The translations under genes and the position numbers were made by a program. The notes under the pieces were generated by a model. That model was not told the origin of the DNA. It searched no databases and worked only from the letters and a program-made list of their open reading frames with translations. From contig JAILNS010000015.1 of NCBI GenBank assembly GCA_024691305.1, positions 1-64,000 of the forward strand: DNA of 64,000 bases, written 5' to 3'. Source of the DNA: Lachnospiraceae bacterium (GTDB lineage: Bacteria > Bacillota > Clostridia > Lachnospirales > Lachnospiraceae). Each line of letters begins with the position of its first letter. Position 1 is the first letter of the stretch. This document shows positions 1 through 64,000 of this stretch, in pieces.

Positions 1-1
1 T

Positions 2-538
2 AACCAAAACGATAAGGCACTCAGGGAAAAGATAGACGGAGTAAACCGTAGGGAAAAATTCAGGATCAGATATTACAACCTTGATACGTCTCTTATAAAT
101 CTGGAAAAGAAAAGCAGACAAAACGGTCTGGGTACCAAATACAGTGCCAGGCTTACCAAAGATCAGGCACAGGCTATAGTGAACGGTGATACGGACTGGA
201 TGATGGATTCTGGAAACGACCTGATACAGGAACTGTACTGTAAGATGACTTATCAGGGAATGAGACCGAAGACGATCGTTGATTATACAAGAGAGCCTTT
301 TATATATGAAGCCGGAAACGTAAGAGTAACGTTTGATTACAATATAAGAACAGGCCTTTGGGTCACGGATTTTCTTAATCCCGATTGCGTGACGATCCCG
401 GCAGGTGATTACTCACCGATAATACTCGAAGTCAAATGGGATGAATACCTGCCCTCGATCATCAGGGATTGTGTACAAACACCCGGAAGACATGTAACTG
501 CTTTTTCAAAATATGCACAGTGCAGATTATACGGATAA
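2..538 (+). CDS. VTC domain (polyphosphate polymerase-like) protein, 5'-truncated by window
   Basis: Frame is open from base 2 to the stop at 538. Translation ...RYYNLDTSLINLEKKSRQNG...ILEVKWDEYLPSIIRD resembles VTC-domain proteins. DUF4956 gene lies immediately downstream. Confidence 0.75.
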   Translation, partial: NQNDKALREKIDGVNRREKFRIRYYNLDTSLINLEKKSRQNGLGTKYSARLTKDQAQAIVNGDTDWMMDSGNDLIQELYCKMTYQGMRPKTIVDYTREPFIYEAGNVRVTFDYNIRTGLWVTDFLNPDCVTIPAGDYSPIILEVKWDEYLPSIIRDCVQTPGRHVTAFSKYAQCRLYG

Positions 539-597
539 GTTGGAATTAAAGATCATACTTTATAAATATCCGGTGAACAGATAAGGAGGAATAGGAA

Positions 598-1269
598 ATG
601 ACATTCAGTGATATTTTTAAATCCAGTTTTTTGGAAAATGTGACCGCGGTCACGGCTTTTGATATGGTGATTGGGCTTCTGTTAGCCTTTTGCGTAGGAT
701 TATTTATCTTTTTCATATATAAAAAGACATATGCGGGAGTCATGTACTCATCCAGCTTCGGTGTAACTCTGGTAGCGCTTACAATGATCACAACACTTGT
801 AATACTTGCGGTAACTTCCAATGTTGTTCTTTCACTTGGTATGGTCGGTGCGTTATCTATCGTTCGTTTCCGTACAGCGATCAAGGAACCTATGGATATA
901 GCATTTTTGTTCTGGGCTATAGCAGCAGGTATCGTGCTGGCAGCCGGAATGATCCCTCTTGCGGTACTTGGCAGTGTATTTATCGGAATAGTTCTTCTTG
1001 TTTTTGCAAACCGCAAGGATATGTCAAACCCTTATATCATGGTTATAAGATGTGAAGGACATGACAGCGAGACAAAGGCTGTAGAGTATTTAAAGTCACA
1101 TACTAAGAAGTGTAGTGTTAAGAGTAAATCGGCACAGAAAGGTGATGTTGAACTTAATCTTGAAGTGAGATTAAATGACGATAATACTGATTTTGTTAAT
1201 GAACTCTCGGATATCGAGGGTGTAAACAGCGCAGTACTCGTTACATTTAACGGGGATTACATGGGATAA
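598..1269 (+). CDS. DUF4956 family membrane protein
   Basis: ORF with RBS (aaggagg); multiple TM segments; SIVRFRTAIKEPMDIAFLFWAIAAGI motif typical of DUF4956; adjacent to VTC gene. Confidence 0.8.
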   Translation: MTFSDIFKSSFLENVTAVTAFDMVIGLLLAFCVGLFIFFIYKKTYAGVMYSSSFGVTLVALTMITTLVILAVTSNVVLSLGMVGALSIVRFRTAIKEPMDIAFLFWAIAAGIVLAAGMIPLAVLGSVFIGIVLLVFANRKDMSNPYIMVIRCEGHDSETKAVEYLKSHTKKCSVKSKSAQKGDVELNLEVRLNDDNTDFVNELSDIEGVNSAVLVTFNGDYMG

Positions 1270-1293
1270 ACGCATGCTTTTGGAGATATACAT

Positions 1294-3273
1294 ATGTCTA
1301 CAAACAAACACATTGACAGAATTTGCATAATCATAACCATACTGGCTGTCTTGTTTACCGTTATCTTTATGAACGGTGAAAAGATCGGTATCAAAGCCGT
1401 GATCGATGAAGATGCGGAAGGTTATGAAGGTACCGCTGATTTTACTGCAAATGACCTTGACGGAAAATGGGATACATCTTCATCTACGTATATAACGCTC
1501 GAGGATGATACGGCTACGATTTCAGGAACCGGCGCCTATGTTTACGACGGAAGCGTGTATATTTCAAACGGCGGAACGTATGTGGTATCGGGTTCATTAA
1601 CCGATGGGCAGATAGTTGTGGATGCGTATCAATCGTCAAAGATATGGATACTTTTTGACGGAGTTGATATATACTGTGAGGACAGTGCAGCATTATATGT
1701 GGCACAGGCCGAAAAAGTATTCTTAACACTGGCTGACGGAACTAAGAACTTACTGACAAGCGGAGCGGAATATTCCGAAGAGGCACTTGCCGACAACGCC
1801 GGCGGTACGGTCTTTACACATGATGACCTTACGATAAACGGAAGCGGAAGTCTTGAGATCACAGCCTCATATAAGCATGGTATAGATGCCAACGACTCAC
1901 TTGTCATAACAGGTGGGAATGTCACAATAACCGCTCCTCAGGACGGCATTCATGTAAATGATGATATGAAGTTTACCTCTGCAGAACTTACGATATATGC
2001 AGATGATGACGGTATACATGCCGGACAGGCTTTTATGATCGAGTCGGGAACCATCCTGATAGACGGATGCTATGAAGGTATAGAAGCCATAACGATAGAG
2101 ATAAGAGACGGCGATATAACAATATATCCTACAGATGACGGGTTAAATGCCAATGGAGGAAGTTCGACATTTGGTTTCGGCGGTATGCAGGATAGAGGCC
2201 CTCAAGGTCAGGATGATCAAAGCGCAGAAGCAGGAACAGAGGTTGCGGGCAGTGAAGAAGTTATGGCACAGTCTGATGATACCGTAGGAACCGGATCAGA
2301 GAGCGAAGCAGATGCAGCGGAAGATGAAGAAACCTGGATCCATATTTCGGGAGGAACGCTTACTGTCCTTAATGACAGCGGACGTGATGCCGACGGTATT
2401 GATTCTAACGGAGATATCATCATCACAGGCGGTACCATACGTGTAAGTGTAGTCAATTCCGGATCGAACAGCGCGATAGATTACGGCTCCGAGAGCGGAG
2501 GAGTCTGTGAGATAAGCGGCGGTACAGTTATCGCATGCGGAAGTTATTCAATGGCAGAGGCGTTTGATTCATCCTCTGAGCAATGTGCGATCCTGTACAT
2601 ATACAGCGAGGGTGCGGAAGCAGGTACACCCGTGACGCTGTCAGATAAGGACGGAAATGTAATTCTTGAGTGGGATGTTCCCTACAGTTATTCGGCCATA
2701 TCATTAAGCTGTCCCGAACTAAAGGTCGGTGAAACATATACCGTTAAGATCGGTGATAATGAGGAAAGCATAACGCTTGAAGAATCATCCGCTTCTTACG
2801 GCGATGCATCCAGCACGATGTTTGGCGGAAACCATATGGGCGGCGGAATGATGGGACATGGTACAAGGCCGGGCTCTGAAGATGAAAATGAATCTTCCGA
2901 AAGCGGTATGGAAGGAAATGTGAGCGGATCAGGGAATGATTCGGGAGGCGGCCCCGGAGATTTTGGCGGAGGCCATGGAAATAAAGGCGACTTCGGAGGC
3001 AGGGATTCGGAGAACGGTGAGATGCCACAGATGCCCGAAGGAATGGAAGAAGGCGAGATGCCCGAGATGCCCGAAGGAATGGAAGAAGGCAATATGGGCG
3101 GTGGTGCAATGCCCGGCGAGTTTGAAGAAGCATCGGCTGCAACCGAAGAGAGTACTGTCTCAAACGGAACCTCACTTACGGAGTATTCTTCCGAAACATG
3201 GTTGTGGCTTGGAGTATCTGTTCCGGTACTGATAGGTGCGATCATATTTGCAAAGCTTTTTAAGAAACATTGA
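1294..3273 (+). CDS. Cthe_2159-like beta-helix / carbohydrate-binding domain protein with low-complexity tail and C-terminal TM
   Basis: Repeated GG.V.ITAPQDGIHVNDD... DDGIHAG ... beta-helix repeats; N-terminal TM; Met/Glu/Gly-rich tail. Confidence 0.7.
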   Translation: MSTNKHIDRICIIITILAVLFTVIFMNGEKIGIKAVIDEDAEGYEGTADFTANDLDGKWDTSSSTYITLEDDTATISGTGAYVYDGSVYISNGGTYVVSGSLTDGQIVVDAYQSSKIWILFDGVDIYCEDSAALYVAQAEKVFLTLADGTKNLLTSGAEYSEEALADNAGGTVFTHDDLTINGSGSLEITASYKHGIDANDSLVITGGNVTITAPQDGIHVNDDMKFTSAELTIYADDDGIHAGQAFMIESGTILIDGCYEGIEAITIEIRDGDITIYPTDDGLNANGGSSTFGFGGMQDRGPQGQDDQSAEAGTEVAGSEEVMAQSDDTVGTGSESEADAAEDEETWIHISGGTLTVLNDSGRDADGIDSNGDIIITGGTIRVSVVNSGSNSAIDYGSESGGVCEISGGTVIACGSYSMAEAFDSSSEQCAILYIYSEGAEAGTPVTLSDKDGNVILEWDVPYSYSAISLSCPELKVGETYTVKIGDNEESITLEESSASYGDASSTMFGGNHMGGGMMGHGTRPGSEDENESSESGMEGNVSGSGNDSGGGPGDFGGGHGNKGDFGGRDSENGEMPQMPEGMEEGEMPEMPEGMEEGNMGGGAMPGEFEEASAATEESTVSNGTSLTEYSSETWLWLGVSVPVLIGAIIFAKLFKKH

Positions 3274-3310
3274 ACAAAGCATACAGTTTGATTATAATGT
3301 TTACAACTGT

Positions 3311-3348
3311 TTTTGAGACTATAGTCCTAAGCGGCCATAGTCTCAAAA
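3311..3348 (+). terminator. Intrinsic-terminator-like hairpin
   Basis: TTTTGAGACTAT...ATAGTCTCAAAA, perfect 12-bp stem. Confidence 0.7.
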
Positions 3349-3377
3349 CTTAATATGAAATCCTCGGGGAGAGTATT

Positions 3378-4028
3378 ATGAGATTATTATTTGTTCGTCA
3401 CGGTGAACCTGATTATATGCACGACTGTCTTACCGAAACCGGTAAGAAGCAGGCTGCCGAGGTTTCCGAAGTACTTGCCAAAGAAAACATATCCAAAATA
3501 TATGCTTCCCCGATGGGCAGAGCACTGGAGACAGCTGTTTTTACTGCAGACAAGCTCGGAATATCCAAAGATGATATAGAGATACTTGATTATATGCATG
3601 AACTTGTATGGGGCAACTTTGACAAGGAACCATATGAAGACGGACATCCATGGACTATTTCCGATGATCTGGTAAAGGAAGGATGGGACCTGAATGATAA
3701 GTCATGGCCCAAGCATCCGTACTTTAAAAACAACAGGGTTACAGAGTGCTCATTTAAGACTGCTGAAGGAATAGACCGTCTTCTGCAAAGTCTGGGATAC
3801 GTAAGAAACGGTATGTATTACACTAACAAGCGTGAAGATGATGAACAGTATACGGTAGCGCTTTTTAGTCACGGAGGATCTTCATCGGCTGCCATAGCGC
3901 ATATCCTTAATCTTACATTTCCCTATGTTTGTGCGACTTTTCATTCGCCTTTCACCGGTATAGTTACGATAAGATTTGACAAAAACCCAGGGAGTGTGTG
4001 CATTCCGTGTCTGGAGTTTATTGATTAA
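3378..4028 (+). CDS. Histidine phosphatase family protein (phosphoglycerate mutase-like)
   Basis: MRLLFVRHGEPDY (RHG motif), SPMGRALETA, FSHGGSSSA. Confidence 0.88.
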   Translation: MRLLFVRHGEPDYMHDCLTETGKKQAAEVSEVLAKENISKIYASPMGRALETAVFTADKLGISKDDIEILDYMHELVWGNFDKEPYEDGHPWTISDDLVKEGWDLNDKSWPKHPYFKNNRVTECSFKTAEGIDRLLQSLGYVRNGMYYTNKREDDEQYTVALFSHGGSSSAAIAHILNLTFPYVCATFHSPFTGIVTIRFDKNPGSVCIPCLEFID

Positions 4029-4034
4029 AATGCG

Positions 4035-4778
4035 ATGATAGATGAACAACTTTTGAACAGGTACCGGGAACTTGCGGACAGATCCGCATACTCCGGTATC
4101 TATGTTTATACGGACTTTCATTCACTCTCAGGAGCCTCTTATGCTTATACGGTTGCAGATAAGGCTTTTATTAAACTATGGGGCGGTGCCGAAGAAGCCG
4201 AGAGGGTCATAGTACGTTTCGGAGATCCGAAAGATATAGGATATGAAGAGGATTTTCCGATAAGAATAATCCATATAAGCCCTATACAACCCAAATTTGC
4301 GGATAAACTTACGCATAGGGATTTTCTCGGAGCTCTTATGAATCTGGGCATCGAGCGGGATGTCATCGGCGATATATATGTCGCAGAGTCTGAAGCATAT
4401 GTTTTTGTATGTGAAAAGATCGCCGGTTATATCATTGAGGAACTGACCAGGGTTAAGCATACTCAGGTTAAGTGTGTGATAACAGGTACGATACCGGAAA
4501 GCGTACGTCCGAAACTCAAAGAAGAGACAGTGACAGTATCATCTCTTCGTTTGGACGGGATAATCGCACATGTTTATCATATGTCCCGTACGGCTGCAAA
4601 ATCACTTTTTTCCTCTGAGGAGGTATTTATTAACGGGGCATTGTGTACGAGCCCTTCTGCTGAAGCAAAAGACACGGACGTCATAAGCGTACGCGGTTAC
4701 GGAAAGTTCATCTATGACGGAGTAGGACGTAAAACTTCCAAAGACAGGTATGCTGTCAATATCAGGAGATATATTTGA
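4035..4778 (+). CDS. YlmH-family S4 domain RNA-binding protein
   Basis: HRDFLGALMNLGIERDVIGDI..., C-terminal S4 (SRTAAKSLFSSEEVFINGALC). Confidence 0.85.
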   Translation: MIDEQLLNRYRELADRSAYSGIYVYTDFHSLSGASYAYTVADKAFIKLWGGAEEAERVIVRFGDPKDIGYEEDFPIRIIHISPIQPKFADKLTHRDFLGALMNLGIERDVIGDIYVAESEAYVFVCEKIAGYIIEELTRVKHTQVKCVITGTIPESVRPKLKEETVTVSSLRLDGIIAHVYHMSRTAAKSLFSSEEVFINGALCTSPSAEAKDTDVISVRGYGKFIYDGVGRKTSKDRYAVNIRRYI

Positions 4779-7468
4779 AAAAAATAAGTATCGGAATACT
4801 CGCACATGTTGATGCGGGAAAAACTACATTGACGGAAAGCCTGCTCTATACGACCGGAATGATCCGGTCACAGGGAAGGGTAGACAACGGAGACGCTTTT
4901 TTGGATACGGAAGCCATAGAAAAAAGGCGTGGTGTCACAGTCTATTCAAAGCAGGCACTTATAGAGCTTCCAAAAGACCATGAGCTTAACAGATCGGGAG
5001 ATGACTGCCTGATAACTCTGATAGATACTCCCGGACATGCTGATTTTGTCGGAGAGACCGAGCGCTCAATGTCGGTCATGGATCTTGCGGTTCTTATAAT
5101 AAGCGCCATAGACGGTGTGACCGACAGCGTGCGTAAACTTCTCATCATGTTAAAAGAATACAAGGTTCCTTATGTGATATTCGTAAATAAGATGGATATG
5201 TCGCTAAAGGACAAAAAGCAGATAGAGGAAGACCTGAAAATAAAGACTGGTCCGGGTGCTATAAGCATCGATAAGAATTACGGAACGGTTTTTGATCCGG
5301 ACACAGAGAGCATAGCAACGCTGAGTGAAAAGACGATAGAGAAGTACCTGGCCGATGAGAAGCTGTCCGATAAGGATGCTTCCGAACTTATATACGAGGG
5401 ATCATATCATCCGGTCATATTCGGTTCCGCTCTTAAAAATGACGGAACCTGTCTGCTGACAGAGGTCATAACGAGATATTTACCAGATATCAAATACAGG
5501 GAACAGCTTTCTGCCAGGGTCTATAAGGTGGCATATGAGGACGGACATAAACTCAGTTTTGTCAAGGTGACAGGCGGTGAAATAAGCGTAAGGGACAGTC
5601 TTCCCGATGAGAGGTTAAAAGGGGATAAGATCACTCAGATAAGATCTTATAACGGCGGTAAATACAAGACTCTCGATAAGGCAATAGCCGGAGATGTTGT
5701 GACACTTACCGGTCTTGAAGAGACATTTGCAGGGATGGGTATAGGAGATGAACCGGATGATGATATCACGATAAACAGGCCTGTTCTTAAGTACCAAATG
5801 ATATTGCCCGATGATATCCCGGTAAGAACATTTATACCCAGACTTAAGGAGCTGGCTTTTGAAGATCCTCTTTTGAATATCGATACTGCGGGAGATGTTA
5901 TCAGTCTTTCCGTGATGGGTGAATTCCAGCTTGAAGTTTTAACATCGGTAATTGAGGACAGATACGGTATAAAAGTCTCTTTTGATAAGGGAGAGATCAT
6001 ATATAAAGAAACCATAGCAAACCCCGTCATGGGATTTGGGCATTTTGAACCCTTGAGGCATTATGCCGAAGTCCAGCTTTTCATGGAACCGCTGCCTCAG
6101 GGAAGCGGTATAGAGGTAGCAAGTGCGGTCAGTGTCAATGATCTTTCGATCAATTGGCAAAGAAATATTATGTCAACCATAATAAATGATCTGCCCACAG
6201 GAATCCTCACGGCTTCTGAACTTACGGATATTAAGTTTACGATCGCAGGAGGAAGGTCTCATGTTAAGCATACGGAGGGCGGAGATTTTAGGGAAGCCGT
6301 AAGGCGTGCCGTAAGACAGGGGCTTATGAAGGGGGAAAGCATACTCCTTGAGCCGTATTATGAATTCAGTATAAATCTGCCTGCGGAAAATCTCGGGCGT
6401 GCAATGAATGATATAAGCCAGATGGGCGGTACTAGTTATATAGATGCACAGGATGAATTAAACTCGACCCTTAAGGGTGAAGCGGCAGCCGGAAAACTTA
6501 TGAATTACCAGAGTGTACTTACATCTTATACTTCGGGCAAGGGAACAATAGAACTTGGTTTTGCCGGATACAGACCGTGTGACGATGAAACAGCCGCAAG
6601 TGTCATCCAAAAGATAAATTACGATCCGGACAGTGATCTTAAAAATCCGTCCGGAAGTGTCTTTGTTTCACACGGAGCAGGAGAATATATACCCTGGTAT
6701 GAGTGCGAAGAACGTATGCATATAGAGAGCCGCGAAGCGGAATTGATCTTCGGGGAAGAAGAAACCGAAGAGGAAAGACTTGAACGAGAGGCTTATGTTT
6801 TGGAAAGGGCAGCTGCTGCCAAAGCCGGTGAGCTTCACGGAAGTTTATCGGAGCGCCTGTATGCTCTGGGGACAGATGAGATAGATGAGATACTAAAGAA
6901 GAATACCCATGCTAATGCTTCATCCAAAAAAGGAACGACCAAGAGAGTATACCATCAAAAAAGAGTCATATCATCATCTGCGTCACTGTCTGAAAAAAAC
7001 GGATCAAAACAAAACCGGGGTTCCGATAAAAAGAACAGACCAAGATATCTTCTCGTAGACGGATATAATATAATACATGCGTGGGATGAACTGAAGAAAC
7101 TGTTAGACGGAAAACAGTACGATATGGACGGTGCCAAATATGCGCTTCTTGATATACTTGCAGAATACAGGGTTATCAAAGAAACCGAGATAATTGCTGT
7201 TTTTGACGCATATAAAGTTCAGGGACACAGACTTGAAAAAATGGATTATCTGGGTGTACATGTGGTATATACAAAAACCGCCGAGACAGCCGATCAGTAT
7301 ATAGCAAGATTTACCGTGCAAAATTCAAAGGATATGGATATAACCGTTGCAACCTCCGATGGACTCGTCCAACTGATCATAAGAGGAGAGAACGCAAGGC
7401 TTATGTCAGCAAGGGAACTTAAAGAAGACGTGGCAAACACAAAAGCCCTTATAGGCTTACAGGAGTAA
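4775..7468 (+). CDS. Tet(M)/EF-G-like ribosomal protection-type GTPase fused to C-terminal NYN/YacP-like domain
   Basis: TTG start overlapping upstream TGA. GILAHVDAGKTTLTE, DTPGHADF, NKMD G-motifs; C-terminus RPRYLLVDGYNIIHAWDEL (YacP-like). Confidence 0.85.
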   Translation: MKKISIGILAHVDAGKTTLTESLLYTTGMIRSQGRVDNGDAFLDTEAIEKRRGVTVYSKQALIELPKDHELNRSGDDCLITLIDTPGHADFVGETERSMSVMDLAVLIISAIDGVTDSVRKLLIMLKEYKVPYVIFVNKMDMSLKDKKQIEEDLKIKTGPGAISIDKNYGTVFDPDTESIATLSEKTIEKYLADEKLSDKDASELIYEGSYHPVIFGSALKNDGTCLLTEVITRYLPDIKYREQLSARVYKVAYEDGHKLSFVKVTGGEISVRDSLPDERLKGDKITQIRSYNGGKYKTLDKAIAGDVVTLTGLEETFAGMGIGDEPDDDITINRPVLKYQMILPDDIPVRTFIPRLKELAFEDPLLNIDTAGDVISLSVMGEFQLEVLTSVIEDRYGIKVSFDKGEIIYKETIANPVMGFGHFEPLRHYAEVQLFMEPLPQGSGIEVASAVSVNDLSINWQRNIMSTIINDLPTGILTASELTDIKFTIAGGRSHVKHTEGGDFREAVRRAVRQGLMKGESILLEPYYEFSINLPAENLGRAMNDISQMGGTSYIDAQDELNSTLKGEAAAGKLMNYQSVLTSYTSGKGTIELGFAGYRPCDDETAASVIQKINYDPDSDLKNPSGSVFVSHGAGEYIPWYECEERMHIESREAELIFGEEETEEERLEREAYVLERAAAAKAGELHGSLSERLYALGTDEIDEILKKNTHANASSKKGTTKRVYHQKRVISSSASLSEKNGSKQNRGSDKKNRPRYLLVDGYNIIHAWDELKKLLDGKQYDMDGAKYALLDILAEYRVIKETEIIAVFDAYKVQGHRLEKMDYLGVHVVYTKTAETADQYIARFTVQNSKDMDITVATSDGLVQLIIRGENARLMSARELKEDVANTKALIGLQE

Positions 7469-7472
7469 GTAT

Positions 7473-7733
7473 ATGGTCAGGATCATATTTATCATAATAG
7501 GCATAGTTCTAATGATCGTGGGAGCCATAGGTCTTGCACTGCCCGTGATACCACAGATACCTTTTCTGGCAGGAGGGGTGGTTTTTCTTATGATGGGATC
7601 GAAACGGTTTTCTGACTGGATCAAGGGTACCGGGCTATATAAGGATCATTTGGAAAAACATATATTAAAAAGTGCTTTTCTTACGAAACTTCTATACAGG
7701 AATGAAGATACAATTGACGTTTCAGATTCATAA
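7473..7733 (+). CDS. DUF454 (YbaN-like) small membrane protein
   Basis: GAIGLALPVIPQIPFL...SKRFSDWI motif. Confidence 0.75.
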   Translation: MVRIIFIIIGIVLMIVGAIGLALPVIPQIPFLAGGVVFLMMGSKRFSDWIKGTGLYKDHLEKHILKSAFLTKLLYRNEDTIDVSDS

Positions 7734-7830
7734 AGGTACAATAAATAGCGGTGCTTTCACACAGGTACCGCTGTTTTTATATATAAGGTTACAATGATTG
7801 AACGTATCACAAGATGAGGAGATGAAAGAA

Positions 7831-8913
7831 ATGGGAAGAGTTTATAATTTTTCTGCCGGTCCTGCAGTCCTTCCGGAGAGCGTATTAAAGGAAGCCGCAG
7901 ATGAGATGCTTGATTATAAGGGAAGCGGAATGTCCGTAATGGAGATGAGCCACAGGTCAAAGGTTTATGACGGGATCATCAAGGAGGCTGAAGCAGACCT
8001 TCGTAAACTCATGAACATACCCGATAATTATAAAGTTCTCTTTTTACAGGGCGGAGCAAGCCTGGTATTTGCATCGGTTCCCATGAACCTGATGAAGAAT
8101 AAAAAAGCAGGATATATCTTGACCGGACAGTGGGCTAAGAAGGCTTTTCAGGAAGCCAAGATATACGGAGAGGCAGTTGAACTTGCAAGCAGTGCAGATG
8201 AGACATTCTCATATATCCCCGATTGCTCGGATCTCCCCATAACCGATGATATGGATTATGTCTATATCTGTGAGAACAATACGATCTACGGAACCAAGTT
8301 CTGGACACTTCCCGATACTAAGGGAAAGATCCTTGTTGCAGACCAGTCATCATGCTTTTTGTCCGAGCCCGTAGATGTTACCAGGTATGGAATGATCTAT
8401 GCAGGAGTACAGAAGAATGTCGGCCCTGCTGGTGTTCAGGTAGTCATCATTAGAGAAGATCTTATTACAGACGATGTTCTTCCCGGAACTCCTACCATGA
8501 TGAAATATAAGACTCATGCCGACAATGATTCTTTGTATAACACACCTCCGTGCTACGGAATCTATATCTGCGGCAAGGTATTTAAGTGGATCCTTGATAT
8601 GGGCGGACTTGAAGCAATGAAGGCTCATAATGAGAAAAAAGCAAAGATCCTGTATGATTTCCTTGATTCATCAAAGCTTTTCAAGGGAACTGTCAGAAAA
8701 GAGGACAGATCACTTATGAATGTTCCTTTTGTCACAGGAAACGAAGAACTCGATGCCAAATTTGTAAAAGAAGCAACAGAAGCCGGATTCGTGAACTTAA
8801 AAGGACACCGTACCGTTGGCGGTATGAGAGCATCCATCTACAATGCGATGCCCATGGAAGGTGTTGAGAAACTTGTTGAGTTCATGAAGAAGTTTGAAGA
8901 AGCAAACGCATAA
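7831..8913 (+). CDS. serC: Phosphoserine aminotransferase
   Basis: MGRVYNFSAGPAVLPESVLKEAADEMLDYKGSGMSVMEMSHRS; start chosen at the ATG with RBS gaggag rather than the track's upstream TTG. Confidence 0.95.
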   Translation: MGRVYNFSAGPAVLPESVLKEAADEMLDYKGSGMSVMEMSHRSKVYDGIIKEAEADLRKLMNIPDNYKVLFLQGGASLVFASVPMNLMKNKKAGYILTGQWAKKAFQEAKIYGEAVELASSADETFSYIPDCSDLPITDDMDYVYICENNTIYGTKFWTLPDTKGKILVADQSSCFLSEPVDVTRYGMIYAGVQKNVGPAGVQVVIIREDLITDDVLPGTPTMMKYKTHADNDSLYNTPPCYGIYICGKVFKWILDMGGLEAMKAHNEKKAKILYDFLDSSKLFKGTVRKEDRSLMNVPFVTGNEELDAKFVKEATEAGFVNLKGHRTVGGMRASIYNAMPMEGVEKLVEFMKKFEEANA

Positions 8914-8936
8914 ACATTTAAGTTAGGAGAAAGATC

Positions 8937-10100
8937 ATGTATAAATATCATTGCTTAAATCCGATCTCACCCGTAGGTACAAGTGAGTTCACAAGTAATT
9001 ATGCCAAGACAGAAGATGTTAACGAGGCAGCAGGCATTCTGGTAAGAAGTGCTTCAATGCATGACATGGAATTACCGAATTCGCTTTTGTGCGTGGCAAG
9101 AGCAGGAGCGGGAGTTAACAATATCCCTCTTGATAAATGTGCCGAAGCCGGAATAGTAGTATTTAATACTCCCGGTGCAAACGCAAACGCAGTTAAGGAA
9201 CTTGTTATTGCAGGTATGCTTCTCGCAGCCCGTGATATCAAAGGCGGTATGGACTGGGTGCTTGAAAATGCATCTGATGCCGATGTCGGAAAGAATGCAG
9301 AGAAGGCTAAGAAGGCATTTGCCGGTACTGAACTTATGGGTAAGAAACTCGGTATCATCGGTCTTGGAGCCATAGGTATCAAGGTGGCAAATACGGCGAG
9401 GCATTTTGGCATGGAAGTGTACGGATATGATCCCTACATATCGGTAGATGCCGCATGGAACTTAAGCCGTGATGTTAAGCATGTTGTCAATGTTATGGAT
9501 ATATATTCGGAGTGTGATTACATCACGATACACGTGCCGCTCATGGATGCGACCAAGGGTATGATCAGTGCGGAGGCAGTTGCCAAGATGAAACCCGATG
9601 CGGTGATCCTTAACTTTGCACGTGATCTGCTTGTTGATGAGCAGGCGGTCGTTGATGCTCTTGCAGCAGGTAAACTTCGTAAGTATGTATCCGATTTTGC
9701 AAACCCCGTAACGGCAGGTAAGCCCGGATGTCTCGTACTTCCTCATCTTGGAGCATCTACGGAAGAAGCTGAAGATAACTGTGCGCTTATGGCAGTTAAG
9801 CAGATGAAGGATTATCTTGAAAACGGTAATATCATAAACAGCGTTAACTATCCTAAATGTGATATGGGTGTTTGCGAGCAGGCAGGCCGAGTTGCCGTAC
9901 TTCATAAGAACATCTCAAACATGATAGGACAGTTTACATCTATCTGCGGTGATGCAGGCGTAAACATTTCCGATATGACCAATAAATCCAAAGGAGACTA
10001 TGCATATACTCTTATGGATCTTTCGAGCCCTGTATCGGATGAGATCATAGACAAGATGTCAGCCGTAAACGGCGTATTCAGAGTAAGAAAAGTTAAGTAA
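8937..10100 (+). CDS. serA: D-3-phosphoglycerate dehydrogenase
   Basis: Rossmann GKKLGIIGLGAIGIKVA, 2-hydroxyacid dehydrogenase signatures, C-terminal ACT; adjacent to serC. Confidence 0.93.
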   Translation: MYKYHCLNPISPVGTSEFTSNYAKTEDVNEAAGILVRSASMHDMELPNSLLCVARAGAGVNNIPLDKCAEAGIVVFNTPGANANAVKELVIAGMLLAARDIKGGMDWVLENASDADVGKNAEKAKKAFAGTELMGKKLGIIGLGAIGIKVANTARHFGMEVYGYDPYISVDAAWNLSRDVKHVVNVMDIYSECDYITIHVPLMDATKGMISAEAVAKMKPDAVILNFARDLLVDEQAVVDALAAGKLRKYVSDFANPVTAGKPGCLVLPHLGASTEEAEDNCALMAVKQMKDYLENGNIINSVNYPKCDMGVCEQAGRVAVLHKNISNMIGQFTSICGDAGVNISDMTNKSKGDYAYTLMDLSSPVSDEIIDKMSAVNGVFRVRKVK

Positions 10101-10127
10101 GATCAAAAGACGATAACAATAATAAAG

Positions 10128-10158
10128 GACAGCGGCTTATTTGCCGCTGTCCTTTTTG
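10128..10158 (+). terminator. Intrinsic terminator after serA
   Basis: GGACAGCGGC-ttattt-GCCGCTGTCC + TTTTT, perfect 10-bp stem. Confidence 0.9.
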
Positions 10159-10170
10159 TATTAGCCTGTT

Positions 10171-10452
10171 TTAGTTTATAAAGTTTGCGATATCGGAAAA
10201 AGACTTCGGTGATTCTCCAAGGTCGTCCTGAAGTTTCTTCTCTGCAATAACTCCGGCTTCACTTGCAAGATCCATGTAGAGGATGAACATATCTTCAAGT
10301 GACATTCCTTCTTCATCGGCTATTTCCTGCATGATGGGCTTTAAAGTCTCGAGCTGGTAACTTACCGGGGTTTTCTGAGGGTCTATATCAGCAAGCTTTT
10401 CTTCAGCATATGCGTTGATCCTGGATAGTATTTTTGCATTTTTTTCGGTCAT
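10171..10452 (-). CDS. Conserved small hypothetical protein
   Basis: ORF MTEKNAKILSRINAYAEEKLADIDPQ...; internal ATG at 10452 with upstream GGGAGAC RBS preferred. Confidence 0.65.
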   Translation of the reverse strand: MTEKNAKILSRINAYAEEKLADIDPQKTPVSYQLETLKPIMQEIADEEGMSLEDMFILYMDLASEAGVIAEKKLQDDLGESPKSFSDIANFIN

Positions 10453-10615
10453 TGTAATGTCTCCCTTGTGTAACATATGATACGGTTTTTCAAACCTATG
10501 ATAAGTATAGCACAAGAAGGCATCTTTTTAATGGGATTTATTGAGAATATGAAGTATTTCTGTTAAGATAAATATGTATGTAATTCTATAATATATTGAT
10601 TCAGGAGACCTAATT

Positions 10616-11845
10616 ATGGCCGATATCAGACCTTTCAGAGCATACAGACCAAGACCGGATCTGGCCTGGCAGATCGCTTCCTTACCCTATGATGTATATA
10701 GCAGAGAAGAGGCTTATGAACTCACACGCGGTGATGAGCATTGTTTTTTGCGTATAGACAGACCGGAAACCCAATTTGAACCCGGACATGATATGTATTC
10801 GGATGAGGTTTATGAGTGTGCCAAAGATATGCTGCGTAAGCAGATGGCAGACGGAGAGTTCGTTCAGGACAACGAAGCATATTATTATATTTACTCCCAG
10901 ACTTTTAAGGGGCGTACACAGACAGGCATTGTTGCCGTAAGTTCTGTGCAGGACTATGTTGACGGAGTGATCAAAAAGCATGAGAATACGCGTGCGGATA
11001 AAGAAGCGGACAGGATAAGGCACGTTGATACATGTAATGCCCAGACAGGTCCTATCTTTTTGGCATATCGAAGCTTAGATACGATCGAGCAGATCATAAG
11101 CCGGATAACACAGTCTAAGCCGGTTTATGATTTTGTCAAGGCAGATACCAGACAGCAGGTTTGGATAGTTTCTGCCATAGATGATGTTAACGGTATAAGA
11201 TCTTCTTTTGAAAAGATGGACAGCATCTATATCGCAGACGGCCATCACAGATGTGCTTCCGCAGTCAGGGTTGCACTAAACAGGCGAAAAGATCCGGAAG
11301 TTCCGGAGGATACCGAGGCAGAGTATTTTCTTTCCGTTCTGTTCCCGGACAGCGAGCTTATGATAATGGATTATAACCGTGTCATCAAGGATTTAAACGG
11401 CTTAAGCAAATCTGAGTTTATCGACAGGGTCGGACAGATATATGAAGTAAGTAAGACGGATGGGAGATTCAAACCCGGACAAAAAGGCGAATGCGGTATG
11501 TATATAGACGGTTCATGGTATAAGCTTAACTATGATATGTCTAAACTTACAGGAGATCCGGTTAACGATCTTGATGTAGCAATACTTCAGCAGAACGTAC
11601 TGGGTCCCATACTTGATATCAAGGATCCCAAAACGGATAAAAGGATAGATTTTGTAGGCGGGATAAGAGGTATAGAAGAACTTGAACGCAGATGTAAGGA
11701 AGATTGTGTATGTGCTTTTGCAATGTATCCTACCGATATTTCGGAACTGTTTGCGGTTGCAGATGCGCATCTTCTGATGCCGCCCAAATCCACATGGTTT
11801 GAACCTAAACTGCTAAGCGGATTATTTATACATGATCTGATGTAA
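10616..11845 (+). CDS. DUF1015 family protein
   Basis: MADIRPFRAYRPRPDLAWQIASLPYDVYSREEAYEL... YIADGHHRCASAVRV. Confidence 0.9.
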   Translation: MADIRPFRAYRPRPDLAWQIASLPYDVYSREEAYELTRGDEHCFLRIDRPETQFEPGHDMYSDEVYECAKDMLRKQMADGEFVQDNEAYYYIYSQTFKGRTQTGIVAVSSVQDYVDGVIKKHENTRADKEADRIRHVDTCNAQTGPIFLAYRSLDTIEQIISRITQSKPVYDFVKADTRQQVWIVSAIDDVNGIRSSFEKMDSIYIADGHHRCASAVRVALNRRKDPEVPEDTEAEYFLSVLFPDSELMIMDYNRVIKDLNGLSKSEFIDRVGQIYEVSKTDGRFKPGQKGECGMYIDGSWYKLNYDMSKLTGDPVNDLDVAILQQNVLGPILDIKDPKTDKRIDFVGGIRGIEELERRCKEDCVCAFAMYPTDISELFAVADAHLLMPPKSTWFEPKLLSGLFIHDLM

Positions 11846-11881
11846 ATCCTATAAAAAGGAATTATACGGAAAGGCGTAGCT

Positions 11882-14287
11882 ATGAATAACAGAATGTACA
11901 AACTTATGAATTGGCCGGCAATAGAGGCTGTGGTATATGCGGAATCAGATAAGCCATCTGAAGTGCTGGGACCTCATGTGAGCGGAAAATCCACTTTATA
12001 TCAGGTTTTTGTTCCCGGTGCCAAAGAGGTAAGGCTTCAGGTTCCGGACGAAGATAAGGCCATCAGAATGGAATGTGTGGATGAAGCGGGCTTTTTTGCT
12101 TTGCTCAAGTCAGGTAAGGCACCTGAGGATTATTCATATATAGCGGAATTTGAAGGCGGCAAGATGACCAAAATAGAGGACGCCTACAGATATGACTACA
12201 AACTTCCCGCAAAGGCACTTAAAGAGTATATGCAGGGAAAATCCGATAATGCGTACGAGTTTATGGGGGCTCATCCCATGACTATCGACAAAAAAGCAGG
12301 TACGGTATTTACAATGTGGGCTCCCAATGCAAGAAGAGTCAGCGTTGTGGGTGACTTTAACAATTGGGACGGAAGAGTTCATCAGATGAACAGGATCGAT
12401 GATACAGGTATCTTCTGGTTATTTGTTCCCGGAGTCGGCAAAGGGGAACATTACTACTATGAAGTTAACATGAAGGGCGGGCTTTCAAAGACCGTGATCG
12501 ATCCTTTTTCCAATTATGTCATAAACGATGAGGGCTGGTATATGTCGGTCGTAAGCGATATATCAGACCTTGAGTGGTCAGACGAGCGGTTCATATCCGA
12601 CAGGGACAGCGAAGATGTTACAAAATCAGTTCCGATAAGCATATATGAGTGCTCACTTGCGGATTATGCAAAAGACAAAGATACTCCCAAATATCCGGAA
12701 CTGGGTGAGGAGATAGCCGATCATGCAAGGAGCATGGGCTATACCCACGTTGAACTAAAACCCATTGCCGAATACGAATTTGATGCAAGCCTTGGGTATG
12801 AAACGGTCGGTTATTATGCACCGACAGCCAGATACGGAACCCTTGAGGACTTTGCCCGGATGATAGACATCTTCCATAAGAACGGGTTAAGGGTGATCAT
12901 TGACTGGACACTTGCACATCCTTCATCTTCCAATTATGCACTTCGCAAGATCGACGGAACCGGGTGTTATGAGCATGAAGACCCCAGACAGGGCATACAG
13001 CCTCAGTGGGGGACACTACTGTTTAACTACGGAAGAGGGGAGACGGTGAGTTTCTTAAGATCCAATGCGCTCTACTGGATCAAGGAATTTCATATCGACG
13101 GTTTAAGAGTTGATTCGCTGGCGGCTGTTATATGTCTTGATTATGGCAGAAACTCAGGTGACTGGATCCCGAATATGTATGGCGGACATGAGAATCTTGA
13201 GGCACTTGAGTTTATCAAGAACTTAAACAATACGATATCCAGAAAATATCCCGGCGTAATAACCATAGCGGAGGATACTTCGGCATGGCCGCAGGTTACC
13301 GGTAAGGTTTCGGATGGCGGACTCGGATTTACTTACAAGTGGAATATAGGCTGGAGAGATGATTATTTAAGGTACATAAACAAGGATCCTCTATTCAGGG
13401 GCGGAAGCCATAACGATCTTACGCTGAGTATGGTTTATTGCTATTCCGACAGGTTCGTTCTTCCTCTCAGTATAGATGATATAAACGACCGAAAACTGTC
13501 CATAGCATATATGATGACTCATCCCGGAATTAAGCTTATGAGTGCCGGACTTGACTCAAAGCATGATCTGAAAGACGGTACGGATAAAATGGTCAAGGCA
13601 TTAAATCAGTTCTATGTAAAACATCCCGCAATGTACGCCCTGGATGATGAGGAAGAGGGCTTTGAGTGGATCAACTGCATGGATCAGGCACGTTGTACTC
13701 TTTCCTTTATAAGAAAGGGAGAGAAAGAAAGTGATGTTCTGGTAGTTGTAGCAAACTTCTCCGGAATAGAGCAAAGCCTTAATGTGGGTGTATCACTTCC
13801 CGGTAAATATACAAGGATATTTAATACCGATGCAACTACTTACGGCGGTGCGTCCAAGACCAAAGAAATGTATATTTATTCGATAGATGATGATGTTGAT
13901 TCAAGACCTTATCATATTCCCGTAACGATCCCGGCTCTGAGCCTGTCGATCTTCGGTTATGAGCCGTTTGATGAAAACGACAGGGAATATATGTTAAGCC
14001 TTCAGGAAGAGGCCAAAAAGAAAGCCGATGAAGCCAAAGCAGATGCCGAAAAAGAAAAGGCAAAAGCCAAGGCAGCACAGAAGAAGGCCGAAACCGAAGA
14101 GAAAAAGGCAAATGAAGCAGCTAAGGCGGCGGAAGCTGCACGTATAAAGGCCGAGCAGGAGTATGAAAAGGCTCAGGCCGAACTTGAAAAGGCCCGTATT
14201 GCGATGGAAAAAGCCAATGAAGCCGCACAGAGAGCGGAGCTTGCCGCACACAGACTTAAAGTTACAGAAGACAGTATGAAGAAATAG
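11882..14287 (+). CDS. 1,4-alpha-glucan branching enzyme-like (GH13/CBM48) protein with C-terminal coiled-coil tail
   Basis: VVGDFNNWDGRVH, DGLRVDSLAAVICLDYGR, TIAEDTSAWPQVT; C-terminal about 105 aa Lys/Glu/Ala-rich. Confidence 0.85.
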   Translation: MNNRMYKLMNWPAIEAVVYAESDKPSEVLGPHVSGKSTLYQVFVPGAKEVRLQVPDEDKAIRMECVDEAGFFALLKSGKAPEDYSYIAEFEGGKMTKIEDAYRYDYKLPAKALKEYMQGKSDNAYEFMGAHPMTIDKKAGTVFTMWAPNARRVSVVGDFNNWDGRVHQMNRIDDTGIFWLFVPGVGKGEHYYYEVNMKGGLSKTVIDPFSNYVINDEGWYMSVVSDISDLEWSDERFISDRDSEDVTKSVPISIYECSLADYAKDKDTPKYPELGEEIADHARSMGYTHVELKPIAEYEFDASLGYETVGYYAPTARYGTLEDFARMIDIFHKNGLRVIIDWTLAHPSSSNYALRKIDGTGCYEHEDPRQGIQPQWGTLLFNYGRGETVSFLRSNALYWIKEFHIDGLRVDSLAAVICLDYGRNSGDWIPNMYGGHENLEALEFIKNLNNTISRKYPGVITIAEDTSAWPQVTGKVSDGGLGFTYKWNIGWRDDYLRYINKDPLFRGGSHNDLTLSMVYCYSDRFVLPLSIDDINDRKLSIAYMMTHPGIKLMSAGLDSKHDLKDGTDKMVKALNQFYVKHPAMYALDDEEEGFEWINCMDQARCTLSFIRKGEKESDVLVVVANFSGIEQSLNVGVSLPGKYTRIFNTDATTYGGASKTKEMYIYSIDDDVDSRPYHIPVTIPALSLSIFGYEPFDENDREYMLSLQEEAKKKADEAKADAEKEKAKAKAAQKKAETEEKKANEAAKAAEAARIKAEQEYEKAQAELEKARIAMEKANEAAQRAELAAHRLKVTEDSMKK

Positions 14288-14300
14288 GAGCTTGCATTAA

Positions 14301-15815
14301 ATGAGAGAAAGCGGAATTCTGTTTCCTGTCTTTTCGATCCCGTCAAGATTCGGAATAGGAAGTTTTTCAAAGGAAGCATATGATTTTGTTGATTTTTTGG
14401 AAGGAGCGGCACAGGGCTACTGGCAGATTCTTCCGATAGGACCAACCGGATACGGGAATTCACCCTATCAGTCTTTTTCGGCCTTTGCCGGAAATCCGTA
14501 TTTTATCTCACCCGAGAAACTCATAGAAGATGAACTTCTTACCTGGGATGAGTGTAACAGTGCTTTTTTCGGAGGCGATGAAAATAAAGTTGATTACGGT
14601 GCGATGTATGAGAACCGTGACAAACTGTTGAAGATCGCTTTCGGCCGTTTCAGAGAGCAGCTAAAAGACAGGAAGGAACTTGACAGGGAGTATAAGTCCT
14701 TTTGCAAAAAAGAGATCGACTGGCTGGATGACTATGCATTATTTACGGCGATCAAAAGCAAGATGAACGGTGCATCATGGCTTACCTGGGAAGATGATCT
14801 TAAACGCAGGAAGGCTTCGGCACTTGAGAAAGTAAAAAAAGAGCTTAAAGAAGATGTGGAATTTGTATACTTTAAGCAGTTCATATTCGACAGGCAATGG
14901 AGAGCACTTCGGAAATATGCCAATGAAAAGAACGTAAAGATCATAGGTGATCTGCCTTTTTATGTATCTCTTGACAGTGCAGACTGCTGGTCGCACCCGG
15001 AAGTATTTCTGATGGATAAGAATCTGAATCCGAAGGTTGTTGCGGGATGTGCACCTGATGCTTTTTCGCGTACCGGACAACTGTGGGGTAATCCCATCTA
15101 TGACTGGAAGGCACAAGCAAAGGATGAATACGGATGGTGGGAACGCAGGATCAGAAGAAACTATGATTTCTATGATGTTATCAGGATCGATCATTTCCAC
15201 GGATTCTGTGAATACTATGCGATCCCATATGAGGATGAGACTGCGGAAAATGGTAAACTCTGCAAAGGCCCCGGCATAGATCTTTTTAATACCCTGAAAA
15301 AGAAGATAGGAGACCTTAGGATAATCGCAGAGGATCTGGGTAATAATACTCCCGAAAATGAGGCACTTCTTAAGGAGTCCGGGTTCCCGGGAATGAAGGT
15401 TTTACAGTATGGTTTTACAAGCTGGGATAGTTGTTATGTTAACCATAGACATATCAATAACTGTGTCGTTTACACCGGAACTCATGACAATACCCCTACA
15501 AGGGCATGGGTTGAAGAGATAAATGACGGTGAGAGGAGCTTTTGCAGAAGATATATCAATTCTCAGAATTCCGATTACGGACAGCTTGTATGGGATATTA
15601 TCAGAGAAGCATACAGGTCGGTAGCAGACCTTTGCATCATACCGCTTCAGGATTATCTGTGTCTGGGCAGGGAAGCAAGACTCAATACCCCCGGCACATC
15701 AGATGGCAATTGGGAATGGAGGCTTAAACCCAATTTTCTGTCCGAGGATCTTAAGAGAAGCATAAGAGAAATGACGGAATTGTACAGTCGCGTACCAAAG
15801 ATACCGGAGGACTGA
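14301..15815 (+). CDS. malQ: 4-alpha-glucanotransferase
   Basis: ESGILFPVFSIPSRFGIGSF, YWQILPIGPTGYGNSPYQSFSAFAGNPYFI, IRIDHFHGFCEYYAIP, TGTHDN. Confidence 0.95.
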   Translation: MRESGILFPVFSIPSRFGIGSFSKEAYDFVDFLEGAAQGYWQILPIGPTGYGNSPYQSFSAFAGNPYFISPEKLIEDELLTWDECNSAFFGGDENKVDYGAMYENRDKLLKIAFGRFREQLKDRKELDREYKSFCKKEIDWLDDYALFTAIKSKMNGASWLTWEDDLKRRKASALEKVKKELKEDVEFVYFKQFIFDRQWRALRKYANEKNVKIIGDLPFYVSLDSADCWSHPEVFLMDKNLNPKVVAGCAPDAFSRTGQLWGNPIYDWKAQAKDEYGWWERRIRRNYDFYDVIRIDHFHGFCEYYAIPYEDETAENGKLCKGPGIDLFNTLKKKIGDLRIIAEDLGNNTPENEALLKESGFPGMKVLQYGFTSWDSCYVNHRHINNCVVYTGTHDNTPTRAWVEEINDGERSFCRRYINSQNSDYGQLVWDIIREAYRSVADLCIIPLQDYLCLGREARLNTPGTSDGNWEWRLKPNFLSEDLKRSIREMTELYSRVPKIPED

Positions 15816-15817
15816 AT

Positions 15818-17983
15818 ATGACAGACAGTGAGCGGAAACTCGGTTTATTAAGGCTTGTAAACGGCTTACTTGTTTTTGTGTTAGTATTAACCGCTATACT
15901 AATAGGATTCGTGATAAAAGACGACTGGATAAGTCCGAGGGTGGATTATACGGTTTCGCTTGATGATGGATGGACACGTATAAATGCTGACGGAACCGAA
16001 GAAGAGGTATCAGGAAGATTCAGTATCGGAAAGACTGATCCGGTTACATTTTACAGGACTTTGCCGGATTTTATCGGATACAAGGATCTATTAAGGATCA
16101 AATGCCCTTATACTACCGTGGATGCATATATAGACGGCGAACTCATATATCATGCCGGTCCCGCAAAACTCGGTCATATAACTACTACGTTAGGTAATGT
16201 ATTTGCACTTATTCCGCTGGAAAGGGAATACGCAGGTAAGGATATATATATTACCGTAGAACCCAGGCATTATCATTTTGAGGTCATTATAAAGGACGCA
16301 GCGATCACCACGATGTCTACATATGCACTTATGAGAGTATATGAGTGCATACCTTATGGTCTGATCTGTGTGATCCTGATCATCATAAGTGTAATCTCGA
16401 TCGTTCTTTTTGGAGTATTTAAGGCATCATCCAGGATAAAACAAAATGATCTTTACAAGGGATTCTTTCATCTGGCCATGTTTGGCTTTAGTGCTGTTGC
16501 ATGGATAATCGCAGATTATCATATTGCGGGTATGCTGACGGGCAGGATGGTCTTATCGGGCATTATAAACTATATCGGTTTTATGCTCTGTCCGTTTATG
16601 TTTGCGGGTATCCTCATCCATGTATTCGGAAATAATAAGTTCTTCAGGATACTGTTTATTCTTTCCGAACTAAATTTTGTGATCCAGATGATCCTGTTTT
16701 TTGCAGGAATCATCGACCTGCCGGATGGCCTTATAGTATCGCAGTGTATCTCAATGCTGATAATCATAGGGATGGTTTATTTCGGCCTTACGATGATGAA
16801 GAATATGGCAGACAAAAATGTGATGCTTCTGGCACTTCCGACATCGCTGTTTGTTGTTTTTTCTTTTATCGCTGCGATCGCCTATGCTCTTAACGGGGAA
16901 TGGATGTTGTGCGTGGCGCTGGCAATGACGTTTTTTGCTTTTACCGTAATAACCTATCTGCTGATCAATCTGTGGGCTTCGCTAAAGACAAATATTGAAC
17001 TGGACCAGATCAAAAAGATAGCTTATCTCGATGATATGACAGGCCTTGAAAACAGAAGAGCTTATGATGATTACGTTGATGAACTGACCCAAAAAGCCGA
17101 GGCCGGTAACAAGGATATGCTTCTGTCTACCATAGTACTTGATGTTAACGGTCTTAAGAAGACAAATGATATATACGGACACGCCGCGGGAGATGAGCTC
17201 ATTATCGGCTCTTCAAACTGTATCAAGGAGGCTTTCGGAGATCTCGGAAGGTGTTTCAGGACCGGAGGCGATGAATTTGTGGTAATAGCCGATATGCCAT
17301 ATAAACAGTTTATAGAAAGAGCTCTGATCTTAAACGAAGGTCTTACGACGTGGACCGGTGAATACGTTAAAGGTATTTCAATTTCCCTGGGTAATGCCGA
17401 CAGAAATGAATTTCCGGAATTCTCCATTCAGGAACTGCTTGATATGGCTGACAAGCGGATGTATGAGAACAAGCAGAACTATTATGGGAGCCAGCTTATA
17501 GTGGACGATCCTTCGTACAGCACCGATCCCAATGATCCCAAGAGTAAACGTAAATTCCGCTATGTCGATAACTTTGCTCTTACCAAATATACCATGCCCA
17601 TCATACGTCAGATGGCGGAAGTCATACCGGGCGGTTTTTTCATATATCGTGAAGATTCAACCAGAGAACTCATTTATCAGAACAGAAAGGTACTGGAGAT
17701 ATACGGATGCAGCAGCCTCGACGAATTTAAAGATCTGACAGGATATACATTTAAGGGTATGGTTCATCCTGATGATTTTGACAAGATCCAGAATTCAATA
17801 GATAACCAGATCGATTCCGAACTCGGTGACGGAATGGATCATGTCATATACAGGATAGTCAGAAAGGACGGGCAGGTCAGACTTGTTGACGATTACGGCC
17901 ATTACAGTCATTCCCAGGACTTTGGAGATATATACTATGTATTTATAAGCGATATCACGGATACTCGAGGAAGAAATTATTAA
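15818..17983 (+). CDS. Membrane-anchored GGDEF protein with C-terminal PAS-like domain
   Basis: TM cluster; DDMTGLENRRAYDDY... RTGGDEFVV; C-terminal PAS-like HPDDFDKIQ. Confidence 0.85.
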   Translation: MTDSERKLGLLRLVNGLLVFVLVLTAILIGFVIKDDWISPRVDYTVSLDDGWTRINADGTEEEVSGRFSIGKTDPVTFYRTLPDFIGYKDLLRIKCPYTTVDAYIDGELIYHAGPAKLGHITTTLGNVFALIPLEREYAGKDIYITVEPRHYHFEVIIKDAAITTMSTYALMRVYECIPYGLICVILIIISVISIVLFGVFKASSRIKQNDLYKGFFHLAMFGFSAVAWIIADYHIAGMLTGRMVLSGIINYIGFMLCPFMFAGILIHVFGNNKFFRILFILSELNFVIQMILFFAGIIDLPDGLIVSQCISMLIIIGMVYFGLTMMKNMADKNVMLLALPTSLFVVFSFIAAIAYALNGEWMLCVALAMTFFAFTVITYLLINLWASLKTNIELDQIKKIAYLDDMTGLENRRAYDDYVDELTQKAEAGNKDMLLSTIVLDVNGLKKTNDIYGHAAGDELIIGSSNCIKEAFGDLGRCFRTGGDEFVVIADMPYKQFIERALILNEGLTTWTGEYVKGISISLGNADRNEFPEFSIQELLDMADKRMYENKQNYYGSQLIVDDPSYSTDPNDPKSKRKFRYVDNFALTKYTMPIIRQMAEVIPGGFFIYREDSTRELIYQNRKVLEIYGCSSLDEFKDLTGYTFKGMVHPDDFDKIQNSIDNQIDSELGDGMDHVIYRIVRKDGQVRLVDDYGHYSHSQDFGDIYYVFISDITDTRGRNY

Positions 17984-18030
17984 GGGAATTATTCAGCCGG
18001 TAATACCGGCTAAGGATATACCGGTAAAAT

Positions 18031-18065
18031 AAGCCCCATGATCTAAAGTGATCATGGGGCTTTTA
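18031..18065 (+). terminator. Intrinsic terminator
   Basis: AAGCCCCATGATC-taaagt-GATCATGGGGCTT + TTT. Confidence 0.85.
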
Positions 18066-18067
18066 TG

Positions 18068-18140
<73 letters not shown>

Positions 18141-18220
18141 TTGTGATGACGAAAAGTATCTTCGACAACTTTGATATTATATATGATTTAGAACCTGTTT
18201 GCAACAATTAGAAGACCGGT

Positions 18221-19135
18221 TTAAATTGTTCTTATATCATAAGGCGTGCTCTGGTAAACGTAGAAGTTAAGCCAGTTTGAATACAAAAGCTGCCCGGTGG
18301 ATCGCCAGTTTACAACAGGCGGTTTTGAAGGATCGTCATCGGGAAAATAGTTTTTGGGTATCCCGGGATCCATCCCTTTGCCCAGGTCTCTTTCGTATTC
18401 CAGTTTTAAAGTATCAACGTCATATTCCGCATGGCACGTAACGAAGAATCTGTGAGAGTCTACGGATTTTCCTATCGTAAATCCGGCTTCGTCTGATACT
18501 GCCATGATCTCCAGGTCGGAGATCTTTTCAAGATCTTCTAAATGCACATCGATACCTCTCGACTGAGGAGCATAGAAGATATCATCGAATCCTCTGAAAA
18601 GAGGAGATGTTGGCTTTAACATACGATGAGGATATATCCCGCTCAGTTTTTCGGGCAGATGATAAGGCGATATATCGTAGAAATAATAAAGGCCGGCATA
18701 TGCTCCCCAACACAGGAAATATGTACAGTGAACATGTGTAGTCGACCAGTCCATTATCGTACAAAGTTCATCCCAGTAAGCAACATCTTCAAATGCAAAA
18801 TTTTCAAGAGGTGCACCGGTTATGATCATTCCGTCAAATTTACGGTCTTTTATCTCATCAAAGGTACGGTAGAAGGTCTGGAGATGCTCATGATCTGTAT
18901 GCTGAGGTGTATAACTGGCAGTCTGTAAAAACTCCGCATCGATCTGAAGAGGAGTGTTGGACAGTTTTCTCAGAAGCTGCGTTTCGGTGACTATCTTGGT
19001 AGGCATCAGATTCAGGATAAGAATGTTCAAGGGCCTGATATCCTGATGCATAGCCCTGAATTCAGTCATTACAAATATGTTTTCGCTTTCCAGTATCTCA
19101 GTAGCGGGAAGCTGATCGGGTATTTTGATTGGCAT
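18221..19135 (-). CDS. metA: Homoserine O-acyltransferase (MetA family)
   Basis: MPIKIPDQLPATEILESENIFVMTEFRAMHQDIRPLNILILNLMPTKIVTETQLLRKLSNTPLQ. Confidence 0.95.
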   Translation of the reverse strand: MPIKIPDQLPATEILESENIFVMTEFRAMHQDIRPLNILILNLMPTKIVTETQLLRKLSNTPLQIDAEFLQTASYTPQHTDHEHLQTFYRTFDEIKDRKFDGMIITGAPLENFAFEDVAYWDELCTIMDWSTTHVHCTYFLCWGAYAGLYYFYDISPYHLPEKLSGIYPHRMLKPTSPLFRGFDDIFYAPQSRGIDVHLEDLEKISDLEIMAVSDEAGFTIGKSVDSHRFFVTCHAEYDVDTLKLEYERDLGKGMDPGIPKNYFPDDDPSKPPVVNWRSTGQLLYSNWLNFYVYQSTPYDIRTI

Positions 19136-19260
19136 AATAAATCTCCGTTATTTTTAATCACTCATACTATATTATCACAATTCGGAGATGTCGCAAGTTG
19201 TAAGTTTTTCTTGTTTTTTGCCCTGTAAAAAAGTATACTAATTGTTGGATATTATATGGG

Positions 19261-19569
19261 GTGAACTACATGATGGAAACAACATACCAAAAAGAAAAAG
19301 TGAATAATGAAGTTGAGTGGTGTCAGATATATGATATCGATCTCAAGGAAAAGATAGAGAAAGTGCTTTTGAAGAACAGGGTATCGTATTGTATATTGTT
19401 CGAAAAACCGAGACTTTTCTCGAGTGATAAAAGAGAAAAATATGTTTTTTGCGTAAATGCACTGCAAAAAGAGACCGCAGATAATGCAATAGCTGAAATC
19501 GGAGATCTCGAAAGCCTTAAGGGAAAGATCAGTTTTCTCAATCGTAAAGTTGAAAAAACATATATATAG
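19261..19569 (+). CDS. Small hypothetical protein
   Basis: ORF MNYMMETTYQKEKV...; start uncertain (19261 GTG or downstream ATG). Confidence 0.5.
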   Translation: MNYMMETTYQKEKVNNEVEWCQIYDIDLKEKIEKVLLKNRVSYCILFEKPRLFSSDKREKYVFCVNALQKETADNAIAEIGDLESLKGKISFLNRKVEKTYI

Positions 19570-19578
19570 GTAATTGTT

Positions 19579-19752
19579 ATGTCGCAGTGTGATACTTGCA
19601 GTAATTACGTTTATGATGAAGAGTATGATGATTATATGTGCATGGTAGACATAGACGAGGATGAAATGGCGAGAAGTTTCACCGATTCCCATTATTCCTG
19701 CGCATACTATTCATACGATAATGAATATGACGTGGTAAAGCATCAGATGTAA
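19579..19752 (+). CDS. 57-aa Cys/Tyr/Asp-rich protein (DUF6472-like)
   Basis: Below the track threshold. Read directly: MSQCDTCSNYVYDEEYDDYMCMVDIDEDEMARSFTDSHYSCAYYSYDNEYDVVKHQM*. CxxC...C...C pattern. Confidence 0.65.
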   Translation: MSQCDTCSNYVYDEEYDDYMCMVDIDEDEMARSFTDSHYSCAYYSYDNEYDVVKHQM

Positions 19753-19762
19753 AAAGATATAA

Positions 19763-19791
19763 GCCCCCCGGTTCGTAAGAATCGGGGGTTT
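19763..19791. terminator. Hairpin terminator between convergent genes
   Basis: CCCCCGGTTC-gtaa-GAATCGGGGG. Confidence 0.75.
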
Positions 19792-19797
19792 AGTATT

Positions 19798-22700
19798 TTA
19801 ACTGACTTTTTCTTTATATTCCTTTCCGGAGTTTTTGGTATCCGCGTTTGAGGTTTCGTCTTTATTTAAGGCTTTTTGCGCCGTTGAGAGCATAAGCTTG
19901 ATACGGTTTAACTGATTTACTTCACTGGCGCCGGGATCGTAATCGATAGCTACGATATTTGCACCCGGATAGTTGTGACGTATCTGTTTTATAACCCCCT
20001 TACCCACAACATGGTTTGGAAGGCAGCCAAAAGGCTGGGTACATACTATGTTACTTACTCCGTGATGTATGAGTTCTATCATTTCGCCCGTAAGAAACCA
20101 CCCTTCACCGGTCTGATTGCCCAGATCAACTATGGTCTTTGCATAATCCTTGGTCGTATAGATACTTATCGGAGCATCGAAGTGCTCACTTTTGTTCAGT
20201 TCATCTACAGCAGCGGATCTTAGCCATTCGATAGCGCTTATTCCGATCTTACTTACGATCTTGGTCTTAACGGAAGTTCCCAAATGATCGGCTTTGTATA
20301 TCTGATTGTAGAAACAGTAGAGCATGAAGTCCATAAGATCCGGACAAACCGCTTCCGCACCCTCTGATTCTAACAGATCTACGAGATAGTTGTTTGCAAA
20401 AGGAGCAAACTTAACGAGTATTTCACCGACTATGCCTACCCTGGGTTTTTTGACATCTGTTATCGGAATGGCATCAAAATCCCTTACCATCTGTCTGCAG
20501 AGATTTCTGAATCTGGCTATGCTGTGATGTTTTCCGTTTATATAATCTATGCTCTTTTGAATCCATTCCTGATGCAGCTTTTCTGTACTGCCGGGGGTGA
20601 CCTCATAAGGTCTCATGCGGTAGATGCATCTCATCATTATATCGCCGAATACGCATGCGAAGGATGCTTTTATGAGCATCTCGGTATTAATATGGAATCC
20701 GGGATTGGTTTCTATCGATCCCAGATTGAGTGATATTACCGGAACCTGATCCATGCCTGCTTTGTGGAGCGCGCGTCTTATGAAACCTACATAGTTGGTA
20801 GCACGGCATCCGCCGCCTGTCTGTGTCATAAGAAGGGCAGTGTGGTCAAGATCATATTTTCCTGATTCAAGTGCATTCATAAACTGTCCGACAACACACA
20901 GGGAAGGATAGCATGCATCGTTATTTACATATTTAAGACCGGCGTCTATGGCCGCACGGTTGTCGTTGTCCATGACTTCCACATTGTATCCGCAGGCTGC
21001 AAATGCGGGACCTAACAGATCCATGTGGATGGGAGATAACTGCGGTACGAGTATTGTATATTTTGCACGCATTTCTTCGGTAAATATTACACGGTTGTGG
21101 GCTGCGGATCCTGTATGTCTCGTTATGTTTTTCTTTTTGCGTTCGTTGATCGCGCTGATCAGACTTCTTATGCGGATGCGTACAGCGCCGAGATTGTTGA
21201 TCTCGTCTATCTTTAAGCATGTATAGATCTTACCCGAAGCCTGGAGTATATCATTTACCTGGTCTGTCGTGACTGCATCGAGGCCGCACCCGAAGGAATT
21301 AAGCTGTACCACATCGAGGTCTTCTCTGGTCGTTGAATAAGTGGCTGCTGCATAAAGCCGGGAGTGATACATCCACTGATCCGAAACGATAAGAGGCCTG
21401 TCGGGATGTCCCAGATGCGATACACTGTCTTCGGTAAGTACGGCAAAACCGTAAGAAGTGATAAGCTCCGGAATGCCGTGATTGATCTCGGGATCCAAGT
21501 GATAAGGACGTCCGGCCAGGATTATCCCGTGGACGTTGTTATCTTCCATGTATTTAAGTGCATCTTCACCTGCTTTTTTGACATCATCCCTGGCTCTTTG
21601 CTGTTCTTCCCATGCTTTGGCGCAGGCTGATTGTATCTCATCGACCGGAATTTCCTGAAACTCATCGCACAGTGCCTGTGTAACGGTTTCCAAAGAACTA
21701 AAGGACATGAAAGGATTGCGGAGTCTGACTTTACCGCCCGTGATCTCTTCGACATTGTTTTTGATGTTCTCAGAGTAGGAAGTGACGATGGGACAGTTGT
21801 AGTGATTGGTACTTCCCTCGACTTCGTTTCTTTCATAGAAGAGTCCGGGGTAGAATATGAAATCCGTATGAGCATGCTTTATGAGCCATGATACATGGCC
21901 GTGAGCAAGTTTGGCAGGATAACATTCGGACTCCGAAGGTATGGACTCTATGCCCATTTCATAGATGGATCTTGTTGATAAGGGGGAGAGTACCACACTG
22001 TATTTAAGCTCTTTGAAAAATACAGCCCAGAACGGATAATTTTCATACATATTAAGGACGCGGGGAATACCTACGACTCCGCGGACTGCTTCGTCTTCGG
22101 GCAGAGGTTCGTATCCGAAAATTCTCTTTAGTTTGTAGTCAAAAAGGTTGGGGATCCCGGTATTCTTTTTTTCCTTACCGAGCCCCCGCTCGCAGCGGTT
22201 GCCCGAAATGAATTGTCTTCCGCCGGAGAACCTGTTTATGGTAAGTCTGCAGCTGTTGGTACAGCCCTTGCACTTGGCCATGCTGGTCTCGTATTTAAGT
22301 TCGTTTATCTGCTTCATTGAGAGCATGGAAGACTGATAGCCCTCCTCATAGCGTTCTCTAGCTATAAGAGCAGCACCGAATGCACCCATGATACCTGCGA
22401 TATCGGGGCGGATGGCTTCACATCCCGCTATTGTCTCAAAACTTTTTAATACCGCATCGTTATAGAAGGTTCCTCCCTGAACGACTATGTGTCTGCCAAG
22501 AGAAGAGGCATCTGATACCTTGATGACCTTGAAAAGAGCATTCTTTATGACGGAATAAGCAAGCCCCGCGGAAATATCAGCAACGGAAGCACCTTCCTTT
22601 TGTGCCTGTTTAACCTTGGAATTCATAAATACCGTACATCTGGTTCCGAGGTCGATCGGGTGCTCTGCAAATAATGCGGCCTTGGCAAAATCCTCAACGC

Positions 22701-24081
22701 TGTAATTAAGTGACTTGGCAAAAGTCTCTATGAAGGATCCGCAACCCGAAGAGCAGGCTTCGTTCAGCTGTACGGTATCAACGCTGTGGTTCTTGATCTT
22801 GATGCATTTCATGTCCTGTCCGCCGATGTCTAAGATACAGTCTACATCGGGATCAAAGAAGGCGGCGGCCTTGTAATGTGCGACAGTCTCGACTTCACCG
22901 TCATCAAGCATGAGAGCGGCTTTGATGAGTGCCTCTCCGTAACCTGTTGAGCAGGCCCTCGATATTACGGCTCCTTCGGGAAGTATATCCTCGATCTCCT
23001 GAATGGATCTGATACAGGTCTTTAGAGGAGAACCGTCATTTCCGGAATAAAAAGAATACAAAAGAGAACCGTCTTCTCCGATAAGAGCGGTCTTAGTGGT
23101 TGTTGAGCCGGCATCTATTCCAAGAAACAGTTTACCTGTGTATGAACCGATATCTCCGCGGACGATCTTGTATTTGCTTTGCCTGTCGCAGAAAGCATCA
23201 TATTCCGCATTGCTTGCAAAAAGAGGATCAAGCCTTGCTACTTCAAAATCCATATGGATCTCTTTGGACAGTTTATCAGCCATTTCCTCCATGGTGTAAT
23301 GAACATCTTCTTTTGCGCAAAGGGCTGAGCCGATAGCTGCAAAGAGGTGTGAATTATCGGTATCTATAGTATGCTCGTCGTCAAGATGAAGAGTCCTGAT
23401 GAAGGCAGCTTTTAACTGATCGAGGAAGTGTAGAGGACCGCCAAGAAAAGCAACATGTCCTCGGATGGGCTTACCGCAGGCCAGTCCGGATATCGTCTGG
23501 TTGACCACTGCCTGGAAGATTGATGCTGCCAGGTCTTCCTTGGTAGCACCCTCGTTGATGAGGGGCTGTATGTCGGTCTTGGCAAATACACCGCATCTTG
23601 CAGCGATGTTATATAAAGAATTATAACCGCGGGCATATTCGTTTAATCCTGCCGCATCGGTCTGTAACAGAGAAGCCATCTGGTCTATGAAAGAGCCTGT
23701 ACCACCGGCGCATATACCGTTCATACGCTGTTCTACGTTACCATCTTCAAAGTAGATGATCTTGGCATCTTCTCCTCCGAGTTCGATCGCAACATCGGTC
23801 TGCGGAGCATATTTTTCAAGTGTTGTTGCCACCGCTATGACTTCCTGGGTAAACGGGACCTCGAGATGATTTGCAAGAGTAAGACCGCCCGAACCCGTTA
23901 TCATGGGGTGTACGGTTACGTTTCCGAGTTTTTCGGAAGCCTCTTTCAAAAGATTTCTCAAAGCATTCTGTATATCGGCATAGTGTCTTACATAATCCGA
24001 AAAAACAAGTTCACCTTCCGGATCAAGTAAAGCTATCTTTACAGTCGTTGAACCTATGTCGATTCCAAGTGTGTATTGCAT
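19798..24081 (-). CDS. Giant 2-hydroxyacyl-CoA dehydratase activase-related fusion (two BcrAD/BadFG ASKHA domains + DUF2229 + HgdB-like region)
   Basis: MQYTLGIDIGSTTVKIALLD and a second LFLGIDAGSTTTKTALIGEDG; GYEPLPEDEAVRGVVGIPRVLNMYENYPFW; 1427 aa. Confidence 0.88.
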   Translation of the reverse strand: MQYTLGIDIGSTTVKIALLDPEGELVFSDYVRHYADIQNALRNLLKEASEKLGNVTVHPMITGSGGLTLANHLEVPFTQEVIAVATTLEKYAPQTDVAIELGGEDAKIIYFEDGNVEQRMNGICAGGTGSFIDQMASLLQTDAAGLNEYARGYNSLYNIAARCGVFAKTDIQPLINEGATKEDLAASIFQAVVNQTISGLACGKPIRGHVAFLGGPLHFLDQLKAAFIRTLHLDDEHTIDTDNSHLFAAIGSALCAKEDVHYTMEEMADKLSKEIHMDFEVARLDPLFASNAEYDAFCDRQSKYKIVRGDIGSYTGKLFLGIDAGSTTTKTALIGEDGSLLYSFYSGNDGSPLKTCIRSIQEIEDILPEGAVISRACSTGYGEALIKAALMLDDGEVETVAHYKAAAFFDPDVDCILDIGGQDMKCIKIKNHSVDTVQLNEACSSGCGSFIETFAKSLNYSVEDFAKAALFAEHPIDLGTRCTVFMNSKVKQAQKEGASVADISAGLAYSVIKNALFKVIKVSDASSLGRHIVVQGGTFYNDAVLKSFETIAGCEAIRPDIAGIMGAFGAALIARERYEEGYQSSMLSMKQINELKYETSMAKCKGCTNSCRLTINRFSGGRQFISGNRCERGLGKEKKNTGIPNLFDYKLKRIFGYEPLPEDEAVRGVVGIPRVLNMYENYPFWAVFFKELKYSVVLSPLSTRSIYEMGIESIPSESECYPAKLAHGHVSWLIKHAHTDFIFYPGLFYERNEVEGSTNHYNCPIVTSYSENIKNNVEEITGGKVRLRNPFMSFSSLETVTQALCDEFQEIPVDEIQSACAKAWEEQQRARDDVKKAGEDALKYMEDNNVHGIILAGRPYHLDPEINHGIPELITSYGFAVLTEDSVSHLGHPDRPLIVSDQWMYHSRLYAAATYSTTREDLDVVQLNSFGCGLDAVTTDQVNDILQASGKIYTCLKIDEINNLGAVRIRIRSLISAINERKKKNITRHTGSAAHNRVIFTEEMRAKYTILVPQLSPIHMDLLGPAFAACGYNVEVMDNDNRAAIDAGLKYVNNDACYPSLCVVGQFMNALESGKYDLDHTALLMTQTGGGCRATNYVGFIRRALHKAGMDQVPVISLNLGSIETNPGFHINTEMLIKASFACVFGDIMMRCIYRMRPYEVTPGSTEKLHQEWIQKSIDYINGKHHSIARFRNLCRQMVRDFDAIPITDVKKPRVGIVGEILVKFAPFANNYLVDLLESEGAEAVCPDLMDFMLYCFYNQIYKADHLGTSVKTKIVSKIGISAIEWLRSAAVDELNKSEHFDAPISIYTTKDYAKTIVDLGNQTGEGWFLTGEMIELIHHGVSNIVCTQPFGCLPNHVVGKGVIKQIRHNYPGANIVAIDYDPGASEVNQLNRIKLMLSTAQKALNKDETSNADTKNSGKEYKEKVS

Positions 24082-24333
24082 GTCATCTGCTCCTGATCAA
24101 TGTTTATGCCTGAAACTTACTGAAATTCGGTATAATTTCTTTTCTTATTTTATACTTGTATAATTAAAGCATCATTTGGCATTATAAAGCCCGTTTATAC
24201 AAAAAGCAATCGACCAAATCATTACTTTTTTATAAACAGTAAAAGACATATTCGTCATTTTGTGGTAAAATAATCTAAATCAAACTGTGTTTGATGGTAA
24301 AAATTGCCATCATGGCAGGAAGGAGGAGAGCAT

Positions 24334-25572
24334 ATGCTTTCAACACTAATACCCCTATTTGACCAAAATAAGAGCGTTACAGCATATTCCCTGTTCACGC
24401 TTAAAAAGAATTATCTGTTAAATCCGACATCTGTAGGTATAGCTGCATTTGACGGTGCGGGAACCATAGCGGGACTCGAAGTATTAAATAATATAGGTCT
24501 TGAGACATTATCGGACGATAAAGAGGTTTTTGTGGAAGTTAACCACATTTCCATATATTCGGATATAGCAAGCCAGTGTAAGGTTCCGAACGAAAGAGTG
24601 GTACTTCTGTTAAGCACAAGGATAAAACCTACCGAGGAGATCATAAAGCGCGTGGAAGAACTTAAAGGACAGGGATTTAAACTGGCCATGCGTAAACTTG
24701 CAGTCAGTGATTTTGAGGCATATACCCCTATACTCAGATTGCTTGATTATGTTCTTCTTAATCATGCAAGGATCGATATAAGTAAGGCTCAGATCTATTT
24801 CGGAAAGCTTTTCCCGAATATTGAGCTTTGTGCAGTTAATGTAAATACTCAGGAGGATTTCGACAAGTTAACAGATAATGGCGGATATAAGTATTACGAG
24901 GGTGCTTTTTTCCGTGTTCCCCATGTTAAGACCGATACCGAGATCGCTCCCTTGAAGGTCAATTACATTGAACTCCTTAATGTTATAAATGATATCGATT
25001 TTGATCTCGAAGATGCCGCAGATGTTATCAGCCGAGATGCCGCTCTTGTAATTTCACTTCTTAAGATCGCCAACAGGCTGTCAAGAAATTCGGAGATCAC
25101 TTCCGTTAAGCATGCCTGTGCGATGATAGGACAGAAGGAACTGAAACGCTGGATCAATACCGCAGTTACCGAAGCTCTTTGTGCGGACAGACCCAATGAG
25201 ATCATACGTATGGTAATGATCAGGGCCAAATTTGCGCAGGAGATCGCGCCGTTATTTGATTTTGCAATGGATGCCGATGAACTGTTCCTGATGGGACTTT
25301 TCAGTATGCTTGACATCATGCTCGAGAAACCTATGGAAGAAGCTCTTGACATGGTAGTTGTTGCCAAAGAGATCAGAGAATCCCTTCTTACCGATAACGG
25401 TAAATATTCGGAAGTCATGAGCTTTATAAGAGGATATGAAGCTGCTGACTGGACAGAGGTTTCAAGAGTAATGCTTCTTAGGAACATTTCCGAGAAACAG
25501 ATTGAGGATAAATATATTGAATCACTCAAGTGGTATCATGATATGTTCGGACTTACCGAAAGCGGAAACTGA
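24334..25572 (+). CDS. EAL-derived/HDOD domain signalling protein (YuxH-like)
   Basis: HDOD region NVINDIDFDLEDAADVISRDAALVISLLKIANRLSRNSEITSVKHACAMIGQKELKRWI; ATG at 24334 with aggaggag RBS. Confidence 0.8.
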   Translation: MLSTLIPLFDQNKSVTAYSLFTLKKNYLLNPTSVGIAAFDGAGTIAGLEVLNNIGLETLSDDKEVFVEVNHISIYSDIASQCKVPNERVVLLLSTRIKPTEEIIKRVEELKGQGFKLAMRKLAVSDFEAYTPILRLLDYVLLNHARIDISKAQIYFGKLFPNIELCAVNVNTQEDFDKLTDNGGYKYYEGAFFRVPHVKTDTEIAPLKVNYIELLNVINDIDFDLEDAADVISRDAALVISLLKIANRLSRNSEITSVKHACAMIGQKELKRWINTAVTEALCADRPNEIIRMVMIRAKFAQEIAPLFDFAMDADELFLMGLFSMLDIMLEKPMEEALDMVVVAKEIRESLLTDNGKYSEVMSFIRGYEAADWTEVSRVMLLRNISEKQIEDKYIESLKWYHDMFGLTESGN

Positions 25573-25631
25573 TCTTAGTGGAGTTATATACAGTTATATA
25601 AAAGTTATATAAATAAACCAGCGGATTTTGT

Positions 25632-27512
25632 ATGAACACAGTTAATGAGATAAATGAAAATCTGATCCCCTCCCGGTTGTCACGTCTAAAGGACGTGATG
25701 CATAAGGAGGGGATTACCATGTATATGGTTCCCACCGCAGATCCCCATGACTCTGAGTATGTCGGGGAACATTATAAATTCAGGGAATATCTGTCCGGAT
25801 TTACCGGCTCGAACGGGACACTTATCGTAACCGACAAAGAGACGGGCCTTTGGACGGACGGAAGATATTTTATTCAGGCAGAGAATGAACTTAAAGGCAG
25901 CGGTATCACTCTTTTTAAAATGGGCGAAAAAGATGTTCCCACCGTCAAAGAATACATTCGGTCCAATTTAAAAAAAGATGATGTATTCGGTATAGACGGA
26001 CGAATCCTTAATACAAGGGATGGTATATCTTTTGAGGGCATAGTTAAAGAGCGTGAAGCGATCATGCGTTCCGATATCGATCTTGCAGACGAAGTCTGGG
26101 AGGGAAGACCAAAGATAAAGTCATATCCCGTAACGATACTTGGCGATGAGATAACCGGAGAAAACACGGGCTCCAGGATAAAAAGAGTTCGTGAAAAGAT
26201 CCAAAAAGCCGGAGCAGATGCATATATACTGTCAAGACTTGATGATATATGCTGGCTTATGAACATAAGAGGCAGGGATATCGAATGCAATCCGGTAGTG
26301 CAGTCGTATGTGTATATGACTATGGACGAAGTCCATATATTTATTTTGGACTCCGCGCTTACCGATGAAGCACGAGTTTATTTTTTGTCCAATGATATCT
26401 GCATTCATCCATATGATGAGATAATTCCCTTTTTGAAAAAAGAAATATCGTCAAAAAAAGATTCTGCAAAGGATAAGTTTAAAGTTTACGCGGATCTGAG
26501 GGCAGTTAACTATGCGGTTTATACCTGTATCAAAACCGCCGGAACTTACGATGAGACGAATAACAGGGTGATCATAAAAGATAAACCCAATCCTACTGAA
26601 CTCATGGAAGCCGTAAGGAACGAAACGGAACTTAAGAATATAAGGGAAACATATTTGCGGGATTCCGCGGCTTTGACGAGATTCCTGTTCGGGCTGAAAA
26701 AGGATATCCGTGACGGTAAACTTATCGATGAATATACAGCGGCGATGCGGCTCGATGACATGCGTGCAAGGCTTCAGGGGTTTATGGAATTATCTTTTCC
26801 GACCATAAGTGCTTACGGGGCAAATGCTGCGATGATGCATTACGAGGCAACTGAATGTGATCATTCCGATATCAGGCCCGAGGGTATGTATCTTGTAGAC
26901 AGTGGAGGACAGTATCTGGGCGGAACTACAGATGTTACCAGAACCATAGCGCTTGGCCCGGTGACCGATGAGATGCGCAGGGATTTCACTCTGGTATGCG
27001 TGGGAATGCTAAAACTTGCGGACTCTGTATTTATGGAGGGGTGTACGGGAAGAAATCTCGATATTCTTGCCCGCGGCGCGCTCTGGAAATACGGAACCGA
27101 TTATAAATGCGGTACGGGACACGGAGTCGGTTATATACTCGGAGTACATACCGGACCTCAGAATATCAGATACAGATATAACGAAAGAGTACGTGAAGAG
27201 GTCTTGAAGGCGGGTATGACCTTATCGGATGAACCCGGTGTATATATAGAAGGCAAATACGGTATAAGGACGGAGAATATTCTTGAAGTAAAGGATGCAT
27301 TTGAAAATTCCGACGGACGTTTCCTTAAGTTTGAGCACCTGACATATGTTCCGATCGACCTTGAACTTATAGACACTTCTTACATGGAAAAAAGTGATGT
27401 GGAACGGCTTAACCGTTACCATGAAAGTGTCAGGGAGAAACTGTACGGCTATATGGAAACGGAAGAAGAGAGAATATGGCTTGAGAGAGCAACTGCTTCT
27501 GTAACATTGTGA
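25632..27512 (+). CDS. M24 family aminopeptidase P
   Basis: SRLKDVMHKEGITMYMVPTADPHDSEYV; GTGHGVGYILGVHTGPQNI; GMTLSDEPGVYIEGKYGIRTEN. Confidence 0.93.
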   Translation: MNTVNEINENLIPSRLSRLKDVMHKEGITMYMVPTADPHDSEYVGEHYKFREYLSGFTGSNGTLIVTDKETGLWTDGRYFIQAENELKGSGITLFKMGEKDVPTVKEYIRSNLKKDDVFGIDGRILNTRDGISFEGIVKEREAIMRSDIDLADEVWEGRPKIKSYPVTILGDEITGENTGSRIKRVREKIQKAGADAYILSRLDDICWLMNIRGRDIECNPVVQSYVYMTMDEVHIFILDSALTDEARVYFLSNDICIHPYDEIIPFLKKEISSKKDSAKDKFKVYADLRAVNYAVYTCIKTAGTYDETNNRVIIKDKPNPTELMEAVRNETELKNIRETYLRDSAALTRFLFGLKKDIRDGKLIDEYTAAMRLDDMRARLQGFMELSFPTISAYGANAAMMHYEATECDHSDIRPEGMYLVDSGGQYLGGTTDVTRTIALGPVTDEMRRDFTLVCVGMLKLADSVFMEGCTGRNLDILARGALWKYGTDYKCGTGHGVGYILGVHTGPQNIRYRYNERVREEVLKAGMTLSDEPGVYIEGKYGIRTENILEVKDAFENSDGRFLKFEHLTYVPIDLELIDTSYMEKSDVERLNRYHESVREKLYGYMETEEERIWLERATASVTL

Positions 27513-27652
27513 CCAATGCTCTGCCCATAAATTAACGATTTTTTAACAAGTTCGTTGTTGCTATCCAAAACAAAAAGAGATATTATATAGGACGGTGGTC
27601 GTAAGAAATTACGGCGTGTAATAACATTCTTTACAAGAAGAGGAGAAAAAAT

Positions 27653-29263
27653 ATGGCAATCGATTTAACTCAGTATGGTATCACAGACGTTACCGAGATC
27701 ATTTACAACCCCTCATACGAATTCCTGTATGAAGAGGAAATGAAGGAAGGCCTTACAGGCTATGACAAGGGCGTACTTACCGAGCTTGACGCAGTTAATG
27801 TTATGACAGGCGTTTATACCGGTCGTTCTCCTAAAGACAAATACATCGTTATGGATGAGAACTCCAAAGACACTGTTTGGTGGACTTCAGACGAGTATAA
27901 GAACGACAATCATCCCATGGATCAGAAGACATGGGAAACCGTTAAGGAAATGGCTAAGAAGCAGCTTTCCGGAAAGAGACTTTTCGTAGCTGATGCGTTC
28001 TGTGGTGCAAACAAGGACAGCCGCATGGCAGTTCGTTTCATCATGGAAGTTGCTTGGCAGGCACATTTCGTTAAGAATATGTTCATCCAGCCTACAGCAG
28101 AAGAGCAGGAGAACTTCAAGCCCGATTTCGTTGTTTACACAGCATCCAAGGCAAAAGTTGACAATTATAAGGAACTTGGCATCAACTCCGAGACATGTGT
28201 AGCTTTCAACATCACTTCCAAAGAGCAGGTTATCTTAAATACATGGTACGGCGGAGAGATGAAGAAGGGTATGTTCTCCATGATGAACTACTTCCTTCCT
28301 CTTAAGGGTATGGCTTCCATGCACTGCTCAGCTAATACTGATATGGATGGAAAGCATACAGCAATCTTCTTTGGTCTTTCAGGAACAGGTAAGACCACAC
28401 TTTCAACAGATCCCAAGAGACTTCTTATCGGTGATGATGAGCACGGCTGGGATGACAACGGTGTATTCAACCTTGAAGGCGGATGCTATGCCAAGGTTAT
28501 CAACCTTGATAAGGAATCAGAGCCCGACATCTACAATGCGATCAAGAGAAATGCACTTCTTGAGAACGTTACCGTAGATGCTGCAGGCAAGATCGATTTC
28601 GCAGACAAGAGCGTTACAGAGAATACCCGTGTATCATATCCTATCGAGCATATCGAGAAGATCGCAAAGAATGTTAACAAGATCTCATCAGGTCCTGATG
28701 CAGAGAACGTTATCTTCCTTTCAGCAGATGCATTCGGAGTACTTCCTCCTGTATCCATCCTTGATCCCGAGCAGACACAGTATTACTTCTTAAGCGGATT
28801 CACAGCTAAGCTTGCAGGTACAGAGCGTGGAATCACCGAACCTACACCTACATTCTCAGCTTGCTTCGGACAGGCTTTCCTTGAACTTCATCCTACCAAA
28901 TATGGTGAGGAACTCGTTAAGAAGATGAAGAAGAGCGGAGCTAAGGCTTATCTTGTTAACACAGGATGGAACGGAACAGGTAAGAGAATCTCAATTAAGG
29001 ATACCAGAGGTATCATCGATGCCATCTTGAACGGTGATGTTCTTAAGGCACCCACAAAGACTATTCCTTACTTCAACTTCGTTGTTCCTACAGAGCTTCC
29101 CGGTGTTGATCCTGCTATCCTTGATCCCAGAGATACATATGCTAATGCTTCTGATTGGGAAGAGAAGGCTAAGGATCTTGCATCAAGATTCCAGAAGAAC
29201 TTCGTTAAGTATGAGGGTAATGAGGCCGGTAAGGCACTTGTTAAGGCAGGTCCTCAGCTTTAA
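27653..29263 (+). CDS. pckA: Phosphoenolpyruvate carboxykinase (ATP)
   Basis: [42 protein letters not shown]. Confidence 0.97.
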
Positions 29264-29300
29264 TCTTAAGATTCTTAATAAAAGATACTTAAAACTATTC

Positions 29301-29333
29301 GAACCGCGGCCAAAAATGGTCGCGGTTCTTGTA
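29301..29333 (+). terminator. Intrinsic terminator after pckA
   Basis: GAACCGCGGCCA-aaaa-TGGTCGCGGTTC + TT. Confidence 0.75.
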
Positions 29334-29424
29334 TTTTATGCTCTCAGGTATTGTTATTTTCTTAATAAAGTGCTACATTATATTTTAGTTTGAATTTAGA
29401 AGTATTTATAATTTTTTAAGATTC

Positions 29425-29967
29425 ATGATTGAGTATGACCGCTTCTTAAACCAAATATTGAATGGATACCGCACTAATTATGACGTGAGCGTACATGATG
29501 ACGGCGATGATCTGGTCGCAACTGCCGAATCCCATGTGAGGCAGGGACAACATGTAGTTTTTAAGGAGTTTGAGATGTGGTCTGCTAACGACGATGAATA
29601 TGTATATGTTTTCCGTATACCTCATCTGACAGCGGAACTTGTCCAAAATGCCATAAGCAGAGCATATGACGACGGATTCCCCAAGATCAAACTCGATCAT
29701 GTTGATTTTAAACATCAGCACATGTGCACCAGACTGGTAGCATTGTTTTTATTTGATGATGCTGATGAAGATGCTCTTACCGCAATACGTAAGTGCAAGA
29801 TTTACAAAAGTTTTCAATTTTCGCTGAAAGGATGGATGGAGATGCATACCGCAGGCATCTGTTTAGCCGATGAGAGGGTCATTTCCAACCGTTACGGCAG
29901 GGAAACAGCGAAATTTTTGAAAATGCATGCCAAGCATTATGCCAAGCATGTAGAATCTATAAACTAA
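29425..29967 (+). CDS. Conserved hypothetical protein
   Basis: ORF MIEYDRFLNQILNGYRTNYDVSVHDDGDD...; no family recognised. Confidence 0.6.
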   Translation: MIEYDRFLNQILNGYRTNYDVSVHDDGDDLVATAESHVRQGQHVVFKEFEMWSANDDEYVYVFRIPHLTAELVQNAISRAYDDGFPKIKLDHVDFKHQHMCTRLVALFLFDDADEDALTAIRKCKIYKSFQFSLKGWMEMHTAGICLADERVISNRYGRETAKFLKMHAKHYAKHVESIN

Positions 29968-29991
29968 CTTGGGAAAAGGAGATTAAACAAC

Positions 29992-31716
29992 ATGAATGGT
30001 TTATTACTTCTGATCATCTGTGTTGCCCTTCTTGTTTGCGGCTACATCTTTTACGGTGGATGGCTTTGCAAGCAGTGGGGTGTAGGTGAGAGTAATGAGG
30101 AAACTCCTGCTCACACCGTAGACGACGGCGGCGTGGATTATGTTCCTGCCAAGGCTGCTGTCCTGATGGGTCATCATTTCTCATCAATCGCAGGCGCAGG
30201 CCCTATAACCGGACCTATCAGTGCTGCAGGTTTGGGATTTGGCTGGCTCGCTTGCTGTATCTGGATCGTACTCGGTGGTATTTTCTTCGGTGGCGTACAT
30301 GATATGGGTGCTCTTTTTGCATCTGTTCGTCACGGCGGAAAGTCTATCGGTGAGGTTATCTCACTCAACATGTCCAGACGTGCCAAGAAACTCTTTATTA
30401 CATTTGCTTATCTGACACTGATCCTTGTCGTTGCTGCATTTGCTTCTATCGTTGCTACTACATTTAAGGCAACTTACGATGATGCCGGTGTTCTTGATAA
30501 GGCAGCTTCCGCAACTAACGCTCAGGTTGCTATGGTATCCCTGCTGTTCATCCTGATCGCTATCGTTTTCGGTTTTGCTGTATACCGTAGAAATGTTCCT
30601 ATGGGCATTGCTACCATTATCGGCGTTGTTGCAATTGTTCTTATAATCATCATCGGCCTTAACTTCCATCCTATATATCTCTCTGAGAAGACATGGATGT
30701 GGGTTGTTGGTGTTTATATAACAATAGCCAGCGTAACTCCGGTTTGGATCCTGTTACAGCCCAGAGATTACCTTTCAAGCTTCCTGCTTTATGCAATGCT
30801 TGTTATCGCGATCATAGCTGTATTTGTAGCTCATCCTTCAATGGATGCTCTTCCGGTGATCCAGTCCGCAGAGTCTACCAAGCCGGTATTCCCCGTACTG
30901 TTCACAACTATCGCCTGCGGTGCTATCTCAGGTTTCCATTCACTGGTTTCTTCAGGTACTACATCCAAGCAGCTCGATAAGGAAAAAGACGCAAAGCCTA
31001 TCGCTTACGGCGGAATGCTTCTTGAGTGCGTACTTGCAGTTGCTACACTTGTAGCTGTAGCTTATGCATACAAGTACAACGCAGCTAATCCCGATGCTCC
31101 TCTTACAGGTGCAACAGCAATCTTCGGCGGTGGTCTTGCACATATGATCGATGATGCTATACCGGGAACATTTACAGTTCTTAACATCCTGCTCGTACTT
31201 ACATATTCTGCTTTCTGTCTTACATCTCTGGATACTGCAACACGTCTTGCACGTTTTATGTTCCAGGAGTTCTGGATCGATTCAGACCAGGGTGAGACAG
31301 CAGAGAATGTTACAGGATACAAGAAAGTACTTTGCAATCCTTATGTAGCAACTGTCATTACCGTTGTACTCGGCATCCTGCTTGGTCTTAACGGTTATGC
31401 TAAGATCTGGGCATTGTTCGGATCAGCAAACCAGTTGCTTGCAGCTATAGGTCTTCTTGCAGTAGCTACATGGCTCGGAAATGTAGGCAAGAACAATAAG
31501 ATGGTAGTAATCCCCATGGCATTCATGCTTTGTGTTACTATCGCATCACTTATCATCAATACCAAAGACCAGATCGCAGTTATCGCCGGTGGCGAAGCAG
31601 ACTGGGGTCCCTGGGTACAGGCTATTGTTGGTGTCCTTCTTATAGTTCTGGCTGTTATCCTTGCTATCGAAGGCGTTCAGCATATAATGAAGCCCAAGGC
31701 TAAGGCAGCAGCATAA
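29992..31716 (+). CDS. cstA: Carbon starvation CstA family protein
   Basis: VLMGHHFSSIAGAGPITGPISAAGLGFGWL..., many TM segments, SGTTSKQL. Confidence 0.93.
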   Translation: MNGLLLLIICVALLVCGYIFYGGWLCKQWGVGESNEETPAHTVDDGGVDYVPAKAAVLMGHHFSSIAGAGPITGPISAAGLGFGWLACCIWIVLGGIFFGGVHDMGALFASVRHGGKSIGEVISLNMSRRAKKLFITFAYLTLILVVAAFASIVATTFKATYDDAGVLDKAASATNAQVAMVSLLFILIAIVFGFAVYRRNVPMGIATIIGVVAIVLIIIIGLNFHPIYLSEKTWMWVVGVYITIASVTPVWILLQPRDYLSSFLLYAMLVIAIIAVFVAHPSMDALPVIQSAESTKPVFPVLFTTIACGAISGFHSLVSSGTTSKQLDKEKDAKPIAYGGMLLECVLAVATLVAVAYAYKYNAANPDAPLTGATAIFGGGLAHMIDDAIPGTFTVLNILLVLTYSAFCLTSLDTATRLARFMFQEFWIDSDQGETAENVTGYKKVLCNPYVATVITVVLGILLGLNGYAKIWALFGSANQLLAAIGLLAVATWLGNVGKNNKMVVIPMAFMLCVTIASLIINTKDQIAVIAGGEADWGPWVQAIVGVLLIVLAVILAIEGVQHIMKPKAKAAA

Positions 31717-31740
31717 GATTCTTACAAATAAGTTTTATTC

Positions 31741-31775
31741 AGACCTCCGGAAAGTTGTCCGGAGGTCTGTTTTTG
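31741..31775 (+). terminator. Intrinsic terminator
   Basis: AGACCTCCGGA-aagttg-TCCGGAGGTCT + GTTTTTG. Confidence 0.9.
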
Positions 31776-31822
31776 TGTTAGAATATTCCCTGTATGTTAA
31801 GCATATTGAGGAGGATGAAAAT

Positions 31823-32848
31823 ATGCCAAAAGATCCCAATATATTTGATCAGAATCCGGTTTCAAAATTTAATGCCGGAAAGATAGGACGTACCTTTGGA
31901 CTTATTGTGCTTGGCGTTGTGATCGCATCTATGATCTTCAGGTGCTTTTACAGTGTTGACGAACAGAGCAATGCCGTCGTAACACAGTTTGGACGGGTTG
32001 TACGTGTAGATACCGCGGGCTTTTATTTTAAGGCTCCCTGGCAGAATGTTAATCAGGTGGATATGACAACACACGGTACAAGTATAGGTTATATAATCGA
32101 CGGTGATTCCCAGAAAGGTTCATATGATGTGGATGCTGATGATGCCATCATGATCACATCCGATTTTAACCTGCTTGATATCGATTTTTATATTGAATAC
32201 AGGGTGTCAGATCCCATTGCCTATGTGTATAACGCTGAGGATCCCGAAGGGGTTCTGAGAAATATCGCACTCGCCAACATAAGGACCATGGTTTCCAACT
32301 ATACAGTTGATGAAGCAATGACTACCGGAAAGGGACAACTGCAGGGCGATATCAAGGAAGCAATACTCAGTTCTCTGAGCAATCATGAGATAGGTCTGAC
32401 GGTAGTTAATATCACCATACAGGATTCAAATCCCCCTACGGATACGATCTCTGCAGCATTTAAGGCTGTTGAAACTGCCAAGCAGGGTGCGGATACCGCA
32501 ATGAATCAGGCATATCAGTATCAGAACCAGCAGATCCCTTCGGCAGAAGCTAATGCGGATGCGATCATCCAGAAGGCCAATGCTTATAAGGAAGCCAGAA
32601 TCGCCGAAGCAGAGGGCCAGGTTGCCAGATTCAATGATATGTATGAGGAATACAAAAAATTCCCTACGATCACCAAGAAGAGAATTTTCTTTGAGAAGAT
32701 GGAAGAGATACTTCCGGATCTTAAGGTCATCATAACGGACGGAGATACGCAGACCATGCTTCCGCTTGAAAGTTTTATGGGCAGTGATGAATCTACAGAT
32801 GCAGGAAGCGCGGATTCTTATGCGACGAGCACTACAGGGGAGGAGTGA
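31823..32848 (+). CDS. hflK: FtsH protease activity modulator HflK
   Basis: Band7/SPFH: VDEQSNAVVTQFGRVVRVDTAGFYFKAPWQ...; ATG at 31823 with gaggagg RBS. Confidence 0.9.
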   Translation: MPKDPNIFDQNPVSKFNAGKIGRTFGLIVLGVVIASMIFRCFYSVDEQSNAVVTQFGRVVRVDTAGFYFKAPWQNVNQVDMTTHGTSIGYIIDGDSQKGSYDVDADDAIMITSDFNLLDIDFYIEYRVSDPIAYVYNAEDPEGVLRNIALANIRTMVSNYTVDEAMTTGKGQLQGDIKEAILSSLSNHEIGLTVVNITIQDSNPPTDTISAAFKAVETAKQGADTAMNQAYQYQNQQIPSAEANADAIIQKANAYKEARIAEAEGQVARFNDMYEEYKKFPTITKKRIFFEKMEEILPDLKVIITDGDTQTMLPLESFMGSDESTDAGSADSYATSTTGEE

Positions 32849-32852
32849 TATT

Positions 32853-33722
32853 ATGAAAAAGATAAGCAAGATTTCCATAATCGTGATCCTGGCCGTAGTA
32901 GCTTTGATCATATTTATGTCCGCAACCTTCAGCGTTTCAACGAATCAGGCTGCACTTATAGTAAGACTTGGAAAGATACAAAGAGTAGAGAGTAATACCG
33001 GTCTTCATTTAAGAACTCCTTTTGTTGAAGATGTCATCAAGGTGTATACAGGTGACTATCTTTATGATATTCCCACGTCCGATGTTATCACATCCGATAA
33101 GAAATCCATGATAGCGGACGATTATGTTATCTGGTCGGTTACCGATCCCGTTAAATACTATCAGACACTCGGCGCAGTAAAGGGTAGAGCGGAAGAACGT
33201 ATCGAGGCGGCTGTATATAATGCTACCAAGAATACGATCTCATCCATGACACAGGAAAATATCATAGCTGCCAGGGGTAATGAACTTACCAGGATGATAA
33301 CAAACGAGTCAAATACAGACATATCCCAATACGGAGTTGTGATAGAACTTGCCGAGATCAAGGCTCTTGATCTTCCCGACGATAATAAGGAAGCCGTATA
33401 TGAGCGTATGATATCCGAGAGAAATAATATTGCTGCAGGATATACGGCACAGGGGCAGGCCGATGCTCAGAAGATAAGAAATGATACCGACAGACAGGTA
33501 TCGGTAATCACGGCAAACGCCGAAAAAGAAGCTGCCAAGCTGGAGGCTGAAGGCGAGGCCGAATACATGAGGATTCTGTCCGATGCATATAAAGACGAGG
33601 AAAAAGCAGAGTTTTATAACTTCTTAAGAAGTATGGATGCACTTGATGCTCTTTCGGGAGGAAACAAGACTCTGATACTTGATAAAGAGTCTGAATTTGC
33701 CAGGATCCTTTATGGTGAATAA
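32853..33722 (+). CDS. hflC: Protease modulator HflC
   Basis: VSTNQAALIVRLGKIQRVESNTGLHLRTPFVEDV; ATG at 32853 chosen over track start. Confidence 0.9.
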   Translation: MKKISKISIIVILAVVALIIFMSATFSVSTNQAALIVRLGKIQRVESNTGLHLRTPFVEDVIKVYTGDYLYDIPTSDVITSDKKSMIADDYVIWSVTDPVKYYQTLGAVKGRAEERIEAAVYNATKNTISSMTQENIIAARGNELTRMITNESNTDISQYGVVIELAEIKALDLPDDNKEAVYERMISERNNIAAGYTAQGQADAQKIRNDTDRQVSVITANAEKEAAKLEAEGEAEYMRILSDAYKDEEKAEFYNFLRSMDALDALSGGNKTLILDKESEFARILYGE

Positions 33723-33790
33723 GACACAGATCTTTTAAACATAGAACAGATAAGATAACTAAATATTTAGCTTTATGCGATGATTTTGGG

Positions 33791-33819
33791 TTGAACAAAA
33801 GCAGCCGGGATAATATAAT
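33791..33819 (+). promoter_or_regulatory. Sigma-A type promoter driving ncRNA
   Basis: TTGAAC (33791-33796), 17-nt spacer, TATAAT (33814-33819). Confidence 0.75.
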
Positions 33820-33825
33820 TATATT

Positions 33826-34058
33826 AACCTGGAATGTGCGATAATTCCTGTATTTTTGAACCTACAATACTTTAAACGGGATTCCGATACACAGAGTTGG
33901 ATGTCAGGCCTACGTCGCGTAAGCGAAAAGCAGTGGAAGACAGAAAGTCTGTTGAGGTTGCCCACCTGGCTGATAGCTAGGAGTCAAAGAACAGGAACCG
34001 GCATCCCGGGGGTGAGAGTTACTATTCACTGTGAGTGTTGTGGATAGTAACCTTTTTT
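33826..34058 (+). ncRNA. Structured non-coding RNA, 6S RNA (ssrS) candidate
   Basis: Own promoter, no convincing ORF, long-range closing stem GGGAT-TCCG / CGG-CATCCC (about 33889 to 34008), strong 3' terminator GTTACTAT...ATAGTAAC + T6. 6S identity is inference. Confidence 0.55.
34018..34058 (+). terminator. Terminator of the ncRNA
   Basis: GTTACTATTCAC...GTGGATAGTAAC followed by CTTTTTT. Confidence 0.85.
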
Positions 34059-34062
34059 GTGT

Positions 34063-34896
34063 ATGAAAAAAACCAGAAAAATATATGGATTTATAAATAA
34101 CTTATCTTTGGCTTTTGGCAGAAAGAATGTTTCGGATTTTGCGGCTAGTGCTGCATTCTTTCTGTTCTTGTCGCTTATACCTCTTATGATACTTGTCTTC
34201 TCGATCATACCGTATACATTTGTGACCGAAGAGATGCTGATAAATCTGGTGGTTCAGTTTATGCCTGCGGCAATACAGCATTTTGTTATAGGTATAATAA
34301 GTGAGATATATGCCAGCTCGGCAGGAGTCCTTACTGTTTCGATAGTTGTTACACTATGGTCTGCAGGTAAGGGGATGCAGTCCCTTATACGAGGCTTAAA
34401 TGTCATATACGAGATAGAGGAGAACCGGAGTTTCCTGGTTTTGCGAGCCATTGCCTGTATATATACGGTCATTATGATGGCTGCCGTTATCATCATGATG
34501 GGTTTACTTATGTTCGGACGTTTGATACTGAATATTATCCTAAGGCATTTTCCCCAGATACAGGAACTTAGCGATAAGATCCTGTCTTTAAGATATCCTG
34601 TGTCGATAGTGGTACTGATAATCATATTCACGGCTTTTTACTGTCTGGTTCCCAGCAAAAAGCAGCGTTTTACCAAACAACTTCCCGGTGCTGTCTTTTC
34701 GGGTATAGTATGGTCGGTCGCTTCGGGAGTGTTTTCGGTATATCTTAATATGTTTGACGGCTTTTCCACATACGGAAGTATGGCGACGATCATTATTTTC
34801 ATGTTTTATATGTACATGATGATGTATATTATATTAATGGGCGCTTTCATAAATCACTGGCTGGGGCGCACAGACAATCAAACTTCCGCAGCTTAG
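34063..34896 (+). CDS. YihY/BrkB family membrane protein
   Basis: FAASAAFFLFLSLIPLMILVFSIIPY ... ASGVFSVYLNMFDGFSTYGSMATIIIFMFYMYMMMYIILMGAFIN. Confidence 0.88.
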   Translation: MKKTRKIYGFINNLSLAFGRKNVSDFAASAAFFLFLSLIPLMILVFSIIPYTFVTEEMLINLVVQFMPAAIQHFVIGIISEIYASSAGVLTVSIVVTLWSAGKGMQSLIRGLNVIYEIEENRSFLVLRAIACIYTVIMMAAVIIMMGLLMFGRLILNIILRHFPQIQELSDKILSLRYPVSIVVLIIIFTAFYCLVPSKKQRFTKQLPGAVFSGIVWSVASGVFSVYLNMFDGFSTYGSMATIIIFMFYMYMMMYIILMGAFINHWLGRTDNQTSAA

Positions 34897-34917
34897 CGGA
34901 TAAAGGAGCAATTACTT

Positions 34918-35979
34918 ATGAAAGAAAGAATTGACAAGCTTGGAGCACAGTTTAGTGAGGCATTGGCCAAGGTTTCGGACACGGAAGCACTTGAAAACTT
35001 GCGTCTGGAATTTATGAGCAAAAAAGGATATGTCTCCGATCTCATGAAAGAACTTGGCAAGGTTCCCAATGAGCAGAAAAAAGAAGTCGGACAGATGATC
35101 AACTCGTTTAAGCAGGAGATCACTGAAAGGTTTGACACGAAAAAAGAGGAACTTGTAAAACTTCAGGAACAGATGCTCATAGAATCGGCAGAAAGCTATG
35201 ATGAGTCGCTTCCGACAGATTATCCCTGTGGTTCATATCATCCCATAACCCTGGTTCAGAGAGAACTTGAGGATATATTTGAGTCTATGGGATTCGATAT
35301 AGAAGATTACAGCGAAGTTGTTACCGATTTTGAGTGCTTTGAGGGAGTTAATATTCCCAAATTCCATCCCGCACGTGACATGCAGGATACATATTATCTT
35401 ACCAGTGCAAATCAGCTTCTTAAGTCTCATACATCTGCTGCACAGAATGCCATCTTACGTAAATACGGCGATGCTCTTAAAAAAGACGGACGTCCCATAA
35501 GAGCGGTCTTCCCGGGAAGATGTTTCAGAAACGAAGCTGTTGATGCTTCACACGATAATACTTTCTTCCAGATGGAAGGAGTAATGGTAGATAAGGATAT
35601 ATCCATTTCAAATCTTATTTATTTCATGAAGACCATGCTCTCCGAAGTGTTCGGAAGAGAAGTTACGGTTCGTCTTCGTCCGGGCTTTTTCCCTTTTGTG
35701 GAACCCGGATTTGAGCTTGATATCAAATGCTTAAACTGTGGCGGAACAGGATGTCCTTCATGCGGCAATTCAGGATGGCTTGAACTTTGCCCCTGCGGAA
35801 TGATACATCCCAACGTACTTAAACTCGGCGGAATAAACACGGATGATGATCCGTTTGAATATACCGGTTTTGCTTTCGGACTCGGACTTACGCGTCTTGC
35901 GATGATGAAATACGGTGTAAAGGATATCAGGACATTCAATGACTGTGACCTTAATGCGTTGTCACAGTTCATAGGCTGA
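34918..35979 (+). CDS. pheS: Phenylalanyl-tRNA synthetase alpha subunit
   Basis: HPITLVQRELEDIFESMGF, HTSAAQNAILR, FRNEAVDASHDNTFFQMEG, GFAFGLGLTRLAMMKYGV. Confidence 0.96.
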   Translation: MKERIDKLGAQFSEALAKVSDTEALENLRLEFMSKKGYVSDLMKELGKVPNEQKKEVGQMINSFKQEITERFDTKKEELVKLQEQMLIESAESYDESLPTDYPCGSYHPITLVQRELEDIFESMGFDIEDYSEVVTDFECFEGVNIPKFHPARDMQDTYYLTSANQLLKSHTSAAQNAILRKYGDALKKDGRPIRAVFPGRCFRNEAVDASHDNTFFQMEGVMVDKDISISNLIYFMKTMLSEVFGREVTVRLRPGFFPFVEPGFELDIKCLNCGGTGCPSCGNSGWLELCPCGMIHPNVLKLGGINTDDDPFEYTGFAFGLGLTRLAMMKYGVKDIRTFNDCDLNALSQFIG

Positions 35980-36010
35980 CAGGATAAGCTAAAAGAGGAG
36001 ATATAAAACC

Positions 36011-38377
36011 ATGTATGTTTCAATGAATTGGATCAAAGATTTCGTCGATCTTGACGGAGAGGATATAGAGCAGCTGATACAGAGATTTACATTATCGACT
36101 GCGGAAGTTGAAGGAATTGAGTTTAAAGGCCGTAACGTTAAGGATGTGGTGGTAGGAGAGATCGTTTCGTGTGAAGATCATCCTGATTCCGACCATCTTC
36201 ATGTTCTAAAAGTAGATGCGGGAGATCAGGTTTATGATGTGGTGTGCGGAGCACCCAATGCACGCCTTGGTATCAAGACTGCTTTTGTAAAAGTCGGCGG
36301 ACAGGTCGGAGACATGAAGATCAAGGCTGCTAAACTTCGTGGGGTCGAATCTTTCGGTATGTGCTGTTCCGCAAAGGAACTTGGTATATCGGATGATCAT
36401 TCCGGGATAATGGAGATCGATCCGTCGTATGCAAACGGAACCGATCTTAAGACCATATATCCGGTAGATGACGTTATATTTGAAGTTGATAACAAGTCTC
36501 TTACCAACCGTCCCGATCTTTGGGGACATTACGGGATGGCAAGAGAATTTGCCGCACTTACCGGTAAGACATTAAAAGAACTTCCCGTTAAGGAAAGTGA
36601 TTATACCGGTGATGCCGAGGTTCCCGTAGAGATAAGGAACAAGGATCTGGTATTCAGATATTCATCGGTAAGGATTGAGAATATCACCAAAAACGTCAGT
36701 CCCGTTGAAATGCAGGTACGTCTGTATTATTGCGGCATGAGGGCAATAAATCTTCTTGCGGATATAACAAACTATATAATGCTCGAACTCGGTCAGCCTA
36801 TGCATGCTTTTAACGGTGACAAGATGAGTAAGATAGTTGTAGATACTCCGAAAGAAGATATGAAGTTTACAACTCTTGACGGACAGGAGAGAGATATAAC
36901 TACCGATACACTTATGATCTGGGACGGAGATGTTCCTACCGGTATAGCCGGCATCATGGGCGGACTTGATTCCGAGATCGTTGACGATACTCATTCCGTA
37001 ATGCTTGAGTCAGCCAATTTTGACGGAGTATCTATTAGAAAAAGTGCATCACGTATGGGTCTTAGGACCGATGCTTCCGCCAGATATGAAAAGACTTTGG
37101 ATCCCGAGATGACTATGACGGCTGTCAAGAGATTCATCAGGCTTTTGTTTGATGCGGATCCCGGAATGAAGTGCACTACAAACATAACTGATATATATGT
37201 TAAGAAGTACCCGGAACTTACGGTATCTTTTGACAAGAAGTTTATAGACAGATACACCGGAATAGATATCAGTTCGGATCAGATCGAAAAAACTCTTACA
37301 AATCTCGGATTTGCGATCACAAGAAACGGAGATGATTTTAAGGCAGGTATACCTTCGTGGAGAGCTACCAAGGATGTATCCATGAAGGCGGACATAGTTG
37401 AAGAGATCACCCGTATCTATGGTTATGATAACTTTGAGATCAAGACCACATTAAGTCCTATCATTCCTGCAAAGACCACCGTACGAAGATCTGAAGAAGA
37501 CCGTATAAAGGATCTGCTCGTAAAGACATATAAATGCCATGAGATCCACACACGTGTATGGTGTGATCCCGACGCAATGAAGGATCTTGGTCTTACACCC
37601 GAGGATAATGTTAAGCTGCTTCAGGCTTCCGAGGAAAAAGGAACCGGTATCTTACGTACCTCAATGATGGAATGTTTGCTGCCTGCAGTTAAGCAGAACA
37701 TGAACTTTGCAACAGAGTATGGCATATTCGAGATCGGACGTACATTCAAAGGAACAAAAGAAGACGGTACAGCCGATGAACACAGGAATATGGCTCTTTG
37801 TCTATACAGTAAGGACAGAAGTGAGAAAACGCTGTATGTTGAAGCTGTTCAGATAGTTAATGCCATTGTTTCACAGCTCAAGCACAAAAAGGCCGCATAT
37901 GCAAAGACAGAGTGTTCACATGCATGGCAGCACCCCAAGAATACCGCAAATATTCTGGCAGACGGTAAGGTTATAGGTGTTCTCAATACCCTTTATCCCA
38001 GTGTCCGTACCAAAATAGCCAAGAATGCATATGTTGTATGTATTGAGATAGATATGGATGCACTGCTTGAAGTACCGGCTGCAGAACTTGAATACGCTCA
38101 ACCCAGTATATATCCTACAGTGGATTATGACTTAAGTCTTGTTATACCTGAGGGTATAAGATTTGAGAGCATAGAAAAGTGCTGGAATGATCTTAAGATC
38201 AAGGAACTTAATAAGGTTTCCGTGATCGATATGTATGAGGCTTTGGATATAAAGAGTATCGCTGTAAGATTTTCTTTTGTCGCTCCGGACAGAACGCTTA
38301 CAGGTGAAGAAGTACAGGGCAATATGGACAGGATAATAGAGAATCTGTCCAAACTTAACGTAAACCTTAAGGCGTGA
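36011..38377 (+). CDS. pheT: Phenylalanyl-tRNA synthetase beta subunit
   Basis: MYVSMNWIKDFVDLDG..., tRNA-binding EMAP-like domain, B3/B4, FDX-ACB C-terminus. Confidence 0.96.
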   Translation: MYVSMNWIKDFVDLDGEDIEQLIQRFTLSTAEVEGIEFKGRNVKDVVVGEIVSCEDHPDSDHLHVLKVDAGDQVYDVVCGAPNARLGIKTAFVKVGGQVGDMKIKAAKLRGVESFGMCCSAKELGISDDHSGIMEIDPSYANGTDLKTIYPVDDVIFEVDNKSLTNRPDLWGHYGMAREFAALTGKTLKELPVKESDYTGDAEVPVEIRNKDLVFRYSSVRIENITKNVSPVEMQVRLYYCGMRAINLLADITNYIMLELGQPMHAFNGDKMSKIVVDTPKEDMKFTTLDGQERDITTDTLMIWDGDVPTGIAGIMGGLDSEIVDDTHSVMLESANFDGVSIRKSASRMGLRTDASARYEKTLDPEMTMTAVKRFIRLLFDADPGMKCTTNITDIYVKKYPELTVSFDKKFIDRYTGIDISSDQIEKTLTNLGFAITRNGDDFKAGIPSWRATKDVSMKADIVEEITRIYGYDNFEIKTTLSPIIPAKTTVRRSEEDRIKDLLVKTYKCHEIHTRVWCDPDAMKDLGLTPEDNVKLLQASEEKGTGILRTSMMECLLPAVKQNMNFATEYGIFEIGRTFKGTKEDGTADEHRNMALCLYSKDRSEKTLYVEAVQIVNAIVSQLKHKKAAYAKTECSHAWQHPKNTANILADGKVIGVLNTLYPSVRTKIAKNAYVVCIEIDMDALLEVPAAELEYAQPSIYPTVDYDLSLVIPEGIRFESIEKCWNDLKIKELNKVSVIDMYEALDIKSIAVRFSFVAPDRTLTGEEVQGNMDRIIENLSKLNVNLKA

Positions 38378-38403
38378 TAAGTTAAAACAGAAAGAGGCAG
38401 GAT

Positions 38404-39831
38404 ATGGAAACAAAGAATGCATGGGAAACATATGACAAAAAGACAATGAAGCAGGTTGAGAAACTCTCTGTGGACTATATCGATTTTATCAGTGAGTGTA
38501 AGACCGAACGAGAGTGCACCGACAGGATAGTCAATATCATTGAGGCTGCAGGATATCGCGAGTTAAACGAACTTATCGACAAGGGAACCAAGCTAAAAGC
38601 CGGAGATAAGGTATACAGCGTTCAGATGAACAAATCGGTGGTCATGTTCAAGATCGGCAAAAGACCGCTCACCCATGGTTTAAATATCTTGGGCGCACAT
38701 ATAGATTCCCCGAGACTTGATATCAAGCAGAATCCTTTGTATGAGGATACCGGAGTTGCATACCTTGACACTCATTATTACGGCGGTGTCAAGAAATACC
38801 AGTGGGTTACCATACCGCTTGCACTTCACGGAGTAGTTGTAAAAAAAGACGGTACGACAATAGAACTGAATATCGGTGAGGAACCTGAAGATCCGGTATT
38901 CTTTGTATCAGACCTTCTTATACATCTTGCGGCAGATCAGCTTGAGAAAAAAGGCTCCAAGGTTATCGAGGGTGAAGCGCTTGATATCATCATAGGCAGC
39001 AAGCCCCTTGTTATTAATGACAAAAAGGACAAGTCAAAAGGAACTGAATCAAAAGAAAAACCCAAAGATCCGGTCAAAGCCGGAATCATTAAGATACTTA
39101 AGGATGAGTATGATTTTGAAGAAGAGGATTTCCTTTCTGCGGAACTTGAGGTAGTTCCCGCCGGCCGCGCAAGAGAAGCAGGATTTGACAGAAGTCTTAT
39201 CTTAGGCTACGGACATGATGATAGAGTATGTGCATATCCTTCCATGCTTGCGATGCTTGAGATCGGAGATGTTGATAAATGCGCATGCTGTATTCTTGTG
39301 GATAAAGAAGAGATCGGATCGGTCGGTGCAACGGGTATGCGTTCTCATTTCTTTGAAAATGCGGTATCCGAGGTAATGGAACTTACGGAAGGCTTTTCGG
39401 AACTCAAACTTAAGAGAGCACTTGCCGCATCCTGTATGTTAAGTTCGGATGTCAGCGCTGCTTTCGATCCTACTTATGCTTCCGCATTTGACAAGAAAAA
39501 TGCAGCTCATTTAGGACACGGACTTGTATTTAACAAATTTACCGGAGCAAGAGGAAAGTCCGGCTCGAACGATGCCAATGCGGAATATATCGCTCACTTG
39601 AGAGATATCCTTGATAAAAAGGGAGTTGCATATCAGACGGCGGAACTTGGCAAGGTCGATCAGGGAGGCGGTGGAACGATAGCTTATATCCTTGCGCTTT
39701 ACGGTATGAATGTTATCGATTCGGGCGTAGCTGTCCTTAATATGCATGCACCATGGGAGGCAATAAGCAAATGCGATCTGTATGAATCTCTTCAGGGATA
39801 TATCGCATTTCTTGAGTGCGCCGGAATGTAA
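38404..39831 (+). CDS. M18 family aminopeptidase
   Basis: GAHIDSPRLDIKQNPLYED, GHDDRVCAYPSMLAMLEI, VDKEEIGSVGATGM. Confidence 0.92.
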   Translation: METKNAWETYDKKTMKQVEKLSVDYIDFISECKTERECTDRIVNIIEAAGYRELNELIDKGTKLKAGDKVYSVQMNKSVVMFKIGKRPLTHGLNILGAHIDSPRLDIKQNPLYEDTGVAYLDTHYYGGVKKYQWVTIPLALHGVVVKKDGTTIELNIGEEPEDPVFFVSDLLIHLAADQLEKKGSKVIEGEALDIIIGSKPLVINDKKDKSKGTESKEKPKDPVKAGIIKILKDEYDFEEEDFLSAELEVVPAGRAREAGFDRSLILGYGHDDRVCAYPSMLAMLEIGDVDKCACCILVDKEEIGSVGATGMRSHFFENAVSEVMELTEGFSELKLKRALAASCMLSSDVSAAFDPTYASAFDKKNAAHLGHGLVFNKFTGARGKSGSNDANAEYIAHLRDILDKKGVAYQTAELGKVDQGGGGTIAYILALYGMNVIDSGVAVLNMHAPWEAISKCDLYESLQGYIAFLECAGM

Positions 39832-39847
39832 ATACGAAAGGTGATCA

Positions 39848-40807
39848 ATGGAGAAGAAATATGCGCTTTTGATAGATGCGGAAAATGCTGATATCAAATA
39901 TTTAAGCAATATATTAAAGGAACTTAAAACGTACGGGAATGTAACTTATAAGCGAATGTACGGAGATTTTACTTCCTCTTCGATGCGTGAGTGGAATCAT
40001 AAGGCTCTTGATTATTCAATAGTTCCGATACAGCAGCCGCATTATTCAAAATATAAGAATGCAGCTGATATCATGCTTGTCATAGATGCAATGGATATAA
40101 TGTATAACAGGACCGTGGACGGATTTTGTATAGTATCCAATGATTCTGATTATACAAGGCTTGTAAACCGTCTGTGTGAGGCAGGGTATGAGGTCATAGG
40201 TATGGGTTCGAGCAATGCCTCAAAGACACTCAAAGCTGCCTGTACCGAGTTTAAGAACCTTGAAAAGATATTCTCTGATGATCTGGATGTTTCCGATGTT
40301 AAGCCTGCTCCCGCAAAGAGGGGTAAGAAGGCTTTAGAGACATACGAAGATGAGGATAAGGGCGATACCATAACTACGATAGACGAGATAAGGCAGTCTG
40401 TCATGAATATTGTTCAAAAGGATGAAAAAGCCGGACTTGGCGGTATTAAATCCACATTACAGAGACAGTTTTCGGATTTTGATGAACGTAACTACGGTTT
40501 TACAACTATCCGTAAGTTCATTGAAAGCATGAAGGATTTCCAGCTTGTCCAGGAAGACAGTTCCCTGTATGTGACTCTCAAACATCCTGATATAGATGAA
40601 GATGAGGTCAATCAGTACATAAGGAGCCTTCTTTTCAAAAAGCCATATGAACTGGGCGATCTCTCCAATAAGGTACATGAGAAGTACACGGGATTTGATC
40701 CTAAGAGCTATGGATATAATCAGTTTGGCAAATTTGTTTCGAATATCGATGGGGTAGTTGTCGTAAGAGATGCTAACAACAGTGCGATAGCTAAGTTGGA
40801 AGATTAG
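39848..40807 (+). CDS. NYN (LabA/PIN-like) domain protein with OST-HTH/LOTUS repeats
   Basis: KKYALLIDAENADIKYLSNILKELKTYGNVTYKRMYGDF ... FCIVSNDSDYTRLVNRL; C-terminal GFTTIRKFIESMKDFQLVQ and GYNQFGKFVSNIDGVVVV. Confidence 0.85.
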   Translation: MEKKYALLIDAENADIKYLSNILKELKTYGNVTYKRMYGDFTSSSMREWNHKALDYSIVPIQQPHYSKYKNAADIMLVIDAMDIMYNRTVDGFCIVSNDSDYTRLVNRLCEAGYEVIGMGSSNASKTLKAACTEFKNLEKIFSDDLDVSDVKPAPAKRGKKALETYEDEDKGDTITTIDEIRQSVMNIVQKDEKAGLGGIKSTLQRQFSDFDERNYGFTTIRKFIESMKDFQLVQEDSSLYVTLKHPDIDEDEVNQYIRSLLFKKPYELGDLSNKVHEKYTGFDPKSYGYNQFGKFVSNIDGVVVVRDANNSAIAKLED

Positions 40808-40826
40808 TTTTTTCGGGGGATTACAG

Positions 40827-41747
40827 ATGGCATATAATACGATGTCTTTTGATGAGAGACTCTCAGAGAACATCAAGAATTATAGTCTGGATACACTTTA
40901 TGACGAAAATGAAGTTATGAGACTCATAAAGCATCTGGCCAGGTTTGCGGGAGTAGAACTGATGCTCACCGACAGACATGGCGAGAAGGCTCTTGTATGC
41001 GGCGATTTTTCACATTTTGAGATCGATGTGGTGGGAGACCCCGGACGGAAGGTGCGTGTCCAGAACAGGACCATAGCTCATCTTTATGTAAAAGAAGACA
41101 GTATCGATATTTCACGTCATGAGGAAATATGCGAACTTGTCGATGATCTTGTGGATCTGCTGGCTTATCTTGGCGAACAGGTATACAGATATAAGGAGTC
41201 ATCCATCTATATCGATGAACTTGAGGGACAGGTCAAAGATAAGATAGCCAGAAGGAGTGATACCGAGAAGACGGATCCTCTCACTGGTGTGTTTAACAAG
41301 ACATATTTTGATAAACGCGTATCGATAATAGACAGGTCGGAGGTGGCTCCGGTTGCCGTAATAGAAGCCAATATAAATGACTGGAAGATAGCAAACGATA
41401 ATTACGGCGATGAGGCTTCCGATAAACTGATAAAGATCATAGCTGACATCATAAAAAAAGAAGCTAAAGATGAGTATGTGATAGGAAGGATAGACGGGGA
41501 TGTATTCATAATCCTTATCCCGATCCCGGAAGACGGCGAAGCGGAAGATTATGTAAACCGCATTCAGAAAGCTTGTAACGATCACGAGGATCCGTATCTT
41601 ACACCTTCTATCGCATGCGGACTTGTATATAAGGAAAACGTGGAAGAGAAGATATATGATAAGATCTCCGATGCAGAGTACCTTATGTTTGAAAATAAAA
41701 TAGAAATAAAAGCCTCACCCGAATACCGGGCAAGGCTTGGTAAATGA
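40827..41747 (+). CDS. GGDEF-fold protein with degenerate signature
   Basis: TDPLTGVFNKTYFDKRV ... IGRIDGDVFIILIP. Confidence 0.8.
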   Translation: MAYNTMSFDERLSENIKNYSLDTLYDENEVMRLIKHLARFAGVELMLTDRHGEKALVCGDFSHFEIDVVGDPGRKVRVQNRTIAHLYVKEDSIDISRHEEICELVDDLVDLLAYLGEQVYRYKESSIYIDELEGQVKDKIARRSDTEKTDPLTGVFNKTYFDKRVSIIDRSEVAPVAVIEANINDWKIANDNYGDEASDKLIKIIADIIKKEAKDEYVIGRIDGDVFIILIPIPEDGEAEDYVNRIQKACNDHEDPYLTPSIACGLVYKENVEEKIYDKISDAEYLMFENKIEIKASPEYRARLGK

Positions 41748-41760
41748 TATATATTTATAT

Positions 41761-43083
41761 TCAGATACTGTCTACGACTGCTTTTGCTTCATCTATTATC
41801 CTGTCGCAGTCTGCTTCGCTTCCTGCTTCCGCCATGATACGGATAAGGGGTTCCGTTCCCGATTTACGAAGAAGCAGACGTCCGCTGCCGTCTAGCTTTT
41901 TGTTGGTCTCTTCTATATAAGACTGCACCTTGGGATCGTTCATGATCCTGTCCTTATCTGTGACGGCTACATTTACGAGTTTTTGGGGAAGGATCTTTAA
42001 GCCAAGCGGAAGAGCTGACGCAAAGGTCTTCTTGTTGACCAGGATCTCGGTAACTATTATCGCCGTGAGTATACCGTCTCCGGTATTGGCATATTTAGAT
42101 ATTATTATATGCCCTGACTGTTCGCCGCCTATCTGATAACCGTGTTCCGTAAGTTCGGCAGCTACGTATTTGTCGCCGACATCGGTTATCACAACTTCTA
42201 TGTCATTTGCTTTTAGGGCATTTATAAGACCGAGATTACTCATGACCGTTATGACAGCTTTATTTCCGGTTAATTTTCCCTGCTCCTTTAACATATTTGC
42301 GATGATATATATGATGTAATCACCGTCCATGACTTCGCCTTTTTCATTAACGGCAATACATCTGTCTGCATCTCCGTCGAATGCAAAGCCGATATCGAGA
42401 CCCTTTTCAACGACAAAATTCTGTAAGGCTTCTATATGCGTGGATCCGCAGCCTCTGTTAATATTCTTGCCGTCCGGCTGGTCGGATATAACATAGGTAT
42501 CTGCACCGAGCATTGTAAATACGTTCTTTGCAATTGTGGAAGATGCGCCGTTTGCACAGTCTAAACCGATCTTATAGCCTCTGAAACTGTTCTCGGGAAT
42601 TGAAGCCAGATGACCGATGTATGAATTACGTCCTGCGAGATAATCTATACATCTTCCTGTCTCTTCACTTACGGGGATCGTTCTGATACCGTCTATATAA
42701 TCCTCTATCTCAGAAAGGAATTCTTCGTTCATTTTGTTTCCGTCGGTATCGATTATCTTGATTCCGTTATCATGATAAGGATTGTGGCTTGCGGTGATCA
42801 TGATACCGCAGTCGAATTTTTCACGTTTTGTAATATATGAAACGCTGGGAGTCGTCGTTACATGCATGATATAAACATCGGCACCTGATGAGGTGATACC
42901 TGCACAAAGCCCGTATTCGAGCATATAACTTGAACGCCTGGTGTCTTTACCTATCACGATCCTTGCAGGGTTCTGGTCTTTGGAAAAATACCATCCTATA
43001 TACTGACCGATCTTTATTGCATGTTCTACGGTAAGATCCTTATTGATACGGCCTCTGAAGCCGTCGGTTCCGAAATATTTCAT
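41761..43083 (-). CDS. glmM: Phosphoglucosamine mutase-like
   Basis: MKYFGTDGFRGRINKDLTVE, ITASHNPYHDNGIKI, FDGDADRC. Confidence 0.88.
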   Translation of the reverse strand: MKYFGTDGFRGRINKDLTVEHAIKIGQYIGWYFSKDQNPARIVIGKDTRRSSYMLEYGLCAGITSSGADVYIMHVTTTPSVSYITKREKFDCGIMITASHNPYHDNGIKIIDTDGNKMNEEFLSEIEDYIDGIRTIPVSEETGRCIDYLAGRNSYIGHLASIPENSFRGYKIGLDCANGASSTIAKNVFTMLGADTYVISDQPDGKNINRGCGSTHIEALQNFVVEKGLDIGFAFDGDADRCIAVNEKGEVMDGDYIIYIIANMLKEQGKLTGNKAVITVMSNLGLINALKANDIEVVITDVGDKYVAAELTEHGYQIGGEQSGHIIISKYANTGDGILTAIIVTEILVNKKTFASALPLGLKILPQKLVNVAVTDKDRIMNDPKVQSYIEETNKKLDGSGRLLLRKSGTEPLIRIMAEAGSEADCDRIIDEAKAVVDSI

Positions 43084-43264
43084 ATCGTTTCTCCATATAT
43101 GTTTATTGTTTGTATCGTACCTATCGCATTATAGCACATACTTTATTTTGATAGGTAGATAAGTGCCCTATTTATTTAAATAATTAACGAATGATAATAA
43201 ATGATAAAAAAATAATAAAGTTGTGGAAATTGGAAACAATGGGTAGTATAATACGATTTAGTTG

Positions 43265-43291
43265 TTAGCAATCGACCAAGTAGAGTGCTAA
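43265..43291 (+). promoter_or_regulatory. CIRCE element (HrcA operator) upstream of groESL
   Basis: TTAGCAATC-N9-GAGTGCTAA; one mismatch from TTAGCACTC-N9-GAGTGCTAA; TATAAT at 43247-43252. Confidence 0.9.
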
Positions 43292-43350
43292 CAAGCACAG
43301 GTCGATAAGTAACAGACATATATCAGTGATCATATAAGGAGGCAACAAAG

Positions 43351-43635
43351 ATGAAACTTGTTCCATTAGGTGACAGAGTAGTATTAAAACAGCTTATCGC
43401 TGAGGAGACTACCAAATCAGGTATCGTTCTTCCCGGTCAGAATAAGGAGAAACCCCAGCAGGCTGAGGTTATAGCAGTAGGTCCTGGCGGTGTGGTTGAC
43501 GGAAAAGAGATCAAGATGGAAGTAAAAGTCGGTGATAACGTTATCTATTCCAAGTATTCGGGAACAGAAGTCAAGGTAGATGAAGAAGAGTATATCATTG
43601 TTAAGCAGAATGATATCCTTGCGATCATCGAGTGA
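43351..43635 (+). CDS. groES: Co-chaperonin GroES
   Basis: MKLVPLGDRVVLKQLIAEETTKSGIVLPG. Confidence 0.97.
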   Translation: MKLVPLGDRVVLKQLIAEETTKSGIVLPGQNKEKPQQAEVIAVGPGGVVDGKEIKMEVKVGDNVIYSKYSGTEVKVDEEEYIIVKQNDILAIIE

Positions 43636-43646
43636 TAATATCTTAG

Positions 43647-45290
<1,644 letters not shown>

Positions 45291-45308
45291 AAATAAAGGC
45301 GGATAAAA

Positions 45309-46103
45309 GTGACGGAAAATTCCAAGATAGTATTTTTTGATATAGACGGTACTCTCTGGGATTCATCCAACATAATTCCCCAATCAGCCAAAGAGGCCAT
45401 CAAAAGGCTTCAGGAAAACGGACACAGAGCCTATATCAACAGCGGAAGGACAAGAGGATTCATCCGAAGTCGTGAGCTGCTTGATATAGGCTTTGACGGT
45501 ATTGTATGCGGATGTGGGACTATGATAGAGATGGGTTCCGATATTAAGTATTTATATGAGATACCCAAACCTCAGGTCGAAGAAACGCTGAATGTCCTTA
45601 GAAAAAACGATGTCCATGCAATTCTTGAAGGCCGCAGATACTTATATTTCGACGTGGATTATTTTAAGAGCCAGAAAAAGGGCGAGAAGATCCTTAACGA
45701 CATGTGTGAGGATGCAAGAAGCATCGATGAAGAATGGGGTAGATGGGAAATCTCGAAAATGTCCTGTGTAATGACTTCGGAGGAGAGTCTCCAGAATCTC
45801 AGATCTGCGCTTAGCAGCGATTATACGTTTATGACTCACAGTATGGAGATATCCGAACTGGTTCCGATCGGCTTTAACAAGGGTACCGGGATACAGAAGG
45901 TTTGTGAGCTTACAGGTACAGACATTTCCGATACATTTGCTTTTGGCGATTCAATAAACGATGTTGATATGATGCGTACGGCCGGAGTCAGTATAGCTAT
46001 GGGAAACGGTACGGACGAGATAAAACGAATGTGTGATATGGTGACAGATTCGTTATATGATGACGGTATATATAATGCATGCAAAAAAATAGGCCTGATC
46101 TGA
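45309..46103 (+). CDS. Cof-type HAD-IIB family hydrolase
   Basis: IVFFDIDGTLWDSSN ... AFGDSINDVDMMRTAGVSIAMGNGTDEIK. Confidence 0.9.
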   Translation: MTENSKIVFFDIDGTLWDSSNIIPQSAKEAIKRLQENGHRAYINSGRTRGFIRSRELLDIGFDGIVCGCGTMIEMGSDIKYLYEIPKPQVEETLNVLRKNDVHAILEGRRYLYFDVDYFKSQKKGEKILNDMCEDARSIDEEWGRWEISKMSCVMTSEESLQNLRSALSSDYTFMTHSMEISELVPIGFNKGTGIQKVCELTGTDISDTFAFGDSINDVDMMRTAGVSIAMGNGTDEIKRMCDMVTDSLYDDGIYNACKKIGLI

Positions 46104-46113
46104 TGATCAGGCC
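46092..46113. terminator. Hairpin between convergent genes, overlapping the HAD gene stop
   Basis: GGCCTGATC-tgat-GATCAGGCC. Confidence 0.7.
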
Positions 46114-46127
46114 TTTAATTATGGATA

Positions 46128-46496
46128 TTAAAGCATAGAGGTTATGACGCCCTTGATAGCCTCGAAACTTTCTTTGCTTACACAGTGTTCGATCCTGCAG
46201 GCATCATCAACGGCGATCTCTTCATCTACACCGAGTTTTATAAGCCATTTGGAGAGAAGATCATGTCTTTCGTAGATCATCTCGGCTATGGCCTTTCCTT
46301 CTTCAGTAAGCGTTATAAAACCTTCTTCGCTTACTTTTATATGATTTTTTTCACGAAGATTCTTCATTGCGACCGAAACACTTGACTTCTTAAAGCCCAT
46401 TTCATTGGCAATGTCTACGGATCTTACTACCGGTTTGTTCTTGCTTAAGATAAGAATGGTTTCCAAATAATCTTCTGATGATTCGTTGCTTTTCAT
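46128..46496 (-). CDS. DtxR/MntR-family metal-dependent regulator
   Basis: MKSNESSEDYLETILILSKNKPVVRSVDIANEMGFKKSSVSVAMKNLREK. Confidence 0.85.
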   Translation of the reverse strand: MKSNESSEDYLETILILSKNKPVVRSVDIANEMGFKKSSVSVAMKNLREKNHIKVSEEGFITLTEEGKAIAEMIYERHDLLSKWLIKLGVDEEIAVDDACRIEHCVSKESFEAIKGVITSML

Positions 46497-46613
46497 TGTG
46501 ATTATCTCCAATACCTGATGTTACATAGAATATAATGTCATACCAAGTTGTCTTAAAAATTATAGCACAAATACCGCTACCATGCACCCTTCGTTTTGTG
46601 ATAAGATAGGCGT

Positions 46614-46991
46614 ATGGACAACACACAGAATACTTATGAAAAAAAAGAGATCGTATACAGTTCCACCATGGGAATATGCATCGTATCCGACGTTACCAAA
46701 CTTTCGGCGGACAAGAATACACCTCCGGTACCCTATTATGTACTTAAGTCTTATTATGACAAGACTCATGTTGCTTATATCCCGGTAGAACACCATGAGG
46801 TCGAACTGCGAAGACTCATGGATGAAGATACGGCTAAGGAAGCTTTCGAAGAACTAAAGAAAGCCTACGCAGCAGATGAAGATCATGTACCGGATGAACT
46901 TAAGATCGGAGAGCTGGCTTATATTATGAAGGTTAAGCCCGAAGAACTGAAGGTCATGGCGGGAGCTAAACAGGATACCGAAGAAATATAG
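46614..46991 (+). CDS. CarD/CdnL-TRCF-like N-terminal domain protein
   Basis: KEIVYSSTMGICIVSDVTKLSADKNTPPVPYYVLKSYYDKTHVAYIPVEHHE. Confidence 0.7.
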   Translation: MDNTQNTYEKKEIVYSSTMGICIVSDVTKLSADKNTPPVPYYVLKSYYDKTHVAYIPVEHHEVELRRLMDEDTAKEAFEELKKAYAADEDHVPDELKIGELAYIMKVKPEELKVMAGAKQDTEEI

Positions 46992-47003
46992 CAGGGAACG
47001 GTT

Positions 47004-47402
47004 TTGGCAGATATTAAACTTACCAGAGAACAGGTCGATCAGGCAGCGAAAGAGTGGGCATATGCTCTGTGCGAATGCGCCGGAGAGACTAAAGAATATG
47101 CAGAGGCTTTTTTTGAGAGGATAACCTCTTCCGAGGGAGTGTACGGTGAATTTGTTCATTATATGCTCACGCAGGATTTTGCCTGCACGTATTCCATAGA
47201 AGGAGTTACGATCGTAGATATCATGGTATGGCAGATAGATCTTTTTAAGGCCGGAATGGATACCGCAAGAGCACAAAGAGATAATCCGGACAAGATGCTT
47301 CTTAGTGCTTTCGTGACCATGCTTGATATGGAGGACGATCCGGATACAGTTTTATCTGCATACCGCAGTGATACCGGGACCGATTATCCCGGAAAATACT
47401 GA
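47004..47402 (+). CDS. Hypothetical protein (TTG start)
   Basis: ORF MADIKLTREQVDQAAKEWAYALCECAGETKEYAEAFFERI. Confidence 0.55.
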   Translation: MADIKLTREQVDQAAKEWAYALCECAGETKEYAEAFFERITSSEGVYGEFVHYMLTQDFACTYSIEGVTIVDIMVWQIDLFKAGMDTARAQRDNPDKMLLSAFVTMLDMEDDPDTVLSAYRSDTGTDYPGKY

Positions 47403-47460
47403 CATTTTCCATATCATATCTTACAAAAATCATTTCACAAAAGAAAAATGTAAAATATAG

Positions 47461-47489
47461 TTGACATTATTCCAGCGATGCGTTATTAT
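47461..47489 (+). promoter_or_regulatory. Promoter upstream of membrane protein/XRE pair
   Basis: TTGACA (47461-47466), 17-nt spacer, TATTAT (47484-47489). Confidence 0.75.
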
Positions 47490-47585
47490 ACTTATGAAAG
47501 GTAAATGACGCGTCGCCTTTTAGTATGAGAAACAATAAACAATACGCAACCGGCCGAAGGGCCGCAAGAGAATAAGGAGACAACC

Positions 47586-48116
47586 ATGAATGTATTTTTA
47601 TCATACGGAGTTATTGTAGGAATTCTTGTAGGAATAATAATCGCGATCGTATTACTTAAGATGGCGAATACCGATCATAAGGTAAAGACAGAGTACGATG
47701 AGAGACAGGAAGCGATAAGAGGGAAAGCATATTGTTATTCTTTTTATACCACGGTCATCTATGAAGTGCTGATGATCATGTTATCGATGGCTGAGATCGA
47801 ATTACCCATAGAAGATTATATCCTTCATTTCGGAGGAATATTTGCCGGATGTCTGGTGCTTTGTGTTTACAGTATATGGCACGGTGTTTACTGGGGACTC
47901 AATAACGATCATAGGAGATACATGATAGTGATCGCAATCTGTATCGTATTAAACATGATCCCCGTAATAGGCATTTTCAGAGGCAATCTTTTCAGTGAAA
48001 ACGGTAAGATCGGAATGCCGATGTTAAATGTCATGGTACTTATCATGCTTATAGTTGTATGTGCAGAACTTTTGATAAAGAAATCTATGGATAAGAAAAA
48101 CGCAGAGGAGGACTGA
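47586..48116 (+). CDS. Integral membrane protein encoded with an XRE regulator
   Basis: Multiple TM segments; YDERQEAIRGKAYCYSFYTTVIYE. Confidence 0.7.
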   Translation: MNVFLSYGVIVGILVGIIIAIVLLKMANTDHKVKTEYDERQEAIRGKAYCYSFYTTVIYEVLMIMLSMAEIELPIEDYILHFGGIFAGCLVLCVYSIWHGVYWGLNNDHRRYMIVIAICIVLNMIPVIGIFRGNLFSENGKIGMPMLNVMVLIMLIVVCAELLIKKSMDKKNAEED

Positions 48117-48118
48117 AT

Positions 48119-48316
48119 ATGAAAAATCTCAGACTAAAATCAGCCCGTGCAGCAAAGGATCTTTCCCAGGATGAGCTTGCAAAACTCTGCGGTGTATCAA
48201 GACAGACCATGAGTGCCATAGAAAAGGGAGATTATAACCCGACAATAAACTTATGTATATCGATATGTAAGGCTTTGGATAAAACTCTTGATGACCTGTT
48301 CTGGGAAGAAGAGTAG
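48119..48316 (+). CDS. XRE-family helix-turn-helix regulator
   Basis: MKNLRLKSARAAKDLSQDELAKLCGVSRQTMSAIEKGDYNPTINLCISICKAL. Confidence 0.92.
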   Translation: MKNLRLKSARAAKDLSQDELAKLCGVSRQTMSAIEKGDYNPTINLCISICKALDKTLDDLFWEEE

Positions 48317-48351
48317 AAGTGTTTTAATAAAAAATGTTTGACAAAAAATGT

Positions 48352-48380
48352 TTGACATTTGTTTCGATAAGCGTTATGAT
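48352..48380 (+). promoter_or_regulatory. tRNA-Leu promoter
   Basis: TTGACA (48352-48357), 17-nt spacer, TATGAT (48375-48380). Confidence 0.8.
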
Positions 48381-48403
48381 ATCACTTGCGTCTGATGATG
48401 CAT

Positions 48404-48487
48404 GCGGAAGTGCTGGAACTGGCAGACAGGCTAGACTAAGGATCTAGTGTTGGAAACGACGTGAGGGTTCAAGTCCCTTCTTCCGCA
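48404..48487 (+). tRNA. tRNA-Leu(AAG), attachment site of the island
   Basis: GCGGAAG...CTAGACTAAGGATCTAG...GGTTCAAGTCC...CTTCCGCA; anticodon AAG; long variable arm. Confidence 0.93.
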
Positions 48488-48492
48488 GTAAG
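48471..48492 (+). repeat. attL core (AAGTCCCTTCTTCCGCAGTAAG)
   Basis: Identical to 58727-58748; overlaps the tRNA 3' end. Confidence 0.92.
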
Positions 48493-48619
48493 TTTTAAGG
48501 CTGTTCGTGTAATTGCACTGACAGCCTTTATTTATTGTATTTACGCGGGTTTCACTTCCTTCACTTTATTTATAACTCTTTACCTGATTGCATCTATATA
48601 CACCCTTTTTCGGTCAAAA

Positions 48620-48640
48620 AGTTGTCAAAAAGGTTGTCAA
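48620..48640 (+). repeat. Left arm-type sites, GTTGTCAA x2 at 12-bp spacing
   Basis: AGTTGTCAAAAAGGTTGTCAA; copies at 48621-48628 and 48633-48640. Confidence 0.65.
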
Positions 48641-48710
48641 AAAGAAGGTCAGAAACCTCGCATGAATACTGAAGATTCCGGGAATCGTTATTCTATAATA
48701 CTTTGCTGAA

Positions 48711-49397
48711 TTATGCCTTCGGTATATTCTTGAATAGATCATGCTTTTCATATACCCGCCTACACATATAGTAATGGTATAGATGCTGATAATTCCCCTG
48801 AAGAAGCTGATAATTCGTTTGTAGCCAGTCCGCAAAGTCTTTATATATTGCATGGCCTGTTTGTATTTTCGTGCGGTTTACAAGATCAGCCCAGTCTATT
48901 GTATTCCGGATATCACCCGCCTGATCCACGGACAACCCCTTGAACTCATATAGATACTTGTTAATCAATACAGCCATCTGTCTATTACGATTTTCAGCCT
49001 GTTCCGTTCTGCGCTCTCTGGATGCAATCTGACCGCGTTGCTGTGCTTCTTTATCCCTTCTATCCAGCTTCCTTTTATTCAGATCATTCACATATGCTTT
49101 CAGCTGTTCATAATTTCCTTGAAGTTGTTTATACTGTGCCTGTATCTGTTCTTTATCTGCCCGGAGCTGATTATTCTGTTCTGTTAAATCTGCAATCTTA
49201 TTTTCAAAAGCAGATAATAGAGAAGTGAAGCTTTCATAATCACTTTTACGCGCGTCAGTTTCATTATCCAAACTGATCTCGTGATCAGCCAAGAGATTGA
49301 ATAGATCGTTAGCTACTTTTGCTTTTCTTTCCAATAGTTTTCTATCATCATCAAAAATATCGCTAACCTGAGAAATGAGCTTATCAAAATCGACCAT
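48711..49397 (-). CDS. Coiled-coil hypothetical protein at left end of island
   Basis: ORF with NNQLRADKEQIQAQYKQLQGNYEQLKAYVNDLNKRKLDRRDKEAQQRGQ coiled coil; RBS aaaggggg. Confidence 0.7.
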   Translation of the reverse strand: MVDFDKLISQVSDIFDDDRKLLERKAKVANDLFNLLADHEISLDNETDARKSDYESFTSLLSAFENKIADLTEQNNQLRADKEQIQAQYKQLQGNYEQLKAYVNDLNKRKLDRRDKEAQQRGQIASRERRTEQAENRNRQMAVLINKYLYEFKGLSVDQAGDIRNTIDWADLVNRTKIQTGHAIYKDFADWLQTNYQLLQGNYQHLYHYYMCRRVYEKHDLFKNIPKA

Positions 49398-49536
49398 ATT
49401 AGTCCCCCTTTCACAGTGTCATTTAGTGAACTAAAAATACTTGTATAACAAAATTATCGCGCATGAAATTGACTACAGCAAGGCCATAGCTGGAAGCCTA
49501 TCCCTGTTGGATCTGAGTGCTTTCACGGCGATCTCA

Positions 49537-49565
49537 TTGAAAAGAAACGCTATAAACTGTATAAT
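49537..49565 (+). promoter_or_regulatory. Promoter of sigma-factor leader (L1)
   Basis: TTGAAA (49537-49542), 17-nt spacer, TATAAT (49560-49565). Confidence 0.75.
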
Positions 49566-49580
49566 TATGTAAACTGAATA

Positions 49581-49667
49581 AATACTATATACCTGATAGT
49601 ATTGAAACACGCTGAATGGGAGCACTCACAGATCGCAATGATCTGACTGTGTTCTTTTTCTTTTTTG
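49581..49667 (+). ncRNA. Structured 5' leader L1: ATACCT-loop hairpin plus terminator-like hairpin
   Basis: AATACTAT-ATACCTG-ATAGTATT (8 bp); then GCTGAATGGGAGCAC; then GAGCAC...CAGATC-gcaat-GATCTG...GTGTTC + TTTTTCTTTTTT, ending before the ATG at 49679. Confidence 0.6.
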
Positions 49668-49678
49668 AGGTGTACTGA

Positions 49679-50548
49679 ATGAAAAATGAAGAACTTGTTG
49701 AACTGATTCGAAGCGGTAAGGATGAAAAGGACAATCTGGAAGCCCTTTACAAACAGAACATGGGCTTTATATGGCAACAAACAGCAAGATATCAGGGTAC
49801 TTATGAAGCTGATGATTTAATGCAAGAAGCTTTTTTCACAATGTATGATGCCATAATGAGTTATGATCCCGAACGCAGCGCATTTATTCACTGGCTTGGA
49901 TATTGCATACAATACAAGATGCCCCAACAACTATTAAAGCTGAATGATGTGAAAATGCCTGTAGCTATGCAGATGCGATTCTATTCCTATAAGAACTTTA
50001 GAAACAAATTCAAACAGGATCACGGTCACAGCCCTACAGATCAGGAATGTATTGAAGCACTTGATATATCTGATAAGGATATGAAGAAACTGAAAAGAAT
50101 TGAAAAGCTACTTGCTAAGGAATACTTATCAGAAACTATAGGTGAAGGAATCACCCTGGAAGAAGCTATCGCAGATGAATCTGATCTTTATCAGATAATA
50201 GAAGATGAAATCGATCATGATACATATATGAAATGGATCAATGAAGCAATGAAGGGATTAAGTGATAGACAAAAGACTGTAGTAAATCTCCGTATGAGCG
50301 GTAAGACGTATGCAGAGATATGCGAACAGCTATCTATCAAACACCGTCAGTCAGCACAACAGACAGAAAAGTCAGGACTTAGGAAAATCAGAGACAACCT
50401 ACAGAAATACGGAACTCTTCAGACGTTACATGATGATTTCTATAAAGGTGGTTTACATCAATTCAACAGAACATTCACATCAACTCCGGAACGCATAGTA
50501 ATCAGGCATCTATCACCACAGATGGATGATACAACGTGTGACGCTTGA
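49679..50548 (+). CDS. Sigma-70 family RNA polymerase sigma factor
   Basis: Region 2: QGTYEADDLMQEAFFTMYDAIMSYDPERSAFIHWLGYCIQYKM; region 4: LSDRQKTVVNLRMSGKTYAEICEQLSIKHRQSAQQTEKSGLRKIR. Confidence 0.85.
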   Translation: MKNEELVELIRSGKDEKDNLEALYKQNMGFIWQQTARYQGTYEADDLMQEAFFTMYDAIMSYDPERSAFIHWLGYCIQYKMPQQLLKLNDVKMPVAMQMRFYSYKNFRNKFKQDHGHSPTDQECIEALDISDKDMKKLKRIEKLLAKEYLSETIGEGITLEEAIADESDLYQIIEDEIDHDTYMKWINEAMKGLSDRQKTVVNLRMSGKTYAEICEQLSIKHRQSAQQTEKSGLRKIRDNLQKYGTLQTLHDDFYKGGLHQFNRTFTSTPERIVIRHLSPQMDDTTCDA

Positions 50549-50562
50549 ACACTTGCATTTTA

Positions 50563-50591
50563 TTGACGAAAAACGATTTAACAAGTATAAT
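50563..50591 (+). promoter_or_regulatory. Promoter of leader L2
   Basis: TTGACG (50563-50568), 17-nt spacer, TATAAT (50586-50591). Confidence 0.8.
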
Positions 50592-50610
50592 AATAGATGT
50601 AATTAAATAC

Positions 50611-50688
50611 GTGCTGTAATACCTAACAGCACAAGTAATATGCCGAACGGGGGCACCATGAGAAACATATCTCACGGTGTCTTTTTTG
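50611..50688 (+). ncRNA. Structured 5' leader L2: ATACCT-loop hairpin plus terminator
   Basis: GTGCTGT-AATACCTA-ACAGCAC (7 bp); then GCCGAACGGGGGCAC; then GGCACCATGAGA-aacata-TCTCACGGTGTC + TTTTTT. Confidence 0.62.
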
Positions 50689-50708
50689 TTTGTAAAGGAA
50701 TCCGGACA

Positions 50709-50951
50709 ATGATCAGTAAGAGCAAAATTATAAAGTGTTCAGTTTGTGGAAAAGAATATAAGAGCCGAGCCAATAACAGTAAGTATTGTTCATTGTATTG
50801 TATGGACTTTGCAAGAAGGCAGAAACGATCTTGTTGGATTGAATCACATCCGAACTACTACCGTGATTATATGCGACAGTATCGGAGACGTGATGCATCC
50901 CACATCAGAAAACAGGAACAGATTCAACTGAGCATAGGAGAACAAACATGA
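50709..50951 (+). CDS. Small zinc-ribbon protein
   Basis: MISKSKIIKCSVCGKEYKSRANNSKYCSLYCMDFARRQKR; CxxC...CxxxC. ATG at 50709 preferred because the track's 50640 start lies inside the terminator leader. Confidence 0.75.
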   Translation: MISKSKIIKCSVCGKEYKSRANNSKYCSLYCMDFARRQKRSCWIESHPNYYRDYMRQYRRRDASHIRKQEQIQLSIGEQT

Positions 50952-51541
50952 TCAAATCAATCGAGCAGACGGAACAAAGAATCAATGAAGTTATCTCAGA
51001 CCGCAAGAAAGACATAGCCGAGCGTGAAGCCCAGCTTGAAGAATCACGTAAGGCATTAAGTGAAGCTGAAGATAATATCAGCAAGGCTATCGAAACGGAC
51101 AACGCTGAACTTTACAGAAAAGCAAAGAAAGAAAAGGCAGACGCTGAAGATGATATTGAACTCAGAGAAAAGCGTCTTGAACTTCTGAAGAAACAACCGC
51201 TTATAGATCAGTCTGAATATAACAAGCGGTGTCAGGCTATCTTTACCGATCTTGATGCTATGACAGTAAGACAGCAGACTGAGATTGTAAAAATAGTTGA
51301 CCAACTAAAAGCTATCTATGATGAAGCAAATGAGAGCATTATCAAAGGGAATGAGATCCTTGAACGGTGGCAACGTGAAGTATATCGTAATGCAGACCGA
51401 AGCAAATCTCCGGAAGGTAAGATCATGAAACTATCCCATGAAACAATGCACTATAACAATTTTAATGTAACTACCTTTATAAGAAATCTATTGGAAGATG
51501 GATATTATCAGGGATTCCTTAATGCTCAAAGGGGGAACTGA
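50948..51541 (+). CDS. Coiled-coil hypothetical protein, translationally coupled
   Basis: ATGA overlap with upstream gene; EREAQLEESRKALSEAEDNISKAIETDNAELYRKAKKEKADAEDDIELREKRLELLKK. Confidence 0.75.
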   Translation: MIKSIEQTEQRINEVISDRKKDIAEREAQLEESRKALSEAEDNISKAIETDNAELYRKAKKEKADAEDDIELREKRLELLKKQPLIDQSEYNKRCQAIFTDLDAMTVRQQTEIVKIVDQLKAIYDEANESIIKGNEILERWQREVYRNADRSKSPEGKIMKLSHETMHYNNFNVTTFIRNLLEDGYYQGFLNAQRGN

Positions 51542-51543
51542 AG

Positions 51544-51816
51544 ATGCTGAAGTTTAATGATAAAGGGATGCCGGTCTATACTGATCCATCATCTAAACTG
51601 ACAACAAGCATAAAGTTGTCTATTCTTGATACCGAACGCAGAGAACTTGAAAACAAGCGACAGAATGCAGAGGCTTGTATTCAGTCAGAACTCAAACAGA
51701 CTGAAGCGGATATGCGAGAAAAATACCGTGCTGAACTGGGTATAGGTGTAATGGGTGAATCTTCATATATGTCAGCCATGAAGGATTTTACAAGGTGCCT
51801 ATTATCTTCCAAATAG
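51544..51816 (+). CDS. Small hypothetical protein
   Basis: ORF MLKFNDKGMPVYTDPSSKLTTSIKLSILDTERRELENKRQNAEACIQSEL in the same operon. Confidence 0.7.
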   Translation: MLKFNDKGMPVYTDPSSKLTTSIKLSILDTERRELENKRQNAEACIQSELKQTEADMREKYRAELGIGVMGESSYMSAMKDFTRCLLSSK

Positions 51817-51834
51817 CAGAAGGAACATACTATC

Positions 51835-51993
51835 ATGCTGTCAATACTTGCAATATGTGGACAGTACATTGATAAGACACTAAAAGCACTAAATCCTCTA
51901 TATGCGACTGTTAATCATATTATTTCAGTATGTCAGAACAGTGATCCAACTAAGTTCGATAATCTTAACTTTCACACAGATGCTGATACTTGA
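51835..51993 (+). CDS. 52-aa hypothetical protein
   Basis: Below track threshold; MLSILAICGQYIDKTLKALNPLYATVNHIISVCQNSDPTKFDNLNFHTDADT*; agaagga RBS. Confidence 0.5.
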   Translation: MLSILAICGQYIDKTLKALNPLYATVNHIISVCQNSDPTKFDNLNFHTDADT

Positions 51994-52093
51994 AGAAAAG
52001 CAACAGGATCACGGAGCAACGCATCACTCACACTGACACCAACCTCATACTACTACTTGCATATGACTGGATGCACTTTTGAAAAAATAAAAA

Positions 52094-52152
52094 TACTATC
52101 CTCATACCTGGGGGGATGGTACCCTACCCATAGGGGCGGAGAAGTTCCCGCC
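52094..52152 (+). promoter_or_regulatory. Structured leader L3: third ATACCT-loop hairpin followed by GC-rich hairpin
   Basis: TACTATCCTC-ATACCTGG-GGGGATGGTA (10 bp including two T.G wobbles), then GGCGG-AGAAGTTC-CCGCC. Confidence 0.5.
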
Positions 52153-52215
52153 GCACACTGTACATAAATGTCGAGACACTTGTTACAACGAAAACACACA
52201 TTATAAGGTGATACT

Positions 52216-52752
52216 ATGAAGAAGATATGCCCTATCTGCAATACTGAATTCATAGCCGGAAAAGGAAACGTGAAATACTGTTCCCCTGAATGCCGTAGAA
52301 AGGCCGAATATGCCCGTCACAACGAATGGGCGACTCGTACTAACTATGCAGAGAAAAAGCGCGTAGAAATGCGTCAGAGACGCTTAAAAGAAGCAGAAGC
52401 ACACAGGGAACACCTCAGACAGATGCATGATGAACGTATAAGGCAGATTCAGGAAGATAATGAACGTGCTGATCAGGAGCTTCACGAACGTGCTGAAGCT
52501 GGTGATAATGAAGCACTGATGAAACTGGCTGAAAAGGCTGGTGATCGAGCTGGGTATTATAAATACTTTGCATTATACGAGATAGAGCGTGAAGAAAAAG
52601 ACTTCGGCCGGAGATCCACGCGGACTGTCAATGGAATAAGTGTCTATGATCCTGACTTCGCAGAACTTGTTATGAAGTCCATAGAGGAAACGGGCCAATG
52701 TATTAGCAAAATAAACGGACAAGGAATCAAGATTGATGCCATGCAGATATAA
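52216..52752 (+). CDS. Zinc-ribbon protein with charged helical body
   Basis: MKKICPICNTEFIAGKGNVKYCSPECRRKAEYARHNEWATR; AAGGTGAT RBS. Confidence 0.78.
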   Translation: MKKICPICNTEFIAGKGNVKYCSPECRRKAEYARHNEWATRTNYAEKKRVEMRQRRLKEAEAHREHLRQMHDERIRQIQEDNERADQELHERAEAGDNEALMKLAEKAGDRAGYYKYFALYEIEREEKDFGRRSTRTVNGISVYDPDFAELVMKSIEETGQCISKINGQGIKIDAMQI

Positions 52753-52809
52753 AGTTGAATAATTATGTAAACCATTATATAATTATTGTATGGTAAGAAT
52801 CTTCCAAGC

Positions 52810-53553
52810 TTAAAGGCTGTCGCTGGTCTCCTCGGTGGCAGTCTTTTTTTTATGCTTCTCCACCTTATCTACAAGCCATTTTTGTATTGAATCCATCAAC
52901 GTACGTCGGAACAGTTTGACCGGATCAGGTAAAGTATATTGCATATAAGTTTCTTGATCAAAAAACATTACCTTATCAAGATCATCACCGTCACGGACTA
53001 TTCCAAAGGCTTTTACATCGTCTAAAGAATTGATGTGCTGAATGTTTTCAGTGTGTAAGTAATCATACATTACAGACAAAATAGGTTCGTCACCATTGTA
53101 ATCGTCACTCATATAGTTATGATCATACATATCTTCGAGGATATAATTGATCATAGCGATATGTTTCCATGAATGATTGTCAATGCCTGAGCCAAAACTC
53201 ATACCGCTTGATGTCTTGCCGGATGTTTCTTTTATTCGTTTTAATACTTCGATTGATTTACTACTTAGCCCCGTAATCTCAGATATCCTATCATATTCTA
53301 TAGTGAAATTTTTATATTTTGGCAAAAGCAGATACTCAGGATCAACTCCATAGAAATCACATATCGAATACAAGCTTTTCCATGGGATTGTTAAATCATC
53401 AGGGCTTAACCATTTATATATACTGGATATAGATACATCCAAAGCTTCAGCCAGTTCTTCATTCGTAGGCACTTTTCCGTTTATTTCTTTTCTTTTCAAG
53501 CCCTTAAATCTTTCAATAAATGTCTCTTTGATTCTTGTTTTATAATCATTCAT
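52810..53553 (-). CDS. Phage-type HTH repressor-like regulator
   Basis: KVPTNEELAEALDVSISSIYKWLSPDDLTIPWKSLYSICDFYGVDPEYLLLP; divergent from the excisionase-like gene. Confidence 0.78.
   Translation of the reverse strand: MNDYKTRIKETFIERFKGLKRKEINGKVPTNEELAEALDVSISSIYKWLSPDDLTIPWKSLYSICDFYGVDPEYLLLPKYKNFTIEYDRISEITGLSSKSIEVLKRIKETSGKTSSGMSFGSGIDNHSWKHIAMINYILEDMYDHNYMSDDYNGDEPILSVMYDYLHTENIQHINSLDDVKAFGIVRDGDDLDKVMFFDQETYMQYTLPDPVKLFRRTLMDSIQKWLVDKVEKHKKKTATEETSDSL
52816..52851 (+). terminator. Terminator of the zinc-ribbon transcript, inside the 3' end of the convergent repressor gene
   Basis: GGCTGTCGCTGG-tctcct-CGGTGGCAGTC + T8. Confidence 0.65.
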
Positions 53554-53653
53554 TTTTTATATCTCCCTTTATTCCATTTCAATTATATGCTAATGTGCAA
53601 AAATAAAATTTTAAATCTATTACAATTACAATACACCAAGAATAGAATATAAA

Positions 53654-53668
53654 CAAGGTCAGACCTTG
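53654..53668. promoter_or_regulatory. Candidate operator palindrome
   Basis: CAAGGTC-A-GACCTTG in the divergent intergenic region, just downstream of TTACAA-17-TAGAAT. Confidence 0.5.
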
Positions 53669-53716
53669 ACGCATAAAGACAAAGGAACGAAATGAAAAGA
53701 AAGTGAGGATAATTTA

Positions 53717-53920
53717 ATGCACAAAACAGCAATCTCTTTAGATTCCAATTGTCGGTATATGAGTATAGATAATGCTGTTACATATACCGGACTGGGAACT
53801 AACACCCTTCGGAAACTTGCGGAAGATGCCCAGGCGATCAGGCGCGTAGGCAGACGGGTACTGGTGGATAAGATAGTTCTGGATAAGTATCTCGAATCAC
53901 AGGCATCACAGGAGAATTGA
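53717..53920 (+). CDS. Excisionase/DUF6462-like DNA-binding protein
   Basis: RYMSIDNAVTYTGLGTNTLRKLAEDAQAIRRVGRRVLVDKIVLDKYLES. Confidence 0.8.
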   Translation: MHKTAISLDSNCRYMSIDNAVTYTGLGTNTLRKLAEDAQAIRRVGRRVLVDKIVLDKYLESQASQEN

Positions 53921-53921
53921 G

Positions 53922-54470
53922 GTGATCAGCTTGGGAGACTTCAAAAAACAGAATCGAGATAATCTTCCTATCGGCATAAAGGAAGAAAAGCGATTCTTTC
54001 AAATGTACGCAACAAGGAAGAACGCTACTCCAAAGGGATGGAATGATCCTGATACATGGCTGGAACTGGAAGATATCCCAGATGATAAGCCTTTTGGATA
54101 TGTTTTGACCGACAGCCAGCTTTTAATCGATTTTGACCATATCTTTGATGATAACGGCAATATGGATGCAGAAGTCAGAAAGGTATATGAACGAATCAGG
54201 GCATGCGGTGATACATATACGGAGCTATCCATGTCCGGAAAAGGGCTGCATATGATTGTAGATCTGGGCGATTATGCGGACTGTTTTCAGCCTATAGTTA
54301 ATGATGATGATCATATTATCACACCAACTATGCCTATTGATGCATACAAAGCACTGACCAAAGAAGAAAAGGATAACACACCGAAAGTGGAATTATTCTA
54401 CAACTTGAAGGGCAAGTATGTATTTCTGACCGGAGATATATATGAAGGGGGCGTGAATCATGATCAGTAA
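53922..54470 (+). CDS. AEP-like primase/polymerase domain protein (GTG start)
   Basis: LLIDFDHIFDD (hhhDhD), ELSMSGKGLHMIV (sGxGxH), VELFYNLKGKYVFLTGDIY. Confidence 0.75.
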   Translation: MISLGDFKKQNRDNLPIGIKEEKRFFQMYATRKNATPKGWNDPDTWLELEDIPDDKPFGYVLTDSQLLIDFDHIFDDNGNMDAEVRKVYERIRACGDTYTELSMSGKGLHMIVDLGDYADCFQPIVNDDDHIITPTMPIDAYKALTKEEKDNTPKVELFYNLKGKYVFLTGDIYEGGVNHDQ

Positions 54471-55947
54471 AAGTGAAATCGTAATAGGGGAAACATCTGC
54501 CGAGATATTCCGCGTATGTCTGAAGATGATTGATGAATGTCACGGAGACAAAGCGCCCGCATATATCGAAAAAGCATCCACTATCAAATGCAATCTTGAT
54601 GGAGCTACAAAAGAAGCCATCCTTGATGCCCTGAATTACATCAATCCTGATGATCGTGACACATGGATACATGTCGGCATGGCAATATATAATATCGGAC
54701 TTCCCTTCGATCTATGGGATAACTGGAGCAAAGGATCAGACAAGTATAACGATGGCCGAGATGAAAGCACATCTGATAAATGGAACGGGTTTATCCGGAG
54801 TAAATCACGCTGGAATGCTGGAACTATATTCAGACTGGCCAAGGATAGCGGATGGATTGATATCAGGGGAAAGAACAAAGCACCAAAAACAGAGATATCT
54901 ATCAGGAGTGTAAAAGATATTCAAGAATCTGATATCCCGCCTATCGGCTTTTCCGTAGCAGGCATCATTCCCAATGGATATACAGTCATATCTGCTGCTT
55001 TCAAAATCGGTAAATCATGGCTTGTTTTATGGATATGCACCCGTGTAGCACAGGGCTTACCAGTATGGGGCATGTCTACCGAGAAAGGAAGCGTATTGTA
55101 TCTCGATCTTGAAGGCTGTGAGAACCATACAAAAGAGAGAATCAATATGATATTACAAGGTGAACCCGCGCCCAGCAATTTCTATGTATCATATGATGCA
55201 CCAACGCTGGATGATGGCCTGATTGACTATCTTGATACAGCATATCAGCAGATTCCGGAGCTGAAACTGATTGTTATTGATGTACTGGCTATGGTGCAAT
55301 ATCAAACCAAACGGGGCGAAACAGCCTACCAGAACGACTACAGAACAGGAACAGCCCTAAAGCACTTTGCGGATGATAAAGGTATATCCATAGTGGCGGT
55401 CACTCATACAACCAAGAGCCTACACCCGGATGATATATTCATGAATACCACCGGCACAAATGGAGTGACAGCTTCAGCCGATGCAATTATCACTATAGCC
55501 AAGGAAAAACGACAAGATAACAACGCTCTTATGGCTATTACGGGCAGACGAGTGCGCGAACAGTATTTCAATATCCATTTAGATAGTAATTGTATCTGGC
55601 AACTTGATGGAAATGCCGAAGATTCTGAAGGCATATCAGAAGAATTGAAGCAACAGGCGGAATATGAAGCCAGTGAGATCAGAAATGCTGTCATTGCTGT
55701 TGCGATGAATGGAACTCAGGAGCTACGAGCCCGGAGCATAATCGAAAAGGCTTTCGATCAGGGGATCTATATCACCCAGAGTCCTAAGGATGTAGGACTA
55801 TTCATTCACAGGAATCAAGTTAGATTCATGAAATACGATAACGTGAAGATATCCATCATCAAAAATGGCCAAGGATCATCATTATACAGACTTGAAAACG
55901 CAGCCGGAATGGATCACAACCCGTTTATCGATACGATAACAACCTGA
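54460..55947 (+). CDS. PriCT-2 plus RepA-like AAA/RecA-fold helicase
   Basis: LNYINPDDRDTWIHVGMAIYN...SDKWNGF (PriCT-2-like); ISAAFKIGKSWLVLWICTRVAQG (Walker A); IVIDVLAMV (Walker B). Confidence 0.82.
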   Translation: MISKSEIVIGETSAEIFRVCLKMIDECHGDKAPAYIEKASTIKCNLDGATKEAILDALNYINPDDRDTWIHVGMAIYNIGLPFDLWDNWSKGSDKYNDGRDESTSDKWNGFIRSKSRWNAGTIFRLAKDSGWIDIRGKNKAPKTEISIRSVKDIQESDIPPIGFSVAGIIPNGYTVISAAFKIGKSWLVLWICTRVAQGLPVWGMSTEKGSVLYLDLEGCENHTKERINMILQGEPAPSNFYVSYDAPTLDDGLIDYLDTAYQQIPELKLIVIDVLAMVQYQTKRGETAYQNDYRTGTALKHFADDKGISIVAVTHTTKSLHPDDIFMNTTGTNGVTASADAIITIAKEKRQDNNALMAITGRRVREQYFNIHLDSNCIWQLDGNAEDSEGISEELKQQAEYEASEIRNAVIAVAMNGTQELRARSIIEKAFDQGIYITQSPKDVGLFIHRNQVRFMKYDNVKISIIKNGQGSSLYRLENAAGMDHNPFIDTITT

Positions 55948-55980
55948 TGCATGCATATTACCCACCCTATTACCGTTTAT

Positions 55981-56040
55981 TTTGTTGATTTTGTTGATAG
56001 GTGTCTATCTGGAATCAACAGTATCAACAGAATCAATAGT
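55981..56040. repeat. 9-bp iteron cluster, candidate replication origin
   Basis: TTTGTTGAT x2 (55981-55998) facing ATCAACAGT, ATCAACAGA, ATCAATAGT (56014-56040). Confidence 0.6.
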
Positions 56041-56078
56041 GATATTTATACTACACCGCAAAGGCGGAGAAAGAGAGA

Positions 56079-56396
56079 ATGATTATGAATGACACAACTG
56101 AAAACAATTTCACAAAAGATCCAGCTACGCAAAGGGCAGAGTTTCTGAAACTTATGAGCGAAAATTGTGAGACTATCATCAAATCTCGCGAAGCTGTAAA
56201 ACAGATTAGAGAATTATTTGCTGAAGGGACGACATGCAGTATCACAGTGTATCAGGTAAATCAGGTTATAGAGCATTGCGATGTGTCTATCCTGCCAGAT
56301 ACTGTTCCGGGATTGATGGACTTGATTGAGACTGACATCCAGAATCGTGAAGCCCTTGTAAAAGATTTAGGCCGTCAGATATCAGAGGTATTATGA
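56079..56396 (+). CDS. Small hypothetical protein
   Basis: ORF MIMNDTTENNFTKDPATQRAEFLKLMSENCETIIKSREAV. Confidence 0.65.
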   Translation: MIMNDTTENNFTKDPATQRAEFLKLMSENCETIIKSREAVKQIRELFAEGTTCSITVYQVNQVIEHCDVSILPDTVPGLMDLIETDIQNREALVKDLGRQISEVL

Positions 56397-56584
56397 TGTT
56401 CCCTATTATAAACCAGCAACAGCTTGACGATGTAATGTCATCCCGGATCAGGCGCGAACGTGCCAAGATCCACCAGAAGCATGCCGAAGAACTTCAGCCT
56501 TTCATTGATAACCTTGACCGGATGCGTGATGATCTCATAGCACTCCGGGATAGATGGAAGGAAGCACGGGAAAATGATAGTTGA
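56393..56584 (+). CDS. Small hypothetical protein, coupled by ATGA overlap
   Basis: MMFPIINQQQLDDVMSSRIRRERAKIHQKHAEELQPFIDNLDRMRDDLIALRDRWKEA. Confidence 0.65.
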   Translation: MMFPIINQQQLDDVMSSRIRRERAKIHQKHAEELQPFIDNLDRMRDDLIALRDRWKEARENDS

Positions 56585-56622
56585 TTTATGTTGTAACATA
56601 ACGTATAATTTATGTTGTAACA
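56581..56622 (+). promoter_or_regulatory. Promoter with tandem operator-like repeats upstream of the RHH gene
   Basis: TTGATT (56581-56586)-17-TATAAT (56604-56609); ATTTATGTTGTAACA at 56584-56598 and 56608-56622. Confidence 0.65.
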
Positions 56623-56648
56623 GAAATCTAACGGAAAGGAGCTGAAAA

Positions 56649-56840
56649 ATGTCACCACGAACGGGCAGACCTACCACAGATCCCAAGACTGTTCATGTTG
56701 GATATCGCATGAGCCCTACAACAGTACAGAAACTTGATGAATGTTGTGAAGCGCTTAATATGAGTAAGTCTGATATTATCCGTCTGGGAATCGAAAAGGT
56801 ACACGCGGAATCTTTCAAGATCGAGCGCAAAAATAAATAA
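56649..56840 (+). CDS. Ribbon-helix-helix (CopG-like) regulator
   Basis: TVHVGYRMSPTTVQKLDECCEALNMSKSDIIRLGIEKVHAES. Confidence 0.78.
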   Translation: MSPRTGRPTTDPKTVHVGYRMSPTTVQKLDECCEALNMSKSDIIRLGIEKVHAESFKIERKNK

Positions 56841-56892
56841 GCGGTCTGAATAGTTTGGCGACCATCAACCGCTTATTTACCCCGTTTAGGTA

Positions 56893-56981
56893 GATAACAA
56901 GAATCAGTCCACGGAGATTCCGAAGAATGACCTGATATCTTCTTTCATTCTAACGTATTTCCGTCACTGATTCAAGTTATC
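56893..56981. other. Long imperfect inverted repeat / structured noncoding element
   Basis: GATAAC-aa-GAATCAGT-cca-CGGA ... TCCG-tc-ACTGATTC-aa-GTTATC, with inner AGAATG/CATTCT. Confidence 0.6.
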
Positions 56982-57025
56982 CCACCATTACAACTGAATA
57001 TGGAACGTAAAGAACAATAGTCTAT

Positions 57026-57340
57026 ATGAAAGGGAAAACTATGGAACAGAATAGACAATATATTGCTTTTAACGTATCAAAAGAGGAAGCCCTTGCTGTT
57101 ATAGAACAGCTGGAAGCAGAACCGGGAACAAAGCGCTTCATTGATGGCCTGAAAACAGCCAAGACATTCAGACGCGCGAAAAATGGCGGACTACTCTCCA
57201 GTGAAGCCAAGTATCTGAGCGCGCGAGTGTATTCCGGAGCTGATGATCTGTATGATCTGATGGCCACTGCCTACAATATCGGATATCGCCGAGGATATCT
57301 TCAATCAGAGCGTAACCACAGAAAGGGGGCAAACTTATGA
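57026..57340 (+). CDS. Small hypothetical protein
   Basis: ORF MKGKTMEQNRQYIAFNVSKEEALAVIEQLEAEPGTKRFIDGLKTAKTFRRAK. Confidence 0.65.
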   Translation: MKGKTMEQNRQYIAFNVSKEEALAVIEQLEAEPGTKRFIDGLKTAKTFRRAKNGGLLSSEAKYLSARVYSGADDLYDLMATAYNIGYRRGYLQSERNHRKGANL

Positions 57341-57468
57341 AGCAGCTTCTATCAAGAATGATCCTGATACTGACATGGAAACGCATGGATGCTATTCAAT
57401 ACTATAACTATTGCAAGAAGCATGATATTCCGCTGGATGAAATACCGGAGAGAATGAAAGGAAGGTGA
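57337..57468 (+). CDS. 43-aa protein preceding the integrase
   Basis: Below track threshold; ATGA overlap; MKQLLSRMILILTWKRMDAIQYYNYCKKHDIPLDEIPERMKGR*. Confidence 0.6.
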   Translation: MKQLLSRMILILTWKRMDAIQYYNYCKKHDIPLDEIPERMKGR

Positions 57469-57472
57469 TTAT

Positions 57473-58585
57473 ATGGCAAGACAGAAAAAGCGTGCTGACG
57501 GGCGCTTCATGAAATATACCAAGTGTAATGGCAAGAGATACTATGTATATGGCCGGACTAAAGATGAAGTTGATGAAAAGCTGAATGAATTGAAAGAAAA
57601 ACTGAAGAAGGGGATCCAGGATCATGATGATCCTACTCTGGATAGTTTCCACGTTAGATGGACTGAGAACAGACGCGACAGCATAAAGGAATCAACGCTC
57701 AGATGCCAGCACTTCCAGTACAATAGCTGTGCTGATGTTCTTATCAATGGCAAGAGGTTAGGTGATTATAGACTGTCAGAGATCAAAGCGGATGATATCC
57801 GGCAAGTACAGAAAGCGCTTCAGAACAGTGAAAAGAAGAATCGAACACAGACTATAAATGATAAGATTGCTGTTCTATCTCATATCTTCCATGATGCACT
57901 GGTGGAAAGATACATTGATTATAACCCGTGTGTAGCTGTTAAACCGCTGAAGCGGACAGAAGAACGCGCAAGAGATACCATCCACCGGGCATTGACGATT
58001 GACGAACAGCAGACCTTTTTCCAAAATGCTGAGAAATCATATTATTATGATGTGTTTAGGATGGCAATTCTGACCGGAATGCGTATCGGAGAAATCGGAG
58101 CACTGTATCAATCGGATATCTATGATGATGCTATCCATATCGCGCGGACTATAACCAAGACCGAAACGGGCGGATATCAAATCGGTGAGGACACCAAGAC
58201 CATACACGGAAAGAGAACGATCCCCCTGAACGATCAGATCAGAGAGGTTATAGACCACCAGAAGCAAATCAATAAGATGCTGGATGGTGATAAGATCGTT
58301 GCTATGAACAGTCCGATATTCAAAGCACCGGAAAGAGGATTGCTGATGGCTACTCCATTAGATAGAGAAATCGGAAGGATATGCAAGAGGACAGGGATCG
58401 AAAAGTTTACAGCGCACGCTTTCAGGGCAACTTTTGCAACCAGGTGCATAGAACAGGGCATTGAGCCGAGAACACTACAAGAACTACTTGGACATGCTGA
58501 TTTTGGTATAACAATGAATCTATACGGACATGTCACGGATAACACGCTGGAAACAGCCATGAACAGCTTGAGCATAGCACTATAA
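57473..58585 (+). CDS. int: Tyrosine recombinase / integrase
   Basis: ILTGMRIGEIGAL (Arg I); FTAHAFRATFATRCIEQGIEPRTLQELLGHADFGITMNLYGHV (HxxR, LGH, Tyr). Confidence 0.95.
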   Translation: MARQKKRADGRFMKYTKCNGKRYYVYGRTKDEVDEKLNELKEKLKKGIQDHDDPTLDSFHVRWTENRRDSIKESTLRCQHFQYNSCADVLINGKRLGDYRLSEIKADDIRQVQKALQNSEKKNRTQTINDKIAVLSHIFHDALVERYIDYNPCVAVKPLKRTEERARDTIHRALTIDEQQTFFQNAEKSYYYDVFRMAILTGMRIGEIGALYQSDIYDDAIHIARTITKTETGGYQIGEDTKTIHGKRTIPLNDQIREVIDHQKQINKMLDGDKIVAMNSPIFKAPERGLLMATPLDREIGRICKRTGIEKFTAHAFRATFATRCIEQGIEPRTLQELLGHADFGITMNLYGHVTDNTLETAMNSLSIAL

Positions 58586-58608
58586 ACAGATGATACCAGA
58601 GATAGAGA

Positions 58609-58641
58609 GAAGCGGGATAGACACAATGCCCGCTTCTTTTT
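58609..58641 (+). terminator. Terminator after int
   Basis: GAAGCGGG-atagacacaatg-CCCGCTTC + TTTTT. Confidence 0.85.
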
Positions 58642-58667
58642 ATGCGCTTTCATATAGTATTCGTAGA

Positions 58668-58688
58668 AGTTGTCAAATAGGTTGTCAA
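58668..58688 (+). repeat. Right arm-type sites, GTTGTCAA x2 at 12-bp spacing
   Basis: AGTTGTCAAATAGGTTGTCAA; copies at 58669-58676 and 58681-58688. Confidence 0.65.
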
Positions 58689-58726
58689 TCGTGCATAGAT
58701 GCTGATATATAAAGGGGTGTCAGACA

Positions 58727-58748
58727 AAGTCCCTTCTTCCGCAGTAAG
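58727..58748 (+). repeat. attR core
   Basis: AAGTCCCTTCTTCCGCAGTAAG, identical to 48471-48492. Confidence 0.92.
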
Positions 58749-58775
58749 AGAGAAGTCTTATGACTTCTCTTTTTA
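58749..58775 (+). terminator. Displaced native terminator of tRNA-Leu
   Basis: AGAGAAGT-cttatg-ACTTCTCT + TTTTATTTTT directly after attR. Confidence 0.75.
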
Positions 58776-59873
58776 TTTTTCATTTAAGTCTATTCCGTGG
58801 TTTAGCAAAAACTCATGCCATGGTTCATATGAAGATCCTTTTAAGTGGATATCGTCAAATGTAAGATCCGCCCTAAGCCCCCCGGCTTCATCATCGACGA
58901 CTTCATTGACATCGATGTAGTATATGCGGATATTGTCGGCCAGTGTCTTTATTGCTTCGTTTCGCACATTTATGTTTGTGTTGTTATAAAGCTGGTCGGT
59001 GGCGCTCTTTGAGGAAGAAACATGCATTATCCCGTTTATGAATATGATGGCTTCGGGCTGAGCCTGTCTTATTCTGTCGACAACTTCGGAATAAGCATCT
59101 TTAAAGTATTCGGAGTTCCCGACACCGATTTCATTTATCCCGACCATTATATAGATCTTGGAGTAGTTTTTTTCTTCAAGCACTTCCCAGAGGGACTTTT
59201 GAGTCCCGTCAAAGGAACGGATCTGTTTTCCGTCAAGCAGATTAAAAATCGTTAGAGCTTTTTTGACATAAAAATCTGCTCTTTCATCAATCGGCTCACA
59301 GTATTGTGAAAGACCTACCATTCGTGAATCTCCGACAAAGAGAGCATCATTAAAGTAATCATCATCTACTGTTATGAATTCATGAGTCATATCATCGAAA
59401 GTACGCTCGGGTTCGGCTTCTTCCGGGATTACATCCGTTTGACCTGCGTTTGCTGCATCGGTATCTTCCAAGCTGTCCGAAGTAGCATCGGCATCAGATA
59501 TATCCGTTGAAACTGCGTCGGTATTAAGCTCGGTAACTTCGGGAGCGCTGGAGGCGGTATTTAAGTCAGTATCACCATTTTGAACGGGTATATCTTCGTT
59601 GGAAGTTTCACCGGTTTCCGAAGAGACCGAAGTATTTGCAGAGGATGATCCTTTCCACGGATAAATGCCGTTTCGTAAGCCCTGCATTACGATACCTGCC
59701 GTCGGTGTATGGATAAGGTCGTATTGAGGAGATGCATATATCGAAGGCATTCCGATAAGACCTGTTAAGGTGACTACTGCGACGGTCAGCATTACAGACA
59801 TAAGAAGTATATAGTTCTTTTTTTCCGGCTTTTTTTTATGCTGTTTTCTTTTTTGATCTTTTGTATTATTCAT
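58773..59873 (-). CDS. SGNH/GDSL-like hydrolase, membrane anchored
   Basis: DALFVGDSRMVGLSQYC ... IYIMVGINEIGVGNSEYF ... LTFDDIHLKGSSYEPW; N-terminal TM. Confidence 0.8.
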   Translation of the reverse strand: MNNTKDQKRKQHKKKPEKKNYILLMSVMLTVAVVTLTGLIGMPSIYASPQYDLIHTPTAGIVMQGLRNGIYPWKGSSSANTSVSSETGETSNEDIPVQNGDTDLNTASSAPEVTELNTDAVSTDISDADATSDSLEDTDAANAGQTDVIPEEAEPERTFDDMTHEFITVDDDYFNDALFVGDSRMVGLSQYCEPIDERADFYVKKALTIFNLLDGKQIRSFDGTQKSLWEVLEEKNYSKIYIMVGINEIGVGNSEYFKDAYSEVVDRIRQAQPEAIIFINGIMHVSSSKSATDQLYNNTNINVRNEAIKTLADNIRIYYIDVNEVVDDEAGGLRADLTFDDIHLKGSSYEPWHEFLLNHGIDLNEK

Positions 59874-59898
59874 GATCTGAATTTAGTGCTCCTGTGGA

Positions 59899-61299
59899 TC
59901 AAAAACTCATATACATAAAAGGATTTGAAGCACTTCCGGCAATGCTGTATATGCTTATCCAAAATAAGATCAGCATGATGAGCGCAACTTTTATGGTGTA
60001 CTTGTTTTTATTCAATACTCTTTTGAGAGAAGGGATAAGAAAGAACAGCGCAGGTAACATATATATCCATCCCTCTCGAAGCAGGGAAACATAATCGGTT
60101 TCATTTATAACGGAAATGGGAGCACTGATATTTATAAGCCTCATGAAATAGTGCAAAAGGTCACTCGAAGATGTGAGAGCAAATATGATCCATGTGAGCG
60201 GGATAAGAATGAGTACATTGAAACGCCCCATTATGCGGCCGAAAACTCCGGCTCCGGTAAGTACGAATTTCTCAAATATTATAATGAGCAGAAGTGATAC
60301 TGCCCATAATATGTAATTAAAGCTAAGACCGTGCCAGAGTCCCGTGAGGAGCCAAACTATACTAAGATTAATAACGGTACGGGTACTTCCTTTTTTGCTT
60401 CCCCCAAGAGGTATATATATATAATCCTTGAACCATTCTCCCAGAGTCATATGCCATCTTCTGTAGAAATCCGATACCGAAGAAGCAAAATAGGGATTCT
60501 TGAAGTTACGGATAAACTTAAAACCAAACATCATTCCTATACCGGCAGCCATAAGTGAGTATCCCCAGAAATCGTAATAAAGATCCATGGAATAGACAAA
60601 AACACCTATCCAGGCCAAAGGGGTAGAGAGGTTTTCGTATCCTATCGTACCTATTTCACGCCAGATCATCGCAAGATGGTCTGCAATAACGACCTTAAAA
60701 AACAATCCGGTTATGAAATATATCAGACCTTCTTCTATATATCCCATGGCGTTTTTAATACGGCTTTTTGCGGATTCATTTGAAACTATAAGTCTGTTAG
60801 GGTTATCCAGTTCATAGGTAAAACGACTTATGGGACCGGAAATTATCTGTGTAAATAAAGATACGTATAATGTAAGGTCGGTCAGAGAGCCTCTGCGAAT
60901 GTTACCTCTGTACAGATCGCATTGATAGGATATCAGTTTGAATATGTAGAAACTCATTCCAAGCGGGAGCATAAACTCAATAACAAGCAAGTCTCCTATA
61001 TTAACCGGTTTCATAAAGGCGGCGCATAATTTAAATGCAATTAAGGCAGATGCATTTATGACCAGTGAAAATATAAGGGCGGGTTTCTTTTTTGCGGAAA
61101 CGGGAAATGAGAGCCCATAATTAATGATTATCGATAATAAAAGGATGATCAGATCGGGGCCGGCGTTTATGGCATAAAATATCAGGCCGGCTACAGAAAG
61201 TACGGGTGACCTGAATTTATACGGAACGATATAGTATATCAGAAGAATTACCGGAAGTACCCTGAATATGAATGTGAGGTCGGAAAATTGCATATTCAT
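59899..61299 (-). CDS. MBOAT family O-acyltransferase
   Basis: LPLGMSFYIFKLISYQCDLYRG, DFYRRWHMTLGEWFKDYIYIPLGGSKKG, WLLTGLWHGLSFNYILWA. Confidence 0.93.
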   Translation of the reverse strand: MNMQFSDLTFIFRVLPVILLIYYIVPYKFRSPVLSVAGLIFYAINAGPDLIILLLSIIINYGLSFPVSAKKKPALIFSLVINASALIAFKLCAAFMKPVNIGDLLVIEFMLPLGMSFYIFKLISYQCDLYRGNIRRGSLTDLTLYVSLFTQIISGPISRFTYELDNPNRLIVSNESAKSRIKNAMGYIEEGLIYFITGLFFKVVIADHLAMIWREIGTIGYENLSTPLAWIGVFVYSMDLYYDFWGYSLMAAGIGMMFGFKFIRNFKNPYFASSVSDFYRRWHMTLGEWFKDYIYIPLGGSKKGSTRTVINLSIVWLLTGLWHGLSFNYILWAVSLLLIIIFEKFVLTGAGVFGRIMGRFNVLILIPLTWIIFALTSSSDLLHYFMRLINISAPISVINETDYVSLLREGWIYMLPALFFLIPSLKRVLNKNKYTIKVALIMLILFWISIYSIAGSASNPFMYMSF

Positions 61300-61406
61300 A
61301 ACATGTATAAGTATAACTCATTTGTTCACATATTATTATGGTTAACAAAAAATATTATTCATGTTAAAATACTTATAATTGTCTTTTGGTATTATGGGAG
61401 TTTTAT

Positions 61407-62858
61407 ATGGAAAATAAAGTGGTTAAGGTCGAAGATGAACTTCTGGATCCGAGGATCTATCCCGAAGAACAGAGGGAGCTTGTAGAAGATTTTAATTCCA
61501 GATTAAAACTTATCATGGGAATAGTTACGGCACTTGGAAAAGAGTACCACACTATCTGGCTGGTAAACCGTAACGATCTTACGATGCATCTGTACAGGAG
61601 TACAGGTAAGAATACCACACGCGGAGCGGTGGAACTGGGATATAAGTACAACAATTACGATAAGTTCATACGTGATTATATAGATATATATGTAGTAGAT
61701 AATACCGAATCTATACAACAGGAAGTATGTTCGGATGTTATATTTGACAAGATCGGTAAAGGTGAGTTATACACCGTAGATTATATGAGGATGTCCGATG
61801 AGAGTGAGCTGACTTATCATCAGATGGCATTTGCCCTTGCAGGATGTCCTGATAATGCCGATTATTTTACCATAGCCTTCAGAGATATTGACAAATCCAT
61901 ACGCAGGCACATTTCCGACAAGAGATACCTTCGCGAACAGCTCGATATAGTGGCTGCACTCAGCCGGGATTATTATAATATCTTTAAGGTTGATATCAAT
62001 ACGGGTAATGTTGTTATCCTTAAACTTGACGGATATGTGACCAAGGGGATGGATGCTCCGAGTGATAAAGTATACCCTTATGATGTTTTGTACAAACAAT
62101 ATGTTAAGGACAGGGTTTATTCCGAGGACCAGCCGGCGATGCTTGAGGCAATGAGTCTTGAGACTGTGTATGCCAAGATGCAGGAACAGGATGAATATGT
62201 ATCCAGTTACCGTGTTATTGACAATGGAGAGATCCATTATTATCAGTTTACATATATTCCCGTCAATCCCGGGAATCCCGCGAGCGCCATTCTTGCAGGT
62301 TTTAAAAATGTTGATGACATAGTTGAGTCGGCCAAGGAACGGGAAGCTCTGGCAGTTCTTGCGGAAACAGACATAATGACCGGAATTCTTAACCGCGGAA
62401 GCGGTGAAAGAAAGGTTATAGATGCTTTGGCAAACGGCCGTATCGGTATGTTCTGCATACTTGATATAGATGACTTTAAGAATATCAACGATCATTTCGG
62501 ACACAGCGTCGGTGACAAAGTTATCAGGGGGATAGCCGATATCATAAGTAATGAGTTCAGGGAAAGAGATATAGTATTCAGGCTCGGCGGAGATGAATAT
62601 GCGGTCTTTGCACTTAATGTAGTTACAAAGGATGCGGCAGAGACAATAATAGAACGTGTCTTTGCAAAGATCGGTGAAATGGACCTGCCTGAACTTGGAG
62701 GAAGAAAGGTAACGGTAAGTGTAGGTGCAACGATCACAAATCCGGATCACAAATTCGGGTTTGAGACAGTGTATAAACTTGCCGATTCATGTGTGTATAA
62801 GAGTAAAGCCATAGACGGCTGTGCAGTAACTTTCGATGGTTCATGTATTCATAATTAA
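61407..62858 (+). CDS. GGDEF domain protein (diguanylate cyclase-like)
   Basis: LAETDIMTGILNRGSGERKV ... RLGGDEYAVF; ATG at 61407 preferred. Confidence 0.85.
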   Translation: MENKVVKVEDELLDPRIYPEEQRELVEDFNSRLKLIMGIVTALGKEYHTIWLVNRNDLTMHLYRSTGKNTTRGAVELGYKYNNYDKFIRDYIDIYVVDNTESIQQEVCSDVIFDKIGKGELYTVDYMRMSDESELTYHQMAFALAGCPDNADYFTIAFRDIDKSIRRHISDKRYLREQLDIVAALSRDYYNIFKVDINTGNVVILKLDGYVTKGMDAPSDKVYPYDVLYKQYVKDRVYSEDQPAMLEAMSLETVYAKMQEQDEYVSSYRVIDNGEIHYYQFTYIPVNPGNPASAILAGFKNVDDIVESAKEREALAVLAETDIMTGILNRGSGERKVIDALANGRIGMFCILDIDDFKNINDHFGHSVGDKVIRGIADIISNEFRERDIVFRLGGDEYAVFALNVVTKDAAETIIERVFAKIGEMDLPELGGRKVTVSVGATITNPDHKFGFETVYKLADSCVYKSKAIDGCAVTFDGSCIHN

Positions 62859-63753
62859 TCCTAAATATACGGAAAAGAATTTTGCCACAAAGCTTAGGGA
62901 TCGTCTGTCAAAAATCCCTGAGCTTACATATTATGTTTTTACAACAGGTGCGGCGGGAGATGAAACGGAGCTTGCGCGAACGATAGAGGAAATCTTCGAA
63001 GGAGAGCAGTACAGGATCTATTGTTGCGGAGGTATTCAGTGTGTAAGAAACATAATTAACGGCTTAAGAGACATAAGCAAGGTTGAAATTGCTGTTTTCC
63101 CGACCATGCGTATCAAATATCTGGATGCACTCGGTCCGCAGAGTGCTTTTGAAAATCTTGAAGATCTGATCAACGGCAGCATAAAACGTGTTGATTATAT
63201 CAAAACGAATCACGGTGTTGCATTAAATGTCGTTTCATTCGGGATCGATCCATATATATACAGGGTTCACAACAATATTTCGGAACTTAGGATATTCGGT
63301 AAAAGGCTTCCATGGGGGATCGCTGTCGTTTATGCACTCCTGGTTGCACCGAACTATATCTATAATCTGGAAGTAGAGGGAAAAAGTAAAGTTCAAAAGG
63401 CATCTCATATATCGGTGAGTAATGTTTTGGGCCCCGGTAAGGATTATCTTGATAAGAGTGAATATGATGTCACGGATGGTATGGCATCGTATATGCTTGC
63501 ATACAGGTTCGGATTTATAAGCCGTATCCTGTTTGCGGTAAGGATAACAAAAAATAAGATCAAATACACCGGAGAGGGCGGTCACGATGAGAAGGCCCAG
63601 ATAACCAAAGCAAAGATAAGGCATATGAACGGAGTGCCTATTTGGGGAAATATGGACGGAGAGCAGGTACTTGCTACCGAATGGAAGATAGAGGTTGTAA
63701 AACAGGGACTAAAGCTTGTAATACCTGCGGGGACTATGGATGAAAGAGCATAA
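62836..63753 (+). CDS. Diacylglycerol kinase / NAD kinase-fold family protein
   Basis: VHVFIINPKYTEKNFATKLRDRL ... IYCCGGIQCVRNIINGL. Confidence 0.8.
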   Translation: MVHVFIINPKYTEKNFATKLRDRLSKIPELTYYVFTTGAAGDETELARTIEEIFEGEQYRIYCCGGIQCVRNIINGLRDISKVEIAVFPTMRIKYLDALGPQSAFENLEDLINGSIKRVDYIKTNHGVALNVVSFGIDPYIYRVHNNISELRIFGKRLPWGIAVVYALLVAPNYIYNLEVEGKSKVQKASHISVSNVLGPGKDYLDKSEYDVTDGMASYMLAYRFGFISRILFAVRITKNKIKYTGEGGHDEKAQITKAKIRHMNGVPIWGNMDGEQVLATEWKIEVVKQGLKLVIPAGTMDERA

Positions 63754-64000
63754 ACTTGGGCTTTCTGCCAACTTAATATGCGCTTTTCTGGTGATGATCA
63801 TATATGCCATCATCATTAATACTGACGGCCATCTGAACATCGACAGCATCATATTTCTTAATCTGTATCTGATAGTGGATGTTGCTGCGATCATAGTGGG
63901 TATGTTATGTTTCGATTCATATCCCTGGGTTCCGAAGGTTGTTTTTCTGGCTCTCTATGAATCCCTTTGCGTTGTTTCGCTTTTTGTAAACGGCAGCAAC
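63740..64000 (+). CDS. Membrane protein, 3'-truncated by window
   Basis: MKEHKLGLSANLICAFLVMIIYAIIINTDGHLNID..., open to window end. Confidence 0.6.
   Translation, partial: MKEHKLGLSANLICAFLVMIIYAIIINTDGHLNIDSIIFLNLYLIVDVAAIIVGMLCFDSYPWVPKVVFLALYESLCVVSLFVNGSN

Follow-up and report, generated by a model that had tools for sequence, protein, structure and literature searches.

Organization of the island

The window, a 64,000-nt stretch of a Lachnospiraceae contig, contains a mobile island of 10.26 kb bounded by a perfect 22-bp direct repeat (Table 1). The sequence-only reading had placed these att repeats at exactly the same positions. The left copy overlaps and completes the 3' end of tRNA-Leu(AAG). 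Both island ends also bear short TTGTCAA-type direct repeats, which that reading had overlooked and which are as expected for arm sites of the integrase.

Table 1. Genes and sites of the tRNA-Leu island (window positions).
Feature	Position	Strand	Evidence or remark
tRNA-Leu (AAG), integration target	48403..48488	+	ARAGORN
attL core AAGTCCCTTCTTCCGCAGTAAG	48471..48492	+	perfect repeat; first 17 nt = attP of L188
Arm-type repeats (GTTGTCAAA), left end	48613..48652	+	in L188, attP lies between arrays of the counterpart GTGGTCAAA
Coiled-coil protein ccA	48711..49397	-	no homologue found in relatives; possibly cargo
Sigma-70-type factor with conserved C-terminal tail	49679..50548	+	PF04542 6e-9; element-group marker
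Zinc-ribbon protein zn1	50709..50951	+	35% identical homologue adjoins TerL in L188
All-helical protein ccB	50948..51541	+	homologues in L077, L096, L109, L130, L188, L192, L195
orf90	51544..51816	+	ORF call
Candidate cos-like packaging site (ATACCTGGGGGGATGGTACCC...)	52104..52154	+	interval where relatives have HNH/cos-like site/TerS
Zinc-ribbon protein zn2	52216..52752	+	phrog_2862 1e-12
HTH repressor, divergent from xis	52810..53553	-	domain search
Excisionase-like, DUF6462/Tn916-Xis-like	53717..53920	+	2e-12; homologues in L188, L130, L190, L195
AEP-type primase domain	53922..54470	+	48% identity with the N-terminus of an 811-aa primase-helicase in L190
PriCT_2 + AAA_25 helicase	54460..55947	+	4e-17, 6e-19
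Candidate replication origin (GTTGAT x2 / ATCAAC x2 + ATCAAT, inverted)	55984..56037		directly 3' of helicase gene
orf105	56079..56396	+	ORF call
orf63	56393..56584	+	ORF call
Ribbon-helix-helix (RHH) regulator	56649..56840	+	phrog_876 5e-14
orf104	57026..57340	+	36% homologue in L188
orf43	57337..57468	+	ORF call
Tyrosine integrase (int)	57473..58585	+	PF00589 3e-22; phrog_1 1e-61; 76% identical in L188
Arm-type repeats, right end	58667..58688	+	repeat search
attR core	58727..58748	+	perfect 22-bp direct repeat

Pfam and PHROGs searches confirmed the integrase, divergent repressor, excisionase (Xis), primase, helicase, sigma factor, and two zinc-ribbon open reading frames (ORFs) that had been read from the letters. 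The same searches of the island proteins gave no match to a relaxase, portal, capsid, or terminase, which bears out the claimed absence of a relaxase, portal, capsid, and large terminase. No virion gene was found in the island, and no prophage surrounds it.

Two palindrome-like copies, TTATGTTGTAACATAA and TTATGTTGTAACAGAA, lie at 56584-56625, directly upstream of the RHH gene, and are probable autoregulatory operators of that gene. Scans of genome and viral collections with the helicase returned no close relatives, and tblastn of the sigma factor and ccB against INPHARED returned none. A defense role for the island proteins was considered and rejected, as PADLOC gave weak matches only, mostly of the coiled-coil type. 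The predicted structures of ccB (pTM 0.39) and zn2 (pTM 0.43) were too weak for a fold search.

Genus members were searched for a clean empty site. In relatives, the tRNA-Leu is unoccupied, and no straight alignment was obtained because the flanking GDSL gene sits on the opposite side of tRNA-Leu. Compared with other genus members, the window has the tRNA-Leu, and the island with it, in reversed orientation to the neighboring genes (48100-48500 and 58749-59900). The GDSL gene is 5' of the tRNA in G041 and G399, and an HTH gene faces the reversed tRNA in G398.

The host assembly is 2.66 Mb in 46 contigs. A search for a helper prophage, as the sequence-only reading had advised, came up empty: neither a phrog_9 terminase nor an HK97-type capsid was found in this 92.7%-complete assembly. 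A single weak phrog_2 match was discarded, as it sits among housekeeping genes. The other host integrase-family matches that were opened had no adjoining phage morphogenesis genes by the seeds used. Another host integrase (L428, G000:C23:8000-17852; 7800-9244), an L071-type match (2e-72) with an RHH gene upstream, is near a contig end and may be a piece of a second island.

Relatives in excised or apparently circular form

The closest relative, L188 (IMGVR_UViG_3300031760_005953), is 10.5 kb long and was found by an IMG/VR scan with the integrase alignment. It shares with the island the att core, the integrase (76% identity), Xis (46%), orf104 (36%), zn1 and the RHH regulator (35% each), and ccB (24%). 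On the L188 contig, int is followed by AAGTCCCTTCTTCCGCA, the 17-nt core of the island att, and then by sequence 73% identical to the left end of the island. This order is that of an attP junction and, judged by it, L188 is the excised (or tandem) form of such an element. L188 differs from the island in encoding a TerS-like protein and TerL (phrog_9 8e-51), in its D5-type primase-helicase, whose helicase is of another type, and in the absence of a sigma gene from its 10.5 kb of sequence. It has only three ORFs of at least 250 aa, and no portal or capsid gene was recognized.

Other relatives have direct terminal repeats. L130 (11.1 kb; 24 bp) and the pair L195 (13.0 kb) and L190 (13.8 kb) (107 bp) carry homologous int, xis, and sigma genes, and L130 and L195 encode ccB, TerS, TerL, sigma, integrase, Xis, and primase. 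L107, L116, L117, and L127 are 8.4-9.5 kb long and also have the sigma gene. Such repeats point to DNA that is circular or was assembled as circular, not to particles.

The island has lost its terminase, or never had one. It could be a decayed satellite or prophage remnant that once had TerS and TerL like L188, L130, and L195, lost them, and is now immobile. This would account for the missing terminase cassette of the nearest relatives, in place of which there is an ~400-bp gap (51817-52215) and zn2, and it would suit an island that no other genus member searched carries. However, the att repeats are perfect, and int, xis, the repressor, primase, helicase, and sigma factor are full-length open frames. 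Moreover, tblastn with the relatives' terminases detected no terminase remnant or pseudogene in the island, and terminase-less sister elements are common. Decay is an unlikely explanation.

Candidate origin and packaging site

The candidate replication origin is an iteron cluster of four exact copies and one near copy of GTTGAT/ATCAAC, in a 2+3 inverted arrangement without a clear AT-rich spacer. This 6-mer itself clusters so in 0 of 500 simulations, and some 6-mer reaches four copies within 80 nt in about one third of simulated islands. The cluster is convincing because several relatives have iterons at the equivalent position 3' of the helicase gene, where 3-8 copies of different iterons are found. 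These are CTGTTAAA in L188 (five copies), CGGCAACC in L195 (six), TATACCCA in L190 (eight), and AATGCACA in L138 and L140 (three). Iterons were not seen in L130 and L116 by the same test. The cluster noted in the sequence-only reading is real, though statistically modest taken alone.

The ~400-bp gap is preceded by ccB and orf90, contains ATACCTGGGGGGATGGTACCC at 52104, and is followed by zn2. In L188, ccB is followed by a 77-aa ORF and then by ATACCTGGGGGGAGTGG at the contig end, and TerS is at the contig start. L195 and L142 have an HNH gene followed by a stretch rich in G/C runs, then TerS and TerL. Homologues of ccB adjoin a terminase gene or GC-rich region in several relatives. The 13-nt word ATACCTGGGGGGA is the longest common to the syntenic intervals of the island and L188, and a shared word of at least 13 nt occurred in 3 of 2000 simulated interval pairs. 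The segment at 52104-52154 is tentatively put forward as a candidate cos-like site. As a general cos signature, ATACCTGGGGGGA was rejected. The motif alone is not diagnostic because its matches in viral contigs are mostly coding or unrelated and few precede a TerS-like gene, which besides the L188 contig is the case only in L279 (and in L397, at 427 nt).

A sigma factor shared by a group of elements

Homologues of the sigma factor are only 22-33% identical and have a common C-terminal tail, approximately G-x-x-x-F-x-x-T-W-T-S-S-T-E-R, or "(T)SSTERxA". The tail in the island is a variant, FNRTFTSTPERIVI, and reads TSTPERIVI. Approximately 34 strong matches were found in 397 Lachnospiraceae genomes. 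With ~20 kb taken per genome locus, a tyrosine integrase was present in 25 of 31 fetched sigma loci; the 20 control loci, which surround different sigma genes of the same family, had none. In an order-wide sample, scores rose above the apparent housekeeping sigma level in Lachnospiraceae members only; the extra-family matches of this profile search were set aside, as their scores and lengths look like those of housekeeping sigma factors. Most named genome records with the sigma gene are from Lachnospiraceae; the rest are some other Clostridia and a few records with different labels. A tail-pattern scan of IMG/VR yielded 53 sigma loci, five of which, 8.4-11.1 kb long, end in direct terminal repeats. 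The sigma factor marks a large, widespread, Lachnospiraceae-centered, and apparently undescribed element group. The island fits the definition of this group, as it combines a tailed sigma factor with a tyrosine integrase and a replication module and has no adjacent set of TerL, portal, and capsid genes. The sigma and zinc-ribbon genes, taken as oddities in the sequence-only reading, are indeed present, but the former is a group marker and a homologue of the latter adjoins TerL in L188.

A second, truncated sigma gene (L077:11743-12129) and an apparent primase-helicase fragment (10616-10915) lie within a related island. This arrangement suggests recombination between such elements.

Phage-assembly cassettes in sister elements

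Sister loci were drawn from IMG/VR and named genomes, giving 105 sigma loci that are not dereplicated. An integrase is present in 73, MCP in 23, tape measure (TMP) in 28, TerS in 21, and TerL in 4. An MCP, TMP, TerS, TerL, or tail gene occurs in 65 of the 105, usually one kind, and MCP and TMP occur together in only two. The remaining 40 have no morphogenesis gene by the seeds used. Hallmark genes were confirmed by PHROG matches.

Scaffold and major head protein genes are found beside sigma in L082 (phrog_422 5e-55), L087, L107, and L117, and an MCP homologue in L085. In these five small elements, the major head protein gene, mostly with scaffold, is upstream of sigma. A phrog_2 TerL match was found neither in these capsid-bearing records nor near the sigma gene. 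Beside sigma, L078 has a tape measure and tail chaperone, L079 has TerS and a tape measure (6e-42, 1e-252), L092, L094, and L140 have HNH and TerS-like genes, and L071 has a tail protein (2e-97). No assembly cassette was recognized in L077, L095, L096, or the island. Small sigma elements with TMP include L078/L104, L079, L093, L111, L119, L126, and L128, one with a tail chaperone and some with TerS. They are candidate tail-hijacking satellites in Clostridia.

TerL was searched with phrog_2 and phrog_9, the latter added because phrog_2 alone misses the TerL of L188. In 29 sigma-bearing genomes, comparison of contigs and coordinates revealed no TerL within 15 kb of the sigma gene. Many of these genomes have TerL elsewhere, so the sigma loci do not resemble ordinary prophages.

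The elements may form a sigma-defined satellite group in which the sigma factor is the late switch and each member has at most one swappable cassette, the island being a stripped member; we hold this somewhat short of an even chance. The cassettes could then be scaffold plus capsid, tape measure with or without tail chaperone, HNH-TerS, or TerS plus TerL, an assignment put forward with similar reserve. Equally provisional is the proposal that the island keeps the cos-like site, with coiled-coil and zinc-ribbon proteins replacing the terminase cassette.

Comparison with known mobile elements

PICIs are satellites of ~12-15 kb with an integrase, a replication module, and a master regulator, and without phage structural or lytic genes (PMC6092414). 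In these elements, int lies to the left of the repressor in the same orientation, xis-pri-rep is to the right, and the origin, 3' of rep, has an AT-rich region between two sets of iterons (PMC6092414). They carry a TerS homologue or a helper pac/cos sequence, and some rely on cos, not TerS (PMC6092414). Their att site is never occupied by prophages, and they show helper-dependent induction, interference, and high-frequency packaging (PMC6092414).

Like the Gram-positive (SaPI-type) PICIs, the island has an integrase, an Stl-like repressor divergent from xis, and a primase/helicase followed by a candidate iteron origin, and no structural or lytic genes. It could be a Gram-positive PICI of the classical kind whose genes have been reordered, since its repressor/xis/primase/origin module and its size resemble those of PICIs (PMC6092414). 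However, int closes the rightward replication operon beside att, as had been claimed and as the ORF order confirms, instead of standing to the left of the repressor in the same orientation. The island also has no TerS, and its closest relatives found are unlabeled elements. A reshuffled PICI is quite improbable. Other differences from PICIs are the island's own sigma and zinc-ribbon genes and its size, somewhat small at 10.26 kb; for packaging, only a candidate cos-like site is present. PICI membership is not claimed here, given the different position of int and the lack of TerS. The satellite logic proposed in the sequence-only reading stands, mostly through the relatives: an excised-form TerS/TerL relative that shares the att core, terminally repeated contigs, and sisters with a single assembly gene.

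The absence of any structural gene would also suit an integrative element without its own relaxase that is mobilized in trans via oriT by a conjugative element, and oriT-only hitchhikers do exist (PMC11389934). An integrative mobilizable element would itself have a relaxase, and none was found in the island. The relatives, however, carry terminase, capsid, or tail genes, and we regard this route as very improbable.

Satellites may bring capsid or tail genes, as cf-PICIs and the PLEs of Vibrio cholerae do; the latter carry genes for TMP and TAC and assemble chimeric tails (PMC12987554). Sister elements seem to do likewise. L082, L085, L087, L107, and L117 carry MCP, mostly with scaffold, in the manner of cf-PICIs, and others carry TMP, one with TAC (L078/L104), a likeness to PLEs in gene content alone. 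The island differs from both, as it has neither a capsid-forming gene set nor TMP.

Proposed life cycle

The island is probably an integrative, self-replicating, helper-dependent phage satellite that is PICI-like in logic, with helper, induction, and packaging all putative. The tyrosine integrase and Xis would move it in and out of the tRNA-Leu 3' end, as its anatomy and the attP-bearing relative suggest. The repressor would keep xis, primase, helicase, and int silent until de-repression, presumably by a helper phage. The island would then be excised as a circle and replicated by its own AEP primase/helicase from the iterons 3' of the helicase gene. Its sigma factor may switch on a late set of zn1, ccB, orf90, and zn2, a role proposed because the same kind of sigma gene adjoins MCP, TMP, or TerS/TerL in sisters. 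Because terminase-bearing relatives have a cos-like site and TerS in the corresponding interval, the DNA would most likely be packaged by a helper phage terminase acting on a cos-like site near 52104-52154, a step with moderate evidence; the reading of this site as cos is held at slightly less than even odds.

To our knowledge, the known satellite families are few and come mostly from Proteobacteria and Gram-positive cocci. No account of elements of this kind from gut Clostridia turned up in the open-access literature. The first report of satellites with tail genes dates only from 2026 (PMC12987554), and tape-measure genes are present in 28 of the 105 sigma loci described here. A single sigma marker gene would make the group findable by a simple search. 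As the members seem to swap cassettes for capsid, tail, and packaging, the acquisition of hijacking modules by satellites would become testable.
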